From the NCBI GenBank assembly GCA_010093515.1, contig MU001689.1:65784-129783 (forward strand): a stretch of DNA of 64,000 bases. The letters are read 5' to 3'. Of the stretch, positions 1 to 64,000 are shown one piece after another. A model generated the notes under the pieces. It worked only from the letters and a program-made list of their open reading frames with translations, did no database searches and had not been told where the DNA came from. The stretch comes from Lineolata rhizophorae. Taxonomy: Eukaryota > Ascomycota > Dothideomycetes > Lineolatales > Lineolataceae. The number at the start of each line of letters is the position of its first letter. Position 1 is the first letter of the stretch. The translations under genes and the position numbers were made by a program.

Positions 1-760
1 ATATTCGTCGTCCATGGTGGCGAGTTGTGCCAGGCATCTGGCCCAACAAATGCGCTTTGAAAGAGGATATGGGCGGACGGGAAGATGTCACAAAAAGCAA
101 GGTGCTGCAGTCCTAGACGCTGGGATGGCGACTACAAGGTTGGTAGCGCGTCGCGCCGCGCGGTGCGCCGCGGACGTCACAAGAGCTCGAGCCGCAGCTT
201 GTCTAAGGAACGTGGTCATGCGACAGCCATCGACGTCTTGGGCATCTCATGAATTGGTCAGCTTTGCTAAGACCGACTGTAAAGTGCATTTTAAATTTTA
301 GTTTAGAATCAATTTTGTGTCCCTGAAATAATTCAGCTTTGAGGATGTTATCTGTCCACTCTAGATTTTCTACCCTTTCGAAGATTCCAACCAATAAGAG
401 ATGCTAGATGCAGGCACGTGTCCATTTCACTTGCGACGACGATGTGCGCTGTGACTATACTCAAAAACAGTTTACAATTACAAGAACATAAACTACAGTT
501 TATTGTCTAAAATACCTCGTGGAACAGCCGAAAACGTTATTAATGGGATTGATAGAGCCCTGTTTAGAAAGGACTTGGTTGCTTTAGGACTACGTATCAA
601 TCTACAAAAAGACAGATGTCGCTGCCGCTCTAATAGGGTTGTATAGAAATAAACAATACAAGTACCATGTCTCCTAGCATGGTATTTCGTAGGTATCAAA
701 CGGTCAGACCCTCGCACCTCCCCACCTTTCAACCCCCGGTTGCAACCTTCAACATCCGTC
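1..760. other. intergenic/3' flank of STT4, no gene seen
   Basis: No convincing gene. Short open frames on both strands are of mixed composition and show no recognisable motif. The segment from about 290 to 700 is AT-richer and probably includes the 3' untranslated region and terminator of the kinase gene that ends at 761 on the minus strand. Confidence 0.5.
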
Positions 761-3700
761 TCAGTACGGGATTCCGTTGGTTAGCAGCTGAAACTGATCG
801 TATCCCTTGGTTGAGTAACTGCTATAGCTCTTCTTGATCAAGTCGCGCATGAAATCCGCGGCCTCCCTCTCCGACTTATCCAGCACGAAGCGGTCCCTGA
901 AATGCTGGATTGTCTCGGGCTTGAAGCACGGCAGGCCGCTGTCTAGCATGACGACGACGATGTGCGCAAGATGCTCGCAGTGCTGCCGGCTGGCTAGGAA
1001 CGCTTTGATGCACAATTCCTCAAACCAGTGGTACGGCTGGCTGGTCGTGGAACCGCCCATGACGGCCACCATCTCCGACGTTAGCTTGAAGGGCGCTCGC
1101 TCGAACCGGATTCCGCCCGGCGCGATGTCGAAGCAGAAGCCGAAGTCGATGTGTAGGATGTGGCCCGCGTCATCGATCATGATGTTGCCATTGTGCCGGT
1201 CCTTGAACTGCAGCAGGTAGCTTATGACAGAATAGGCGGCCATGCTCTTGACGAAGTTCGACCGCGCCTCCTGGAATCGTAGCGAATCCGGTCCGCCGTA
1301 TTTGGACACGAAGTAGTCGTAAAGCCCGTTGACGGCCTCTCGCCCTAGCATGTCGCGCGAAATACTGTTCGGCAGCACGTCAATGACGCCGCATCCTGGC
1401 GCCGTCGCCGTCACCCGGTATGGGTTTACATACACGTCCAAACCGACGTTGTTGAAGATGCCCCGGAAGGCTGCGATCATTTGCAACGCGAGCACGTCTT
1501 GGCGGCAGTCGTCGCCGACTTTGAAAATCGCGGATTGCCAAACCTCGAATGTGCTTGGCGCACTATTGCTGTGGCTACCATTGACCGTAGCGACGGCATT
1601 GCCCATCGAATCCTCAGAGCCTGGCTTTGCTCCTTTCTCCTTGCGAATGCGGAACGTAGCCATGTAAGGCGCTTTGGCATGGCTCTGGAGCGGCTTTCCG
1701 GATTTCCGATCGATGCCCACGACGACGCCATCCGGATTGCTAGGCAAATAAACTCCGACCTCAACCTTGATCTGGCGTAGCTCCTCTTCGATCTTCTGCT
1801 TCTTCTCAGGTTTACTTTTCTTGATGTACGGACGTAGCTTTCCAGATATTCCGGTGACTTCGTTGAAGAAGGCAAATTCCCGATCATAGAAGGCGCGGTC
1901 CTTCTTGTGGAAACTCGCTTCGAGGTTGTTCATGACCTTGTCTAATGTCGGCTTGACCGGGTCGGGCTTCGCACGAAAAAATTAGCCTTAAAACCATTTC
2001 CTTTTTAAAAGAAAACTTCTTAGGATAAATGAACTTACTACTTGCGAATCCTCATCCTTATACGCATTCGCCTTCATATTCCAAATGATCTGATGCGCAA
2101 ACAACTGGGAGAACTTGGCCGTCTCCAAGATGTACCTCTCCACGTAGCCTAGGACGTCGTACCGCAGCGTCTGCACAATCTGCGGCACATAGAAGAACGT
2201 CACGTCCACCGAGTGCGACTCGAGCGCGCGCATCGCATACTGGATCACGAACGGATGGTTGCCGTACGCCGGTAGGAAGTACGTCACGGCCGTGATCGGG
2301 TTGACGGGTGCCCAGAACAGCAGGTACTTGAGCTGGAAGTGCACGTCGTCCGGCAGCGAGGGCCCCAGAAGCAGCTCGAGCGCGTCCGGCTCCCAAAGGG
2401 CCTTGGTGGGGAAGTTCAGCAGCAGCCAGCGGACGTCCGCCTTGAGCTTTGGGAATGAGAAGCGCCTGGCAAGTTGAATGGCCAGCGCCGGGTTCTCAGT
2501 CCAGGCAGTCTTGAGAGACGAGCACAGTGCAGCTTCCGCCGGTTGCTTGTAGTTTTGTCCCGAAGCGAAGTGATGCCTCTTGTCGTAATCCAACGGGAAC
2601 AGCCACACCATGAGCCGCGTCTGTTCGCTTGTCAACAATATCAAAAGGAGATCCTGCTTTCCCCTGAGCGATTTGAGCGAGCCTTCTGCCTTGGACCCAA
2701 TGAGGTCGACATCCTGTAGTGCCTGCTGAATATCCGCGAGGAGATGCGTTTCCGCCTTGATCTGGAGCCTGTTACCCCCGAACGACCACCTTGGCTCGAA
2801 ACTAAACCACCTCAGCGCAGCCGAAAGTATCTTATCCTTGAGCCTCCATCGATCCGCCGTATCTAGACTAGTGCTGAAACGGAGAATCCGCAAGCCTAGC
2901 AAGACGATATGAAAATGAACCTCTCTTGCGAGCGGATGGTTCGTCGTCTCAGCCATCGCATCCAATGTGACGTGTATAAGCCTGTCATAAATCCGCTGCA
3001 GATGCGGCGTGCCTAGTCTAGTTGCATTGAAATGGCTGGACAAGAACTGCAGCAGTCTGAAATGCGGTGAGATTAAATTGTACGCGAACTGCTGACGCTT
3101 CCAAGTCGCGTCCTTGTCCGAAGGGGCAAACTCTTGCTTGATGTAAAATGGGTCCTTGTGATGGAACTTGAGCGCGAATAGCCCTCGTCGCTTGCGCACC
3201 GTGTTCTCCCAGTTCTCCGCTATCTCGGCCAGCACGCGCGACTCCATGCGCGGGTTCTCCTTGATGACGCTCATCCACAGCGAGATGCCTAGCTTTATGG
3301 CCTGCTTGGTGAAGACGGCAAACGGGATGCCGACCAAGTGGTGCAGGAGGCGGCATTGGTCCTTACGGACGCGGCACAACAGTGCGGCAGCCCGCCTGAG
3401 AACGTCGCGCAGCTCCGCAATGGCGACATGCTTGTTGCTCAGCGTGCGACTCTCTAGCTCGGCAAGGATCGACGCGGCGTCCTCGACGTTCTTTTCGAGC
3501 GCGTAGTTCCCACGGACAAAGGGCCCGCCTCCATCGCCGGACATCTTCAGCCACTCGTGATCGTGATCCTGGATGCCATCCACAAAACGGTACTCCTGAC
3601 GAGACGTGTACTGCGCAATGAAATCTGATGCAGTGTTGATGTGCACCTCTGGCTGCTGCTCGATGGCGCCGAGGCGCTGGTCCGTCGACGGAATGACGGA

Positions 3701-6700
3701 ACCCATTTCGAGTGCAAATGACCTTCCGAGAGAAACGTGACCGTAGGCGCCGTCATCGTCATGCTCGGATAGATACGTCTGCAATAGGCCTTTGATATCT
3801 AGCGGCGCAATGTTCATAACTTTGATAACCCACTCCCTCGCCCACTTGTGGAAATGGCTTAGTGTGGCGCGGCGGAAGGCAAAATCGTCAGATAACTCGA
3901 CCCAGATACCTTCTCTACGTGACTGGTACACAGCCGTCCATTCGTACTCATCAGTGTCCATCTCAAGGCATGAGCTCCACATTATAGTCAGCAGCTCGAG
4001 TAATGCGAACAGAGACTTGCGCTGACACAAAGCCGACGGCACACGCGTGATAATCATGTCCGCGCACGCTGTTGCCACCTGCTGCACTTTGCTGATGCGA
4101 TGGCAGCACCCGGCAAGGATGCCAGCAAGCTGCTGTGCCACATAGGGAGTTGAGAACGCGTAGGAAGTACCAGTCATAGTGCGGGAAAGGAAAGTGCGCA
4201 CGGCGCCGTTGGCAATTGCAACCATACAATGCCCCATGCCGCCGCTACGCAATTTGGGGTCAAGGAAGTATGCAAGTGCCTTGGTACAATCGCCTCCATT
4301 GGCACGAAGGCACTCCACAAGGTGTGTTGCATTGAGGAAGACCACTTCAGGGTAGCTAAGTGACTTAACCTCCGGCTCGCAGTTAGGCGGGAGAGCGGCC
4401 ATCAAGTTGCGCTTCTGATCAACGACGTGCTCAGGACTCTTACCGCGTCGGAGCACGATGTTAAGCTCGATGTCACTCTCGAGCTGGCCATCGGCACGGT
4501 TCTGCGCGATCAGAGGTCGACTATGATACGCAAGCACCTTGAGCTCACTGGTATACTTCTGACCAAGTGGTAGACTGAGGTTGAAACCATGAACAACAAG
4601 ATTAAACCATGCATCACGCATCAGCGGGGTAACGGTGTCGTTGTCTTCGTCAGTTTCAGGAGACTCGTGAGCCGAGACTAGTGTTGCCAAAGGGGGAAGC
4701 ATCTGCGCAATCTCTTGGGCAGCCAGCTCAGCGTCCGCAAGATGCTTGTTGTCGTTTTCATGAGCGTCCCCTTTACTAATAATCGTGTCGAGAAGGTGGA
4801 CCAAATATATTTCGTAAAGAGGCGAGTCCCTGCTGACGTTTCTCGAAAGATGGAGCCGCGCAACTCGCACCTAATACCAGTTAGCTAAAACCATGATTTA
4901 TAATACATACTTGCTTCTCGATTGCACTTACAGATTCCAAGATCACGAAGTTCTCACGAACCAGAGCATCATGGCAAAGCTTGGCGTACAGCTTTAGCAA
5001 CGACTTTAGCTCGCTAGGGTCTGCGCACGCCCCCAGATACGCCGTTTCCGTGATGATTTTGGCATCAACCAACAAATTCACCCTGCCAATCTTCTGAACG
5101 AGCATCGACTGCGCGAGTGCATTGATTTTCTCGTCATTGCAGGCTGTCGCAATTCGCACAATGCTCTGAATCACAGTCGTGTACACAGTCGAAGGCTCCT
5201 CCACGTCGGTCGGAGCTAGGGAAATGGAACTGCCAGTTGCCGCCTGCGATTTATACAAGCCTGTTGCCCTTGGCGAGTTGGTAGACCCGTCAATGAAGTC
5301 GCCGGCCGCTGCACTCCGGTCCGGGACCGAATCTGTGCTTAATACATTTCCCAGAGTATATAGCGTAGTGATGACGGTATCCTCTGGGAGGAGCTTGAGC
5401 GTGGAAGCCAGGCAATCGGCGGCGAGGCCCGCGGTGCCGTTCCCGAATCCACCTTGGACGACAAGCCTAGGCAAAGACCGCCCAAGGCTCGCCGCTATCG
5501 AGGGAGACACAGTCCCCAGGACGGCCATGGACTTGAGCACGACATCGGCCAAACTCTCGTCCGAGCTCTGGACCGGATCGGCAAGAACACTTTCCAACCA
5601 ACTCATGAGAATATCCGCATCGGCAATCTCCTCGTTACGGACGGTACAACAAAGGAAGCTCGTGATAGAGCTGCCCTTTACCGACGAGGCTAATCGCTGT
5701 TGCCACGCGGACCCCAACCGAAGATAGTCTGACCCCTCTTCCAGGAGCCTTATTTCCTCGGCCGCAATCTCTGCAGCGCCTTCCAGGAGGCTTTCACTCG
5801 TTTGGTCGGGCGGGAACTTACGGCTCCGTCCATCGCCGCGGCGCAGGATATCGAGGACACCGTCTTTGGCGAGCGCATCGGGCGAAGCAACCAACAGCGA
5901 CGCAAACGCCAACACCACTTCCATGAAGCCCTTTCTCAGCAGCATGGCTCCTAGCGGCCGCCCATCGGCCGCATAGTGCTTATAATACCTCTTCCACTCC
6001 CTAAGCCCCTTTTGCGAGTGTCTAGCGTTCCTCACCAGCGACAACGCGGTCTCCAGCGCCGTCATGAAGCGCTCCGAGATGGCCGACCCCAGCATCTCGA
6101 TCAAGGGCAAGCGCTCTTTCACAGGCCAAAAGACGGCCTTCCCCGCGGCCGCCCTGAGGAAGCCCAGCAGCGACGTCGTCAGCGTGACGATGCGGCAGAT
6201 ATCCGTCTCGGTGGGCGAGCGCTCGCCGCTGCCGGCGCCGCCATACTGCTCCGCGCCCAGCGCCTCGGCGAAGCGCGCCCACTTGGTCGTGTACTGCTTG
6301 ACGGCGGCGGCGGCCAGGTCGCGCAGGTCCGGGTGGTTGACGCCGAGGGCGAGCACGGCCGAGGCCAGGTTGAACGTGAGTGTCTCCCAGGGCGAGGCGC
6401 CGAGGCTGCGCAGCGACGGCGACGACGCGACGGCCTGGCAGGCCGACTCGGCCAGGTAGGGCGAGATCTGGCGCAGCAGCTGGAAGGCGGCGTCACGGGC
6501 CTGCACGAGCGGGGCCGCCTTGCAGAGCGCGACGAGCGTCTCGAATTCGGGGAGCGTCTGCGGGAAGAGAGGTCCAGGTTTGAGTCATTTTTGCGCATGG
6601 TCAATCCCGGCGCGGCGCAAGGGAACAGGTGCTTGAATCGCGGGGAACAACGGCTGGACGGACTTGAGGGAACGTACCATGGGAACCCGCGCCCCGGGGG

Positions 6701-6950
6701 ACGGCTCGGCCGGATCGTGCGAATTGACGCCATTGACGCCCCAGCTGTGCGAGGTGCATATCTTGCAGAGCCGCGTGAGGTCCGAGGGCCCTTTGGATGT
6801 GGTCGTGGTCGTGGTGGCCGAGAGGGCCGCGAGCTTCTCGAGAGCGTTGCGCCGGAGGCTGGACACGGCTATTGCGTCAGTTGTAATTCTGGATATATCG
6901 TACAGGGACGGGATGGAGGGGGCCACCGCGGCAGAGACATACGTCCTCAT
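761..6950 (-). CDS. STT4: Phosphatidylinositol 4-kinase STT4 (type III alpha)
   Basis: Converts phosphatidylinositol to PI4P, in yeast at the plasma membrane, feeding PI(4,5)P2 synthesis and cell-wall/actin signalling (family knowledge). The model has four coding exons, 6678-6950, 4911-6557, 2039-4870 and 761-1966, all joined in phase 0 and giving about 1985 aa, the usual length for filamentous-fungal STT4. The C-terminal exon holds the lipid-kinase catalytic core: DRHNGN in the catalytic loop (about residue 1840), HIDFGF as the metal-binding DFG-type motif, and the family ending GYDQFQLLTNGIPY. The middle exon carries the long alpha-helical solenoid and PIK helical domain, including QLARRFSFPKL and the LKYLLFW region. 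The intron 1967-2038 joins DEDSQV to PDPVKPTLDKV, a conserved stretch just ahead of the kinase domain. Donors are GTACGT, GTATGT and GTAAGT. The intron 4871-4910 is only 40 nt. The start MRTYVSAAV is the first ATG of the open frame. Divergent from the gene starting at 7946. Confidence 0.93.
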
Positions 6951-7945
6951 GGCGGCGCACCGCTTCAGTTCCGAAGACGAAAGATGAGATGGCGAAGGGA
7001 GTGCTTCAGGGAGGACTCATGAGGGCAGGCAGAGGGCCCCGCGGCTTCGAGGCGTTTGTCCAAACGCATCCAAGGGCGTGCTCCGAAACAGAGCTGGAGT
7101 CAAGGTCGAGGTCCGCGAGACACTGACCCCGGCTGGCGGGCCATGCGCCGCCAGAACCGGGCTGTGGCCCTGCCGCCATTGGCCCGAGGCCCCGGCCCGC
7201 CCGATTGGGCGCGGACCGGCCGCAAACGGCAGCCGTCATTCGCTGCGACCTCCAAGGGGCTCTCCTTGGCTCTTCATGTCTGTTCCCACCGTTACGTCTC
7301 CGCCTTCTCCGTACACATCTTGTTCCCCTCGCTACGGGATCCCCTAGCGGCACATCTCCATTGTCTGCGCCTTCATCTTATGTAGAAGGTAACATTAGCG
7401 GCGCCATGCCCAGCGAGATGACCGAAGCACTCAGCTAAAGGGCCTGGCGCACCCAGCTGGGTTCGTACGTCCGCTGCTAGTTGCATGCTTGGCTACTAGC
7501 AGGCTGCAAGTCTGCAAGTCAAAAGGTAATTGAGCGTGGCCTTGGAATGTTGAAACTTTGCGGATGTTCCTGAAGAATTTTAGGGGCGTCCTTGAGGGAT
7601 ATGGCCCCAACGTCCTTCCAGCTTATTCGCCAGCTGGAAGGATCCCTGAAATGTTGGATGCTGCTGCACTAGAGCATCCACTCTCACTTTCTTCATCTGT
7701 AACACCACGATCGGCGACGGGTTGCTATTACAGTACCAAGAAAACTTGCTTCTGCCACCATAGCAACCATGTTGCTCTTCCGGTAGAACGGTTGATTCAT
7801 AGACTCAAAAACCATCAAGTTCTATTTTCAGCATCGCTCGTAGTGCGTAGTCACCTCGTGCATATACTATTTTTCTATCGTGTATTCATTGGAGTGACGG
7901 CTACTGTCGCAACCCGCTCATTCAATTCCCTCATCGGCAAGAGCT
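6951..7945. promoter_or_regulatory. divergent intergenic region between STT4 and the 7946 gene
   Basis: About 1 kb separates the start codons of two oppositely transcribed genes, so it should contain both promoters. The left half (to about 7440) is GC-rich and the right half AT-richer. Overlapping open frames on both strands here have no motif or codon pattern that suggests a protein. I see no clear TATA box. Confidence 0.4.
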
Positions 7946-10660
7946 ATGTTGTCCCAAGTTCCCTCTCTACGTCCATTCGAAATGGAGCAAGTTAAAGTTC
8001 CCTCGGAGGTCAAGAAAGAGGTCATCGACCTGGCGACCCGCAACAACGAGGCCATCTATCAATTCTTTGGAGAGCAAAGGGAATGCAACCGACATGGCGA
8101 ATCGTATTTCCCCAGCTCTGTCCCCTTCCATTCCCGAGGCCATAACCCTTCAATGCTAACGTCGAGATAGGCAAGCCCTCACCAAGTCTGATGTTTTGGA
8201 ACCAGGAGGGGAGGGAGCCTCGAATCCAAAAGATGGGAATCCCCCCAAATCACGCAACAAGGAACCTCTAGCGATGGAAGAGGCTAGAGCCGCTGCCACA
8301 AAGACAAACCAGCCGACTCCCGAACTGCCGACCTCGGAGGACCAAGACCCTGCACATGATACGCATTATCAAAACGTGTTGCGAAGCATCCCTTGTACCC
8401 CGGGAGAGCAGCTGCACTGGAGGGTTAAAGTCCTAAAGAGGCTGCATGCCTGTGCAGTGGAACTCTGCGACATCCCGAAAACTGACGAGGAGACTGCCAT
8501 AGCGGTTCTCAATAAGTTTTGGAACGACGTGAACGATTATGTTAGAATCGGGAAGAAAATCCCCATGGGCGAAGATGAAAATGGCTGGTACTACCTGGTG
8601 TGGGGCGAGGCGATTGGTGCACCGCCATCCTTTGGGCTCGGGGTAATGATAGAAGATGTGCCAAAGGACCAGAAGAGCGCGTCAAGGTCGATTGACCCGC
8701 TAGACAAGAATCTCCTGGAGATTATCAGGAGATCTTTATTCGGCGAAGATTATGGCGGCTTTCTTGAATCTATCCAAAAAACGAAAACATTCCTACAGGC
8801 AGAAAAGTCAAAAAAAAAATCGCGGCAAGCCAAGAAGTCCGTAATAAGCGAGCAAGAGGCTCGGGCTATTGCTTCCATCCAAGATCAAAAATCTTTTGAA
8901 GGCGCAGTCGCACGAGCACGGGCGCTAGGGTTGAACGCTTACCTCGCTAGGGACAATCAGAGGAGATACCGTCTTTTTGCGGGTGACGTGCCTGGAGACC
9001 AAGCTGATGTGATCGAAGTGGAGGTCAATGCTGGCAAAGGTAAAACTAAGGAACTGATGCGCGAGCTAATCAACAAGGGCCCCCAGGAGGAAAAATACGC
9101 CGCCCAGCAACTGAGAGACTCATGGAAGCTCATTACGAAGGGCCTTTCTGGAACAGTGGACGAATCATCTAAAGAAGGTAAATGTCCGCCAAAGACCAAG
9201 GAGTCCTCCTAAGTTGCAATGCATCTTCACTTTCCATCTAACAGCAGTGGTATCAAGCCAGTGAAGACGAATCAAAGGCGGAGAAGACCCCGCCGTCTTC
9301 TAGAACCGTCAGCCCTGAACCTAGCAGCGCAACTTCCAAACCCAGCGAGCCAGCGCCGACAGTTGAGAGGACCGCTGAGCCTTCTCGTCCGGCGACACCC
9401 TCTCCGCATCCTCCATCATACGAAGAATCAATCGCTCAACCCCCCGCCGCCGAGAATGTCGCCGAACAAGGAGAAGCTTCAAAACGCGAGGAATTCCAAC
9501 GTATGGAGACGTCCCAAGTCCAGAATCTGGTCAGGCAGCTCCAAGGCTTGTATCTCTCCCCGCCGCCTTCGGAGACGGACAAGTTGCAGCCCAGCGAGGA
9601 ACCACAGTCGCCACCGCTGCCATCGACATCATCGTCGTCGTTACGGAGTCCCGAGGCAGCCCAAGGCCCGCCGCAAGAAGCAGCCGTGACGATCTCAGAC
9701 CCGGGCCAGCCCGAACCGCGCACGACGCCCGGCACGCCAGACGCGGCGGCTTCTGAGCCGTTTTCCTGGCTGACCGACTGGGAGACGTACATGTTGAAGG
9801 CCCACGAGCGCTGTCGCAGCGCCGGGGAGGTGCTGACCAAGGACCAGTTCTTCTTGCTCCGAGCGTGGGTCGAGAGGAAGGTAAGGACGGGTTACATAGC
9901 GCGGCTGCCCGACGACGCGCCCGACGGCTGGACGTCGCCCTCAGCGCTCCTCCGCATGCCCTCCTTGCGGCGCTCCTGGCGCCACGTGGTCAACTACAAC
10001 GACGTCATGGCCTGGATGCACCGCTCGGGCCTCGGCGCGCCGCCGTTGTCGCCGCCGCAGCCGCCGAGCGCCGCCGTCCCCGACGACTCCGGCCTGCGCA
10101 ACCTGGCCGCCGCCGGCGTCGTCTCGCTCCTCCAGGTCACGTTTGCGCGCGTCCCGTTCGACGAGGAGACGAGTCGGCTGACGCGGTTCGCGACGCCGTG
10201 GGGCCGGTTCGAGTGGCAGGCCGGCATGCCGCTGATCAATACGGCGCAGCCGGCGGACCCGCTGCGGCTCTTCCGGCGCTGCATCGTCGACTCGCTCGGG
10301 CGGTTCCTGGACCACTTCGTCACGAGCTGCTTCGAGTTCGTCATCGTGTACACGATACCACCGAGAGACGAGAGCCCGAAGCGCCCGCTCTGGATGCGGC
10401 ACTTGGTACATCTGAAGGTTGTGCTTGGGCAGTTGAAGAGGGCACATGCGTTCGTGGAGTGGAGGCAGAACAGTATGTTCATGCCGGGACCGGGTCTGTT
10501 TGCGTGGGCGGATGAGCAAGAGGCTTGGAAGAAGGACGACAGTTGGATGGAGAAGTCGGAAAGCGATGAGGACGAGAAGAAGAGAGCGCAGCAGCAGCAG
10601 CAGCAGTCAAAGAACCAGAAAAAGAACAAAAACAAGAACAAGAATAAGAAAAGGAAATGA
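7946..10660 (+). CDS. Hypothetical fungal protein, basic Gln/Lys-rich tail
   Basis: Not recognised. A three-exon model (7946-8103, 8171-9177, 9258-10660) keeps frame and gives 855 aa. The N-terminus is short and charged. Next comes a soluble mixed region with aromatic-rich patches such as ENGWYYLVWGEA, then a Lys-rich stretch (KSKKKSRQAKK) and a segment reading SFEGAVARARALGLNAYL. Residues about 390-550 are Pro/Ser/Glu-rich and probably disordered. A globular-looking C-terminal part follows (PFSWLTDWETYML; HFVTSCFEFVIVY), ending in a run of six Q and a KNKNKNKKRK tail that could act as a nuclear or nucleolar signal. I see no signal peptide or membrane helix. Intron 1 has a weak GTATTT donor but a good GCTAAC branch site and ATAG acceptor. 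Intron 2 (9178-9257) uses GTAAAT and must use the acceptor at 9257, because the nearer AGs at 9244 and 9247 break the frame and lie too close to the CTAAC. Gene existence is fairly sure; splice ends are less so. Confidence 0.62.
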
Positions 10661-12181
10661 GTGTATGCTACTCGCTAAGCTTTCGTTCATAGGTAGCTGG
10701 TGTGGGCTGTAGTTAGCCACTTTGGTTCGGCCTAGAGTCGTCCAGCAGCAGTCACTCCAATAGGAAAAGAGCCATGATACGTCCGTACCGATGGAGCCCA
10801 CTACAATGAATGCCGCATGCCCCGTTACCAATTGACCACGCACTCACCTACCTCCAAAGCGATCCACAACCTCCACCCGCACCAATTGCGCCCGCAGCCC
10901 CAACCCCATCACCCTCAAACCACACGTCCAAACGTTACGAAACCCGAAACGATTCCGCAGAAACGCTTCTGTACCACGACGTCACAGTGCAAGGCGCCAT
11001 GCCACCTCGTACCTCGTACTTCGTCCCATTCGCCACCCCCTGGGCTCTCCCCAGCGGGGAACCCAGCGTAAAAAGAGAAGACAACACCGCACTCAGTCAA
11101 TGGACGGACGCCCTCAGCGAGAGCAGCGAACAACGGGGCACATGAGCACCTGGATCCGCCAACCATAGCCAGACACGCCGGGACGCGAGGTGATCACACG
11201 GCAGCGCGGAGCAAGGCATATTCACGCGCTCGACGAGGAGCCAAGATATTCTCTCAGGTGGAACGCTTTCAAGACGGCCATGTACAGACACAAAGACGGG
11301 GGGCCGTCTTCGCGTTCCCCTCGATGTCAAAAACTACCGAAAAAAAGCCCTCTTTTCCAAAAAAAAAAAAAATCCCGTTTCTCAAAAGCAACAAAAAGTT
11401 TTCGGTCGAAGAGTCCCGGCTTTTCCAATGCCCTATTGCCTTTACCTCATTCCCATTTGAAAATTTACTCCCCCAACAACAATATACCCGGAGCGGCGAA
11501 AAAGCACGAATTGTTGCAAAAGGGCTCGCTAAAGCTAACCGAAAAGCAATATAGAATTCGAAAACGTTGGTATCACTGGGTAATAATTGTGTCTCGCGAG
11601 AAGACCCGGAAAGAAGTGGGGAGAAAGCAAGTGCTATTAACGAGGCCAGGGGTAAAATGGCAGAGTCGAAACCGGAATGGATAAGAAGCTGACCGTGGCC
11701 AGCAAAACAGTCGGTACCGGTTAGAAAGAAGAAAAGCAAAAGCATGAAAAAGCACGCAACGAAACGACGCAAAACCACAACCATCAACTCATAACTCTCA
11801 TTCCCTTTTTCATTTCCATTCCATAAAAGAAAAAAAGAAAAAAGAAAAAGCTCAACCACATCTCCAAACAACCATCAAGACATCGAACGCTCGCCCGCCA
11901 ACCCACCTAAAACCCCCACAACGACAAGAAGCGCAAAGAAAAAAAAAATCAACCCCCCATCTCCCATCCACCCACACTCCCCCAAACCCGAGGCACGAAA
12001 GACCCGCGAGACCCCACGGGAGGAAAACCGTGCCCCCTGAAAGCGACTTCCCATCGTCGAGGAAAAAAACCGGGAACCCAGCGGCCAGACTCGGCGCCGC
12101 CACCAGCAAGCAGTCAACAGCATCAGCATCGTCGTCGTTATCGGCATCGGCATCGGCATCGGCGTCGCCCCGCCCTCCACT
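10661..12181. other. intergenic between convergent genes
   Basis: No gene recognised. The stretch contains A-rich patches (11361-11371; 11822-11850; 11937-11950) and His/Pro/Arg-type shadow frames of low complexity. It must contain the 3' ends of the upstream plus-strand gene and of the minus-strand gene ending at 12182. The A-rich block 11740-11950 is the likeliest place for the terminator of the minus-strand gene. Confidence 0.45.
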
Positions 12182-15108
12182 TTACATAAGGACGCACCCA
12201 TCCCCGCCCCCCTTGGCCGACGCGCCATTCCTGCTCTCCCCCGCCACGACGTGCACCTGCTGATGCCCGGCGGCGCCAGGCCCACCAGCATGGTGAGCCT
12301 CGCCGGCGCTCGCCCTCCGATACTGCTGGAACTGCTGGTACTGCTGCTGGTACTGCTGCTGCTGGTGGTGAAGCGCACGCGACGACCCACCAGCGGGTCC
12401 CGACCCGCCCCCCCCGACGACGACGGAGCCGCCCTCAGGTTTTTTTCTGTCTTTTAAAGACTGACTGCGCCCGCCACCGGCCGCGCCCCCCGCCATGTAC
12501 CGCAGCAGCCCGATGTTGGCCTCCTTCTTCTTGCGGTGCTCCTTAACCGGCCGCTCCGGGTGCACCACCACGACGGGCTCCTCGCCCACGGCGCCCGGAG
12601 GCGGCGGCGGAGGCGGCGGAGGCGGCGGCATCGCGCCCGGCGGAGCTGGCGGTGGCGGTGGCGGCGGCACCCCGTTCGCGCCCGGGGGCGGAGGAGGCGG
12701 CGGCGGAGGGATGCTCATCCCCGGCGGAGGCGCCGGTGGCGGCGGCATGCCGCTCGCGTGGGCGTGCTTCTTCTTGCTGCCCTTCTTGGAGACCTTGATA
12801 GGGCCGCCGACCAAGTAATCGGCGGGGCCAGGCGGCGGCGGTGGCGGCGGCGGCGGGGGCGGCAGAGGGCTGTGGCCGGGCGGGGGCGGAGCCGAGCCCG
12901 GCGGCGGAGGCGGCGGAGGAGGCGGCGGCGGGGGCTCCGGCATCGGCCACATGTGCATGGTGATGGTCCAGTCGGGCTGCACCATGGTCTCCCAGACGGG
13001 CGGCAGGATGATCTCGTTGTCCGGTCCGACCAGGTCGTAGTGGCCCTCCATGACGTGCGGGCCGATGACGTCCACGTGCGCGAACGCCTGCTGGATCAGC
13101 TTCTCCATGCCGTGCCACGTCTTGCACAGGTCCCACGGGAAGCTGAACTTGCGGCCCACAGCGTCCTTGAACTTGATGGGCGGCTTGGGCCCTTCTTCCT
13201 TGGGCTTGGCCGCCTCGAGCTGCTCCTCGGCCGCCTTCCGAGCCGCCTCGGCCGCATCCGCCAAGGCCTTCGCGTCCGCAATCTCCTTCTCTGCCGCCGC
13301 CTTGGCCTCCTCGGCCTTCTGCGCCGCCTCCTTCTCCGCTTCCTCGCGCGCCTTGGTCTCTGCTTCAATCAACTCCTTGGCGCGCTGCTCCGCGGCCGCC
13401 TTCTCAGCCGCTTCCTTGGCGGCCTTGGCCTCGGCCGCCTTGCGCTCCGACGCCGCGCGTGACTCGGCCGCCTTCTCGCGCGCCAGCTGCTCCTCCTTCT
13501 GCGCCAGAATAAGCTTCTCCAGCCGTCCCAGCTTGTCCTCGTCCTCCTTCTTCTTCTTCTCGGCCTCCTCGCGCTCGGCGTCCTGGCGCGCCCGCTCTTC
13601 CGCAAGCTCCTTGTCGATGCGAGCCTGTTCCTGCCGCATCAACAGCTCCTCCAGCCTCTTCAACCGCTCTTCGTCCGGGTTGGGCGGGGGCGGGGGTGGA
13701 GGCGGAGGCGGAGGCGCCGGGGGCGCAGGAGGTGGAACCTGTGCCACCTGGTTCTGAGGAGGGGGTGGAGGCGGTGGCTGCTGCTGGCCCGGAGGAGGGG
13801 GTGGGCTAGGCTCAGGCGCGGCCGGCGTGCGCCTCTGGTTGCGCGTCGGGCTGGGCGAGTGCGTGTGGGACTGGTGCCCGGGGTGTGGCGGGTACGGATA
13901 CGGGGGCCACCCTCCGTAGGGTTGGTAGTATTGTGGCGCACCGTACGGCATCAGACCCATCTCGTCGCCGCGCGGAGGGGGTGCGGGTGGCATGGACATG
14001 CGGTGCTGTGCCCGTGGTCGGTGCGGCAGGTCGCGAGAGGGTACTTCGCGTGGTGGCGGCGGCGGCTGGTCGAAGTACCCATTGGGCGGGCCCCTCCCGA
14101 CCGGCGAGAAAGGGTTGCCTTGTGGATCGGGCCAGAAAGGGGCCATCCTATCCGCGTACGGGTCGTGATGGCGGGGTAGAGTCACGAGCGCGTCCGGCGA
14201 CGGGCCCGGCGGAGGCCCGCCCGAGAACGGGTTGCCATACGAGAGCGCGCTCTGGGCCCACGGATCAGGCGGCTGTTGGGGGATGTGCGACCATCCCGGA
14301 TAAGGGTGGTGACCCGGCGGCGGCCGCCCATAGGGTGGGGGGTACCCCGGGTAGTCGTCTTGACTCTCCAGACTGGTGGAGTGCCCCCCGACGGAGAGGG
14401 GTCGGGTCCGGGACTGCACGCTGGGATCGCGACGCTCCCGGCGGGGAGCGTGGTCGCGACGGCTGGAGCGGCGCGGCAACGGTTCGGGCGGCAGCTGGTG
14501 GTGGTGGTGGTGCCGCGAGGCGCTGGGAGCGCGTCGCGACGTGGTCTTGGGCCGGATGGACGACGGCGCCCGAGCGGACGGGACGACCGGCACGTCGTAG
14601 TGGGCGTGGCGCGAGCGGTGGCTGCGGTGCTTGGAGTGGCTGCGCGGCCGCGACGCCGAGTCGGACGGGTCGATGTCGTCACCGAGGTCGTCCCACTCCT
14701 CTTCCACCTCCTCTTCGAGCTCGTCCTCGTAGAGGTCTTCGTCCTCCTCGGGGTAGCCCGCCTGGCTATCGGGCGAGGGCACCTGGACGCCGGACGACTG
14801 GCCGTCGGAGTACGAATCGCGATCTGAACCTGTGGCGGTGAAGGACTGGCGGTCCGAGCCCGTGGAACGACTGATTGTGATGCTTTTCCTGCGGGTTGCG
14901 GTGGGTGGTTAGCGGCACGTTCGGACCCGCGGTAAGGGGGGCGGGTGATCACGCGGCGAGCTCTGGGACGGCCGGCCCCCCGGGTTGATCCTGCCCGGGG
15001 CGGCTGCCCGATCCGGCCGAGGCGCATCCACGAGTCCCGGCACGGCGGGCACGAGTGGACGGGCGGTTTGGGGGAGGGAAGGTGCGGGACGAGGGCGACT
15101 TACGGCAT
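12182..15108 (-). CDS. Proline-rich ubiquitin-like-domain protein with CaaX end
   Basis: The model has a 5-nt first coding exon (15104-15108, ATG CC), a 215-nt intron 14889-15103 (GTAAGT donor, GCTAAC branch, CCGCAG acceptor) and a 2707-nt exon, giving about 903 aa starting MPKSITISRST. In order it shows an acidic block (DEDLYEDELEEEVEEEWDD), an Arg/Ser/His-rich region, Pro/Gly/Tyr-rich disorder, a polyproline run, and a long Glu/Ala/Lys coiled coil (about residues 405-565). A conserved fungal ubiquitin-like domain follows (about 570-650: KFKDAVGRKFSFPW, LIQQAFAHVDVIGPHV, WETMVQPDW, ITMHMW). After it come several polyproline runs of up to 12 P and a Gly/Gln-rich tail ending GDGCVLM. The last four residues fit a CaaX prenylation box with Met at the end, as in farnesylated Ras. 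Polyproline could bind profilin, SH3 or WW partners (inference). The coiled coil and domain make it a real protein; its function is unknown. The first exon is less certain than the rest. Confidence 0.78.
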
Positions 15109-15870
15109 GGGAGCAACGATTCCCGACAAGGAAATATCCCGCCCTCGCCCCTTCTGCCAGAGAAGCGAGGAGAGCAGAGATAACCTTGGGACGCGGAGGC
15201 GGTGCTGCGCTGCCCAACGGCCGTCGGGCGGGAGCAGTCGAGCGGGCGGGGCGGCTTGGCCCGCGACCGGTCAGCAAGCTGGTGCGAGGGCGGGCCCGAT
15301 CTCCGGGGATCTCGCGCCGGCCTCTCGCGTCGACACTCGGCTGGACGCACCGAGGCGCGGCCTGCGGAGGCGGAACCCTGCAATCGACCTTCTGCGTCGC
15401 GGCGGAGACGCGCGACGGAAGGTCCACTGCGGGGAAGGGCGGTGTGCGGAAGGGCGTTTGGTGGGAGCGAGGCAAGTCGGGCTCGCGCCGGAGGAGGAGC
15501 GGGAAGGAGGGAGGATAAAGGGTGCGAGAGCGACGGGGCGTGCGAGAAAGGGGCGACAAGGGGAGACCAGGGCGGGCCGCGGCGCGCGAGTCGCGACTCA
15601 CGAGACGGAGGCCCGGACTGTCGCAGCGAGCGCGAGTGTAGGGCTGGCGCCGACGGCTCGGCAACGCGCCTAAACAAGCCCCCCCTTCTGGACGGCTCGC
15701 ACTCGAGCAGCGGAGGTCGCGCCTTGAGTGCAACGGCCGGGTCGCGCCCGCCTTGTCCAGGCGCAAGGACGCGCGAGGTCGCGGGTTGTCGCCGGCGGCA
15801 CTCAATTTGCTACGGCGGCGCGTGCTCGCGGAGGAGCGCGGACGGGCCGCGTTGCGCCTGTCGCGTTGCC

Positions 15871-15892
15871 GGGGGGAGAGGGAGGGGGAGGG

Positions 15893-15964
<72 letters not shown>

Positions 15965-15980
15965 GGGGGAGGGGGCGGGG
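15871..15980. repeat. poly-G tract with G5A-type flanks
   Basis: Positions 15896-15963 read as 68 uninterrupted G. They are flanked on both sides by runs of 3-6 G separated by single A (15871-15895 and 15964-15980). On the plus strand this would fold into stacked G-quadruplexes. A homopolymer this long may equally be a sequencing or assembly artefact, so the true length is uncertain. Confidence 0.95.
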
Positions 15981-18663
15981 CCGAGGCGTCTGTCGCAGCG
16001 TGGTCCGCTTGCCGCCAATGCGCGTCGGCCGCTGCAATGGCCGGGCGGCCCAGCAACAGGGAAGCCTGTAAATTCGTAGCCGAAGGATGCTCGATGACGA
16101 GCAGCGCCAGCGCGAGGCCTGACCGGTGAGGGGCAGGCCAAAAAAAAAAAAAGGCGACAAAAACAAGGCCGCGGACGGGCGCAGGTTAAAAGAAGAGAGA
16201 TCCTGGCGCCTTAGGCCGGACACTGATTGACGGCCCGGTGGTTGATGGCGTGCTCCGGAAGATGAGGGAATAGGGATGTTGCCTGTTCAACGGGAGGACT
16301 GGGCCCGGGGGCGTTGCGAAGCGAAGAAAGGCGCGCGGGCTGAAGAAGGGACGAGAATAAAAAAGGTCAGCAACCTCTCTGAGCTATGACGACGACGGCA
16401 TGCATTGTGCAGCAACGCAGCGACGCCGAGGGCTCCAGCGAGCCAGCGACGCGCAGCGGGACGCAGCGGGCCCCAAGATGATGCCTGCACTGGCGGCGCC
16501 GCGCTTGCAGCAGCAATGCAGCAGCGCTTGCAGTAAAAGCCGCAGAAACAGGGGTGCGCTGTGGTGGGCGTGCCGACCTGGCAACCCAGCAAGCAGCGCA
16601 GGCGGGACGCAGCCGGGGCGGCTGGCGTGGCTGGCTGGCTTGCAGAGCGCAGGCGGCCTTTTGACGCCCGACACGCGCGACCTATAATTACCATTATACG
16701 GTCCCGCCGTCGTCCAGCGTCGTCGGGGAGGGCCTCCCAGGCCAGAAAGACCCCCTGGGGGGCCCCCGGTCCCGAGCGCGTTCACGCCGCCGGTCCGTCG
16801 TCGCCGATCAGCGCCAGCAAGCGAGCGACCGAGCGACGGCCGAGCGGGCACACACAACCCGGCGCGCACCACGCACACCAAAACACGACGAGAGGGGCAA
16901 AGGAAACGTGGGACGCGCAAGAAACAATTCAGCACTTACCGCCAGCAATTATGAACGTTGCGACCGCGATTGGAAGGGCGCCAGGCGAGGACCGCAGGCA
17001 AAGGGACCAGCAACGCGCACCCGAAGGGCGTTTGTGGGTTGGTTGTCCGGTCGAGCAGGAGCGGGACCGACGAGCGGACGGGGACCGCGGGCAGTATTTG
17101 AAGGGAGCAACCAGGGTTGCCAAATGCGCTGGTCTCCCGCGACAACGAGGCGGACCGGCCCAGTCAAGCTTGTCTCGGTTGCTGTCCGGACGCAAGCCGT
17201 TGCCAAAGGCAACAGGAAAATATGCCAGGCCAACGGGAGGCAACGAATGCAAGATGACGGCGGGCCAAACAAAATCCTGTTGCGGGGATATACCTGTCCA
17301 GACTTTTCTGTCCTTGGTCCTTTTCTCTTTTTTTTCTTTTTTGGGCGCGACAAATAATATGCCAGGCAAAAGGCAGATCCGGTTCCGGTGTGGTTGTACA
17401 GACGGCAATAACAGATGCCAGCGTGGACGTGTAAATCAAACAATATCAAAAGAAAGTAATGAATGAATTCACTCCTTCCGCCGGATCGGCCGCCGGTATC
17501 TATATCTGCTCTCGAGGACTCGGTGCTGCTGGGGGCACATTCGGACTGCCTCGGCGCAGCAAAATATTGGAGAAACAAATAATGGTGCGGGTTGGGTGCT
17601 GTGTGCGTGCGTGCGTGCTGTGCTGTGCGAGCGGCAGGCCTAGGCTCGGGTCCCACCACGGGTTTGACTTCCTGTGTATGGCTGTTTGGGCTGGTTGCAG
17701 ACAGCCGTGTGTAACGACCTCCCTGAGTCGTCGGCTTGATCTCCTTGGCTTGGCCGGATCGGATCTCGATTGATCAGGTGGCGCGAAACGAGGACTTGAG
17801 AAAGACTGAGATGGGCTAGGGCAAGAGGGAAGAAAAGGGTGAGGATTCTACAGAAGGGAAGGACCATGGTGCCGAACGGCACTTTCACTAGGTATATATT
17901 TCTTGACCGGCCGCGTATCTAGCTCCTCACACTTGCAGCAGGACTACTGTACGTGCTTCAGTGAACTGACTCGCCGCAGACGACGGAGCTATTCACGTCG
18001 GCGGCTGCGAAGGGCAAAAAAAGGACCGCAGCACCCAAGCGTTTCGCTGTCACCCGCAGGGGCCGCGTTCCAATGCAGCCAAGGTGGATTTCCATCGCCG
18101 GCCTCGCCCCGCCCATGCTCCGCCGGACCGGCCAGCTCAACGAACACGGTGCATTGGAAGTTGCGGACTGGCCCTGCAGAGCACGCAAGCAGCCTCGCGG
18201 GAGAAGAATAGAAACCAGGCGCCGCACAGTCATACTTGGGCCTCGGTCTTCACACGTAAACATCCGAAACACAGCGGGCGGGAACCTACCGTATCGGTCG
18301 AAGCCCGACCCCGCCTCCACGATCCTAAAACAAGAAGAAACTCGTCCCGCGCGACAGAAAGCCCAGGAACTGACCAGAATCCTCCATTCCGATCCCCAAT
18401 TCCCAAAAGCTTCCCTCCCGTCCTCGCCACCCACCAACGTCAGCGACACTCGGGCGAGCCTGACCGTCGGGCGCCCGCGCTGCCCGCGCTGCCCGTCCGC
18501 GCCTGTCCCGCCGTGACACGTCGACTAGCGCGACGACGCGCTTCGCCGCGGCCGCCCACCCGCAGGCCGCATGCCCGCAGGGCCCCCCCAATTCAACAAT
18601 CAAGCAACGCCGCGGCCCTACAGTACGAAATTACCTACGTGGCTAAGCCGTTTCGGGGGGGGC

Positions 18664-18683
18664 CCCAATGGCGCGCCATTGGG
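18664..18683. promoter_or_regulatory. perfect 20-bp palindrome of two inverted CCAAT boxes
   Basis: CCCAATGG followed at once by CGCG and then CCATTGGG forms a perfect inverted repeat with GGCGCGCC at its centre. Each arm contains CCAAT, the core recognised by the fungal HAP/CBC complex (family knowledge). Whether it regulates a gene is unknown; no start codon of a recognised gene is close. Confidence 0.5.
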
Positions 18684-20384
18684 CCCTTCGGACTGCATCT
18701 CGACCGCCCCAACTCTCTCGAGTGGCCCGCCCGCGACGCGGAATCGTCATCGTCGTGTCGAGAATTGGCCAGCGGAAGAAGTTCCAGCCCTTCCCGTCCC
18801 GTCTGGTCGCACGCGAATGGAGACGAGAAGGGGAAGAAGAAAAATTTTTTCCTTGCTTTTCCGGTCAGGACGGGTTCGTTGCCAGAACGAGTCCCGCAGA
18901 CCCACAGGGCAGAGATACAACGACGGCCCAGTGGCCCACCCGCGAAAGCGCGGCCGGCAGCCCAATCCGCTCCCAAAACCACCTACCTACGTCCCTCGTC
19001 GTCATCCTCTCGTCGACTCGGCCGGCCAGCCGCATACAGAGCAGGCCCAGCCCTGCGCCCTCCCGTCCCCTAGGTAAACGCCCCCCCCCCCACCCCCATG
19101 CCCTCGCTCTCTTCCCTCGCTCCATCCCGCCCGCCCTTTCCCGTGCGGCTCCACAACGCAGCGCACGCCCTCCCGCCTCGCGCCCGCCGCCGCCGCCGCC
19201 ATCTCCTCGTGCTCCTCGCGCGCGGACCTGCAGAGAACAAGGCGCCCAATGCCGGCGCCACCAGAGCCGCCTCCCTTCTCTCCTCCCCTACGCCTTGCGC
19301 CTTAGCAGCTGTCCGAGCCCCGGCCTCCAGCCGGGGCGCCAGCCCAGCCAATTCGTCGTGGCTTCGGCGGCCCCAATCGCGCGGCGCGTTCGTTGTCGGG
19401 AGAGAGCCGCAGGGTCCGGCCTCGTCTCGTCGGGCTGGACTTGCCCTCGTAGGTAGGTACAGTAGGTAGGTTGGCGTGCCGGGTAAACGGGTGGACGACG
19501 CCCGTCGCGTGGCTGGAGTGGGCCGCGCAAGCACACGTACTTACTCGTACATGTCTGTCCGTCGCGTATGGGCAATCCGGGGGCGGGTCTGGAAGGTGCT
19601 GGGCTAGGCCAGCCTGGTGGTGGTAATGCGCTGGAGGGTGGCCGGCGGAGTCTGCGTCTGTCAGGGTCCTCGAAGATCGGAAGAACGTGTGGGTGCGTGT
19701 GGCGGATGGCGTGTCGTGTTGTTCATGTCTTTGTTGTTTGATCGACAAACTGGCAGCTCGCCGACAGAGAGATCGTCCACTATGATGATGACTGTGACGA
19801 ACAGCCGGCGAGCGTAGGACCCTGAACTGACCGACTCTACTGCCTCAAGAAACGGTTGTCGTCGGTTTCGCTGATCGTCCGCAGCCCTGGCCACTTTTCC
19901 GGCTGACACCGGAATTTTCTAAATTGGGCTGTCTTCATTGGTTGAAATTTGGTTGGCATGCTCGGAGATTTTGTGATACGTCGGCATAATGACATCAACT
20001 AGAATCGTTGTGGTAGGTAATCTGTGTACAACGCACGAGGACTTGAAACACGTAGGACGGTCGAATCTTCATCCAAAAGAAACAAGAAAAGATGGAAAGA
20101 AGTTAAGGTTGTGTAAACATGTCAGTCACCCTGGGTATCCAAAGAAAGCGTTCAGACCGGACACGAGTTTGAACCTGCCGTGAAGGAACTTTCCCTAGGC
20201 TCCCTGCAGAACGGCTCTGTTGCCCTACGTCGTGTATCCATGCGAGCCGTTCGATCCCGAATGTAAACCAATCCAAGTTTGCTGTTGCCCAAGCAGATCC
20301 ATATTGCCAGAAGAGCTCCAGTGCAATAATGACACGAGAATAAGAAAAAAAAAATAAAAATGCAGAGTTCATCCACAAACTCGC

Positions 20385-23300
20385 TCATGAAACGTCCACC
20401 CCGACTCCGCAAATCTCCAATATCACGTTTGCAATAGTGCTCACAGCCCACAGCACCACCAAGCCCCATCCAATCTGTCTATCCATCCGCCACTTCCGCC
20501 AGGGCACCACGATCAGCAAACCCACGAGCGTCACCATCAGCGTGGCCCCGCTAATCATCAGCGTGCTGCTCACGTCGATGTGGTACGGCTTGAACTTCAT
20601 GGGCCGATCCGGATGCTTCTCCTGCTTGTGCTTGGCGCCCTTAATCGTCATGTAACAACCAGAGACTCCTATTCCTATCAGGATGTTGAGCATGGGCCCG
20701 CCGAAGCAGGCCGAGAGCGCCATGATGGGATAGCCCAAGCGGGCGACGGTGATGTCGGCCACGAAGTCGCCGAGAGAGTTGCCCACGGCGAAGATGGTTA
20801 GCCCCAGGATCGCGTCCGAGATGTTGAGCACAACGCCCAGCGTCTTGAGCACGCCTACCACCTCGTTGGCAATGGTGCTAATCCAGGTGATGCTGACGGC
20901 GAAGCCGACAAAGCAGAGAAGCGGGCGCCAGCGCGGCGGCCGCGTCGCCGTCGTCGTCCCAATAAGCAGCGCCAGGACTACCAGCGACACCACCAGCGCC
21001 ACTAGCACTGGCTTAACAAGCAGATACGGCTCCGTCGGGTGCATGTTGGCCCATACGATGACCACGATGAAAAGCGGCGCCGTGAACGTCTGCAGCATCA
21101 CTAGCCACCGGTTCCACTGCTTCGGCTCGACCGCCTTTGGCGTCCCAGCAGCGGGGAGTTGCTCCGGTGACGCGGAAATCTGGGGCTGTGGGCGTGGCCG
21201 TTGGCGCTGCGGTGCTTGCTGCGGCGGCCCGTGTGTGGTTACGCCTGGCCCGCCGGAATGAAACCGTTGGCGGTGGACATCCTCGGCCGCGGTAGCCACG
21301 TCGATGGTACCGTAGTCTACCGATCTCCTCCGGCCCCTGCTCGGAGACAGATTGTGCTCGATGGCAGCGTGCGGGGCTGCATGGTTGTCGCCGTGGCCGT
21401 TCATAAGGGTCGACGATTCTGTGGGTTGCCCGTCATCATCGATCAGGATTCTTACCGTGGCCGCGTTCTGCGGCGGCCGCTTCTGCGGCTGCGATGGTGG
21501 CACTGGCGAGGCGGGACCAGGCAAGCTAAGCTCCGGCACAGCCGTCGTGCCATCGTCCCCGTCCTCCTCATCCTCCTCGTCCTTTTGAGTTTCCACAACC
21601 GGCAATGTAATTGTGAGAAGGAAAATGCTCGGTGCAGCGACTATGGCCAAAAACCGCTCCCAAGTGTTTTTATCCTTCCACGTGTAGAGCGTGGGAAATA
21701 ACGTCGAGAAGAGCACCTGCGGGGGCGGTAGCATCGTGAGCGGCCACCACTTTGGCGGCCTTGGCTCGTCATGCCCTAGTAACGTGTCTCCGTAATAACT
21801 CTCAGGTGACATGCTAGGTGACGGGAGACGGATGCTTGGTGCCCGAGAAGCGGTACTAGCAGAAAGTGGGTAATCTGTGTAAGCGGGAAATGGCGAGACT
21901 GGCGAGTGTCCTGATTGTTGTGGTGCTCTGGCGGCGCTGGAGGGAATCTGAAGTTTGGGGGCTTTCGGCGCTCCCGACCGTGTAGCTGTCGAGGCCACTG
22001 CTTCCCGCGAATCGGCCTGGCCGTCAATACGTCCATGGTGATCCCGATGCTGCGGGTTTGGATGGTTCGGGTCTGAGGGAGGCGCTAGTCGATTGGGTGA
22101 CAGTGCCCGCGCGCTCGATGGCGCAGGACTAGAAGCCCTCGACGTCTGTGATGGAGGCGGGGAAAGAGAAATAGTCGGAGAAGGTGGTACAAGTGACGAC
22201 CGTCGCGTGGATGACTGGTCATGGGTAATTGATCGGTCCTCCGCAAGTGGTGCCAGGAGGTCAATCTGCGGAACATTTGGTCTCCGCATTGCATCGTGGT
22301 CAATTCGTAGGGCGTCCGCACCATTTGCGGACACAGCTCTCACGCGATGGGGACCGTCCCTAGCATCCAGGCTAGGCCTCGAAACCGAAAGAGAGGTGCT
22401 GTCGGGACCAAGCGACACGTCGAATGAAGGCCGCGACGATGCAGGGTCGGAAAAGGTAGATAGTCTGTCCTGCTGCTGCGCGGTGGTGAAATTCGGGTCA
22501 TCCGAGTACCGCCGTAAGTATATAGGTTGTGACTGGATATTCCTTGATTTTTGCAGCGAAGTTAACACCGCGCGAAATTCGAGCGCGCCCACCAGGCTCG
22601 GCCGAATTGGCGTTTTGGTCAGCCGCCTAGCCCTAGATCGTGGGCGGCTCAATCGCATGTTGTTGCTCAGCTCACTCATCCATCGTCCACGCGCCTCTTC
22701 CTCTTCAAGCTCGTCTTCCTCGGCACCATCCCCTCCCATCTCCAATGCAGCAAAGTCATCCTGGGAGACCCCCCTGGACTGAGTGCGTGTGTGCGTGCCA
22801 GCCGATCCATCTTCGTCCTCATCGTGATACTCAGGCATGTCTGCCTCCTCACCTCCTGGGACAACGAAATGGCTGCGCGAGGTCACATCTATCTGCCTCC
22901 ATCGTCGGCGCCGTGTAAGCCACCAATGCCATACAACGACGAACACAACATAAAACAGATAGAAGCCAACCATAGCGACACATTCCCAAAGATACAACGC
23001 TCCATCCCACAGAAAAACCAAGCTAAATCCCGCTGCTGCAGTGAAGAAGCAGACGTCCCGTATAAAACTCCGTCTTGCAACTTGAAATGGCCTGACCAGA
23101 GCCATTGATCCTGCCACGACAGCAGTAATGAAACTCGCCGCACCGATCAATTCGCCGACTGCAAGGCTGCCGCTGTTTGTACTCATGGCCGCGAACGTAG
23201 AAAACACATCGGGGCTTCCGTTGCCAAACGCCAAAAATGTAACTCCGGCCAGACTCTCGCTCATCCCGAGCAATGATGCAATCGTGCTGAGATTAACGGA

Positions 23301-23789
23301 AAAGAAGTCGCTCGCTGCGATGCCAATCGTGCTGAACAAGAGGGCCAGCCATAGTATGAGAATCACAAAGGCGAGGGCTTTCGCATGAGGAAGGCGACAA
23401 TAGTAGAGGGAGAGGTAGGATATAATGCCCGCTTCTTCGTCCGGGCAGTTGGCGTGGACAAAAGCGCATTTGTCAACGGCTTTGTGGACATGTCGACACT
23501 GAAATTGCGAAGCTAGAATTAGCAACAATACATAAAATTTTGAGCTGCAGTTGAAGCGCCGTTATACCTCTTCATCCTCTCCATCCTGCAACAAACCCAC
23601 ATCTCTGCGCAGTAGTCCGCTGGAGCTTAGGTCGCTGCCTGCGACGCCGCTACTACGATCTCGAAGTATGGCTAAAACAGCAATGATAGAAATAACGAGT
23701 ATAGTTAGATAAAATGGCCTGGCGGAATATTTTTGGCGCTGCCTCTTCGCAGCTCGGTGTCGCGTGCGCGCGACTACGTGGTCGGCCAT
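20385..23789 (-). CDS. Cation/Ca2+ exchanger (CaCA superfamily, NCKX/CCX-like)
   Basis: Membrane antiporter predicted to exchange Ca2+ for Na+/K+ or H+ at an internal membrane; the closest remembered relatives are fungal YDL206W-like and animal NCLX-type proteins. Exons 23568-23789 and 20385-23498, joined in phase 0 across a 69-nt intron (donor GTATAA, acceptor TTTCAG), give about 1111 aa. Exon 1 encodes a signal-anchor-like helix (FYLTILVISIIAVLAIL). Exon 2 begins with a cysteine-containing luminal segment and a first set of about five hydrophobic helices holding the alpha-1 repeat (GVTFLAFGNGSPDVFST). A very long Ser/Pro/Arg-rich cytosolic loop of roughly 430 residues follows, then a second helix set holding the alpha-2 repeat (GLTIFAVGNSLGDFVADI, FGGPMLN). 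The two GNGSPD/GNSLGD motifs are the ion-binding signatures. The exact ion and membrane cannot be read from the sequence. Confidence 0.88.
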
Positions 23790-24395
23790 GACGACGGCCT
23801 AGGCAGCTTCGGGTGGGGAATCGACAACGTGCGCCCAGCTTGCGGCGCATAGCATTTAAGGCCTACTCAGGAGCAATGGCATGATCATGAATAAATGGGT
23901 CGCAAGACCAAGGGAGAAAAGGTTGCCTAGAGTGAGGGGCAAAATCAAAGATTGGGTGTGGAAAATAGGGACGTGGTGGCCTGCACCGCCTCAACACCTC
24001 GGCCGTGGACTGGAGTTGGTGGCGATGATGGTCCAGCGAGGTGACGGAGCGCGCAACCGATTGTTCGCTACCGTGGAATGCGATGGTGCCTAGCACCTTT
24101 GGGAACCGGCCTCAAGCCACAAGCCAAGGGGATGGTGTCGGTGCAAGATTGTGGCGCAGCTCGGAACATAGCTCTGCCGCGACAATGCACGGAACGATGC
24201 CAAGCGTTCGGTGGCCCCCCGGCCCGGGTTTGTTTACCAACACCGAGCGCCCGCCGTGCGACGCTCGCCGCGATACACGTTAACGGCGCGCAACTTGACG
24301 CGGCAACGCTGCTTTCCTCCCCCCAACTGCATTCCTCGGGATACTTCGATGCTACCGGAATTAGTGGGACTGCATCAACACATATTTTGCCCATC
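23790..24395. promoter_or_regulatory. divergent intergenic region, exchanger / condensin
   Basis: About 600 bp lie between the start codons of two divergent genes and should contain both promoters. No protein-like frame and no clear TATA box were seen. Confidence 0.4.
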
Positions 24396-27110
24396 ATGCC
24401 CCGCGCGAGGGAACGCTACAGCACGGTTGCGACGCCGCACAAGTCGCCAATGAAGTATGTCACCTTTCAGGTCGCGGCATTCACTGCGCATACATCGTCA
24501 CTATTTCTTTGGCTACACGTTTTGCAGCTGAAATGCTAATCTCCAAATCAACGCGCAGAATACCTCTCAACGATGACCGTCGGGAGAAAGCCAACAGGCT
24601 GCAATCGCGGCAGGCACTGCACGAAATGCAGATGAACCAGATCAAAGCTGCCGCTACACCTATACGAGGCCGAAAATCGCTCGTAGGCACGAGTCCACAC
24701 ACTCCCGGGAATCAGAACGATGACGACGGCATGCCGGCTGTGTCCGGGCATGCCGTCACGCCGATGAAACGCGTGCCCATACTAGCAAACTTTGAGGAGT
24801 GGATGAAGATGGCAACAGACAATGTACGACTTTCTAACTACATGGCTCCGGAAATTCGGATCGGCATCTAACTAACTCAACCAGAAAATCAATGCCACCA
24901 ACTCCTGGAACTTCGCCCTAATCGACTACTTCCATGATATGTCACTCCTGAAGGAAGGTGACGGAGTCAATTTTCAGCGCGCCAGCTGCACGCTTGACGG
25001 CTGTGTAAAAATCTACACGTCAAGAGTCGACAGCGTAGCTACTGAAACAGGTCGCCTTCTCAGCGGCTTAGCTGACAGCTCTACTAACAAGAAGCGCAAG
25101 GGAGACGAAGAGGATGAAGACGCTGAGGACGACGATGGCGAGGAGAATGAGGATGGTACGAAGAAGACGAAGAAGAAGCGAACACAAAGGTCATATGAAG
25201 CCACGCTCGCGTCTTCTTTCGCTCAATTACAGTTAAAGAAGATGGAACTTGAGCTTTCTGTCGATCCACTGTTTAAGAAGGCGTCAGCAGACTTCGACGA
25301 GGGTGGCGCCAAGGGCTTGCTGCTGAATCATCTAGCAATTGATGGCAATGGCCGAATCGTGTTTGATAGCAGCGACGACGCTCAGGATGCCGCCGCAGAT
25401 GGCAAGGACACCAGTGACGCAGATATCAGCGAAGAATCGAGAATCGAAGAGGAAGAGGCACCTAGCAACAATCCCGACATCAACATCACGGATCTTGCTA
25501 CCAAGTTCTTCCCTGATCTTTCTAGGCTCGCCGAACAAGATATATGCCCCTCGCTGAAAAACCTCGACCTTGGAGATCCCAACGGTTCCCTCGACCTCCC
25601 ATTTCTTAAGGCGCCGGAAGACTGGCGGGAGGCCAACAAAAATCAGCATTCGGGCACTGCTGCCGGTGATCCGTCGGGTATCTTTCTCGACGACGAAAAT
25701 GCCATGGGCTTCGACGACGACGACGATGTCAACCTCGGCGGCTTCGACCTGCCCCCCGAGACCGGCTTCGGTGAGGGCGGCGAAGCATGGGCCAAGGACG
25801 CTGCGCTAGACCCACAAATGCGCGTGCACATGCTCAGCGGCGACGGCAACGACGGCGGGATGGGCGACGGCGAGGAGGGCATGGACGGCGAAGTTGGAGC
25901 CTTCGAACCCGGCGCGCCCGCCCAGTATGCCGTCGCACTGCGACAAGGCCATGAGGATGACCACGGCAACATCCTAGGTTACTTCGACCAGGCGTTGCAG
26001 AAAAACTGGGCGGGGCCGGAGCACTGGCGGATCCGGCGCATCAAGGACATGAATAGCAAGGCTGCGGCCGCCGCGTCAGCGGGGCCCAAGAGGAAGGAGA
26101 AGGAACCGTTCGAAATCGACTTCGCGGCGCCCATGAGCCAGGCGCTCGCCGACGCCCTCTATACGCCTGCGTCATCCAACTCGACCGTCTCCCTGCCCAA
26201 GTCGCAGTGGAAGTCCAAGACGCGCAACCTGCTGCCCGACGACAAGCACTTCAACTCACGGCAACTCCTGCGCCTGTTCCTGAAGCCCAAGGCGCGCATG
26301 GGCTCACGTAGGCCTGGCGCCGGCAGTGGTGGCTCTGGAGGGTGGGCACAACAGGGCGCCGGCGGTGCTGCGGGGCCTGAGGATCAGGGCGAGGTCGACG
26401 AGGGCTACTGGGCACGCAAGGAAAACTCGGCGCCACCCAATCCTGACGATGAAGAGGCTCCGCAGGGCGACTATGACGCCAACTTCTTCCAGGATGATGG
26501 TTTGGGTGTGCCAGGTGGTCCGGACGACGACGACGCCGATGATGTCTTTGCGGACGCACGGGAGGCTATGACGCCACCCGTGGAGGGCGCCGAAGGTGAG
26601 GCCAGGCCAGGCATAGATGGCGTGATGGCCGGTGCGAACGGCCAAGAAGGTGCGTTCGGCGCACAATTAGTAGCCCAGAGTCGGCGGGTCAGGCCGGAGT
26701 ATGTCCAGTATGCGCGCGTGGCGAAGAAAGTAGACGTAAGGAGATTGAAGGAAGAGATGTGGAGGGGCATCGGGTTTGAAAAGGTTAGTGATTTTGCACA
26801 CATACTTCGGCCAATTCGATTGCTAAGTTGATACCACTAGCCGGAAGTTCCACCAACGCCATCAAAGCCACTAGCTGCACCTGTGCAAAAGGCAGAAGAT
26901 GGCTCGCTCAAGTTCACAGAAGTTATCAGCAATCTGCAGACCGTCTATCCGAAGCAGGCTATGGCAGACATATCAACGTCATACTGCTTCATCTGTCTGC
27001 TTCATCTGGCCAATGAGAAGGGCCTCGTGATTTCCAACGAGGAGAACTTCCAGGAACTAACCATCCGACGAGACCTGTCTGCAGAGATCTCGGAAGTGGA
27101 AGAGTCATGA
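24396..27110 (+). CDS. BRN1: Condensin complex subunit 2 (kleisin, BRN1/CAP-H)
   Basis: Kleisin subunit that closes the SMC2-SMC4 ring of condensin and drives mitotic chromosome compaction in the nucleus (family knowledge). Four exons, 24396-24454, 24559-24823, 24885-26783 and 26841-27110, keep frame and give 830 aa, normal for the family. The N-terminus reads SPMK|IPLNDDRREKANRLQSR across intron 1, a hallmark of this family. The N-terminal SMC-binding helix region follows (MKMATDN|KINATNSWNFALIDYFHD). Next are an acidic/basic patch (GDEEDEDAEDDDGEENEDG then KKTKKKR), the conserved TLASSFAQLQLKKMELELSVDPLFKK, and long acidic Gly/Asp-rich linkers. The C-terminal winged-helix region that binds the other SMC subunit closes the protein (VDVRRLKEEMWRGI, then FTEVISNL, SYCFICLLHLANEKGL). 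Donors are GTATGT, GTACGA and GTTAGT, with clear CTAAC/CTAAT branch sites. Divergent from the exchanger and convergent with PRP28. Confidence 0.93.
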
Positions 27111-27648
27111 AGCTATCTAGGTACTTTTCGGTTACAATCATGAAAGGGCTCTCCGGGACGTGGACTGGTGGTGGCGGATATTAGTGGAGTTCATCGTGGG
27201 TTGGTCTCTCTGGGCTGCGTGCATTGTATTAATGCTACCTTGTCAGTGCGTAGCAAGCTTGGGCCTAGATGATTGGCGTACTTGGCTAGGCAACCCCTTT
27301 TATTTCTATTACGGGTAATAACATTGCATTGCATCGACTACACCAAAGCGTGTTCTCGACTTTCTTCACGAAGCATGAATCGAGGCACACCTAACGAAGC
27401 AGCAACTCTGTACGCCCCCGAGCAAACACCGCCAAACCTAGAAAATATGTTACATGTTCAATTTAAGTCAAAAATTCTCTAAGTCATTTGGAAAATGCTG
27501 TTGCAAAGACGTTGAGATAATTGTGGTAGGAATTTGGATTTTTAATGCTATAAACACCTACAAAAGTCGCTGCCCGCCATCACAAGCTACACCACGCCAA
27601 TCATACAAGCACAAAATCAATAATCATTTCCCACCAGTTCGAACCCTG
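27111..27648. terminator. shared 3' intergenic region of BRN1 and PRP28
   Basis: A gap of 538 bp separates two convergent stop codons. It is AT-richer than the genes and contains no protein-like frame. It must hold the 3' ends of both transcripts; no single poly(A) signal stands out. Confidence 0.4.
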
Positions 27649-29635
27649 TTACCATCCACCCTTACCTCCAAAAGCCCCACTATCCTCCAAGGCCTTAGAA
27701 CCACCACCCTTCGACTTCTTCTGCTGCGCGGCTTCATGCTTCCTAAGCTCTTCAGGCACGCGAGAGATACTCGACTTCTGCAGCATCTGCTTGAGGTCGT
27801 ACATGACATCTGCATCCTCGTTGCCCAAGAAAGTAATCGCCACACCGCTTTTGCCCGCTCGACCGGTACGGCCGATACGATGGGTGTAGCTCTCGATGTT
27901 CGTCGCCATGTTGAAGTTGATGACTACGCTAACATCCGGGACATCGATACCGCGGCCGGCAAGATCGGTCGCGACCAGGACCTCCTTAGTGCCCTTGCGC
28001 AAGCCCTCCAGCGCTTCCTCGCGTTTGTCCTGCGTCTTGCTGCCGTGTAGCGTGACGGCGGAGAAGCCCATGTTCTGGATGTCGCGAGCGACGGCGTCGC
28101 AGTTGCGCTTGATGTTGACGAAAACGATGATTGGTGGCGTGAACTCGCCACAGGACAGGATTTCATGGAGGCGCTTCTTGCGCTTATCCTCGCCGGAGAC
28201 GAACTCAACGCGCTGTTCCACGGTCTCAACTGCTTCGCCGACGTTGCCAATTGTCACATAGGCTGGACGTCTCAGGTACTTGCGGGCGATACGTTCAACA
28301 GCCGGTGGCATGGTCGCCGTATACATCATTGTCTGGCGGTAGCGGTCCTTGCCGCCGATGTGCTGTGACATGACCGCCGCATTTTCGGCCATGTCCGAGT
28401 CTGGCTTTTCGTTCTGCACTGGTAGCGCATCCAGGATCTTGTTGACTGGCTCTTCAAAGCCAAGGTCGATCATGCGGTCTGCCTCATCCATAATGACGTA
28501 GCAACACTGGTTGAGCACGAGCACGCGCCGCTCGATGCAGTCGACGAGACGGCCAGGTGTTGCTATAATGATCTCGGCTCCGTGTCGCAGATTGTAAGCC
28601 TGCTCTTCAATGCTGTGTCCACCGACGATACTAACGCAAGTAAAGCCAAGTGGCTTCGCAAATTTGGTGGCCTCGATTTCGATTTGCTGAGCTAATTCTC
28701 GAGTGGGCGCCAGAATAATAGCATAAGGCCCGTCATTCTTGCTGAACTCGTCAAGAGCGGGTAGCTCTGAAATGTAGACCAACAACGGGAGGAGAAAAGC
28801 TGCCGTTTTACCGGAACCGGTGACGGCAACGCCGATGAGATCACGCGACTGGAGGGCAATTGGAATACAAGCCCTCTGAACTGGCGTAGGCTCCACATAG
28901 CCGACAGAGTCCACAATTTCCATCAGTCGTTTAGGGAGACCAGACTCGTCCCATGAGCGCATTGGGTTCGGAATGGAACCGCCCTTAGTGCTGATGTTGA
29001 AGTCCTCCTTGAAAATGCGCCAGTCCCTTTCACGCATCTGATCCAGCCTCTTTTCGCTCCAGTGCTTATCGATAGCATTCCTTTGCGCCTCCTCCCTCCT
29101 CCGCCTCTCCATTTCCAACATCATTTTCGCGCGTTCCTTGCCCGCCTGGACATCGCGTTCCTCGAGCGCGCGCGCATACTTGCGCGCCACATCTTCCATC
29201 TTATCATCTGACAAACCACCCAGCCTGCCGCGTCCAAAGAAGTTTGCCTCCGTCTTGCTCTTGTATAGTGGGTTATAGTCCATGCTCGTATCCTCCTCGG
29301 CATTCCACTCAAAGTTGAACTTCTTATCCGTCGTCCGCTTCCGCTTCTTCTTCGCCGAGAAAGTCGATAGGTTCGTATCCGCGCCCATGTATCGCTGCTT
29401 AATCAGCGCCGCCTCAGCCTCCTCAGCATCTCGCGCCCTCTGCTCCGCTGCTCTATCCGCCCGCCCATTCCCGCCACCTCTATCTCTCCCTCCACCCGGT
29501 CTACCACCGTCCTCTTCCGCCCTCTCAGCAACCCGCTCCATCGCCGCCGGCCCCTGCGGAACCCGCATCGCGCGCGGCTGCGTCGGCACCCAACGCGCCG
29601 GAATCGCTGCCGCCTCCTTTTTCGGTTGCTGCTGC

Positions 29636-29667
<32 letters not shown>

Positions 29668-30015
29668 TGCCTTCGCCACGAACTTCTCACGCTGCGCCTT
29701 GGACACAAACTTAATCTTGCCCGCGTTAGCGTCCTTCTTCGCGGTAAGTTCCTCGATCGAGAGAGGTTGCCGGCGCGGAGGTTGTTTCGGCGTGCCATTT
29801 ACTTTAGGCGCGGACACCGCCGCGGCGCCGTTCGTCTTGGGAGGCGATGGGGGCGGCTCGGAGGCCGGAGGTGGAGGTGGAGGCGCTGAGGCGTCGGGCG
29901 GCGGTGGTGGAAACGCGTCCTCTGGGGGAGGTGGGACCGCCATATCCGGCGGAGGTGGCGCGACATCCTCCGGTGGAGGAGGAGGTGGCGAAGTGGGTGC
30001 GAATTTGGTTGCCAT
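27649..30015 (-). CDS. PRP28: Pre-mRNA-splicing DEAD-box helicase PRP28
   Basis: ATP-dependent RNA helicase of the U5 snRNP that helps exchange U1 for U6 at the 5' splice site (family knowledge). A single exon of 788 aa starts at MATKFAPTS. An in-frame ATG at 30105 would add 30 residues, but the protein-like proline-rich N-terminus begins at 30015. The order is a polyproline N-terminus, a poly-Q tract, a basic linker, and the family's own segment YMGADTNLSTFSAKKKRKR with NPLYK. Helicase domain 1 follows with GVAVTGSGKTAAF (motif I), PTRELAQQ (Ia), TPGRL (Ib), VIMDEADRM (II) and TATMP (III). Domain 2 has ITLHGSKTQDKRE-type IV/V features (ATDLAGRGIDVPD) and HRIGRTGRAGKSG (VI). The C-terminus is GGKGGW. 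All catalytic motifs are intact. Confidence 0.95.
29627..29668 (-). repeat. CAG/CTG trinucleotide repeat coding poly-Q
   Basis: About 14 nearly uninterrupted CTG units on the plus strand encode a glutamine run broken by one lysine in the N-terminal disordered part of PRP28. Such a repeat is likely length-variable between strains. Confidence 0.85.
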
Positions 30016-31572
30016 GATTGCAGTGGAAAGGTGGAAAATTTGGGGCTTCGAAGGTTCGCGCATGTGGCCTTCATTAGGGCGAGGTTGAATCGCCGCCGAG
30101 CGCACGTGACCTTACCATACCACGAATCCGGTTAGCGCTGCATTCTCAATCTGAGGAGAGATAGTTCTTCTCGCGATCTTGATGCAGGTTTTATTCAGTA
30201 TTGAAGATACGCGAAACTAACGTTCTTAAGCTCGTCAAACGTTGCTTCAAGCCTTCCAGCTCCACCATATCCCAAGGAAAGCTACGTAGGAAATCTCTCC
30301 TAGAAGGCCGACCAAATCTTACCCCTGCAGACGTGTCAGAGAACCGGCATTGACCTACATTCCCAGCGTCGGCCTTCTAGGGGGATATTGCGCCACAGAC
30401 TGCACGCCTCTATAGTTCCGCTGAGTGAATGTGATATGACGATGCGGAAGATAATGGGGTAAATCCTGCACATGGTGATCTATCCAGCGGAGTGGAAGTC
30501 AAGTCACAATACCAAAGCCTAAGCAGTTTACCGCGGTAGATAATCAGTTGACTAGTGCCCTTGCACGAACATTGTCCGTATAGGCCGTTCCCGAACATAG
30601 GAAGTGCCGGTATAGAAATTTTTCGAACGCGGGAGCGGCTACCGTGTTCGAAGCTTAGACATAGGATAAGTTTGGATATGGGAAGTTCCCCTGCGGGAAA
30701 TTTGAGCGTGGAAGGAGTTTCCTGCGTTCAAATGTCAGTTGTGAGACTAGCTCCAGCGCTAGATCAGCTTCCGCGAAATTTTACAGTTTGAGGGGCTCCC
30801 ATACTTTTGTCTGTAGATATTGCTAAATCTGATTGGATCGTCGAGAAATCATGGTAAATGCTGGCGTTTACTGGCCCTTTGAGAATGTAGAGGAATCTCC
30901 CTTGCTCTTGGAAGTCTGCAAGGGCTCCACTAGACTACGCGACCAGGGGCTAGACAATCCCCCCCCCTCCCCGAAATATCACCTGCGAGCTGCTCGCAAT
31001 ATACCGACGTTCTTTTACCTTTCTCCTAGACTTTCTTGCAAATTTGAATTTTGAACATTCGGAAGAATGGCTTGGCGGCTTCCCCTTCGGATCTTCTGAC
31101 ACGAACGAATGGAATATTAGTATTAAGACTTTTGAACACTCCAGACTCTGAGCGGATTGACCCATAACCCTGTGATAGATAGTTGGAGATTTCGCACTGT
31201 CGAAATTATTCTTTCTGAATTCCGATTTCCGAAATGGAAAATATTCTCTAGCACATTTCTCTCCACTCCCTTATCTAACATCGGCCTGCGCGCGCCAATT
31301 GAGTATTCAGGATCTCAACATGTCTGTTTTAAGTCATGGAACTCCAGTGGACCGATGTGGATCGGTGGAGGTAGACCTTGTCCTGCAGTCAATCAGCTTT
31401 GGTAATGCTTTCTTGGCAGGGGCGTCTTACCACGATAACTCTAGGAGAAATCTCAAACTCACCAAAAGTCCATGTCAGTTTTGAGACCTGAGTGCACGTG
31501 ACCGTAACCTGAACGATGATAGAAGTAGCCCTGAGCTAGCCTTAAGCTATGGCTATGTCACGGCGAGCCACT

Positions 31573-31615
31573 CTGAGCCAGACTGAGCCGGCCCTGAGCC
31601 GGCCCTGAGCCAGCC
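31573..31615. repeat. tandem 10-11-bp repeat, CTGAGCCGGCC
   Basis: Four head-to-tail units of 10 or 11 bp (CTGAGCCAGA, CTGAGCCGGCC twice, CTGAGCCAGCC). A related copy, CTGAGCTAGCC, lies at 31532-31542. Confidence 0.8.
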
Positions 31616-33329
31616 TTGAAGAACCGAATCTGGGCTTACTTTCCTACAAGTGTGGTATAAATTTGGGCTCTTCAGATGACCGGGGCGTAGTTTCGGTCCT
31701 CCCTTACCCCGGGTATTCTTGCCATTTGATCTTCTAGCCAACAGACGCTACCTAAGCTATTTCGGCTAATAGTAGTTCGCGACTTTAAATGTTATCTCAA
31801 CGCCACCTATTACTATATATCACTTTCATAGACTAAACTATAGTGGCTATAGGGCGAAGAGTAAAGAAAATAATTGATAATTCTAATCTTAGTACTATCT
31901 TTTAGCTGTCTGCAACGGCTATCTGCCTTTCTATATACGTTTCCTCTTGTCTCTGGTCATTATATTGAGACCTTAACACGAGACTGAATCGCAACTGCAA
32001 TATTATCCCGCGGGGTAGGAATACTAAATTTATCTAAAATAATATACCCTGCCCCTACCAGCTCTACGTACCAGGTACTACATTGAGCTTACGCTGGACC
32101 CCCATGTGCTCATCTCGGCCCGGGAGAGATAAGGGATCCCATGAGTAGCGGCTAGGCATTAGAGTTATATTTGCATGACCTTAGCTGGCCGACCTAGCAA
32201 GAGCTCAGATGTGGGCTGTGACGACAATGTGGCAATGATAGTCGCCAATGAAATAGTCCACTCTTTCAGGGTCAACCGTAGGGTGCTTGAGTTGTCGATT
32301 CCATTGCATGAGACTGCAAGGAGCCTGTGGAGGAGGAACCTTGTGAAACTGCTGTTGGATCCCGTACCCCGCCAACCGCGGAATCTCAGTGGCAATGGCT
32401 ATCATAGTAGGTATCAGAAAGCCAGTATTCGAGGCTTCAATGATCCCCATGATGATTGCCGTGTCGGTGATTCAGGGCTGGACATCTCCGGCGTCCTTTC
32501 GGCTTTATCTATTAGAATCGGTAGTGCCGACATTGACCAAGATCTCGCCTGAAGAGGAGAGCAGCCCGGAGAGCGTTCTGCATGAACCAGCTACCCTCAT
32601 ATGCATGAGGTTGAGACACCCCTCCCTCCTCGTTTGTTTTGATGCGGGATGATGGATAAGTAGCGCTGAGGGACCTGAGTCGTATCGTGATGAGATGTTC
32701 TCTTTGAACCGCTAGGAATCTGCAGCTTCGTATGACTATCACCCGGGTCATGCCGCCACAGCAAGAACTTATATGCGGATTCGATTTTCCGCAGTGATTT
32801 GACGATGATAGAGACAATCCTTGAAGTGCGAGAACTCATGCTACTCGGATAGACCGGACGCAACCTTGCAATTTGCCAGCTTAGTCTCACCCTGACTGGA
32901 CTCTGGGCCACCACGGCATCCACGAGAACGAAAATGTAGACCGGCTGGTGAAAGAGGTTTCCAAGCAACCTGGGCCACTGGAAACCCCGAGGTTAGCCTC
33001 TCTCCAAAGATCGTACAACAGGAGACGAGCACACACCCTCTAGAAAGCCATGTGGGAAGCTTCCCCTGATCACCGATCACATCTCTGTAAATAATAGCTT
33101 TAACTACCTATAAATATTGAGAAAGAGCCGAGTAGCTGTAACCTGCATATCCGGTAAAAGTGAGGGGTCAGGGTAAATGTGTCACGAAAGCGGTAGAAGC
33201 GGTCGTAAGTCGCTGATGAAGAGCGCTCAGCCGCGCTAACTAGACTGATTCGCGATGAAAGGGTGCTCAATTAACAAGACGTTGCGTGAAGAACTATCTA
33301 CAAGTCGGCGTGCGTGCGAAGAAAAGGTG

Positions 33330-33357
33330 GGCGACAGTCGCCTAGGCGGCTGTCGCC
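33330..33357. repeat. 28-bp near-perfect palindrome
   Basis: Reads GGCGACAG T CGCCTAGGCG G CTGTCGCC. It is symmetric over all 28 bases except one T/G pair, which would still wobble-pair in RNA. The centre is the perfect palindrome CGCCTAGGCG. It lies in a gene-free stretch and has no U-run after it, so it is not an obvious terminator. Confidence 0.85.
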
Positions 33358-33865
33358 ATGTCAACCAGTTACGCACACAACAGTATGGTGGGTGCGCAGT
33401 GTCACTCCGTGACAAAATGAACCCAATCGAGTCAAACCTAAAAGTAGCTTTAGGTATGCGACAGGATTCCACCCACGACCAACTATTCCATCACGTATAG
33501 CGTAGGAGTCCGTCGAAGGCAGAATTAACCCGGTCTTTTGCTACGAGCCCTTGTCGGTTATATTTGAACTCTGGGATGCTCGGCATCGAAGCGGCACTCC
33601 GTACGAACTCTGTTATCAAGATGCAGTCTTCAAATGATGTTTGATTTTGAGGTGCCGAGGGAGTGTTGAGCTCTGCTCTGTGATTTTACTTAGGTATGCG
33701 TAGCCGAAAGAAGCAAACACGGGGTCGGTAACACACGGCCCTGAACTCACGTGTGGATGCTGCACCATGTCTACGTACATAGCTTAACAACTTTTCTGGC
33801 AGCTATCGCTTGTGTTTCATTAGTGCCTACTAATGAATACAATGACGACAGCTCTGTGAACCGCC

Positions 33866-36218
33866 CTATCCTTCATTAGCCTTGATATCATCAACAGCGC
33901 TGTCGAATGCTCTGAGGATTGGTTCGTAGAGAACCTCCGGATCCTTCGGTGTCCCTGTGAACAGCCCGTCTCTGTAAGGGAATAAGATTGCCCGCAACTC
34001 CCAGCAAAGTGGCTTGACACAATCAAACTCCGGTGGGAATTCTCTCAATATGAATAAAAGCCCTCCGCTTTCTGTTTTGCTCGTGTGGCCGAGCTTAGCG
34101 TTCGCGATGTCCTCATAATTGCCAGTATACCAAGCACGCAGCTGGCTTGTTGACTGGCCTGTTGCTGAGTTCGACTTCTCCCAGCCGCGACGGGCGCATA
34201 GCCAGAGAAGCACGTAGAAGAATGACTCGAGATCATGCCGGTAGGTGTGTGAGATACCTAATAGGACCTCGATCGCCATAAACTCCATAGTGCCAGTGCG
34301 ACAACGTGCACCGCTGCGTCCAGTCCTTAGCTCTTTGGCAAGATCGAGGTCGATCAGCACCCCCTGAAATCCGTCCTTTTCGGGGTCGGTGATGATGATA
34401 TTGTTCTCTGAAATGTCCCGGTGTAAGATGTTACCGGTAAGGTACAGCGATTTATGCGCTCTGATAGCGTCCCGGAGTACTACTAGCAGCTCCAATGGGG
34501 ACTTATATGTTCGCATCGACCGGCCAGCCGGAGAGGTCACCAGACAGCGGAATGTACGATGGTCGTATGAATCTTTGTCAGGACCAAACAAGCTCGTTCC
34601 TTGAGCTTCCTCCACATCATGCCACTTCGTTCCGTTGACTCGGTTGCCTACTGTTGGACCTCGATCGTTTCGACGGCTTCCGGGCGATACTGAGGTCCTG
34701 GAGATCGCTGAATGACCTAGAGGCGAGACTGGGCTGTAGGGATTGCGGAAAGGATTGTGAGGACGATGCCGCACTAGGTGGCCCTCGAAAAGGATACAGC
34801 TTGCCGAACGTGAGCCCAGAGCGCATGTCCGCGATGCTTGCGATCTGATGATGACCGACTAAGTTCGCAACCCCTTGGACGCCTCTCTGGTAGGCCAACC
34901 GGAGCAGATCTGCCTCTTGTTTTCGTCGATCTGATGTCCAGGAGAATTTGGCGACGCAGTTATGACTCTCCGAGTCTAGGGTCTTCGCGAGGAAACAGGA
35001 TGTGCCTCGGCAGACGATAGCCCGTTGGTGGACAAATGCGGATAGTTCCAGACGCAGCTTTATGTGGCTCTCATCGCCCCGCTCGAGGGTGATGAAACGA
35101 CCAGCCGGGTCTTCCTGCACAAACGTGTCGAGACCTAACTCTTCGTCGTTCATCATAAGGTATCCTGTGATTACTTGAATAAATCGCTCCGGCTCGTCGT
35201 GAATATCGAAGCGCTTAGGGCCATAGGGACCAGAACGATCGAAGATCCAGAGTTGCATCTCTCGTCCGCAGAGTGTAAATGCGGGGATATACCGACATAT
35301 CGGCTGGCACAAGAATATATCCCGTATATATCGGCTAATGTGGAGAAGCGTCCCTTTCTTATCCTTACTAGATTCCTTGAGCTCGCCGATTATCTTAACG
35401 TCTTTTAGATCGTGGACGGTATTTGTACTAGGTCCCTCGTTCCGCTTTACGAAAAGGTCGATTTGGCGCCGTACTTCCGCCCTAGTTAGCTCCTTTGGGC
35501 TTGACGTCTTATAGTATCGATGTCGTTCTCCAGATAGAAACTCGTCCTGGAACCGAAACCACCAGTCCACGACGCCATCTTGCACCAGTGGGTCGGGGAA
35601 GTCCGTCCATCGGCCATCCTTGTATCGGGGTTTAATCTTCTTGTAGATCTTCAACGCACGAGGCGTCCAGTCCTTCCCCTCGAAGTGTTTCTCGACGAAT
35701 CCTTCCACGCTTGGATACGTGCAGCGCCCGATCTCTTCAAACAATCGCTCTTCTACCAATTTTCGAGTTTGTTCGGCGCCCTGCTGGGAGGCGGAAGTAT
35801 GCGTAATAGGGGTATCGTCGAATCCGGCGGGGACGCTTGCGGGAGGAGTTGCGCGCGAGAGAGTAGTAATAAGGTCGAAGACAGCGCTCCAGATCTCGAC
35901 GTCGGGCTTGCGGTCGATGACGAGTTTGACGAGCGGGCGGTAGCGGTCGTAGGTGAAGTCGTCGTTTCGGATTCGCCGGAAAAGCGTGACTAGCTCGGAG
36001 GCGACATCTTCACTCCTAGTCTTGGACCGAAGGTGGAAGGCTGCCCTTGTCCCCGTCAGAGCCAATATGAGACGTGATATGACATCTTGGAAGTCATGCT
36101 CCTGGTCCCCAGCGACGTCGCTACTAGGGCCGAAGGCTAGGATGAACGACTGCTCTGCTTCGCGGCTGGTACAGATGGTCGAAGGAGTTATCAGAGGGAA
36201 AGCGTGTAATGATGTCAC
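33866..36218 (-). pseudogene. FunK1-type fungal protein kinase, one frameshift
   Basis: Fungal-specific serine/threonine-kinase-like family of unknown substrate. The first frame (34617-36218, about 533 aa) carries the N-terminal region: TYPSVEGFVEKHFEGKDW, an acidic/basic middle, ELSAFVHQRAIVCRGTSC, and the N-lobe (CVAKFSWTSDRRKQEADLL). It runs into the usual basic spacer ending RSRSNSRQPSQRNEVA. The second frame continues the same protein from DVEEAQGTSLFGPDKDSYD through the catalytic loop ILHRDISENN, the DFG-equivalent IDLDLAK and GTMEFMAIEVLLG to a normal C-terminus (FTGTPKDPEVLYEPILRAFD). The two frames differ by one base near 34617-34635, and no GT..AG intron of credible size can bridge them. 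Everything else, including the catalytic Asp and Asn, looks intact, so the break is either recent or a sequence error. Confidence 0.82.
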
Positions 36219-36493
36219 GATCAGCTTGCGAAAGGACTGTCATCAGTGACGGTCAATCAAAGGCAAGCGTTGAGAAGAGAGCCTGGTGGGCAGCAACCGA
36301 TGCGATGGCGCCTTCGAGCAGACGACCGATCAATCTGTGCTTAGGTCCCTGCGATATCTCTTGGCATGACAGGCAAGGCAGTGGCTCTCGTAGAATTGTT
36401 GTTATTGGTGAAGACCGAGAGGATAGGAACCAACGCCTGAACAAATACAGTAATGTAAGCGAACATAGGCACTCTGCACACGAAATTGGATTA
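36219..36493. other. short divergent spacer
   Basis: Lies between the FunK1 start and the first protein-like codons of the plus-strand phosphotransferase-like remnant. An open frame crosses it on each strand, but neither looks like protein. Confidence 0.3.
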
Positions 36494-37242
36494 GCAAGGC
36501 TGCCATTCTCTATAAAGCAACGGCGGGCTGCACGTCCTATTTCTTTCAAAAAACTTACCAATACCTTTCCAACGAGAAGGAAGTCTACAGCACAGCGATC
36601 CGGATTTACAGTTGGACTCCTACCACTTTTATCAAACGGGAGGTTCCACCGGAGAGACGACAAAAGAACCTGCGTGGAGAATGGACTATGGTTTCCTTCA
36701 TCAAGGAACTCCTTCAGATCGAGGCCTCCGCACTCAAACGGCTCTGTGAAACAAAGATCAAGGTGCTCAAACTCGTAGACAGTCGTCTAGACGAGAACGG
36801 GCTTGTTTTCGTTGAGACGGAGCTTTGGGGCGGCATCCCTAGGTCGCGTGTTTTGGAGGAATGCCGGATGCCAGACGGAGAGAAGCATGTCGATACCGGA
36901 GAATGTATTTTTTGCGAAAGAAAAGCATGGGCCAATGCTGGAGGCTACATCATTGACGTGGTGCTCCCCGAGTTCGAGAAACTTGTCCCGCCACCTTGGG
37001 TGCGATAACACGATAATAGACCAATTTGGACTCCATAGACTTCTAATACTGACCGGTATGTCTTTTTTAACAAGGACGTTGGCTCTCACAATATGATGTT
37101 TGAGAATGGAACATTGGAAGTCATTGGCGCATACGACAAGGAGGGCGCGGGCTTTTTGCCTCCGGAGTTTCAATTCTTAAACCGTTCTCGACAAGAATTT
37201 GATGCCCAGTCGAGGATGTACCGAAGGTTAGCCACCTTATAG
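36494..37242 (+). pseudogene. Phosphotransferase (APH)-like gene remnant
   Basis: A plus-strand frame reads SKAAILYKATAGCTSYFFQKTY and goes on through PTTFIKREVPPERRQ, ELLQIEASALKRL and FVETELWGG to DVVLPEFEKLVPPPW. A likely intron 37000-37074 then leads in phase 0 to DVGSHNMMFENGTL, GAYDKEGAGFLPPEFQF and a stop at 37240-37242. The last exon resembles the catalytic loop (DxxxxN) and metal-binding region of the fungal phosphotransferase-enzyme family, where VIDWEYAGF-like sequence normally follows. I find no start codon or upstream exon, so it is either 5'-incomplete or a decayed gene. The family assignment is an inference from these two short motifs. It is divergent from the FunK1 gene. Confidence 0.42.
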
Positions 37243-40200
37243 AGCTCCTCGATACGTAGAGTGCTGATGACATACTGGGCGACTTGTGTTCTTCGGAAGG
37301 ATAGTCTCTTATGTCCTTTTCCACACTCTCTATGCTCTTGATGTACAAAGCACACTAACGCCTAGTGGTGGGGGCTCTGATAGCAGTTTTGGCGAACTCA
37401 ATTTTGATTAACTAGAGAGCCTCCATTACGTACACATACGAGTTGCCCTAAACGTGGGAATAGGATTGTAAAGCAAATTGAGAGTGGAGTTCAACTTGCA
37501 GAAAAGGTCGACTGCTAAGACAATGTTCCATCATTAGCCTCGTGTCAACACGTCATCCTCCTTGCCTATATAGCCTCTTTAAATTCCGTCAGAATCAGCA
37601 TGGGTAAATAGCGCACTCAGACACGGGAAGGAAACCCAGCAGAGAATCGTCATAGAGTAAAGAGCTAGACAGATGATAGTTAAGAAGCTAGGGAGCGGGT
37701 TCAGTGTGCAGGAGCTGAGGAGCTGCAGCCAGCCTGGCTGCAGGCCTGCAAAGGCCGTCGATTGCAGCTGGTGCACGTATAAACAGGGTTGTGTTGCGGC
37801 TGCTTGCAATGCCAACAGTTCATATAGCGTGGCAGAACGGGGTTAGGTTGAGGAAGTATTGAAAAAAAAAAAAGGAAGGGAGGTGCGGAGACACTGACTA
37901 CTTCTCTTAACGAGCTATACTTCATTTGCTGTTACGGCGTCCACCCGTTTCCTCTACATCTCTAGCCACTTGCCCCACGTATCGGCTCCGTAATCCCGCC
38001 TGACCAGTTCCTTAGCTTGCTCAAGCAGAGCTCCATTGAAGTTGGTTACTGACACCATTATTGGTTCCCATAATAGCTTCCAACGTAGAGACCAGTCCTC
38101 CAGGTGGATGTTGCCAGGGTCCGCGACTTACCAGTCCTTGCTACGACAGAATCGTGAGAGAGGCAATGCGTAGCGTGGTACTTTCTCTTTACGAGGATCC
38201 AACGTACCGAGACCTCCTTCAGCTCCCTTGCCCTCTGAGTCGCTACTCTTGCGGAGCAGCCACGCCGCTTGGGGAGCGGAGCATCTTCCGGCAGTGAGTC
38301 AGACCCTCCAGGAGTAACAGACCGTTTCTGGGTGGCGGGCAGATTTTGTGGAGTGAGAGTGCCGACTTCAGCTCGGAAGACCTAGCCGTCGTGCTTCTTG
38401 AGTAAAGGTTTCCTCCAGCGTCACGTATTCTACGCTTAGGAACATCGAAGCAGAAATAGAGACGGGTGTGCTTATTACCTTGGCATGAATTTAAAAATGA
38501 GTTCCAAGAATACCTTAAAGCCGAGGAGCTTTTGGTTCGTTACTGTCGTCGCTAGTCTGCTTTTCGAGAACTAGGACCATACCTTCGCACTTGGTACCGG
38601 CAGCACGGGCATCGTACAGACCATCACTTGCAACCTCGGGAGGTGTTGGGGAGATTATCAAGTTACTGCGAGCTATATGAGTGGAAGGGTACAAGCAGCA
38701 GCATTATCAGAGCCTGCATTCGAAAGGCGCCCTCGTCGTTGCCGCCTTAGCTCAAACTGCACGTCCATTAGGTGCTGAAGGATCCACAAACGGGATTGCT
38801 TACCGCGCTTGACCTGGCCGTAGTAAGGAAGCTTTGTTTATGTAGACTGAATAGCTTAGTTGATCCGAAAAAAAAAAAAAGTTTTCCGGCCTCGCATATG
38901 CCAGGTCTGGACTATTGCTAACTGCGATTTGGGAGGTTGCGAACTGAGAGTAGCCTGAGATGAGGAAAGATTCGCAGGTCGCACTAGGCAACAACGAGAA
39001 GAAGGATTCGTAGCCATTGATATAAGTGGAAGAGCTACCGAAGTTCCTACGTAATTGGTGGTGTTGGATGTCCCGCTGATACCTTAGGAGAAGGTATTTC
39101 TAGAAGTCGGCGTCCTGAAGGGGTTAGTGAGATGGTTGGTAATGGACATACAACGAGATACAGGCACGCTCACTATTTCTAAAGCGGATCAGGGAAAGGG
39201 TTGAAGAAAGCGCGGTAGTATCCCAAAATAGAAATCAGAATAGTCCTAAAAAGGGCCCCATTGGGAGGTAGAAATTGGTTCGCATGTGCTTGGAGCTGCT
39301 ATTGGTCATTTCACGAGGGTGTAATGCCGGTTCTCCGAGGAATATTCGAGTTACAGGAGATGCTCCAGCTGGGTCGCTTGAGAGGTGATTAAAACCTGCT
39401 CGTTGAGAAGAGAAAAGGCTGGTATATCCTCCTTGATCAATCTTGTCTCACGTTAGACTCGAATCCAATGAGGTTCATAGTCACATGACGGCTGATTTGG
39501 GAAATGATTGGTCACAGAAAACATCTTTCTTTTAAGAAGAAACTCGTCCTTCTGACTAGTACGCTACCGACTAATTCAAGCTTAAGTCTACTACCGGCAT
39601 CATCCCGGTGGTATGCTGCTTCATACCAAGTCACTCAGGGACAGAGGCCACGATTGCTTATCGACTGACGAATGCACGTAGTATCACCCGTTTCGCCGCA
39701 GCATGTAGATGTCTACTTGGCAGTATCGCCTCAGCTCATCCGCTTTCTTCATGGTTGATTTCCTCCTCTTTGAGAACTTGTCGTTGATTGCGCGCTTTGT
39801 GCTTTGCGGGAAAGTGACATGGCTCCTACATTATGAGCTAATGTCTTCGTATGCTGGTCTAGCTTCCTATTTGTCAAATGGTTAGCCTGAGAGCTTCCTA
39901 AAAATGGATCCTGGTAGATAATCTAACGGCCTCAGTGTATAATTCCCAGAACTAGACTCTTCTTGATCTAGTCTCGCGCAGCAATAAATTGGGACCCTCA
40001 GTGTGTCTCATCTAGCGCGCGCTGTTTCCGACAGAGAGTCTTAGGCATGGCCACTGATGCATACCACCACCTCCCGGGTGGATTCACTTTTGCTACGGGT
40101 CATGTTAGTACACCGCCCGAAGTGCAACTGGTGCAGCTACTTGTTGGGAGGATACACTCTGGCACATGCGAAGCTGGTTCCATGTGAATTGATCAATCAC

Positions 40201-41159
40201 GATTTTGCCTTGAGGATGAAGCTCTTTACATTCAAATGAGATTTCTCGAACTCTACTACAAGAATGGGACAGATGCTGACTTTGTCGACCTAGCTATTAT
40301 GCTTGTGACCATATCCCGTCCATTTTACTAGACACCCTTCACAAGAACCACTTCGAAAGCGTCCATGGCGTTTTCCAAAACATCAACGGCATATTTGCTA
40401 TTTTTATCGTTCGCCGGTGACGGATGATCAACGACCGCTTGTAAAAGCGAAGCAACGTCGAGAATACATAGACACTCCACAAGCAATGCTGCTGTTGCCA
40501 CAACGACCAGAGCCACCGATCCGTATCCATAAAGATGAAGCCAAGATGAAGCTAAGATAACTATCAAGGCGTGTTCGGAGCTCAAAGACCGTGCTGAACT
40601 GCGATTGTGTCGTTCTCCTTTCATTAAACACCCCTTTTTGTCATCGTGTAGCAGTTTGCTCCAACTGAGGCCATTTTTGACCAATCACCTGCGGTTTTGG
40701 GCAATTGCACTGTTTGCTGAAGTCATGTATGATTGCCCAAAATTGTGCCAAAGAGTCTCGTATTGATTATATTAGGTACAGTGCAGAGGCCTTAGCTGCA
40801 GGCGCCCCTGGCGCATGGAACCGTCTTGGCTTACTTCTCGGTCGTGTCGTGAAGCGACAATGTTGCACAGAAAACTCTGCAAGTGGAGACTTCATGGTGT
40901 TAAGTTGTTGAGTGGCGGGGCCAGTGCCTCCTGGCCTAGACTCATTTCTTGTATGTAGATAACGTGGAATCCCTACTATCTAGATTTTGGCTCCAAATAC
41001 TTGACACATTGAGGTTCATTTACATCATCACTTGCACATAGGGCTGAAGCATCCCGCTCGCTCAGTTTACATCCAGTCTCTTTATAGACTTATCTGGCAA
41101 CCTTTTTTTTGATTACAAATTGCACGAATCTCCATCTTGTTCACCTTATATCGGCCAAG
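37243..41159. other. 3.9-kb gene-poor AT-richer region
   Basis: No intact gene. Possible relics are a minus-strand exon-like frame at 37954-38112 (listed separately), a 46-codon plus-strand frame from 40047 reading MATDAYHHLPGGFTFATGHV, and a minus-strand frame 40328-40684 with a hydrophobic stretch (VALVVVATAALLVECL). None can be named. A palindrome, CTGCAGCCA GCC TGGCTGCAG, lies at 37723-37743. A-runs occur at 37861-37873 and 38868-38880. Confidence 0.5.
37954..38112 (-). pseudogene. unidentified exon-like fragment
   Basis: The minus strand reads VADPGNIHLEDWSLRWKLLW and on through EPIMVSVTNFNGALLEQAKE to GADTWGKWLEM and a stop. Codon and residue use look like a real protein C-terminus, but I cannot assign it to a family. 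The frame is closed just upstream and no matching exon was found, so a decayed gene is likely. Confidence 0.3.
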
Positions 41160-42588
41160 ATGAACGATCTCAACGTGTCGCCCCCGATGCAATCCCTAAA
41201 CAGTACGAATCTTGACGATGCCATTTCTGCGATGACATTACAGCTCGAAGAGCTTCAGTGCCATGAGGAGCATGGCAAGGGCAAATTTCCTGCCGACAGA
41301 CCTCCCGACATCGAAGTTGCTTTCTCGTCATTCCAGACAGAGCTCAAGGTTCACATAGAGTTCTTGAAAGATCGCAAACTCGCCCAGAGCATTGCCCAAG
41401 CTGTGGATACTGATGGCCCGGCCATGGCCGAGCTGCTTCAGGTGGAGTCTCAAGCTGTAGAGGACCGACACCTCGCTCTTCGAATCAGCTCCACAGACCC
41501 GGAGCTCGAGGATCCGCAAAAGCCACCGCCATACTCCGAACTAGACCCGCATCATGCTGTGAAAGAATTTCTACTACAGACGGAACACTTCTTCGACCGT
41601 AATGGGAATCTTGGTTTTGATGAAGAGGAAGCGGGCCCGTCCAAGACCTTCCCTCGACAACAGGAAAAAGCACTTGAGATGCCTCATGCTTTAGATTCGA
41701 GGTGTTGCTCGTGCCGCGAGGCTTTTCGACGGTGCGACGTAATTGAGGTCCCTTGCAACGATGTCTACTGTGTTGGTTGTCTTAAAAGGCTCTTCAACAT
41801 ATCCGCGCGGGATATGTCCCTTTTCCCTCCGCGCTGCCATCGGGTACAAATTCCGTTAGGTCTGGTCTCGTGTTACTTGAATGCAGAAGAGCTGGAAGAC
41901 TTTCAGAATGCGCAGACCGAATTTTCCACCGATGACAAGACATACTGCAGCACGGCTAACTGTGGAAAATTTATTCCTCCAAGTCAAATCACAGCAGGCA
42001 AGGCTGAGTGTGTTAGATGTGGGAACTTCACGTGTACCTATTGTAAGAATGGGTATCACTTAAACGATTGCTCTGAAGACCCAGACCTCCAGACCACACT
42101 AGCGCTTGCAGAGAGCTCTGGCTGGAAACGATGTTATTCCTGCAGGGCTCTGATTCAATTGCAAACAGGCTGTAACCACATGACGTAAGTGCTGGTTTCC
42201 CATTCCAACTTGCGCTTATTGACATAGCAAACATAGGTGCCTTTGCAGCGCAGAATTCTGCTACCTGTGCGGTGAGAGATGGAAGTCGTGCTCTTGCCCG
42301 CAGTTTACTGAACGATTCCTGTACGAGAGGGCTGAGGAGGTTGTGGACAGAGACTTTGGACTTGAGCTTCGTCCAAGAGATCGACAGAATCGCATACAGC
42401 AAGTTCAGGAAGACTTGCGCCAGAATCACGAATGCGAGCATCCGGGGCGCTTTCAACGCATTATTAATGGAGGCCGGCGTGCGTTTCGTTGCGAGATGTG
42501 CGAGGCTCGGCACTGGAAGTATATACTTCAGTGCCGACGCTGCCATGTTCAGGTATGTCAGGATTGTCGACGCAATCGTGTGAGATAG
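41160..42588 (+). CDS. RBR (RING-IBR-RING) E3 ubiquitin ligase
   Basis: Predicted HECT/RING-hybrid ubiquitin ligase: ubiquitin passes from an E2 bound at RING1 to a cysteine in RING2 (family knowledge). Two exons, 41160-42184 and 42237-42588, separated by a 52-nt GTAAGT..ATAG intron, give 458 aa. An N-terminal helical region of about 180 residues (LEELQCHEEH; AQSIAQAVDTDGPAMAELL; EDRHLALRIS) is typical of fungal members. RING1 starts at CCSCREAFRRCDV and runs through CVGCLKRLF. The IBR has YCSTANCGKFI and CVRCGNFTCTYCKNGYH. RING2 is KRCYSCRALIQLQTGCNHMT|CLCSAEFCYLCG, with the candidate catalytic Cys in GCNHM intact. A further Cys/His-rich tail (CEMCEARHWKYILQCRRCHVQVCQDC) follows. The start is the first ATG in the frame. 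It appears complete, unlike the kinase-like genes around it. Confidence 0.88.
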
Positions 42589-42924
42589 GGCAAGCACAAT
42601 TTGCTCGGTGACGAATGAAAGGTTGTTTGTGTACTACAGCGTAATCTTTGAGCGGACACCGCTGTGAGGAATTGGTCCTATTGATGTGCTCAAGTACGTC
42701 TCATGTTGCGGCGCATAGTGAGATCAGTTTGCTGAAACATCTGGAGACCACGTCACGACAGAGATGCAGACTAGCATGTTGTAACGCATGTTCGATTCCT
42801 ATTAGATTATCGTCCTCTTCTACCGAGTCCTCTGTAATTGAGCTCTGTCTGCTGCCGCCGTCTTTCTTGGAGATGCGTCCCCTCAATTTGTTGCCTATGT
42901 TTGCGGAGTAGTCGTCTGCATTCG
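42589..42924. other. spacer between the RBR gene and the APH pseudogene
   Basis: Convergent 3' ends. No protein-like frame or repeat was seen. Confidence 0.3.
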
Positions 42925-43720
42925 CACATTCGGCGACGACGATTTTATCGACGATACCCTAGAGAACGATGCTCAAATTCGTTCTCCTTAAGATCCGCTC
43001 GAAGGCCACTTTGAACATCCTTTGCCTTCTTCAGCAAGGGAGCCTCCGGCACCTGAGGATCAATAAACTCTTCAAAAATAGAGGCTAGTTGTTGATCCAT
43101 TGGAAGAACAAAAGCAGCTGCGTGCTCCCAACAGGCGGGTTACCATCCGGCAGTTCCCCAGTCGACAATTGCGCTGACTTCGTAATCTTTGTTTTAGGAT
43201 TTAGGATTGGCAATCTCTCGAACAAAAATGTACTATGGATGCAGATCGGAATTTGCGAATGTTGGCCGATGATTCTTTAAGAACATGTAGACATGGTTTG
43301 CAAAAAACCCCAAATATTCATCCGTGCGTGCCATTGTGATGCCAATTTTGCTCGGTGCGTTTAGCTAATCCCACAGGGAAGTCTTCTTGAATCTCAAATG
43401 GACCGGTGATATAGGGTTGTAGGCCCTTTAGAGAAAGTAGCTGTGCCATAGCGGCTTCTTTCCGACGCTTCTAAAGTACCTTGGTGAGAGAAGCAGCCTC
43501 AGTTTGTCGAATATCTCTCGGAGCTTCTTGGGGGTTGATCGCTCTTTAACGGTAGACAGCGATGGCCACACCAATTGCAGCTCCTTTCCCAGGACGAGCT
43601 TCAAATTAAAGCTTGCCCTCGTGTGGATAAATTGCGTAGAGACGCGGAACTGGAATACGGAGATGTCGCTCAATGAAAAGCAGCTCAAGTGGCTGGTCGT
43701 CGTGCTGCGCGGTTAGAGTT
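42925..43720 (-). pseudogene. Decayed fungal phosphotransferase (APH domain) gene
   Basis: Minus-strand pieces in more than one frame spell out a fungal APH-fold kinase in the right order. These are an N-lobe piece (LFIERHLRIPVPRLYAIY), a middle piece (KLVLGKELQLVWPSLSTV; LREIFDKLR), the KGLQPYITGPF and GITMARTDEYLGFFANHV segments, and the catalytic loop LKNHRPTFANSDLHP. The metal-binding segment YEVSAIVDWGTAGW and the C-terminal helices (HAAAFVLPMDQQLASIFEEFIDPQ) complete it. In-frame stops follow SDLHP, NPKS and GTAGW, and the N-lobe and middle are in different frames, so there are at least four breaks and the gene cannot be functional as read. The substrate of the ancestral enzyme is unknown. 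Ends are approximate because no start codon could be fixed. Confidence 0.75.
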
Positions 43721-44685
43721 GGGACTGGGCGCTGACGTTCGCGCTGGAAGCGTTTACATCGGCGATTCAAGGGTGACGCGGCGCCTTGTATGCGTACACG
43801 GTAGAGCTGTATGCCAAATTGGACGTGGCGGTGGACATGAAGTACAATATTCATTAGAAGAGCGTTTGTTTGCACGTTGGAGGAGGTTTTGGTTTGTACA
43901 TGCTTGAAAGTACTCAAACCAGTTTCCTCCTCTTCCTCTTCCTCTTCTCTGGGGGTGATAAGGGTTTACCGGGGCTGGGGGAGGCTGAGGGTGGAAGGAA
44001 GAGCATTGCATTTTCCTCATTGACGGAGGGGCTTTGTGTTGGGCCCAGCAATGATGTTTAAAGTTGCGATTCAATGAGCATACTGTTCCTCAAACAGAGC
44101 GTTCCTTAATTGTTATTCCTTATACATGACTACTAAAAGATCGTCTTCGAGAAGTGAGTATGTACCTCTAGGCGAAACATGATGAACTTTCTAGGCTGCT
44201 AAGAAGCCACCGTTGAATGTATATATTGGGATTTATTCCTGCATCTAGACCATTACAAAAGATGTCTTTGAAAAGGGTGCATAAAAGGAAAGGTAACAAA
44301 TGACAAACTTGTCAGGTTACTAATGCCACTGTCAGGTGAACACGTTGGGAGTCATTGCTGCACCTTCCCAAGTCGTCAAGTAATCCAAGGTAGCTCTTTC
44401 TACTGCCAACAACTCAAATAGGCAAGTGTTACCAGTTAAGACGTACATGATCCAATACATCTCCTAGTTTCTTTCTCATCTCCTCCAAACACGAATGCAT
44501 TGCTATCAGACTAGAGCCAAAAATAAACAAAAAGAACATGTACTAGACTGAGTTGGGTATAATTGACCATTCTTTCACCACCATAACAGAACCGATCAAC
44601 CTGCAAGGCAAGCTACTTAGAACCACCAACCGACCAACATAAAAACCCCGCTATCATCCAACTGCCCTCCCAAGCACCCTCACAC
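43721..44685. other. intergenic, AT-richer right edge of the island
   Basis: No gene. CTTCCTCTTCCTCTTC-type pyrimidine runs lie at 43921-43949. The right part (44080-44680) is AT-rich and should include the 3' end of the minus-strand gene that stops at 44686. Confidence 0.4.
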
Positions 44686-45780
44686 TCACATCATCATCAC
44701 ATCCCCATCCCCGCCCTCCCTCGCCGCCGCAAAACTCCCATACTGATTCTCCATATCCATCAGCATTCCCCCGGGCTGTCCACCGTGCCCGTGCCCGTGC
44801 CCGTGCCCCTGGACCCACGTATTCTTCTGCCACTCACCACCACCACCGCCACCGCCACCTCCCCCTCCCCAACCCCCGGCCACCCTATTAAACGCCGGAT
44901 CCGTCGCCTGGTTGTACCGCGTGCTCTCCCCGAGCATCGTCCTGCCCGCCTGCTCCTCGTAATCGCGGCGCGCCAGAGCCTCGTAGCCCGAGACGATGTA
45001 CGGCTCCGCGGCGGCGGCGGCGGCCGCCGCCGCCGAGGGATTGGACGCATTGTCGTTAGCGCCTACGCCACCAGCGATACCCGGATGCACTTCCGCATCC
45101 GCTAGCAACTCGGCGGACACTTCGGGTCCCCGATCCGCCACCTGCTCGTCCTCCATCACTTCGCCCCACCGGCCTGCCGCTCCCGCACCCCTCTCCCTCT
45201 CCCACCTCACCCTCGCCATGTCCTCCTCCAGCGCCAGGCTCGTCCTCGGCCACTCCATCGTCCCGTCCGCTTGCCCCGCGCTCGCGCTCGCGCTCGCGAT
45301 GCTCCGCCCGCCGTAGTACCGCGGCGGCGCGATGCGCCAGAGCTCGAGCAGACGGGCGCGCTGGTCGGGCGGAGCGCGGCGGAAGAGCTCGATCTGGGTG
45401 GGAAAGAGGGCGGCGGGGTCGACGGCGTGGGCGGAGAGGAGGTGGGCCATCTGGATGTCGGTTAGGGAGGCGTCTGAGATGGGCGACGGGATCGGGGACG
45501 GCGAGGTCGAGGCCGAGGCCGAGGCTTGTGCCGGTGCTGGTGCGGGTGGGATGGGCGCGTCGGACGACGTGGTCGTCGAGGCCCGCGGGATGTGCGCGCT
45601 GTGCGTGTAGTGTTGCGAGATGTAGGTTATGGGTTGGTTGTCGGGGGTTTGGTGGTGGTGTTCAGGTGGTGGCGGTGGTGTAGGGTCCGCGGGAGGAGGT
45701 TGTTCGTGTGGCTGCGGAGGCGCGTGAGGGGAGAAGGTCAGGCCGGTGAAGAGGTGCGCGAGTTCATCTTGTTGCTGCAT
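44686..45780 (-). CDS. Hypothetical low-complexity fungal protein
   Basis: Not recognised. From the ATG at 45780 it encodes 364 aa. It has a Pro/His/Gln-rich N-terminus, a Ser/Ala/Pro linker, a compact helical core that looks conserved-type (QMAHLLSAHAVDPAALFPTQ, FRRAPPDQRARLLELWRIAPP), an Ala run of nine, a Gly run of eleven, an HGHGHGHGHG stretch and the end DGDVMMM. The same frame stays open upstream to 45936 without an ATG, reading NSAPSQDNETHQPSAAQQQH, which is compositionally the same protein. The true start is therefore probably in an upstream exon; one option is ATG CAA CCA C spliced at the GTAAGA donor near 45986 to an acceptor near 45907. I see no catalytic or binding motif. The HG repeat could bind metal, but that is speculation. 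Confidence 0.6.
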   Translation of the reverse strand: MQQQDELAHLFTGLTFSPHAPPQPHEQPPPADPTPPPPPEHHHQTPDNQPITYISQHYTHSAHIPRASTTTSSDAPIPPAPAPAQASASASTSPSPIPSPISDASLTDIQMAHLLSAHAVDPAALFPTQIELFRRAPPDQRARLLELWRIAPPRYYGGRSIASASASAGQADGTMEWPRTSLALEEDMARVRWERERGAGAAGRWGEVMEDEQVADRGPEVSAELLADAEVHPGIAGGVGANDNASNPSAAAAAAAAAEPYIVSGYEALARRDYEEQAGRTMLGESTRYNQATDPAFNRVAGGWGGGGGGGGGGGEWQKNTWVQGHGHGHGHGGQPGGMLMDMENQYGSFAAAREGGDGDVMMM

Positions 45781-45940
45781 TTCAGCTTGGTGGAGCTGTT
45801 CCCGCCGCCGCCGCTGTTGTTCCTGCGCGTGTTGTTGTTGCGCTGCCGAAGGTTGGTGGGTTTCGTTATCCTGTGAAGGCGCGCTATTCAGTCCTACCGA
45901 GACGGCGCCGCACTGTTGCCGGCGACGAGATGTCAGTCAT

Positions 45941-47394
45941 TTTGCCGCTGGATTGGAACTAGGTCCCGAGGAGTGAACGTCTTACGTGGTTGCATGAGTG
46001 ATTCTGGGAGAAGACGGAGGCGGAAAAGGGGACGGGGGTGCTGTAGGCGCAGGCGGTGCAATAGTGGACGAGCAATGGGAGCATGTATGCAACAAGTGGG
46101 AGTTTGGGATGATTGTCGTCGAGCTTTTCTGCGCGTTAGTTTTACGAATACATTTGTGGAGAGCTAGAAAAGCGGAGTAACACGTAGGAGAGCGAACGGG
46201 AACTGGCGATAGACGGACAGGCTGGTAGGATGATGGTCTGACAGCAGGAAAGAACGAATGTGTTTATTGTAAGAGTAGCTGTAGGTACATTCGAGGTTCT
46301 TCTTTCCCTGTGCGGTGGTGTGGAGGGGAACTCCGAGCGGCGGATGCCTTGCCTAGACGCTCTTTCCTTTGCTTTGTCGCGGGCCGGAAGGAGTGGCAGC
46401 CGCGGCAGCAGTGACGTGCTCAACAGGCAGCGACGGTCCGGTAGGGCCACCCAACAGGTCAACGGGTCTTTCCTGGCACAAGTCGCGCAGGGGCCGGGCC
46501 GGCAAAGCGACGCAAGCCAAACGTTTGCAGAGTATCCAGACGTGCGAGCAAAGGGCTGTTCCTCGAGAGCACCAACGGGAGAGCGAGTGTGCGGGGGAAG
46601 CCGACGTCTTTTATCAACTGCCCGCGGTGGGAGGCAGTGGGAAGAGCGAGCGGGACGGAGGCCGCGGGGCGCCAGCCAACGTGTCCCGGCGCTCGGTCCC
46701 CGTGAGTGGGCAGGCCTAGCGCGTCTGAAACCCAAAATGACGCGCCGGCATCGTTCGGGGAGCCAATGGTGAGGGAACGCGACAGCGGCGAGGGCCCGGA
46801 AAGAATATTTTTTCAGTTGAAAATGCTGTAACAGGTTAGCAACCCGGTCGGCGGGGAGGGCCACCTGTTCTGCGCCGGCCCACCTGATCACGTTGGAGAG
46901 GGACACGTGTGGGCTGGGCGGCATTGAATTTTGCGAGGGCCGAGGGCGAGAAAAACGAGGGGACTTGCTAGAGCTAGGCTTATCCGGGTACACGCGATCG
47001 AGAGGCCTGAAGTCGGAATCGGCGTGAGCAAGGCCGTATGTAGAATGCTCCCGTTGGAGCCTTGGGGGTGCGACTCGGAGGGTGGGAATTCACCAGCCAC
47101 ATCCGGTCGTGCTGCGCAGACGTGGATTGGCGTGCGGCTAAACTACTTTGGCGCCAAGTCGCACGCGCAGCCGGACTGGCGCCTGGCGGAGAGCAAGCGC
47201 CGGGGCCACCAGCTCCATCGCGAGCTAGCACAGCTTGCCGGAGCTGGTCACCCGCTGCAATCGAACCTCACACCCCGACCTCATCCTACCAACTTTCCTC
47301 GAACGCCGATATCGCCGCCCACACGCAGGCTCCTGCGTACCCTATCGCCCTTTTTGCCGACTCATAGCTAGAAGCACACGTTCACCTCGTCGCC
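45941..47394. promoter_or_regulatory. divergent intergenic region before PRE10
   Basis: About 1.4 kb of mostly GC-rich sequence between divergently transcribed genes. Shadow frames on both strands are Arg/Pro/Ser-rich without motifs. An AT-rich island (ATATTTTTT) lies near 46805. No PACE-type proteasome element (GGTGGCAAA) was seen. Confidence 0.4.
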
Positions 47395-48581
47395 ATGGTA
47401 TGCTCCTCGAATCGGCCTCGAATCGGCCTCGAATCGACATAACCCCAGCCAAGCTAACCATGGACCGAAACACTCCCCGCAGACGTCAATAGGCACCGGA
47501 TACGACCTGTCCAACAGCGTCTTCTCGCCCGACGGGCGCAACTTCCAGGTCGAGTACGCGGTCAAGGCGGTCGAGAACGGCGGGACCGCCATCGGGATCC
47601 GATGCAAGGACGGCGTTGTGCTGGCCCTCGAGAAGCTCGTCACCAGTAAGCTGCTCAAGCCAGGCGCCAACAAGCGCATCGCGACCGTGGATCGCCACAT
47701 GGGCGTCGTGAGTCCCCTCCTCCCTCCTCATCACAACCGCGACGAGGATGGAAAAACAAACGATAGAAAGAAAGCTCATCCGTGTTCCCGACTCCTAGGT
47801 GTCCGCCGGCCTCCTGCCCGACGGACGCCACTTCGTGAGCCGCGCCCGCGACGAAGCGGCCCAGTGGCGCCGCTTCTACAAGGGCCCCATCCCCACGTCA
47901 GCCCTCGCCAACCGCATGGGCTCCTACGTCCAGGCCTACACGCTCTACTCGTCGGTGCGTCCATTTGGCGTGACGGCCATCGTTGCCGGCTGGGATTCGG
48001 AGGCCGAGCTCCCTGTCGACGGCCAGGTGGGCGCAGGCCCGGCCGTGGGCGCCGGCGGCAAGAAGGAAGGCGGGAAACAGGGCGGCCCGTTTTTGTACAT
48101 GATTGAGCCGAGCGGGCTGTATTGGGTACGTTTTTGTCCGCAGGACTCACTCTCTCGTTTGGCATGCGTAGGAGCTGCACACGAAGTCTTTAAGATGAGA
48201 AAGCGCAAAAGGGCTCCATAATAATCATGCTAATTATTACCCGGTGGGGGAATTGACATGCAGGGCTACTACGGCGCCGCGACGGGTAAGGGCCGCCAAG
48301 CCGCCAAGACGGAGCTCGAGAAGCTCGACCTCGGGTCGGGCGAGCTGACGCTCGAGCAGGGCGTCAAGGAGGCGGCCCGCATCATCTACGTCGCCCACGA
48401 GGACTCCAAGGACAAGGACCTCGAGGTCGAGATGACGTGGGTGAGCGCGTTGGACGGGCCGACCAAGGGCAGGCATGAGGAGGTGCCAAAGGAGCTGCGT
48501 GAGGAGGCGGAGAGACTGGCGAAGAAGGCGCTGGAGGGGGATGATGATGAAGAGGAGGGCGCGGAGAGGATGCAGGAGTAG
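47395..48581 (+). CDS. PRE10: 20S proteasome subunit alpha7 (PRE10/PSMA3)
   Basis: Outer-ring, non-catalytic alpha subunit of the 20S proteasome. Exon 1 contributes only the ATG (47395-47397). Exons 47483-47707, 47799-48125 and 48264-48581 follow, all in phase 0, giving 290 aa. The N-terminus [19 protein letters not shown], then [10 protein letters not shown], is the alpha-type proteasome signature and the SIGTGYD form is specific to alpha7. Further matches are [75 protein letters not shown] and a C-terminal acidic tail ([14 protein letters not shown]) as in PSMA3. A Gly/Ala/Lys-rich insertion of about 25 residues ([19 protein letters not shown]) lies before the LYMI strand. Introns use GTATGC, GTGAGT and GTACGT. 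It converges with PUP3, another subunit of the same particle. Confidence 0.95.
47406..47438. repeat. 3 x 11-bp tandem repeat inside PRE10 intron 1
   Basis: CTCGAATCGGC occurs three times head to tail, with one A-for-G change in the last copy, directly after the ATG-adjacent splice donor. It contains three AATCG cores. Confidence 0.85.
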
Positions 48582-49632
48582 GGGAGGTGAGGCCGTACTA
48601 GGGTTGGGGTGGAGAAGAGGGGTGTTGAGACGTGTATTATAGGGCTTTGGCTTGCGTCCTGGTCTGCATGTGTGCGTGTGTGTGGAAAATGGAAAGAACC
48701 TTTTTCTTTTCGAGATATAGATCATGGATGATGGATGGTTCGGCGTAATTCTCTGGTAGAGCACAGATTCTGTTCAGATGTTCCTCCCAGGTCAAAATAA
48801 AGCCCAATTTTGTCTGACTGAGGTGTGAAGGTAGGTGACATTGAAACCGTCCTTGTTGTGGTCGCACCCTGAAGAGGCGAGAGAATGGAGTCCACGTCGA
48901 CTCTTTATCTGTGAGTGTTCAAATACTTAGGCATGGAGTCCTGAGTCTACTCAAATATTTTACCGTGGCTACGTTTTAATGGTAGTTGCTTTCACGTAGC
49001 GCCGGAGTCTTCGTCGAAATATAATTTGGGTCCATAGATGACCCTTCTAGCCCTAAAAGTGTATCGGGCTCATAAAGACGAAGAATTTAGGCTTTCATGG
49101 AGAAGCACTAGCTCAAGAATACCCGAACGAGTGGCAAATTCACTAATGCTATTGTTTTGAAGTTGGATGCTTACTTAGGTAGAGATTCATAAGCATAAAA
49201 AACAAATTATCTCACATTTCTTGACCATTGTGCCCTCGTTGAATTACACATCCCTTTTTGAAGTGGAAATAGGATACAGAAGAGTTATTGCTAGCCTGCA
49301 CGACTACAGTGCCACGTTCGACTTACACCATAGTAAGTATAGCTGTTGGTCAAATTTGAGTCACCAAAACAGAGTCTCATTGAGCCTTTACCTCTTGTGC
49401 CTAAGATGAGATCCCTCAAAACGAATATCTAATTCGCAGAACACAAACATACGCCAGTGACCTTTATGCCCTTTCTCAAAGGCACCCACATGCTACGTTC
49501 ATTGTACACGGGCATGGCCTACCGGTCAACCCGCACCAGCCCCTACCATAAACTATGGATTCGAGCTTCTTTACCACTTCTACGGCTAATAGCTTTCCCA
49601 TGCCTCCCCCGCCTCCAAACACCTCTTGCTCT
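48582..49632. terminator. 3' intergenic region between convergent PRE10 and PUP3
   Basis: About 1 kb of AT-richer DNA between two stop codons. Shadow frames show no protein character. It must contain both 3' ends. A short GT-rich run (48668-48682) may serve as a downstream processing element of PRE10. Confidence 0.4.
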
Positions 49633-50488
49633 TTAATCTTGCCGGCCTTTGAGTAACCGCTTCGTCACTTTGTCCTTCTCAATGATGTACACGTGGGCAC
49701 CCCAACCGGACAGCGCGTCACGGTCAACAGCATTTAGTAGCGCCTGAGAAATGGTCTCAAATAGGTCCTCAGGTTCCTGCCACAAGTAGCAAGAAAAGAG
49801 CAATCATTAGCATCGCGATCTACCCTAGGGCAAAGGATCTCAGGCAAAGGAAAAGATTCAAGAATTATCAAAACACAAACGTACCAAATTCGGTTCCCAC
49901 AGGCCCTCGCACGTGCCAAACAGCTGGTCGCTCGCCGTCCCCGACACGATAAAGTCCTTGGCGAAGTCGATGCACCCAATCGAATCGAACCCGCAGATAA
50001 ACGGCTTCCCGGTGGTCTGGTTGACGCCAGCAATAACGGGACTGACAAAGTAGGGCCCAAAGCGGCGTTCGTAGAGGCTCGACGACACCAGGTTCGCAAA
50101 TGTCTGCGGCGAGATGTCTCGCTCCTCGCGCAGCCGATACATGTTAACCTTGTATCGGAAGAGGTCCGACACGGTGGTGACGTCGGTCGCGAGGCCTGTC
50201 AGCCCCAGGTATACCGACGAGCCGTACGAGAAGATCTTCGGGAAATTGTTGCTGACGGTGAGGGCTTGCATGCCGAGGCGTAGGTCGCAGGCGATGGCCA
50301 CGCAGTCCTTGCCGACCATGGCAACGCAGGCGCCGCCGTCTGTTGATTTGCACGTATGCCGTTAGAATACGGGAGATATGAGGAGCAGCTAAGAGACATG
50401 GTGGACGAACTTATTGCAAAGGGAGACCCCTAGATAGAGAGGTTAGCCTAAGGTTAAAACTCCAGGAGCGGGCTGAAGAGCTCACCAT
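49633..50488 (-). CDS. PUP3: 20S proteasome subunit beta3 (PUP3/PSMB3)
   Basis: Inner-ring, non-catalytic beta subunit of the 20S proteasome. Four coding exons: 50486-50488 (ATG only), 50411-50429 (19 nt), 49885-50339 and 49633-49776. They read M|GSPFAI(N)|[18 protein letters not shown] and give 206 aa; yeast Pup3 is 205. Family motifs are [100 protein letters not shown] and the C-terminal [17 protein letters not shown]. There is no propeptide and no catalytic threonine, as expected for beta3. Introns are 50430-50485 (GTGAGC), 50340-50410 (unusual GTTCGT donor, clear TTCTAAC branch) and 49777-49884 (GTACGT). The upstream region is shared with the mL59 gene. Confidence 0.93.
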
Positions 50489-50915
50489 CTTGCGCTGCTT
50501 AAACGGGAGGAGAATGGACTTGAAGCTCGAATAAGCGCGGAACTAGGATGAAGAGCCCTGACTGCCGGGGCAAAACGAGGTTTAAGATTTAGGGAGGAAG
50601 CGAAGGGGAAAGAGGTATCGCGGCGTCGAAGTCTGGTTCGGAGATGGACCAGCTGGAGCCCATAGTAGCGGAGCAGGTAGCAACCGGACGCGTTGGCGCT
50701 CCGACCGAGAGCTCCCGCGCTTGTTAGCGCGACTCTAGCTCCGAATCAGCCACGGAGCCGCGCGCCAAGCAGCTTCCGTCCATCCATGCCCCCACGAACT
50801 TCTATGTATCCTAAGCTTCACGAAAACGTACGCGCTCAATTGAGTCTCGCTCTACGACTCCATCCCGCTCTCAGTGGGGCGATAAGTCGCCTCATTCTCT
50901 GAATCAACTCCCACC
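50489..50915. promoter_or_regulatory. bidirectional promoter, PUP3 / mL59
   Basis: Only 427 bp separate the start codons of PUP3 (-) and the mitochondrial ribosomal protein gene (+), so both promoters must lie here and may overlap. I did not find a clear TATA box or a PACE element. Confidence 0.5.
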
Positions 50916-51615
50916 ATGGCATCCCGCCAGCAGCAGATCGCCCTCGCGCAGAACCTGCCCCGACGTCTCCTCAACTTCTTCCGCAAATACCCACCGCCGC
51001 CACAAGTCATATCCGCGCACTTTGGCGCCAGCAGCATTGCCGCAGGGCCTGCACCCAGCACACCCACTCCGACAACGGAAGCGGGCGTATCAGCACCTCC
51101 GTCCGACACCGCCGTCGCAACCACCGAGACCTCCACCGTCGCCGCTGCCAGCGAACCCGTCGACCCGCGCACCATCGACCTCGGCTATCACAATCCCTTC
51201 CTCCCCAAGAAGATCCACACGACGGGGAAATGGCAGGGTCCGCGCTACGGGCTGCGCGAGCAGGCGGACCTGTGCAAGATGGCGCGCAAGTACGGGGTCG
51301 AAGACCTGCTGCCGTGGTCACGCAAGAAGAGCGGGGAGCGCGAGCGGCGGCGCATGGAGCAAGGGCTGCGGGTCAAGGGCACGGGCGTGGGCGAGCGGGT
51401 CAAGGGTAAGAAGTGGGAGAGGACGCTGAGACCGAGGCTCGAGACGAGGAAGAAGGCTATGTTGGAGATGCCGCAGTTGATCGAGTATTGGAAGTCGGTA
51501 AGTGGGCTCTACCTGGATATATTTGGTGAAGGACCTGGCTGGCTAACGTGTATCTTACGTTGGATAGCGGGGGCATGGCAAGTTCTTGCCGAAGAAGATG
51601 TGGCCGAAGAAGTAG
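50916..51615 (+). CDS. MRPL25: Mitochondrial large-subunit ribosomal protein mL59 (MRPL25)
   Basis: Fungal-type component of the mitochondrial 54S ribosomal subunit. Exons 50916-51497 and 51568-51615, joined in phase 0 by a 70-nt GTAAGT..ATAG intron, give 209 aa. The N-terminus is basic and amphipathic (ALAQNLPRRLLNFFRKYPPPPQ), matching the start of the mL59 domain. An Ala/Thr/Pro-rich linker of about 60 residues follows. The diagnostic block is GYHNPFLPKKIHTTGKWQGP, then RYGLREQADLCKMARKYGVEDLLPWS. A strongly basic C-terminal half includes RERRRMEQGLRVKGTG and YWKS|RGHGKFLPKKMWPKK. Without the second exon the frame would run into unrelated sequence, so the splice is well supported. Confidence 0.88.
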
Positions 51616-52168
51616 ACGGTTTGGGTTGGAATCGGGGATTTGTACGTTTAGCATTGAACAGCGGTTCCTGGTGGCGGTTATGCACATTGGACGTTTTCTC
51701 GCAGACTTTGCAACATCAGCAATGCCTGTGGTGTACATTTCACCGGCGGTGTATGGACGAAAATGGAATTCATTGTACATATGTTGTTCATCTATCAATT
51801 TACCCCTCATCTAGGAATATCTGCTTTACGTGGGGGCTATATTCTTATATGAACTCGAACTCTGCATAGGACGGCGGAGGACGGTCTATGACATACCTCC
51901 GGTTTCTTCTAGTTCTAGTGGTTAACTATGAAGTCTTGACTATGTCCGCTCCCAGCATGCAGCTATAAACAAGTTCACTGTCCAGCATGTTGTTACAATA
52001 GAGATAAATCATCCTGGCACTCCAGCGCTGTGCTAACAGGTTGTGTAACAGCCGGCAAGCCTGGATTTGTTGCTAATAGTAGGTTGTGAAAGAATACTTT
52101 TACAGTTACGCACATGGTTACACGGTATCAAAAACTCTCCACTGATCCAAGGTCACCTAATCGACATC
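51616..52168. terminator. 3' intergenic region between mL59 and CYP15
   Basis: Convergent 3' ends, AT-richer sequence, no gene seen. Confidence 0.4.
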
Positions 52169-54412
52169 TTAGGCGATGTCGATATTGATGATCTTGATAT
52201 CCTCCTGGGGTCTATCTTTGTATACACGTGTATTTTCAATCCTCTTGATCACGTCTAGTCCTTGGTAGGCCCTGCCAAATATCGTGTGCCGGTTATCAAG
52301 CCAGGGCTAATGTGTCGCGTTAGCACGTGGCACATCTTTGAAAGGTTCAGGGCCAAAACTATACATACCGTCTTCTCAGTCGTGATAAAGAATTGCGATC
52401 CGTTTGTATTGGGGCCGGCGTTCGCCATGCTGACCGTATACGGCTTGTCGTGCTTAAGGGTGGAAAACTCGTCTTCAAATTCCTTGCCCCAAATACTCTC
52501 TCCGCCAGTGCCGTCGCCAAGCGGGTCACCGGTCTGGTAAGATAAGTTAGAAAGGGGGGTTTCTGTTGTCGTTAAGAAAAGAGCTCACCTGGATCATAAA
52601 CTTCCGGATGACTCGGTGAAAGATCACGTTATCGTAGTACCCGTTCTTTGCGTGCGTGACAAAGTTCTCCACAGCCTTCGGTGCCGCGTCGGGGAACAGC
52701 CGTATTGATATGTCACCGTACGTAGTGTGCAAAGTAGCAGAAGTCCCCGTTTCTGCATCGTTCTCGTCAAAGTGCTCGCGTCGGTTGATCTCACGAGGCT
52801 TCTCATTGTTGATGTCACGCTGGGACTTGCTTGCTCTGGAAGACGCTATGTCAGATTTTGCTAAGCGCAAAGCAAAGCTGGCAACCGACTTACTCTCCCT
52901 CGTTCGTGAACATGTAAAAGCGAACCTTGCCTACGCCTGTTGAGACAAGCATGGCGTCCCTGGCCTCAGCCTCCTGGAGAAGCGGATTGTCACTCGCAGC
53001 CATGGCCACAGTGACAACACCCTTTTTCTCCGGCTGCCCCTGGTACAGCGCGAGGTTGAGCGGTCGGAAGGATTCATCTCTCCCATAGGACTTCACTACG
53101 CGGTTCGTGAACGTGTTGATGACTTTGGTGCCAAGCATAGATCCGTAAAGGATAAAGTGCCCAGTCTCGTCGAAGACAATATTCATGCGGGGCTTGAGAG
53201 CAGGGTGCTCGAGCTCTCGTTCGATAGCCAGGCGGCGGCCGAAGTCGACCTGGTCGAGCTGAACCAAGGCGGTCCCAGCTTGCTGCATTTCCATAATGGT
53301 GGCAATGGACTCATCGTAGGTACGGTAGAGTTTCCCAGAGCCGAAGTCAAAAACGCGGATCTTGCGGTCCGGGAAGGACAAAGTGGCGAATTGGGTTCCG
53401 GTGGGAGATATGGTGAGAGATGAGGGGACTGATTTTGACTATTGTAGTCAGCTCGCCTAGGTCTATTATCCTGCACTAAGTATCCGTACCTTCTTGAACT
53501 CGAACAAATTGGTGGAGCTCTTCATAGCGAATACGTTGTCCGGCTTCTCGTACGTATTCGGATTCCAGTACTCGAGCATACCACTTTCATCAGCCGAAAC
53601 CACGCAGTCGTACTCGTTGTTGAATGCCATGAGCGAGACAGGGCTCCGATGGAGATTGGAGATAGTATGCAGAGGCTCCTGGTTCTCTCCGCGTCCATCG
53701 TAGATGCGTATTGAACCTTTCTTTCCCTCAACCGACACAGCAAGAAGCGGGATCGAAGCCCCGCGTTTGTGTATCCAGCATATGCATTTCGGCACGGCAT
53801 CGAGGTTGAACATGAATAACAAATCTAGAAGCCAACGTCAGTCCCTGCAGATTAGAACACTAGTTTCCCCAACCTACCAAAGGTGACGACATCGAAGACC
53901 TTGATCGTGCGATCAGCCCCGCAAGTTGCAAAGCTCCTCCCATCCGCGCTTACGCTCACGCTTGTAATTTCCTTTGTATGAGCCCGAAATTCTTTCACAA
54001 ACTCGACGTCGCCCGAGACTTTCTTCCAGAACTTGACCACGCCGTCCATAGAGGATGTTATCAAGAAATCCGTAAAAGGTGTGAACGTCGTGAAGCATAG
54101 CTGGTCCCGATGCATGAGCGATTTGGCGTAGCGGGAGGCCGCGGGCAGGGCCGCGATGTAGAGCTTCTCGTAAGGAAGCTTGCGCTTCTTCTTCTTGGGG
54201 GCGGCGGCGGGGAGAGCGGGACCGAAGTCGTCATCGGAGGAGGAAGTGTCTGCATTAAGAATTAGTGGCGACCACGATAGAAAAGGAAGATTGTTGCATT
54301 GCGTACCGTCGGATTCATCGTGCGATTCGACCTTCTTAGGCTTCTGGGCCTCTTCCATTTCGGACCTCGACCGCTTGGTCTTTCGAGGCGAAAGATGACC
54401 GGGCTCACTCAT
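52169..54412 (-). CDS. cyp15: WD40-repeat cyclophilin CYP15 (PPWD1-type PPIase)
   Basis: Peptidyl-prolyl cis-trans isomerase with an N-terminal WD40 domain; its human counterpart PPWD1 is associated with spliceosomes in the nucleus (family knowledge). Seven exons (54307-54412, 53878-54249, 53490-53824, 52894-53438, 52589-52835, 52369-52533, 52169-52306) keep frame and give 635 aa, close to PPWD1. The order is a Lys/Arg-rich, Ser/Asp-rich N-terminus ([26 protein letters not shown]) and [22 protein letters not shown] repeats follow ([80 protein letters not shown]). A linker (INNEKPREI) leads to the cyclophilin domain: [75 protein letters not shown] and [23 protein letters not shown]. The catalytic Arg (FHRV) and the FFIT/WLD pocket residues are present. 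Introns are all 51-62 nt. Confidence 0.95.
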
Positions 54413-55526
54413 GGTTTTAGCTGGCTCCGATTCTGCTCGAGCAGGCGAGCGGGCGAGCCGATCTTGGGACGAATGACGCGGGTTGTGTGGTCAGTTCAAG
54501 GTTAGAATCTTTTTTGGTGAGTACGGCAATGTCGCGAAATGCACGCGGTCACGTGCAGGCCTCGAATTCAGAGATCAAGCTTTACGCGACCCTCTGCTCA
54601 ATACTCCGTACTCCGCACCTGAACCGCATGAGCTCGGCACGCATCCAATGGCGCTTTTCCGTGTCTATCGTACAGGAAGGGTAGAAGCTGTTATCTCATT
54701 CCTTATCTATGTCGCGTGAATTAATCTCACAGGATTGTCTCAAGACCCGGATCAAGGTTAAGCACAGTAAGCGATTGAAGCTTCCGTCTCCAGCTCACAA
54801 CCAAACGTCCAAGCACTTCGTAATCGAGCATCGTCCCAGCCCGCGGCTTGCATGTTTCTCCGTATGACGGAATCCTACTGGCCCCTTAGTTCTTTACACC
54901 GTACTAGATCACGAGCTAATTGGAGTCTCCCTCCCTCAATAAACGCCTTGTTCATGGGTTGCTATGCGACTCCGTAGGGGCCACTGGGGTGAGTATCTAG
55001 CGTGTGGCTGTGCCGTTATACTTTAGAATGCAGTGGCGGCGAAATACGGCTTGGCTTACCGCCTCGTGGGCGGCAGTGGAAGCATCTCACAGCTGGAGCA
55101 CAAGGGTTGCAAAGAATTCCGGTAGTCAATAATTCTCTGCCCTGTTCGTGCACGGGCAAACCTTCCTTTTGTTGGCGAGCACATTCTTTGGCCATCTTTT
55201 TTTGTGAGGCATCTGCTTGCCACCCAACAAACTATTTGCTCTTGTGGCGTTGAGTCAAGCTAGGTTGTCTTTTCGCTCCGTATCGGGCTGTCGTCTCCCA
55301 CGTGTTTCCTTCTTTAGGCGGGCCTTCGCTTGTCCCTGGTCGAGACGTCCACAGCGGGGCCCTGGGTTGATGCTCTGCACAATTGACATCCTTCACCTTG
55401 GAACATGAGCGTATTTCTTTTCCATTTCAATCTATCACTATCCTAGAGTATTGAAGAATTCTTTTTTGGAGCACCTCAAAAATTTTCATTACATGTAGAG
55501 ATTGAGACTGTTGAACAGTACAAAAC
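54413..55526. promoter_or_regulatory. divergent intergenic region, CYP15 / phosphatase-like gene
   Basis: 1.1 kb with no gene recognised. It contains a TACTCCGTACTCCG motif at 54602-54615. Frames around 55000-55400 show no protein-like character. Confidence 0.4.
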
Positions 55527-56436
55527 ATGCCTCCCACTCTGATCCTAATTCGTCACGCCCAGGCGCTTCATAACGTCAGCAATACGTGCCCCATTTCTTA
55601 GAGGTTTTCCCCGGCCTCGTTGGCTGTACTGACTGCGTGCACAAGAGTACACGATTCCTGACCCTGGGCTCTCAGAGCTTGGTCTCCGGCAGAGCGCTGA
55701 ACTGCAAGACCATCTACGAAACAAGTTCCCTTTGGCCGACGATGTGGAGTTGATAATTGCGAGCCCGATGCGGCGGACGTTGCAAACAGCCGCGATAGGG
55801 TTCGAGTGGTTGATCGGCCGAGGTACCAAGGTTGAGTTGAATGCAGGCTGGCAAGGTAAGTGTGATAGATTCAACACCCTCTTTCAGATTCAGATAATAG
55901 TCTACATGTCAATAATATCCATGTCTGCGACTCATCCGTCCACCTCGTAACTAGAGAACTCCGACAAGCCATGCGACACCGGCTCTCCTGTCGAAACCAT
56001 TTCTCCCGATTTCCCCCTCTTCGACTTTTCTTCCCTCGCCGCGACCGACTGGCCCTCCAAAACCTCGCCCACAAGTCCCTACTTCTTTTCGCGCTCCGCC
56101 GTGCTCGCCCGCGGCCAAGCCTGCCTCGCGGACCTGTACTCCCGGCCTGAGAAAGTCATCGCCGTAGTAACGCACTCCGGATTCCTGCGCACCGCTGTGT
56201 GCGCTCGGCACTTTGGCAATGCTGACTACCGCGTCTTTGACTTTGTGGACGGGGGCAAGGGAAAAGATGGCAAGTGGGAATTGAGGGAGTGGGAGGAGAT
56301 GGAGAAGAAAGGTGGCGGGCTGGGGACGTCCTGGACGGGGCCGGCGCCTATTGAGCCGGGCGATTTTCCGGAAGAGGAAGAGGACGAGGAGAAGGGTAGA
56401 ATCGGGAACGAAGCGACGACTGAGATGCCCAGTTGA
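55527..56436 (+). CDS. Histidine phosphatase superfamily (phosphoglycerate-mutase-like)
   Basis: Predicted phosphatase or mutase of the branch-1 histidine phosphatase fold; its substrate cannot be told. Exon 1 begins MPPTLILIRHAQALHN, containing the RHA/G motif with the phospho-accepting His. Exon 2 (about 55648-55855) reads YTIPDPGLSELGLRQS through the second signature ELIIASPMRRTLQTA. A 99-nt intron (55856-55954, GTAAGT..CTAG) leads to exon 3, which ends at 56436 and carries the second catalytic His (VIAVVTHSGFLRTAV) and an acidic tail (EEEEDEEKG), about 260 aa in all. The exon 1/exon 2 junction is unclear: the frame hits a stop soon after HNVSN. The only frame-preserving join I find uses a weak GTCAGC donor after HN and a GAG acceptor at 55647. 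Exons 2 and 3 are secure. Confidence 0.72.
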
Positions 56437-58411
56437 TCGGCGGAGTGCATTGGTACTAAAGATGCTGGATCGTCGCGGAAGCACGACGGTACATAAGTGT
56501 AAAACGCTATGATTTGGAGACCTAGGCTCGCGAATGAGGCAGAGAATAAGGTATTTTGGTATTTCTAGAAAATCCATAGAAGTGGGACCATAGACGAACA
56601 TTCTCAAATAGAAACTGCTCCTAGCGACGCCCGGGTAGTTGAGATAGATTGAGCTGCGAGTGACCGCACAAGGGGCGAGTATTGATAGTGACGCAAGCTC
56701 CTGCGGCGGATACTAGGGGAGTACTACTCCGTACGTACTTACGCATTGGGCGGGTGCCGTGGACTTTATTTTCGGTGGACTAGGGGCGGGAGAGGCTAGT
56801 GCTCACAAGCGAGAGGATCGAAACTTTTCGAACCACTATATCGCTTTCCCGAAGCGGTAATAGGGCGCGTTAGTATCTGGGAACTGTAGGTACGGTTGCA
56901 CAGCGCAGTTGCGCCATGGTTCCGACGAAGCCCGTCCAGCAGGTTCTCCTGAGTCCCGTTCTGGCGGGACTGACGGATTGGATGGGGCTCGGGAAAGGGG
57001 ACGACGCCGGACCGCGGCATGGTTGAGCAAGGCCAGCGACTCGGAACGCCGGATGCAGGAACGGCCAGTTCCATTACGAGTCGCCCAACAAGCTTCGGAC
57101 CCGGACCCAAACTCGGCTGTGCCTAGAAAACTGTAGAGGGTATGTACAAGCTGCGGCAACCCGCGGTTCGGAGCTCACACCGTAAAAAGGGCCGGGGGTC
57201 GCAGGTGAGAGTCTGGAGAGCGATGGGGTCCAGAGCGGTGGCTGTGGTCTAAGGCGCTAAATTGGGGCGCTTTTCGATAGCCGGACGCTCCCTAGACGCT
57301 GCCCAAAAGCGGTGGGCTAGAGAAGCTGTATCGCAGGTACATGTGTGCGGGCGAATAGCAAACGTGCAGGAGCCAGGCCCTGACGAGGCTGGCCCAGGCG
57401 GTGTGGTGGTCTTTGCGGGTGAGAAGCCTCAGGCCTTACTACGTAGAAGCTTGCGCTGAACTACGGCCAACGCCAACCTGGCGGGCGGGCGACGGCCAGC
57501 AGCTGCCCGTCGACGCCACTTGCGCCAGCCACTTACGCCGTTAGTCATCGGGGGAGACCGACGGGAGGCTTGTTGAGACTTGAGAGCTAGCGAGAGAGAT
57601 CTGTAGCCGGGTTGCTAAAAATGTACACGCATCGAATTTTTGGAGATTCTTTTCTGGTGGTGGCATCACTGGGTGGGAGGTCGGTTTGCTTCGATGCTTG
57701 CTGCGCCCCGGCACCAGTCCAATAACGGCAAGGCAATTCAGGAACGGGCCACGTTCTTGGGAGTGTGGTTAGGGGGGAGGGCGCCAGCGGAAAGCAGGGC
57801 CACTGCAGTCTTGTTTCCTGTTCAAGGGGGGTGTGCGCAACGGCCAGTGGCCCGCACGCCACCCCGGGGGCCTTTCGTTCGAATGGACAGGGGAATCCGC
57901 GCGGAGCTCTGCCGATCGGGGGGCGGCCACCTCTGCTCGGAGAGGAGGGGTGTTGCGCGGCAAAGGCTCGTTGTGTGGGCTGCAGCGCGGGCGCGAAAAG
58001 GAGACAGGCCGCTCAGCTCGTTTCAAGTGGAGCGCCACGGCAGCGGATCGCGGCCAAGAGCGCGCGCCAGAAACAAGGGTTCGCGGGCCACGCTGACATC
58101 CTCTGTTGACGGTGTGTGCGAGCGGCCGTGGGCCTTGGCGACAGCCGACTACATAAAGAAATGGCAAGCTTCCTGCCCTTCTCTCACTCTCGCCGGCCCT
58201 CCCTTCTTCTTTCTGCTCTGCACCCGTTCTCTCTCTCTAGACAAGAGACAGCCTCTGCCGTCCAATTCGCTTCCAACTCCTCGCTTTGTTTTGCTTGCTT
58301 GCACCAAGTGCATCTTTTCACTTTGTACAACTGCCGCACCTCGCCTGCCCCTCCCTCCAAGTGGACTCCCTTCCATTTACCCAAGTAGCAGCTTTCCCCG
58401 CCTAGCCCACA
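56437..58411. other. 2-kb region upstream of GFA1, no gene seen
   Basis: No convincing protein frame. It holds a TACTACTCCGTACGTACTTACG stretch at 56722-56743 and GC-rich blocks. Near GFA1 there is a pyrimidine-rich leader (listed separately). A tRNA-like string near 57250 was examined and rejected. Confidence 0.45.
58149..58242 (+). promoter_or_regulatory. GFA1 core promoter: TATA-like site and CT-rich block
   Basis: TACATAAAGA at about 58150 is followed by a long pyrimidine-rich stretch (58170-58240, CTTCCTGCCCTTCTCTC to TCTCTCTCTAG). CT blocks just upstream of transcription starts are typical of strongly expressed genes in filamentous fungi. The coding start lies 170 bp further on. Confidence 0.5.
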
Positions 58412-60897
<2,486 letters not shown>

Positions 60898-62006
60898 AGG
60901 AGTAGTAGGGATTGTTGGGAAGGGGAGTTGTCTTGTGGTTGCTCTGGGAATCTTAGCGGAATGAGGAATTTGGAGACTTTCGGGAATCCTTTTCTGGGCA
61001 CAAGAGATTGAAGGTGAGGCGTTTTAGATCTTGCTTCGAGTCTCTTTGTCTGGATTGGTTCTTTGGTGCGCCTTCCATTGCTGGATTTTTGAATGAAATA
61101 GGCTCTGGAAATGAGCCAGATGCGAGTATGAAAGTTCTATTGCTTTTGGAACGATGTCCGATAATGGCTACGTAGGAAAGAAGAAAATTCAAAAAGGGAA
61201 ATTCAAATGAACCTCTTGCCATTCAATGGACATTGTGACGACGCGGCAAAGTACCTAGACGATAGCGAATCACGATTTCAACGCTGCTAGTTCGTCGACT
61301 GGAATGACGTAGGTTACTCAGGAGCCTGACTGGCGTGTTTGAGTGGGAGGGCGTGGTTTCACTCTCCGGGGCGCCGTGCGATCTTCAGCAGCATCATACC
61401 GCCCAATGAGGGAAATGAAATGGAAATGAACGGGGCTATGCGTCGTTGCTAGTTGCTAGGCAAGCCATTCAATCATGTTCCATAGCATGAGGTTAGGATC
61501 TCCTATCTTTTACAACGTTCAGTATCCCAGGGCGACGAATGGAACAAGTAGGTACCGCTCTGTCCCCTTTTATACTATTTTTGAGCTACAAGGACAATTA
61601 TTACGAAGCAAAAGGTAAGAACATCCATCGTGCAGCAACCCCATGCACTATTTTTGCTACTTGCTCGCTCGTTCGCTCGCGCGATCCGTCCCGCATTGCT
61701 TAAGAGAGTCCTGGCGTGCCTGGATCCGGGACCCCACCTTAGTACATTGGACCCCATAGTTTTCTTGGCACCTGACCCTGGGAGCCTGGAGGCAGTGCCC
61801 GCTTACATCACCCCGCACTTCGACTGGGGCGCCAGCTAAGGTGAAAGACAGCTTGCAGAGCTCGTGATCTGGTTCGCCTGGTACTACGTAGGCTCCTGTT
61901 TGCTACTACTTACCTCTACGCTCCGGGCACTTCCTGGATCCTTCCGCGCATTCTCTCTCACCGCGGATTCAAATTGGGCTGTCAACACCCGTTTCTCACG
62001 GCAAAG
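60898..62006. promoter_or_regulatory. intergenic between GFA1 and RIB4
   Basis: 1.1 kb holding the GFA1 3' end and the RIB4 promoter. No protein-like frame. A GCTCGCTCGTTCGCTCGCGCG repeat-like stretch lies at 61663-61683. Confidence 0.4.
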
Positions 62007-62934
62007 ATGGCGTCGCTCAAGGGACCCGGCGAAGCCAAGGCCTACGACGGTATGTTTGCCTCCTCTACTTTCTCAACCTCTTCTCCCGTTTTGACTGCTA
62101 CAGCTTCTTCCCTCCACCCGTCTCTCTCAGCCTTGCTAATCGCTTGCACGGCGAACAGGATCGAACCTGCGCATCGGCATCGTGCACGCGCGCTGGAACA
62201 GCGCCATCATCGACGCGCTTGTCTCGGGCGCGAAACAGTCGCTGGCGGCCGCCGGAGTCAAGGAGGACAATATCGTCGTGCAGAGTGTGCCCGGTAGCTA
62301 TGAGTTGCCCTTTGCGGTGCAGCGGTACGTCTCGTTCAACCCCTCTGGAGCCGGGTAGATGGCTGGTTTTAGACGGCTATGATAATCTTCCCGCGACTCG
62401 CTCGCTTGGCATACTCTCTCCTTCCCTCTCCCTCGACCGCTTTTCTTCGTCTTTCGCTCGTGCGCGATGCCGGACTGACCGGCAGCGCGCTCCCGTGTAA
62501 TATCAAACAGCATGTACACGGCGTCCCAAATCCAGTCCACGTCTAGCGGCTCAGGTGGCGCGCTAGCCACCGACCTTCTGAGCTCCACCTCCGCGACCGA
62601 CCTCACCGCGTCCAGCACCAAGCCTGCCTCGGCCGTCCCGGCCTCGTCGACCGCCCCCTTTGACGCCATCATCGCCGTTGGCGTCCTCATCAAGGGCGAG
62701 ACCATGCACTTCGAGTACATCGCTGAAGCCGCCAGCCAGGGCCTGATGCGCGTGCAGCTAGACCAGGGCGTCCCCGTGGTGTTCGGCTTGTTGACCGCGC
62801 TGAGCGACGAGCAGGCCAAAGTGCGGGCCGGCCTAGGCGACGGCGCACATAACCATGGCGAGGATTGGGGCAGGGCTGCCGTAGAGTTGGGCGTCAAGAA
62901 GGTGGGCTGGGCGGAGGGGAAGATCGTGGAGTAG
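62007..62934 (+). CDS. RIB4: 6,7-dimethyl-8-ribityllumazine synthase RIB4
   Basis: Penultimate enzyme of riboflavin synthesis; condenses 5-amino-6-ribitylaminouracil with 3,4-dihydroxybutanone phosphate. Exons 62007-62049, 62159-62324 and 62511-62934, separated by 109- and 186-nt introns (GTATGT, GTACGT donors), give 210 aa. Motifs in order are [20 protein letters not shown] (with the substrate-stacking Trp), [39 protein letters not shown] (the GETxHFxY catalytic-loop region with its His) and [18 protein letters not shown] Ser/Thr/Ala-rich insertion of about 45 residues (residues 77-120) lies between the second and third blocks; shorter insertions here are common in fungi. The C-terminus is GWAEGKIVE. 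Confidence 0.94.
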
Positions 62935-64000
62935 ACGAAGACACCGCGGTTATGGGAAACAAAAAAATAAAATAAATAAAGGGCGGGCTGAACGGGCTTC
63001 CATCGGGATGAGGCGTTCGGAGGGTTTTTCTATTGCGAGTGCTCACCCACACCGCGGAGAGGCGAGCTTGGGGTTTGCATAGAGCTGAGCGAACATGCTG
63101 GCGAGTTGGCAATGTAAATTCTCCGAGAGTACTTCTGGTGCGCCCACACCTACTTTTTTCCCTCTGCCTACACGAATACGCCTTCGCACGGGACGAAATA
63201 TCCATTCCACTACTCCTGCGCAAATAATCCGCCGAGCGACCACTCTCATATCAATTGTGCGACCGAGATTTGGTGTCTTGCAGTAGGCGGAGGTTATTCC
63301 GGGATAGGATACGCATATATTGGGTTCACGTGAAGGCAATAAGGACGTGTACGTGGGCGCGGCGTGAGAGTGGCTTTTTGGAAAGGGGCCCCGGACGGCT
63401 TCTGCATACTAGACTGGGTAGGCAGACAGCAGACTATAGCAAGGCTTACGATATGAGCGTGATATGGAGTACGCAGAAGTCGCAGAGCGCATAGAAAGGT
63501 TGTTTTCGCCTGTGGCTGAGCGCGCTGCGCATGTGAGATGATGTGGTGGGCTGCTGCGCCTAGGTCATGCAAGGCCTCTCCGGCTCTGCGTTCGTTGGTC
63601 CGGTCGGCAGCGGAGGCGGTGGCGGCGGCAGGCGGGAGGGCCGCTGTGGCCGAGCGCGCGATCGGATCGATCGTGAGTTTTTGGGCCTTGTTGGGCGGCG
63701 GTCGCAAGCTCCTTAAGAGCCGACGGTTCTTCGGCGTAGGGGACGCGGAGACCCTGCAGGGAGGCGCCCAAGGGAGAGAACGGGAGGCTAGCGTTGGAGG
63801 CGGTGGGAAGGGACGGAACAAGTGGACAAGATTGCTCCTCAGGAGAAAGGAAAGGAAAGAAAAGGAGAGAGGAGGGCTTTTTTTGGCCGTGCAGGCGGGA
63901 AGCGGCCGGCGGCGCGAGGCGGCGGCGGCGGAGGCGGCGGCGAACCGGCAGGCGCTGAATTGCGTCGACCCGGCGCCCGCCAATCGCTCGGCAAAGCAGC
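62935..64000. other. right flank, no gene recognised
   Basis: It begins with the RIB4 3' end (A-rich AAATAAAATAAATAAA at 62962-62980 is a likely poly(A)-signal region). Beyond this a minus-strand frame, 63294-63983, is Arg/Pro/Ala-rich without motifs and is probably not coding. GGC/GGCG trinucleotide-rich DNA at 63911-63945 may be the leader of a gene beyond the window. Confidence 0.4.

Follow-up and report, generated by a model that had tools for sequence, protein, structure and literature searches.

A ULD_2 domain protein of Lineolata rhizophorae with polyproline clusters and a candidate C-terminal farnesylation box

Long polyproline runs are found in the Ena/VASP and WASP/verprolin proteins, and the formin INF2 has a proline-rich FH1 domain and an FH2 domain; INF2 is not known to have a ubiquitin-like domain (ULD). 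Epsins and other endocytic adaptors carry NPF and DPW-type motifs, of which NPF is an EH-domain ligand, and the epsin-type adaptors have ENTH/ANTH domains. Farnesyl-type CaaX boxes follow the rule C-a-a-X, where X is Met, Ser, Gln, Ala, or Cys. The animal formin INF2-CAAX, as described in the relevant passages of PMC11589041, ends in a farnesylated CAAX box. The fungal cell-end proteins TeaR/Mod5 have a C-terminal CAAX motif and are tied to the direction of growth and to the formin SepA (relevant passages of PMC4039328). Loss of Ram1 or mutation of the CaaX Cys displaces the Ras proteins of Magnaporthe oryzae from the plasma membrane, according to passages of PMC6715606, a paper that gives no match to "ubiquitin" or "proline-rich".

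The protein considered here comes from a filamentous fungus, which gene content and intron style suggest to be an ascomycete, and combines a ULD with polyproline clusters, a long helix, and a CaaX-like C terminus. No paper on this protein or on this combination is found among the open-licence papers listed, an absence that is weak evidence. The same literature yields no functional paper on the ULD_2 family; the two "ubiquitin" passages of PMC9815663 do not concern ULD_2.

Gene model and domain architecture

The window, i.e., the whole 64-kb stretch of DNA that was analyzed, contains a minus-strand frame at 12182..14908 with 908 open codons. Its end, GGGDGCVLM followed by TAA, agrees with the GDGCVLM that an earlier reading of the bare letters (the sequence-only reading) had placed before a TAA. 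The frame is assigned to the second exon of a two-exon gene, deduced from splice signals (Table 1), whose predicted product has 903 residues, from MPKSITISRS to GDGCVLM. The earliest in-frame Met of the exon-2 frame is residue 250 of the protein, and the start would be supplied by the upstream ATGCC exon; the GCTAAC site starts 25 nt upstream of the end of the intron. The 5' end of this model agrees with the end coordinate, 15108, that the sequence-only reading had given. GC content at third codon positions of exon 2 is between 0.62 and 0.98 in full 50-codon blocks.

Table 1. Coordinates of the gene and its features in the window
Feature	Coordinates	Strand	Remarks
Exon 1	15104..15108	-	ATGCC (Met-Pro start), inferred; GTAAGT donor directly 3'
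Intron 1	14889..15103	-	215 nt, inferred; GTAAGT donor, GCTAAC branch-like site, CAG acceptor
Exon 2 including TAA	12182..14888	-	Residues 2-903; open throughout
NPF site 1	14225..14233	-	Residues 221-223, within GNPFS
NPF site 2	14108..14116	-	Residues 260-262, within GNPFS
N-terminal polyproline cluster	13682..13804	-	Residues 364-404; runs of 5, 7, 11 Pro
Long charged Ala-rich helix	13193..13681	-	Residues 405-567; single-sequence AlphaFold2 model
ULD_2 (PF22893.2)	12935..13189	-	Drawn as residues 569-653; profile match is residues 570-652
C-terminal polyproline cluster	12596..12934	-	Residues 654-766; runs of 12, 4, 11, 4, 9, 7, 11 Pro
C-terminal CVLM, candidate farnesylation box (Cys900)	12185..12196	-	Frame end; unspliced 3' end assumed

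The surroundings of the gene include a G-rich tract upstream of it (15871-15980, plus strand) with 68 uninterrupted G residues at 15896-15963, which might be either a true homopolymer or an assembly artefact. On the other side, eight copies of the hexanucleotide GCATCG (12120-12167, 80% match) adjoin the stop codon downstream, in the presumed 3' untranslated region. A plus-strand frame of 472 aa at 9242-10657 is convergent with the studied gene and has a Lys/Asn-rich tail; Pfam gives no match to it at E values up to 0.001. The neighbors identified by Pfam or PDB matches, located at 764-4870, 20388-30111, 34620-36239, 41088-42185, and 59030-60454, include a PI4-kinase, a Na/Ca exchanger, condensin subunit 2, a DDX23-like DEAD helicase, a fungal protein kinase, an IBR protein, and glutamine-fructose-6-phosphate aminotransferase.

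The fungal ubiquitin-like domain and the five or more polyproline runs that had been read from the letters are both borne out. A Pfam search with the exon-2 frame matches ULD_2 with an E value of 6.3e-37 and a score of 126.1 bits, the cut-off being 24.5 bits, over profile positions 3 to 85 of 85, i.e., nearly the full length; in the numbering of the 905-aa frame used for the search, the match spans 572-654, and its E value in the genome-wide search is 2.9e-37. The predicted ULD fold rests on this match: the structural model of the domain with 20 upstream residues has low confidence (mean pLDDT 48.8), and a PDB sequence search with the domain returns a single match with an E value of 0.24, taken as chance. 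Since the domain is internal in the chain and has no Gly-Gly directly after it, continuing instead into HMWPMPEPPPP, it has little resemblance to modifiers that are conjugated to other proteins and is taken as a putative binding or self-association module.

The genome (31 Mb in 48 contigs), a 5.8S search of which gives no match among the 39 of 869 candidates scored, has two further ULD_2 loci, which show 27% and 31% identity to the studied one over the aligned part and differ in their flanks. In the second ULD_2 locus (L002:162-2013), the domain exon is located downstream of a frame whose matches to SesA and PigL_N are weak and fall below the cut-off; these matches recall the N-terminal domains of fungal NLR-type proteins. 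Pattern searches for relatives give no match in the viral collection and 24 matches in the prokaryote collection, none of them a relative.

The part of the chain preceding the ULD is predicted by single-sequence AlphaFold2 to form one helix, which spans residues 2-158 of the 163 that were modelled (mean pLDDT 94.0). Residues 405-570 are 52% charged and 27% Ala, with weak heptads. The coiled coil proposed in the sequence-only reading is better described as a long charged helix; a coiled coil is not established, because large hydrophobic residues (LIVMFYW) fill at most 0.38 of the a/d positions in 20 segments of 28 residues taken with a step of 7, a fraction that rises to as much as 0.88 when Ala is included. 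Residues 405-567 are more in keeping with a single charged helix or a weak coiled coil than with a classic one, and a lone helix modelled without an alignment cannot separate these forms.

The protein has 11 runs of at least 4 Pro, the longest of 12, and two proline clusters flank the helix and the ULD. Residues 1 to 404 look disordered, are rich in Pro, His, Arg, Ser, and Gly, and finish in the N-terminal cluster. The C-terminal cluster is followed by a basic stretch and then by a Gly/Gln/His-rich tail that extends to CVLM. Apart from ULD_2, Pfam finds nothing in the exon-2 frame at E values up to 0.1, and this includes the FH2, EVH1, and ENTH/ANTH domains. The tail, polyproline, helix, and N-terminal pieces, searched separately, match no Pfam family at E values up to 1.

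The C-terminal CaaX box

The prenylation box that had been proposed is present as CVLM-stop, which satisfies the farnesyl-type CaaX rule given an unspliced 3' end, and the genome carries a gene for the beta subunit of farnesyltransferase. Eight exon matches to the prenyltransferase family fall into three loci, which by their best PDB sequence matches encode a Ram1-like farnesyltransferase beta (C4 locus, E value 8.8e-22), GGTase-I beta (C20 locus), and Rab GGTase beta (C13 locus); for farnesyltransferase, the search covered the beta subunit. Ras-family loci serve as a control for reading such boxes from frame ends. In 17 parsed loci, out of 30 returned (51 matches), there are 5 CaaX ends with Leu, 4 CC or CxC ends, 1 doubtful CAGG, and 7 ends with none of these, some of the latter exons not being the last ones. 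The 5 CaaX-Leu and 4 CC/CxC ends indicate that frame-end boxes are readable in this genome. Because a farnesyl-type end (X being Met, Ser, or Gln) is found in 0 of the 17 parsed loci, they provide no positive control for a box of that type.

The best-surviving rival explanation is that the CVLM ending is coincidental and belongs to an ordinary cytosolic, proline-rich ULD_2 protein with a drifting low-complexity tail. Among all stop-to-stop frames in the six reading frames of the window, with the studied frame included, loose CaaX ends occur in 22 of 3224 frames of at least 4 aa, 2 of 539 of at least 60 aa, and 1 of 220 of at least 100 aa. At the first of these rates, a genome of some ten thousand genes (an assumed number) would have tens of such ends by chance; indeed, chance CaaX ends must exist, because a proteome has thousands of ends. 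However, strict farnesyl-type ends are found in just 7 of the 3224 frames (1 of 539 and 1 of 220 in the two longer classes), and the only window frame of at least 100 aa that ends in CaaX, by the strict or the loose rule, is the studied one.

The 15-base pattern that encodes CV(L/F)M and a TAA or TAG stop has 3 matches in the genome versus 4 in the reversed control, so that the string by itself is no rarity; the two genomic matches outside this gene encode CVFM, preceded by 13 and 16 open codons. The composition of the protein argues against coincidence, as Cys occurs only at positions 590 and 900, and drawing four residues at random gives a loose CaaX with a probability of 1.4e-4 for the composition of the whole protein and 7.6e-4 for that of the last 130 residues, Cys included. 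On the side of coincidence are the low complexity of the tail and the two other ULD_2 loci, whose domain-bearing frames, which may stop short of the true last exons, end in ISET and FRWL, without a CaaX box. By eye, neither a basic patch nor a second Cys adjoins the box. A coincidental ending appears somewhat unlikely.

Partner motifs and the 3' end

Fifteen sequence patterns were compared with shuffled sequences over four regions of the protein. Those above the shuffles are NPF and its superset GNPFS, P.PPPR, PXXP, and, in the C-terminal region, [GAIL]P5. PXXP is found 36 times versus 24.7 expected in residues 1 to 404, and in the C-terminal region 44 times versus 20.4; P.PPPR has 2 sites versus 0.14 expected. 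Together with that of [GAIL]P5, these excesses are what clustered proline would produce. For PPxY and the directional SH3 patterns, the counts come close to those in the shuffles.

Polyproline next to G/P-rich tails had earlier been read as typical of actin-assembly factors such as formins and VASP, and the protein as a membrane-anchored scaffold that links a ubiquitin-like fold to actin or to SH3/WW partners. Domain support for actin is lacking, and the link to it rests on polyproline because Pfam yields no FH2, WH2, or EVH1. For WH2, no family is matched in the C-terminal pieces at E values up to 1 and the WH2-like pattern finds nothing, although short motifs can escape such searches. The segment LLRYMAGG...SLKDRKK has a WH2-like look but was dropped as a candidate, with no Pfam match at E values up to 1 and no pattern match.

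The NPF motif occurs twice in residues 1 to 404 versus 0.01 expected, and at least two copies are found in 8.5e-5 of 200000 shuffles. The test was post hoc; because the motif had been noticed by eye beforehand and 15 patterns were tried over four regions, the figure is corrected to about 1e-3 to 5e-3. The genome has seven EH-domain exon matches at four loci, and the two NPF sites, which the sequence-only reading does not mention, suggest an EH-domain or endocytic partner. Taken further, these observations could mean that the protein is chiefly an endocytic adaptor, with NPF, DPW, and proline-rich motifs, and that its connection to actin is indirect. The two GNPFS sites, the potential EH-domain partners, and one DPW speak for such a role. 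However, a single DPW is within chance (0.0755 of shuffles), the clathrin-box pattern, like LPxY, has no match in the protein, and the ENTH/ANTH domains are missing from the Pfam results, which makes this reading rather improbable.

A further alternative is splicing of the main mRNA, or of a minor form, from a GTGCGT donor-like site at 12197, which begins one base before the Cys codon, so that the C terminus would be without CaaX. The hexamer resembles a fungal donor, and an acceptor at 11689 with a CTAAC branch-like site at 11724 would give an intron of 509 nt and a short tail that lacks CaaX. However, fungal introns are seldom as long as 509 nt. Nine CAG/TAG acceptors lie between 12197 and 11300, and the one at 11689 alone has YTRAY 45 to 8 nt upstream; the other 8 have none in that range, including those at 12037 (161 nt) and 11907 (291 nt), the latter preceded by a TTGAT just beyond it. 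The alternative tails have no recognizable feature, and this reading is unlikely. It has a parallel in INF2, for which the relevant passages of PMC11589041 report CAAX and non-CAAX splice forms.

A proposed prenyl-anchored scaffold and its closest known systems

The explanation that we favor, with a probability of roughly one-half, makes the gene product a scaffold of a filamentous fungus that carries a farnesyl group; its anchor and all of its partners are putative. In this scheme, farnesyltransferase would modify Cys900 and tether the extreme C terminus to a membrane, probably the plasma membrane or an endomembrane at places of endocytosis or polarized growth. The proline clusters flanking the helix and the ULD might recruit profilin and/or SH3 proteins, and the NPF sites might bring in endocytic proteins with EH domains. 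If straight, the helix would measure about 23 nm; it would act as a spacer between the two proline clusters, with the ULD serving as a binding or self-association module.

A far bolder generalization, which is highly speculative, is that fungi have a class of scaffolds anchored by a prenyl group. In these, a ULD and a helical spacer would keep two proline clusters that bind profilin or SH3 domains, along with NPF motifs that bind EH domains, at the membrane; alternative splicing immediately ahead of the Cys codon would toggle the lipid, as it does in INF2, and a single gene would couple endocytic adaptors to hyphal actin assembly. Prenylation of the tail, if real, would give a fungal ubiquitin-like family a place at the membrane and a probable process, either endocytosis or polarized growth. 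Polyproline scaffolds anchored to membranes in hyphae would be relevant, too, to the positioning of actin during tip growth.

Compared with the known systems, the protein has long polyproline in common with Ena/VASP and WASP/verprolin but gives no match to EVH1/WH1 or WH2. With the epsin-type adaptors it shares NPF and DPW-type motifs in a disordered-looking chain; it differs from them in the absence of Pfam-detectable ENTH/ANTH domains and in its mode of attachment, which would be a prenyl group. It differs from INF2 in the FH2 domain, which is known in the latter and is not found here by Pfam. As judged from its sequence, the studied protein thus fails to show the domains expected of formins, Ena/VASP, WASP/verprolin, or epsins. 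The farnesylated CAAX box of INF2-CAAX (passages of PMC11589041) would be the counterpart of CVLM. With TeaR/Mod5 the studied protein shares a C-terminal CAAX motif, and the passages of PMC4039328 that deal with these proteins mention no ubiquitin-like domain in them. For a prenyl-anchored scaffold, INF2-CAAX, TeaR, and the NPF adaptors are proposed, by analogy, as the systems closest in function.
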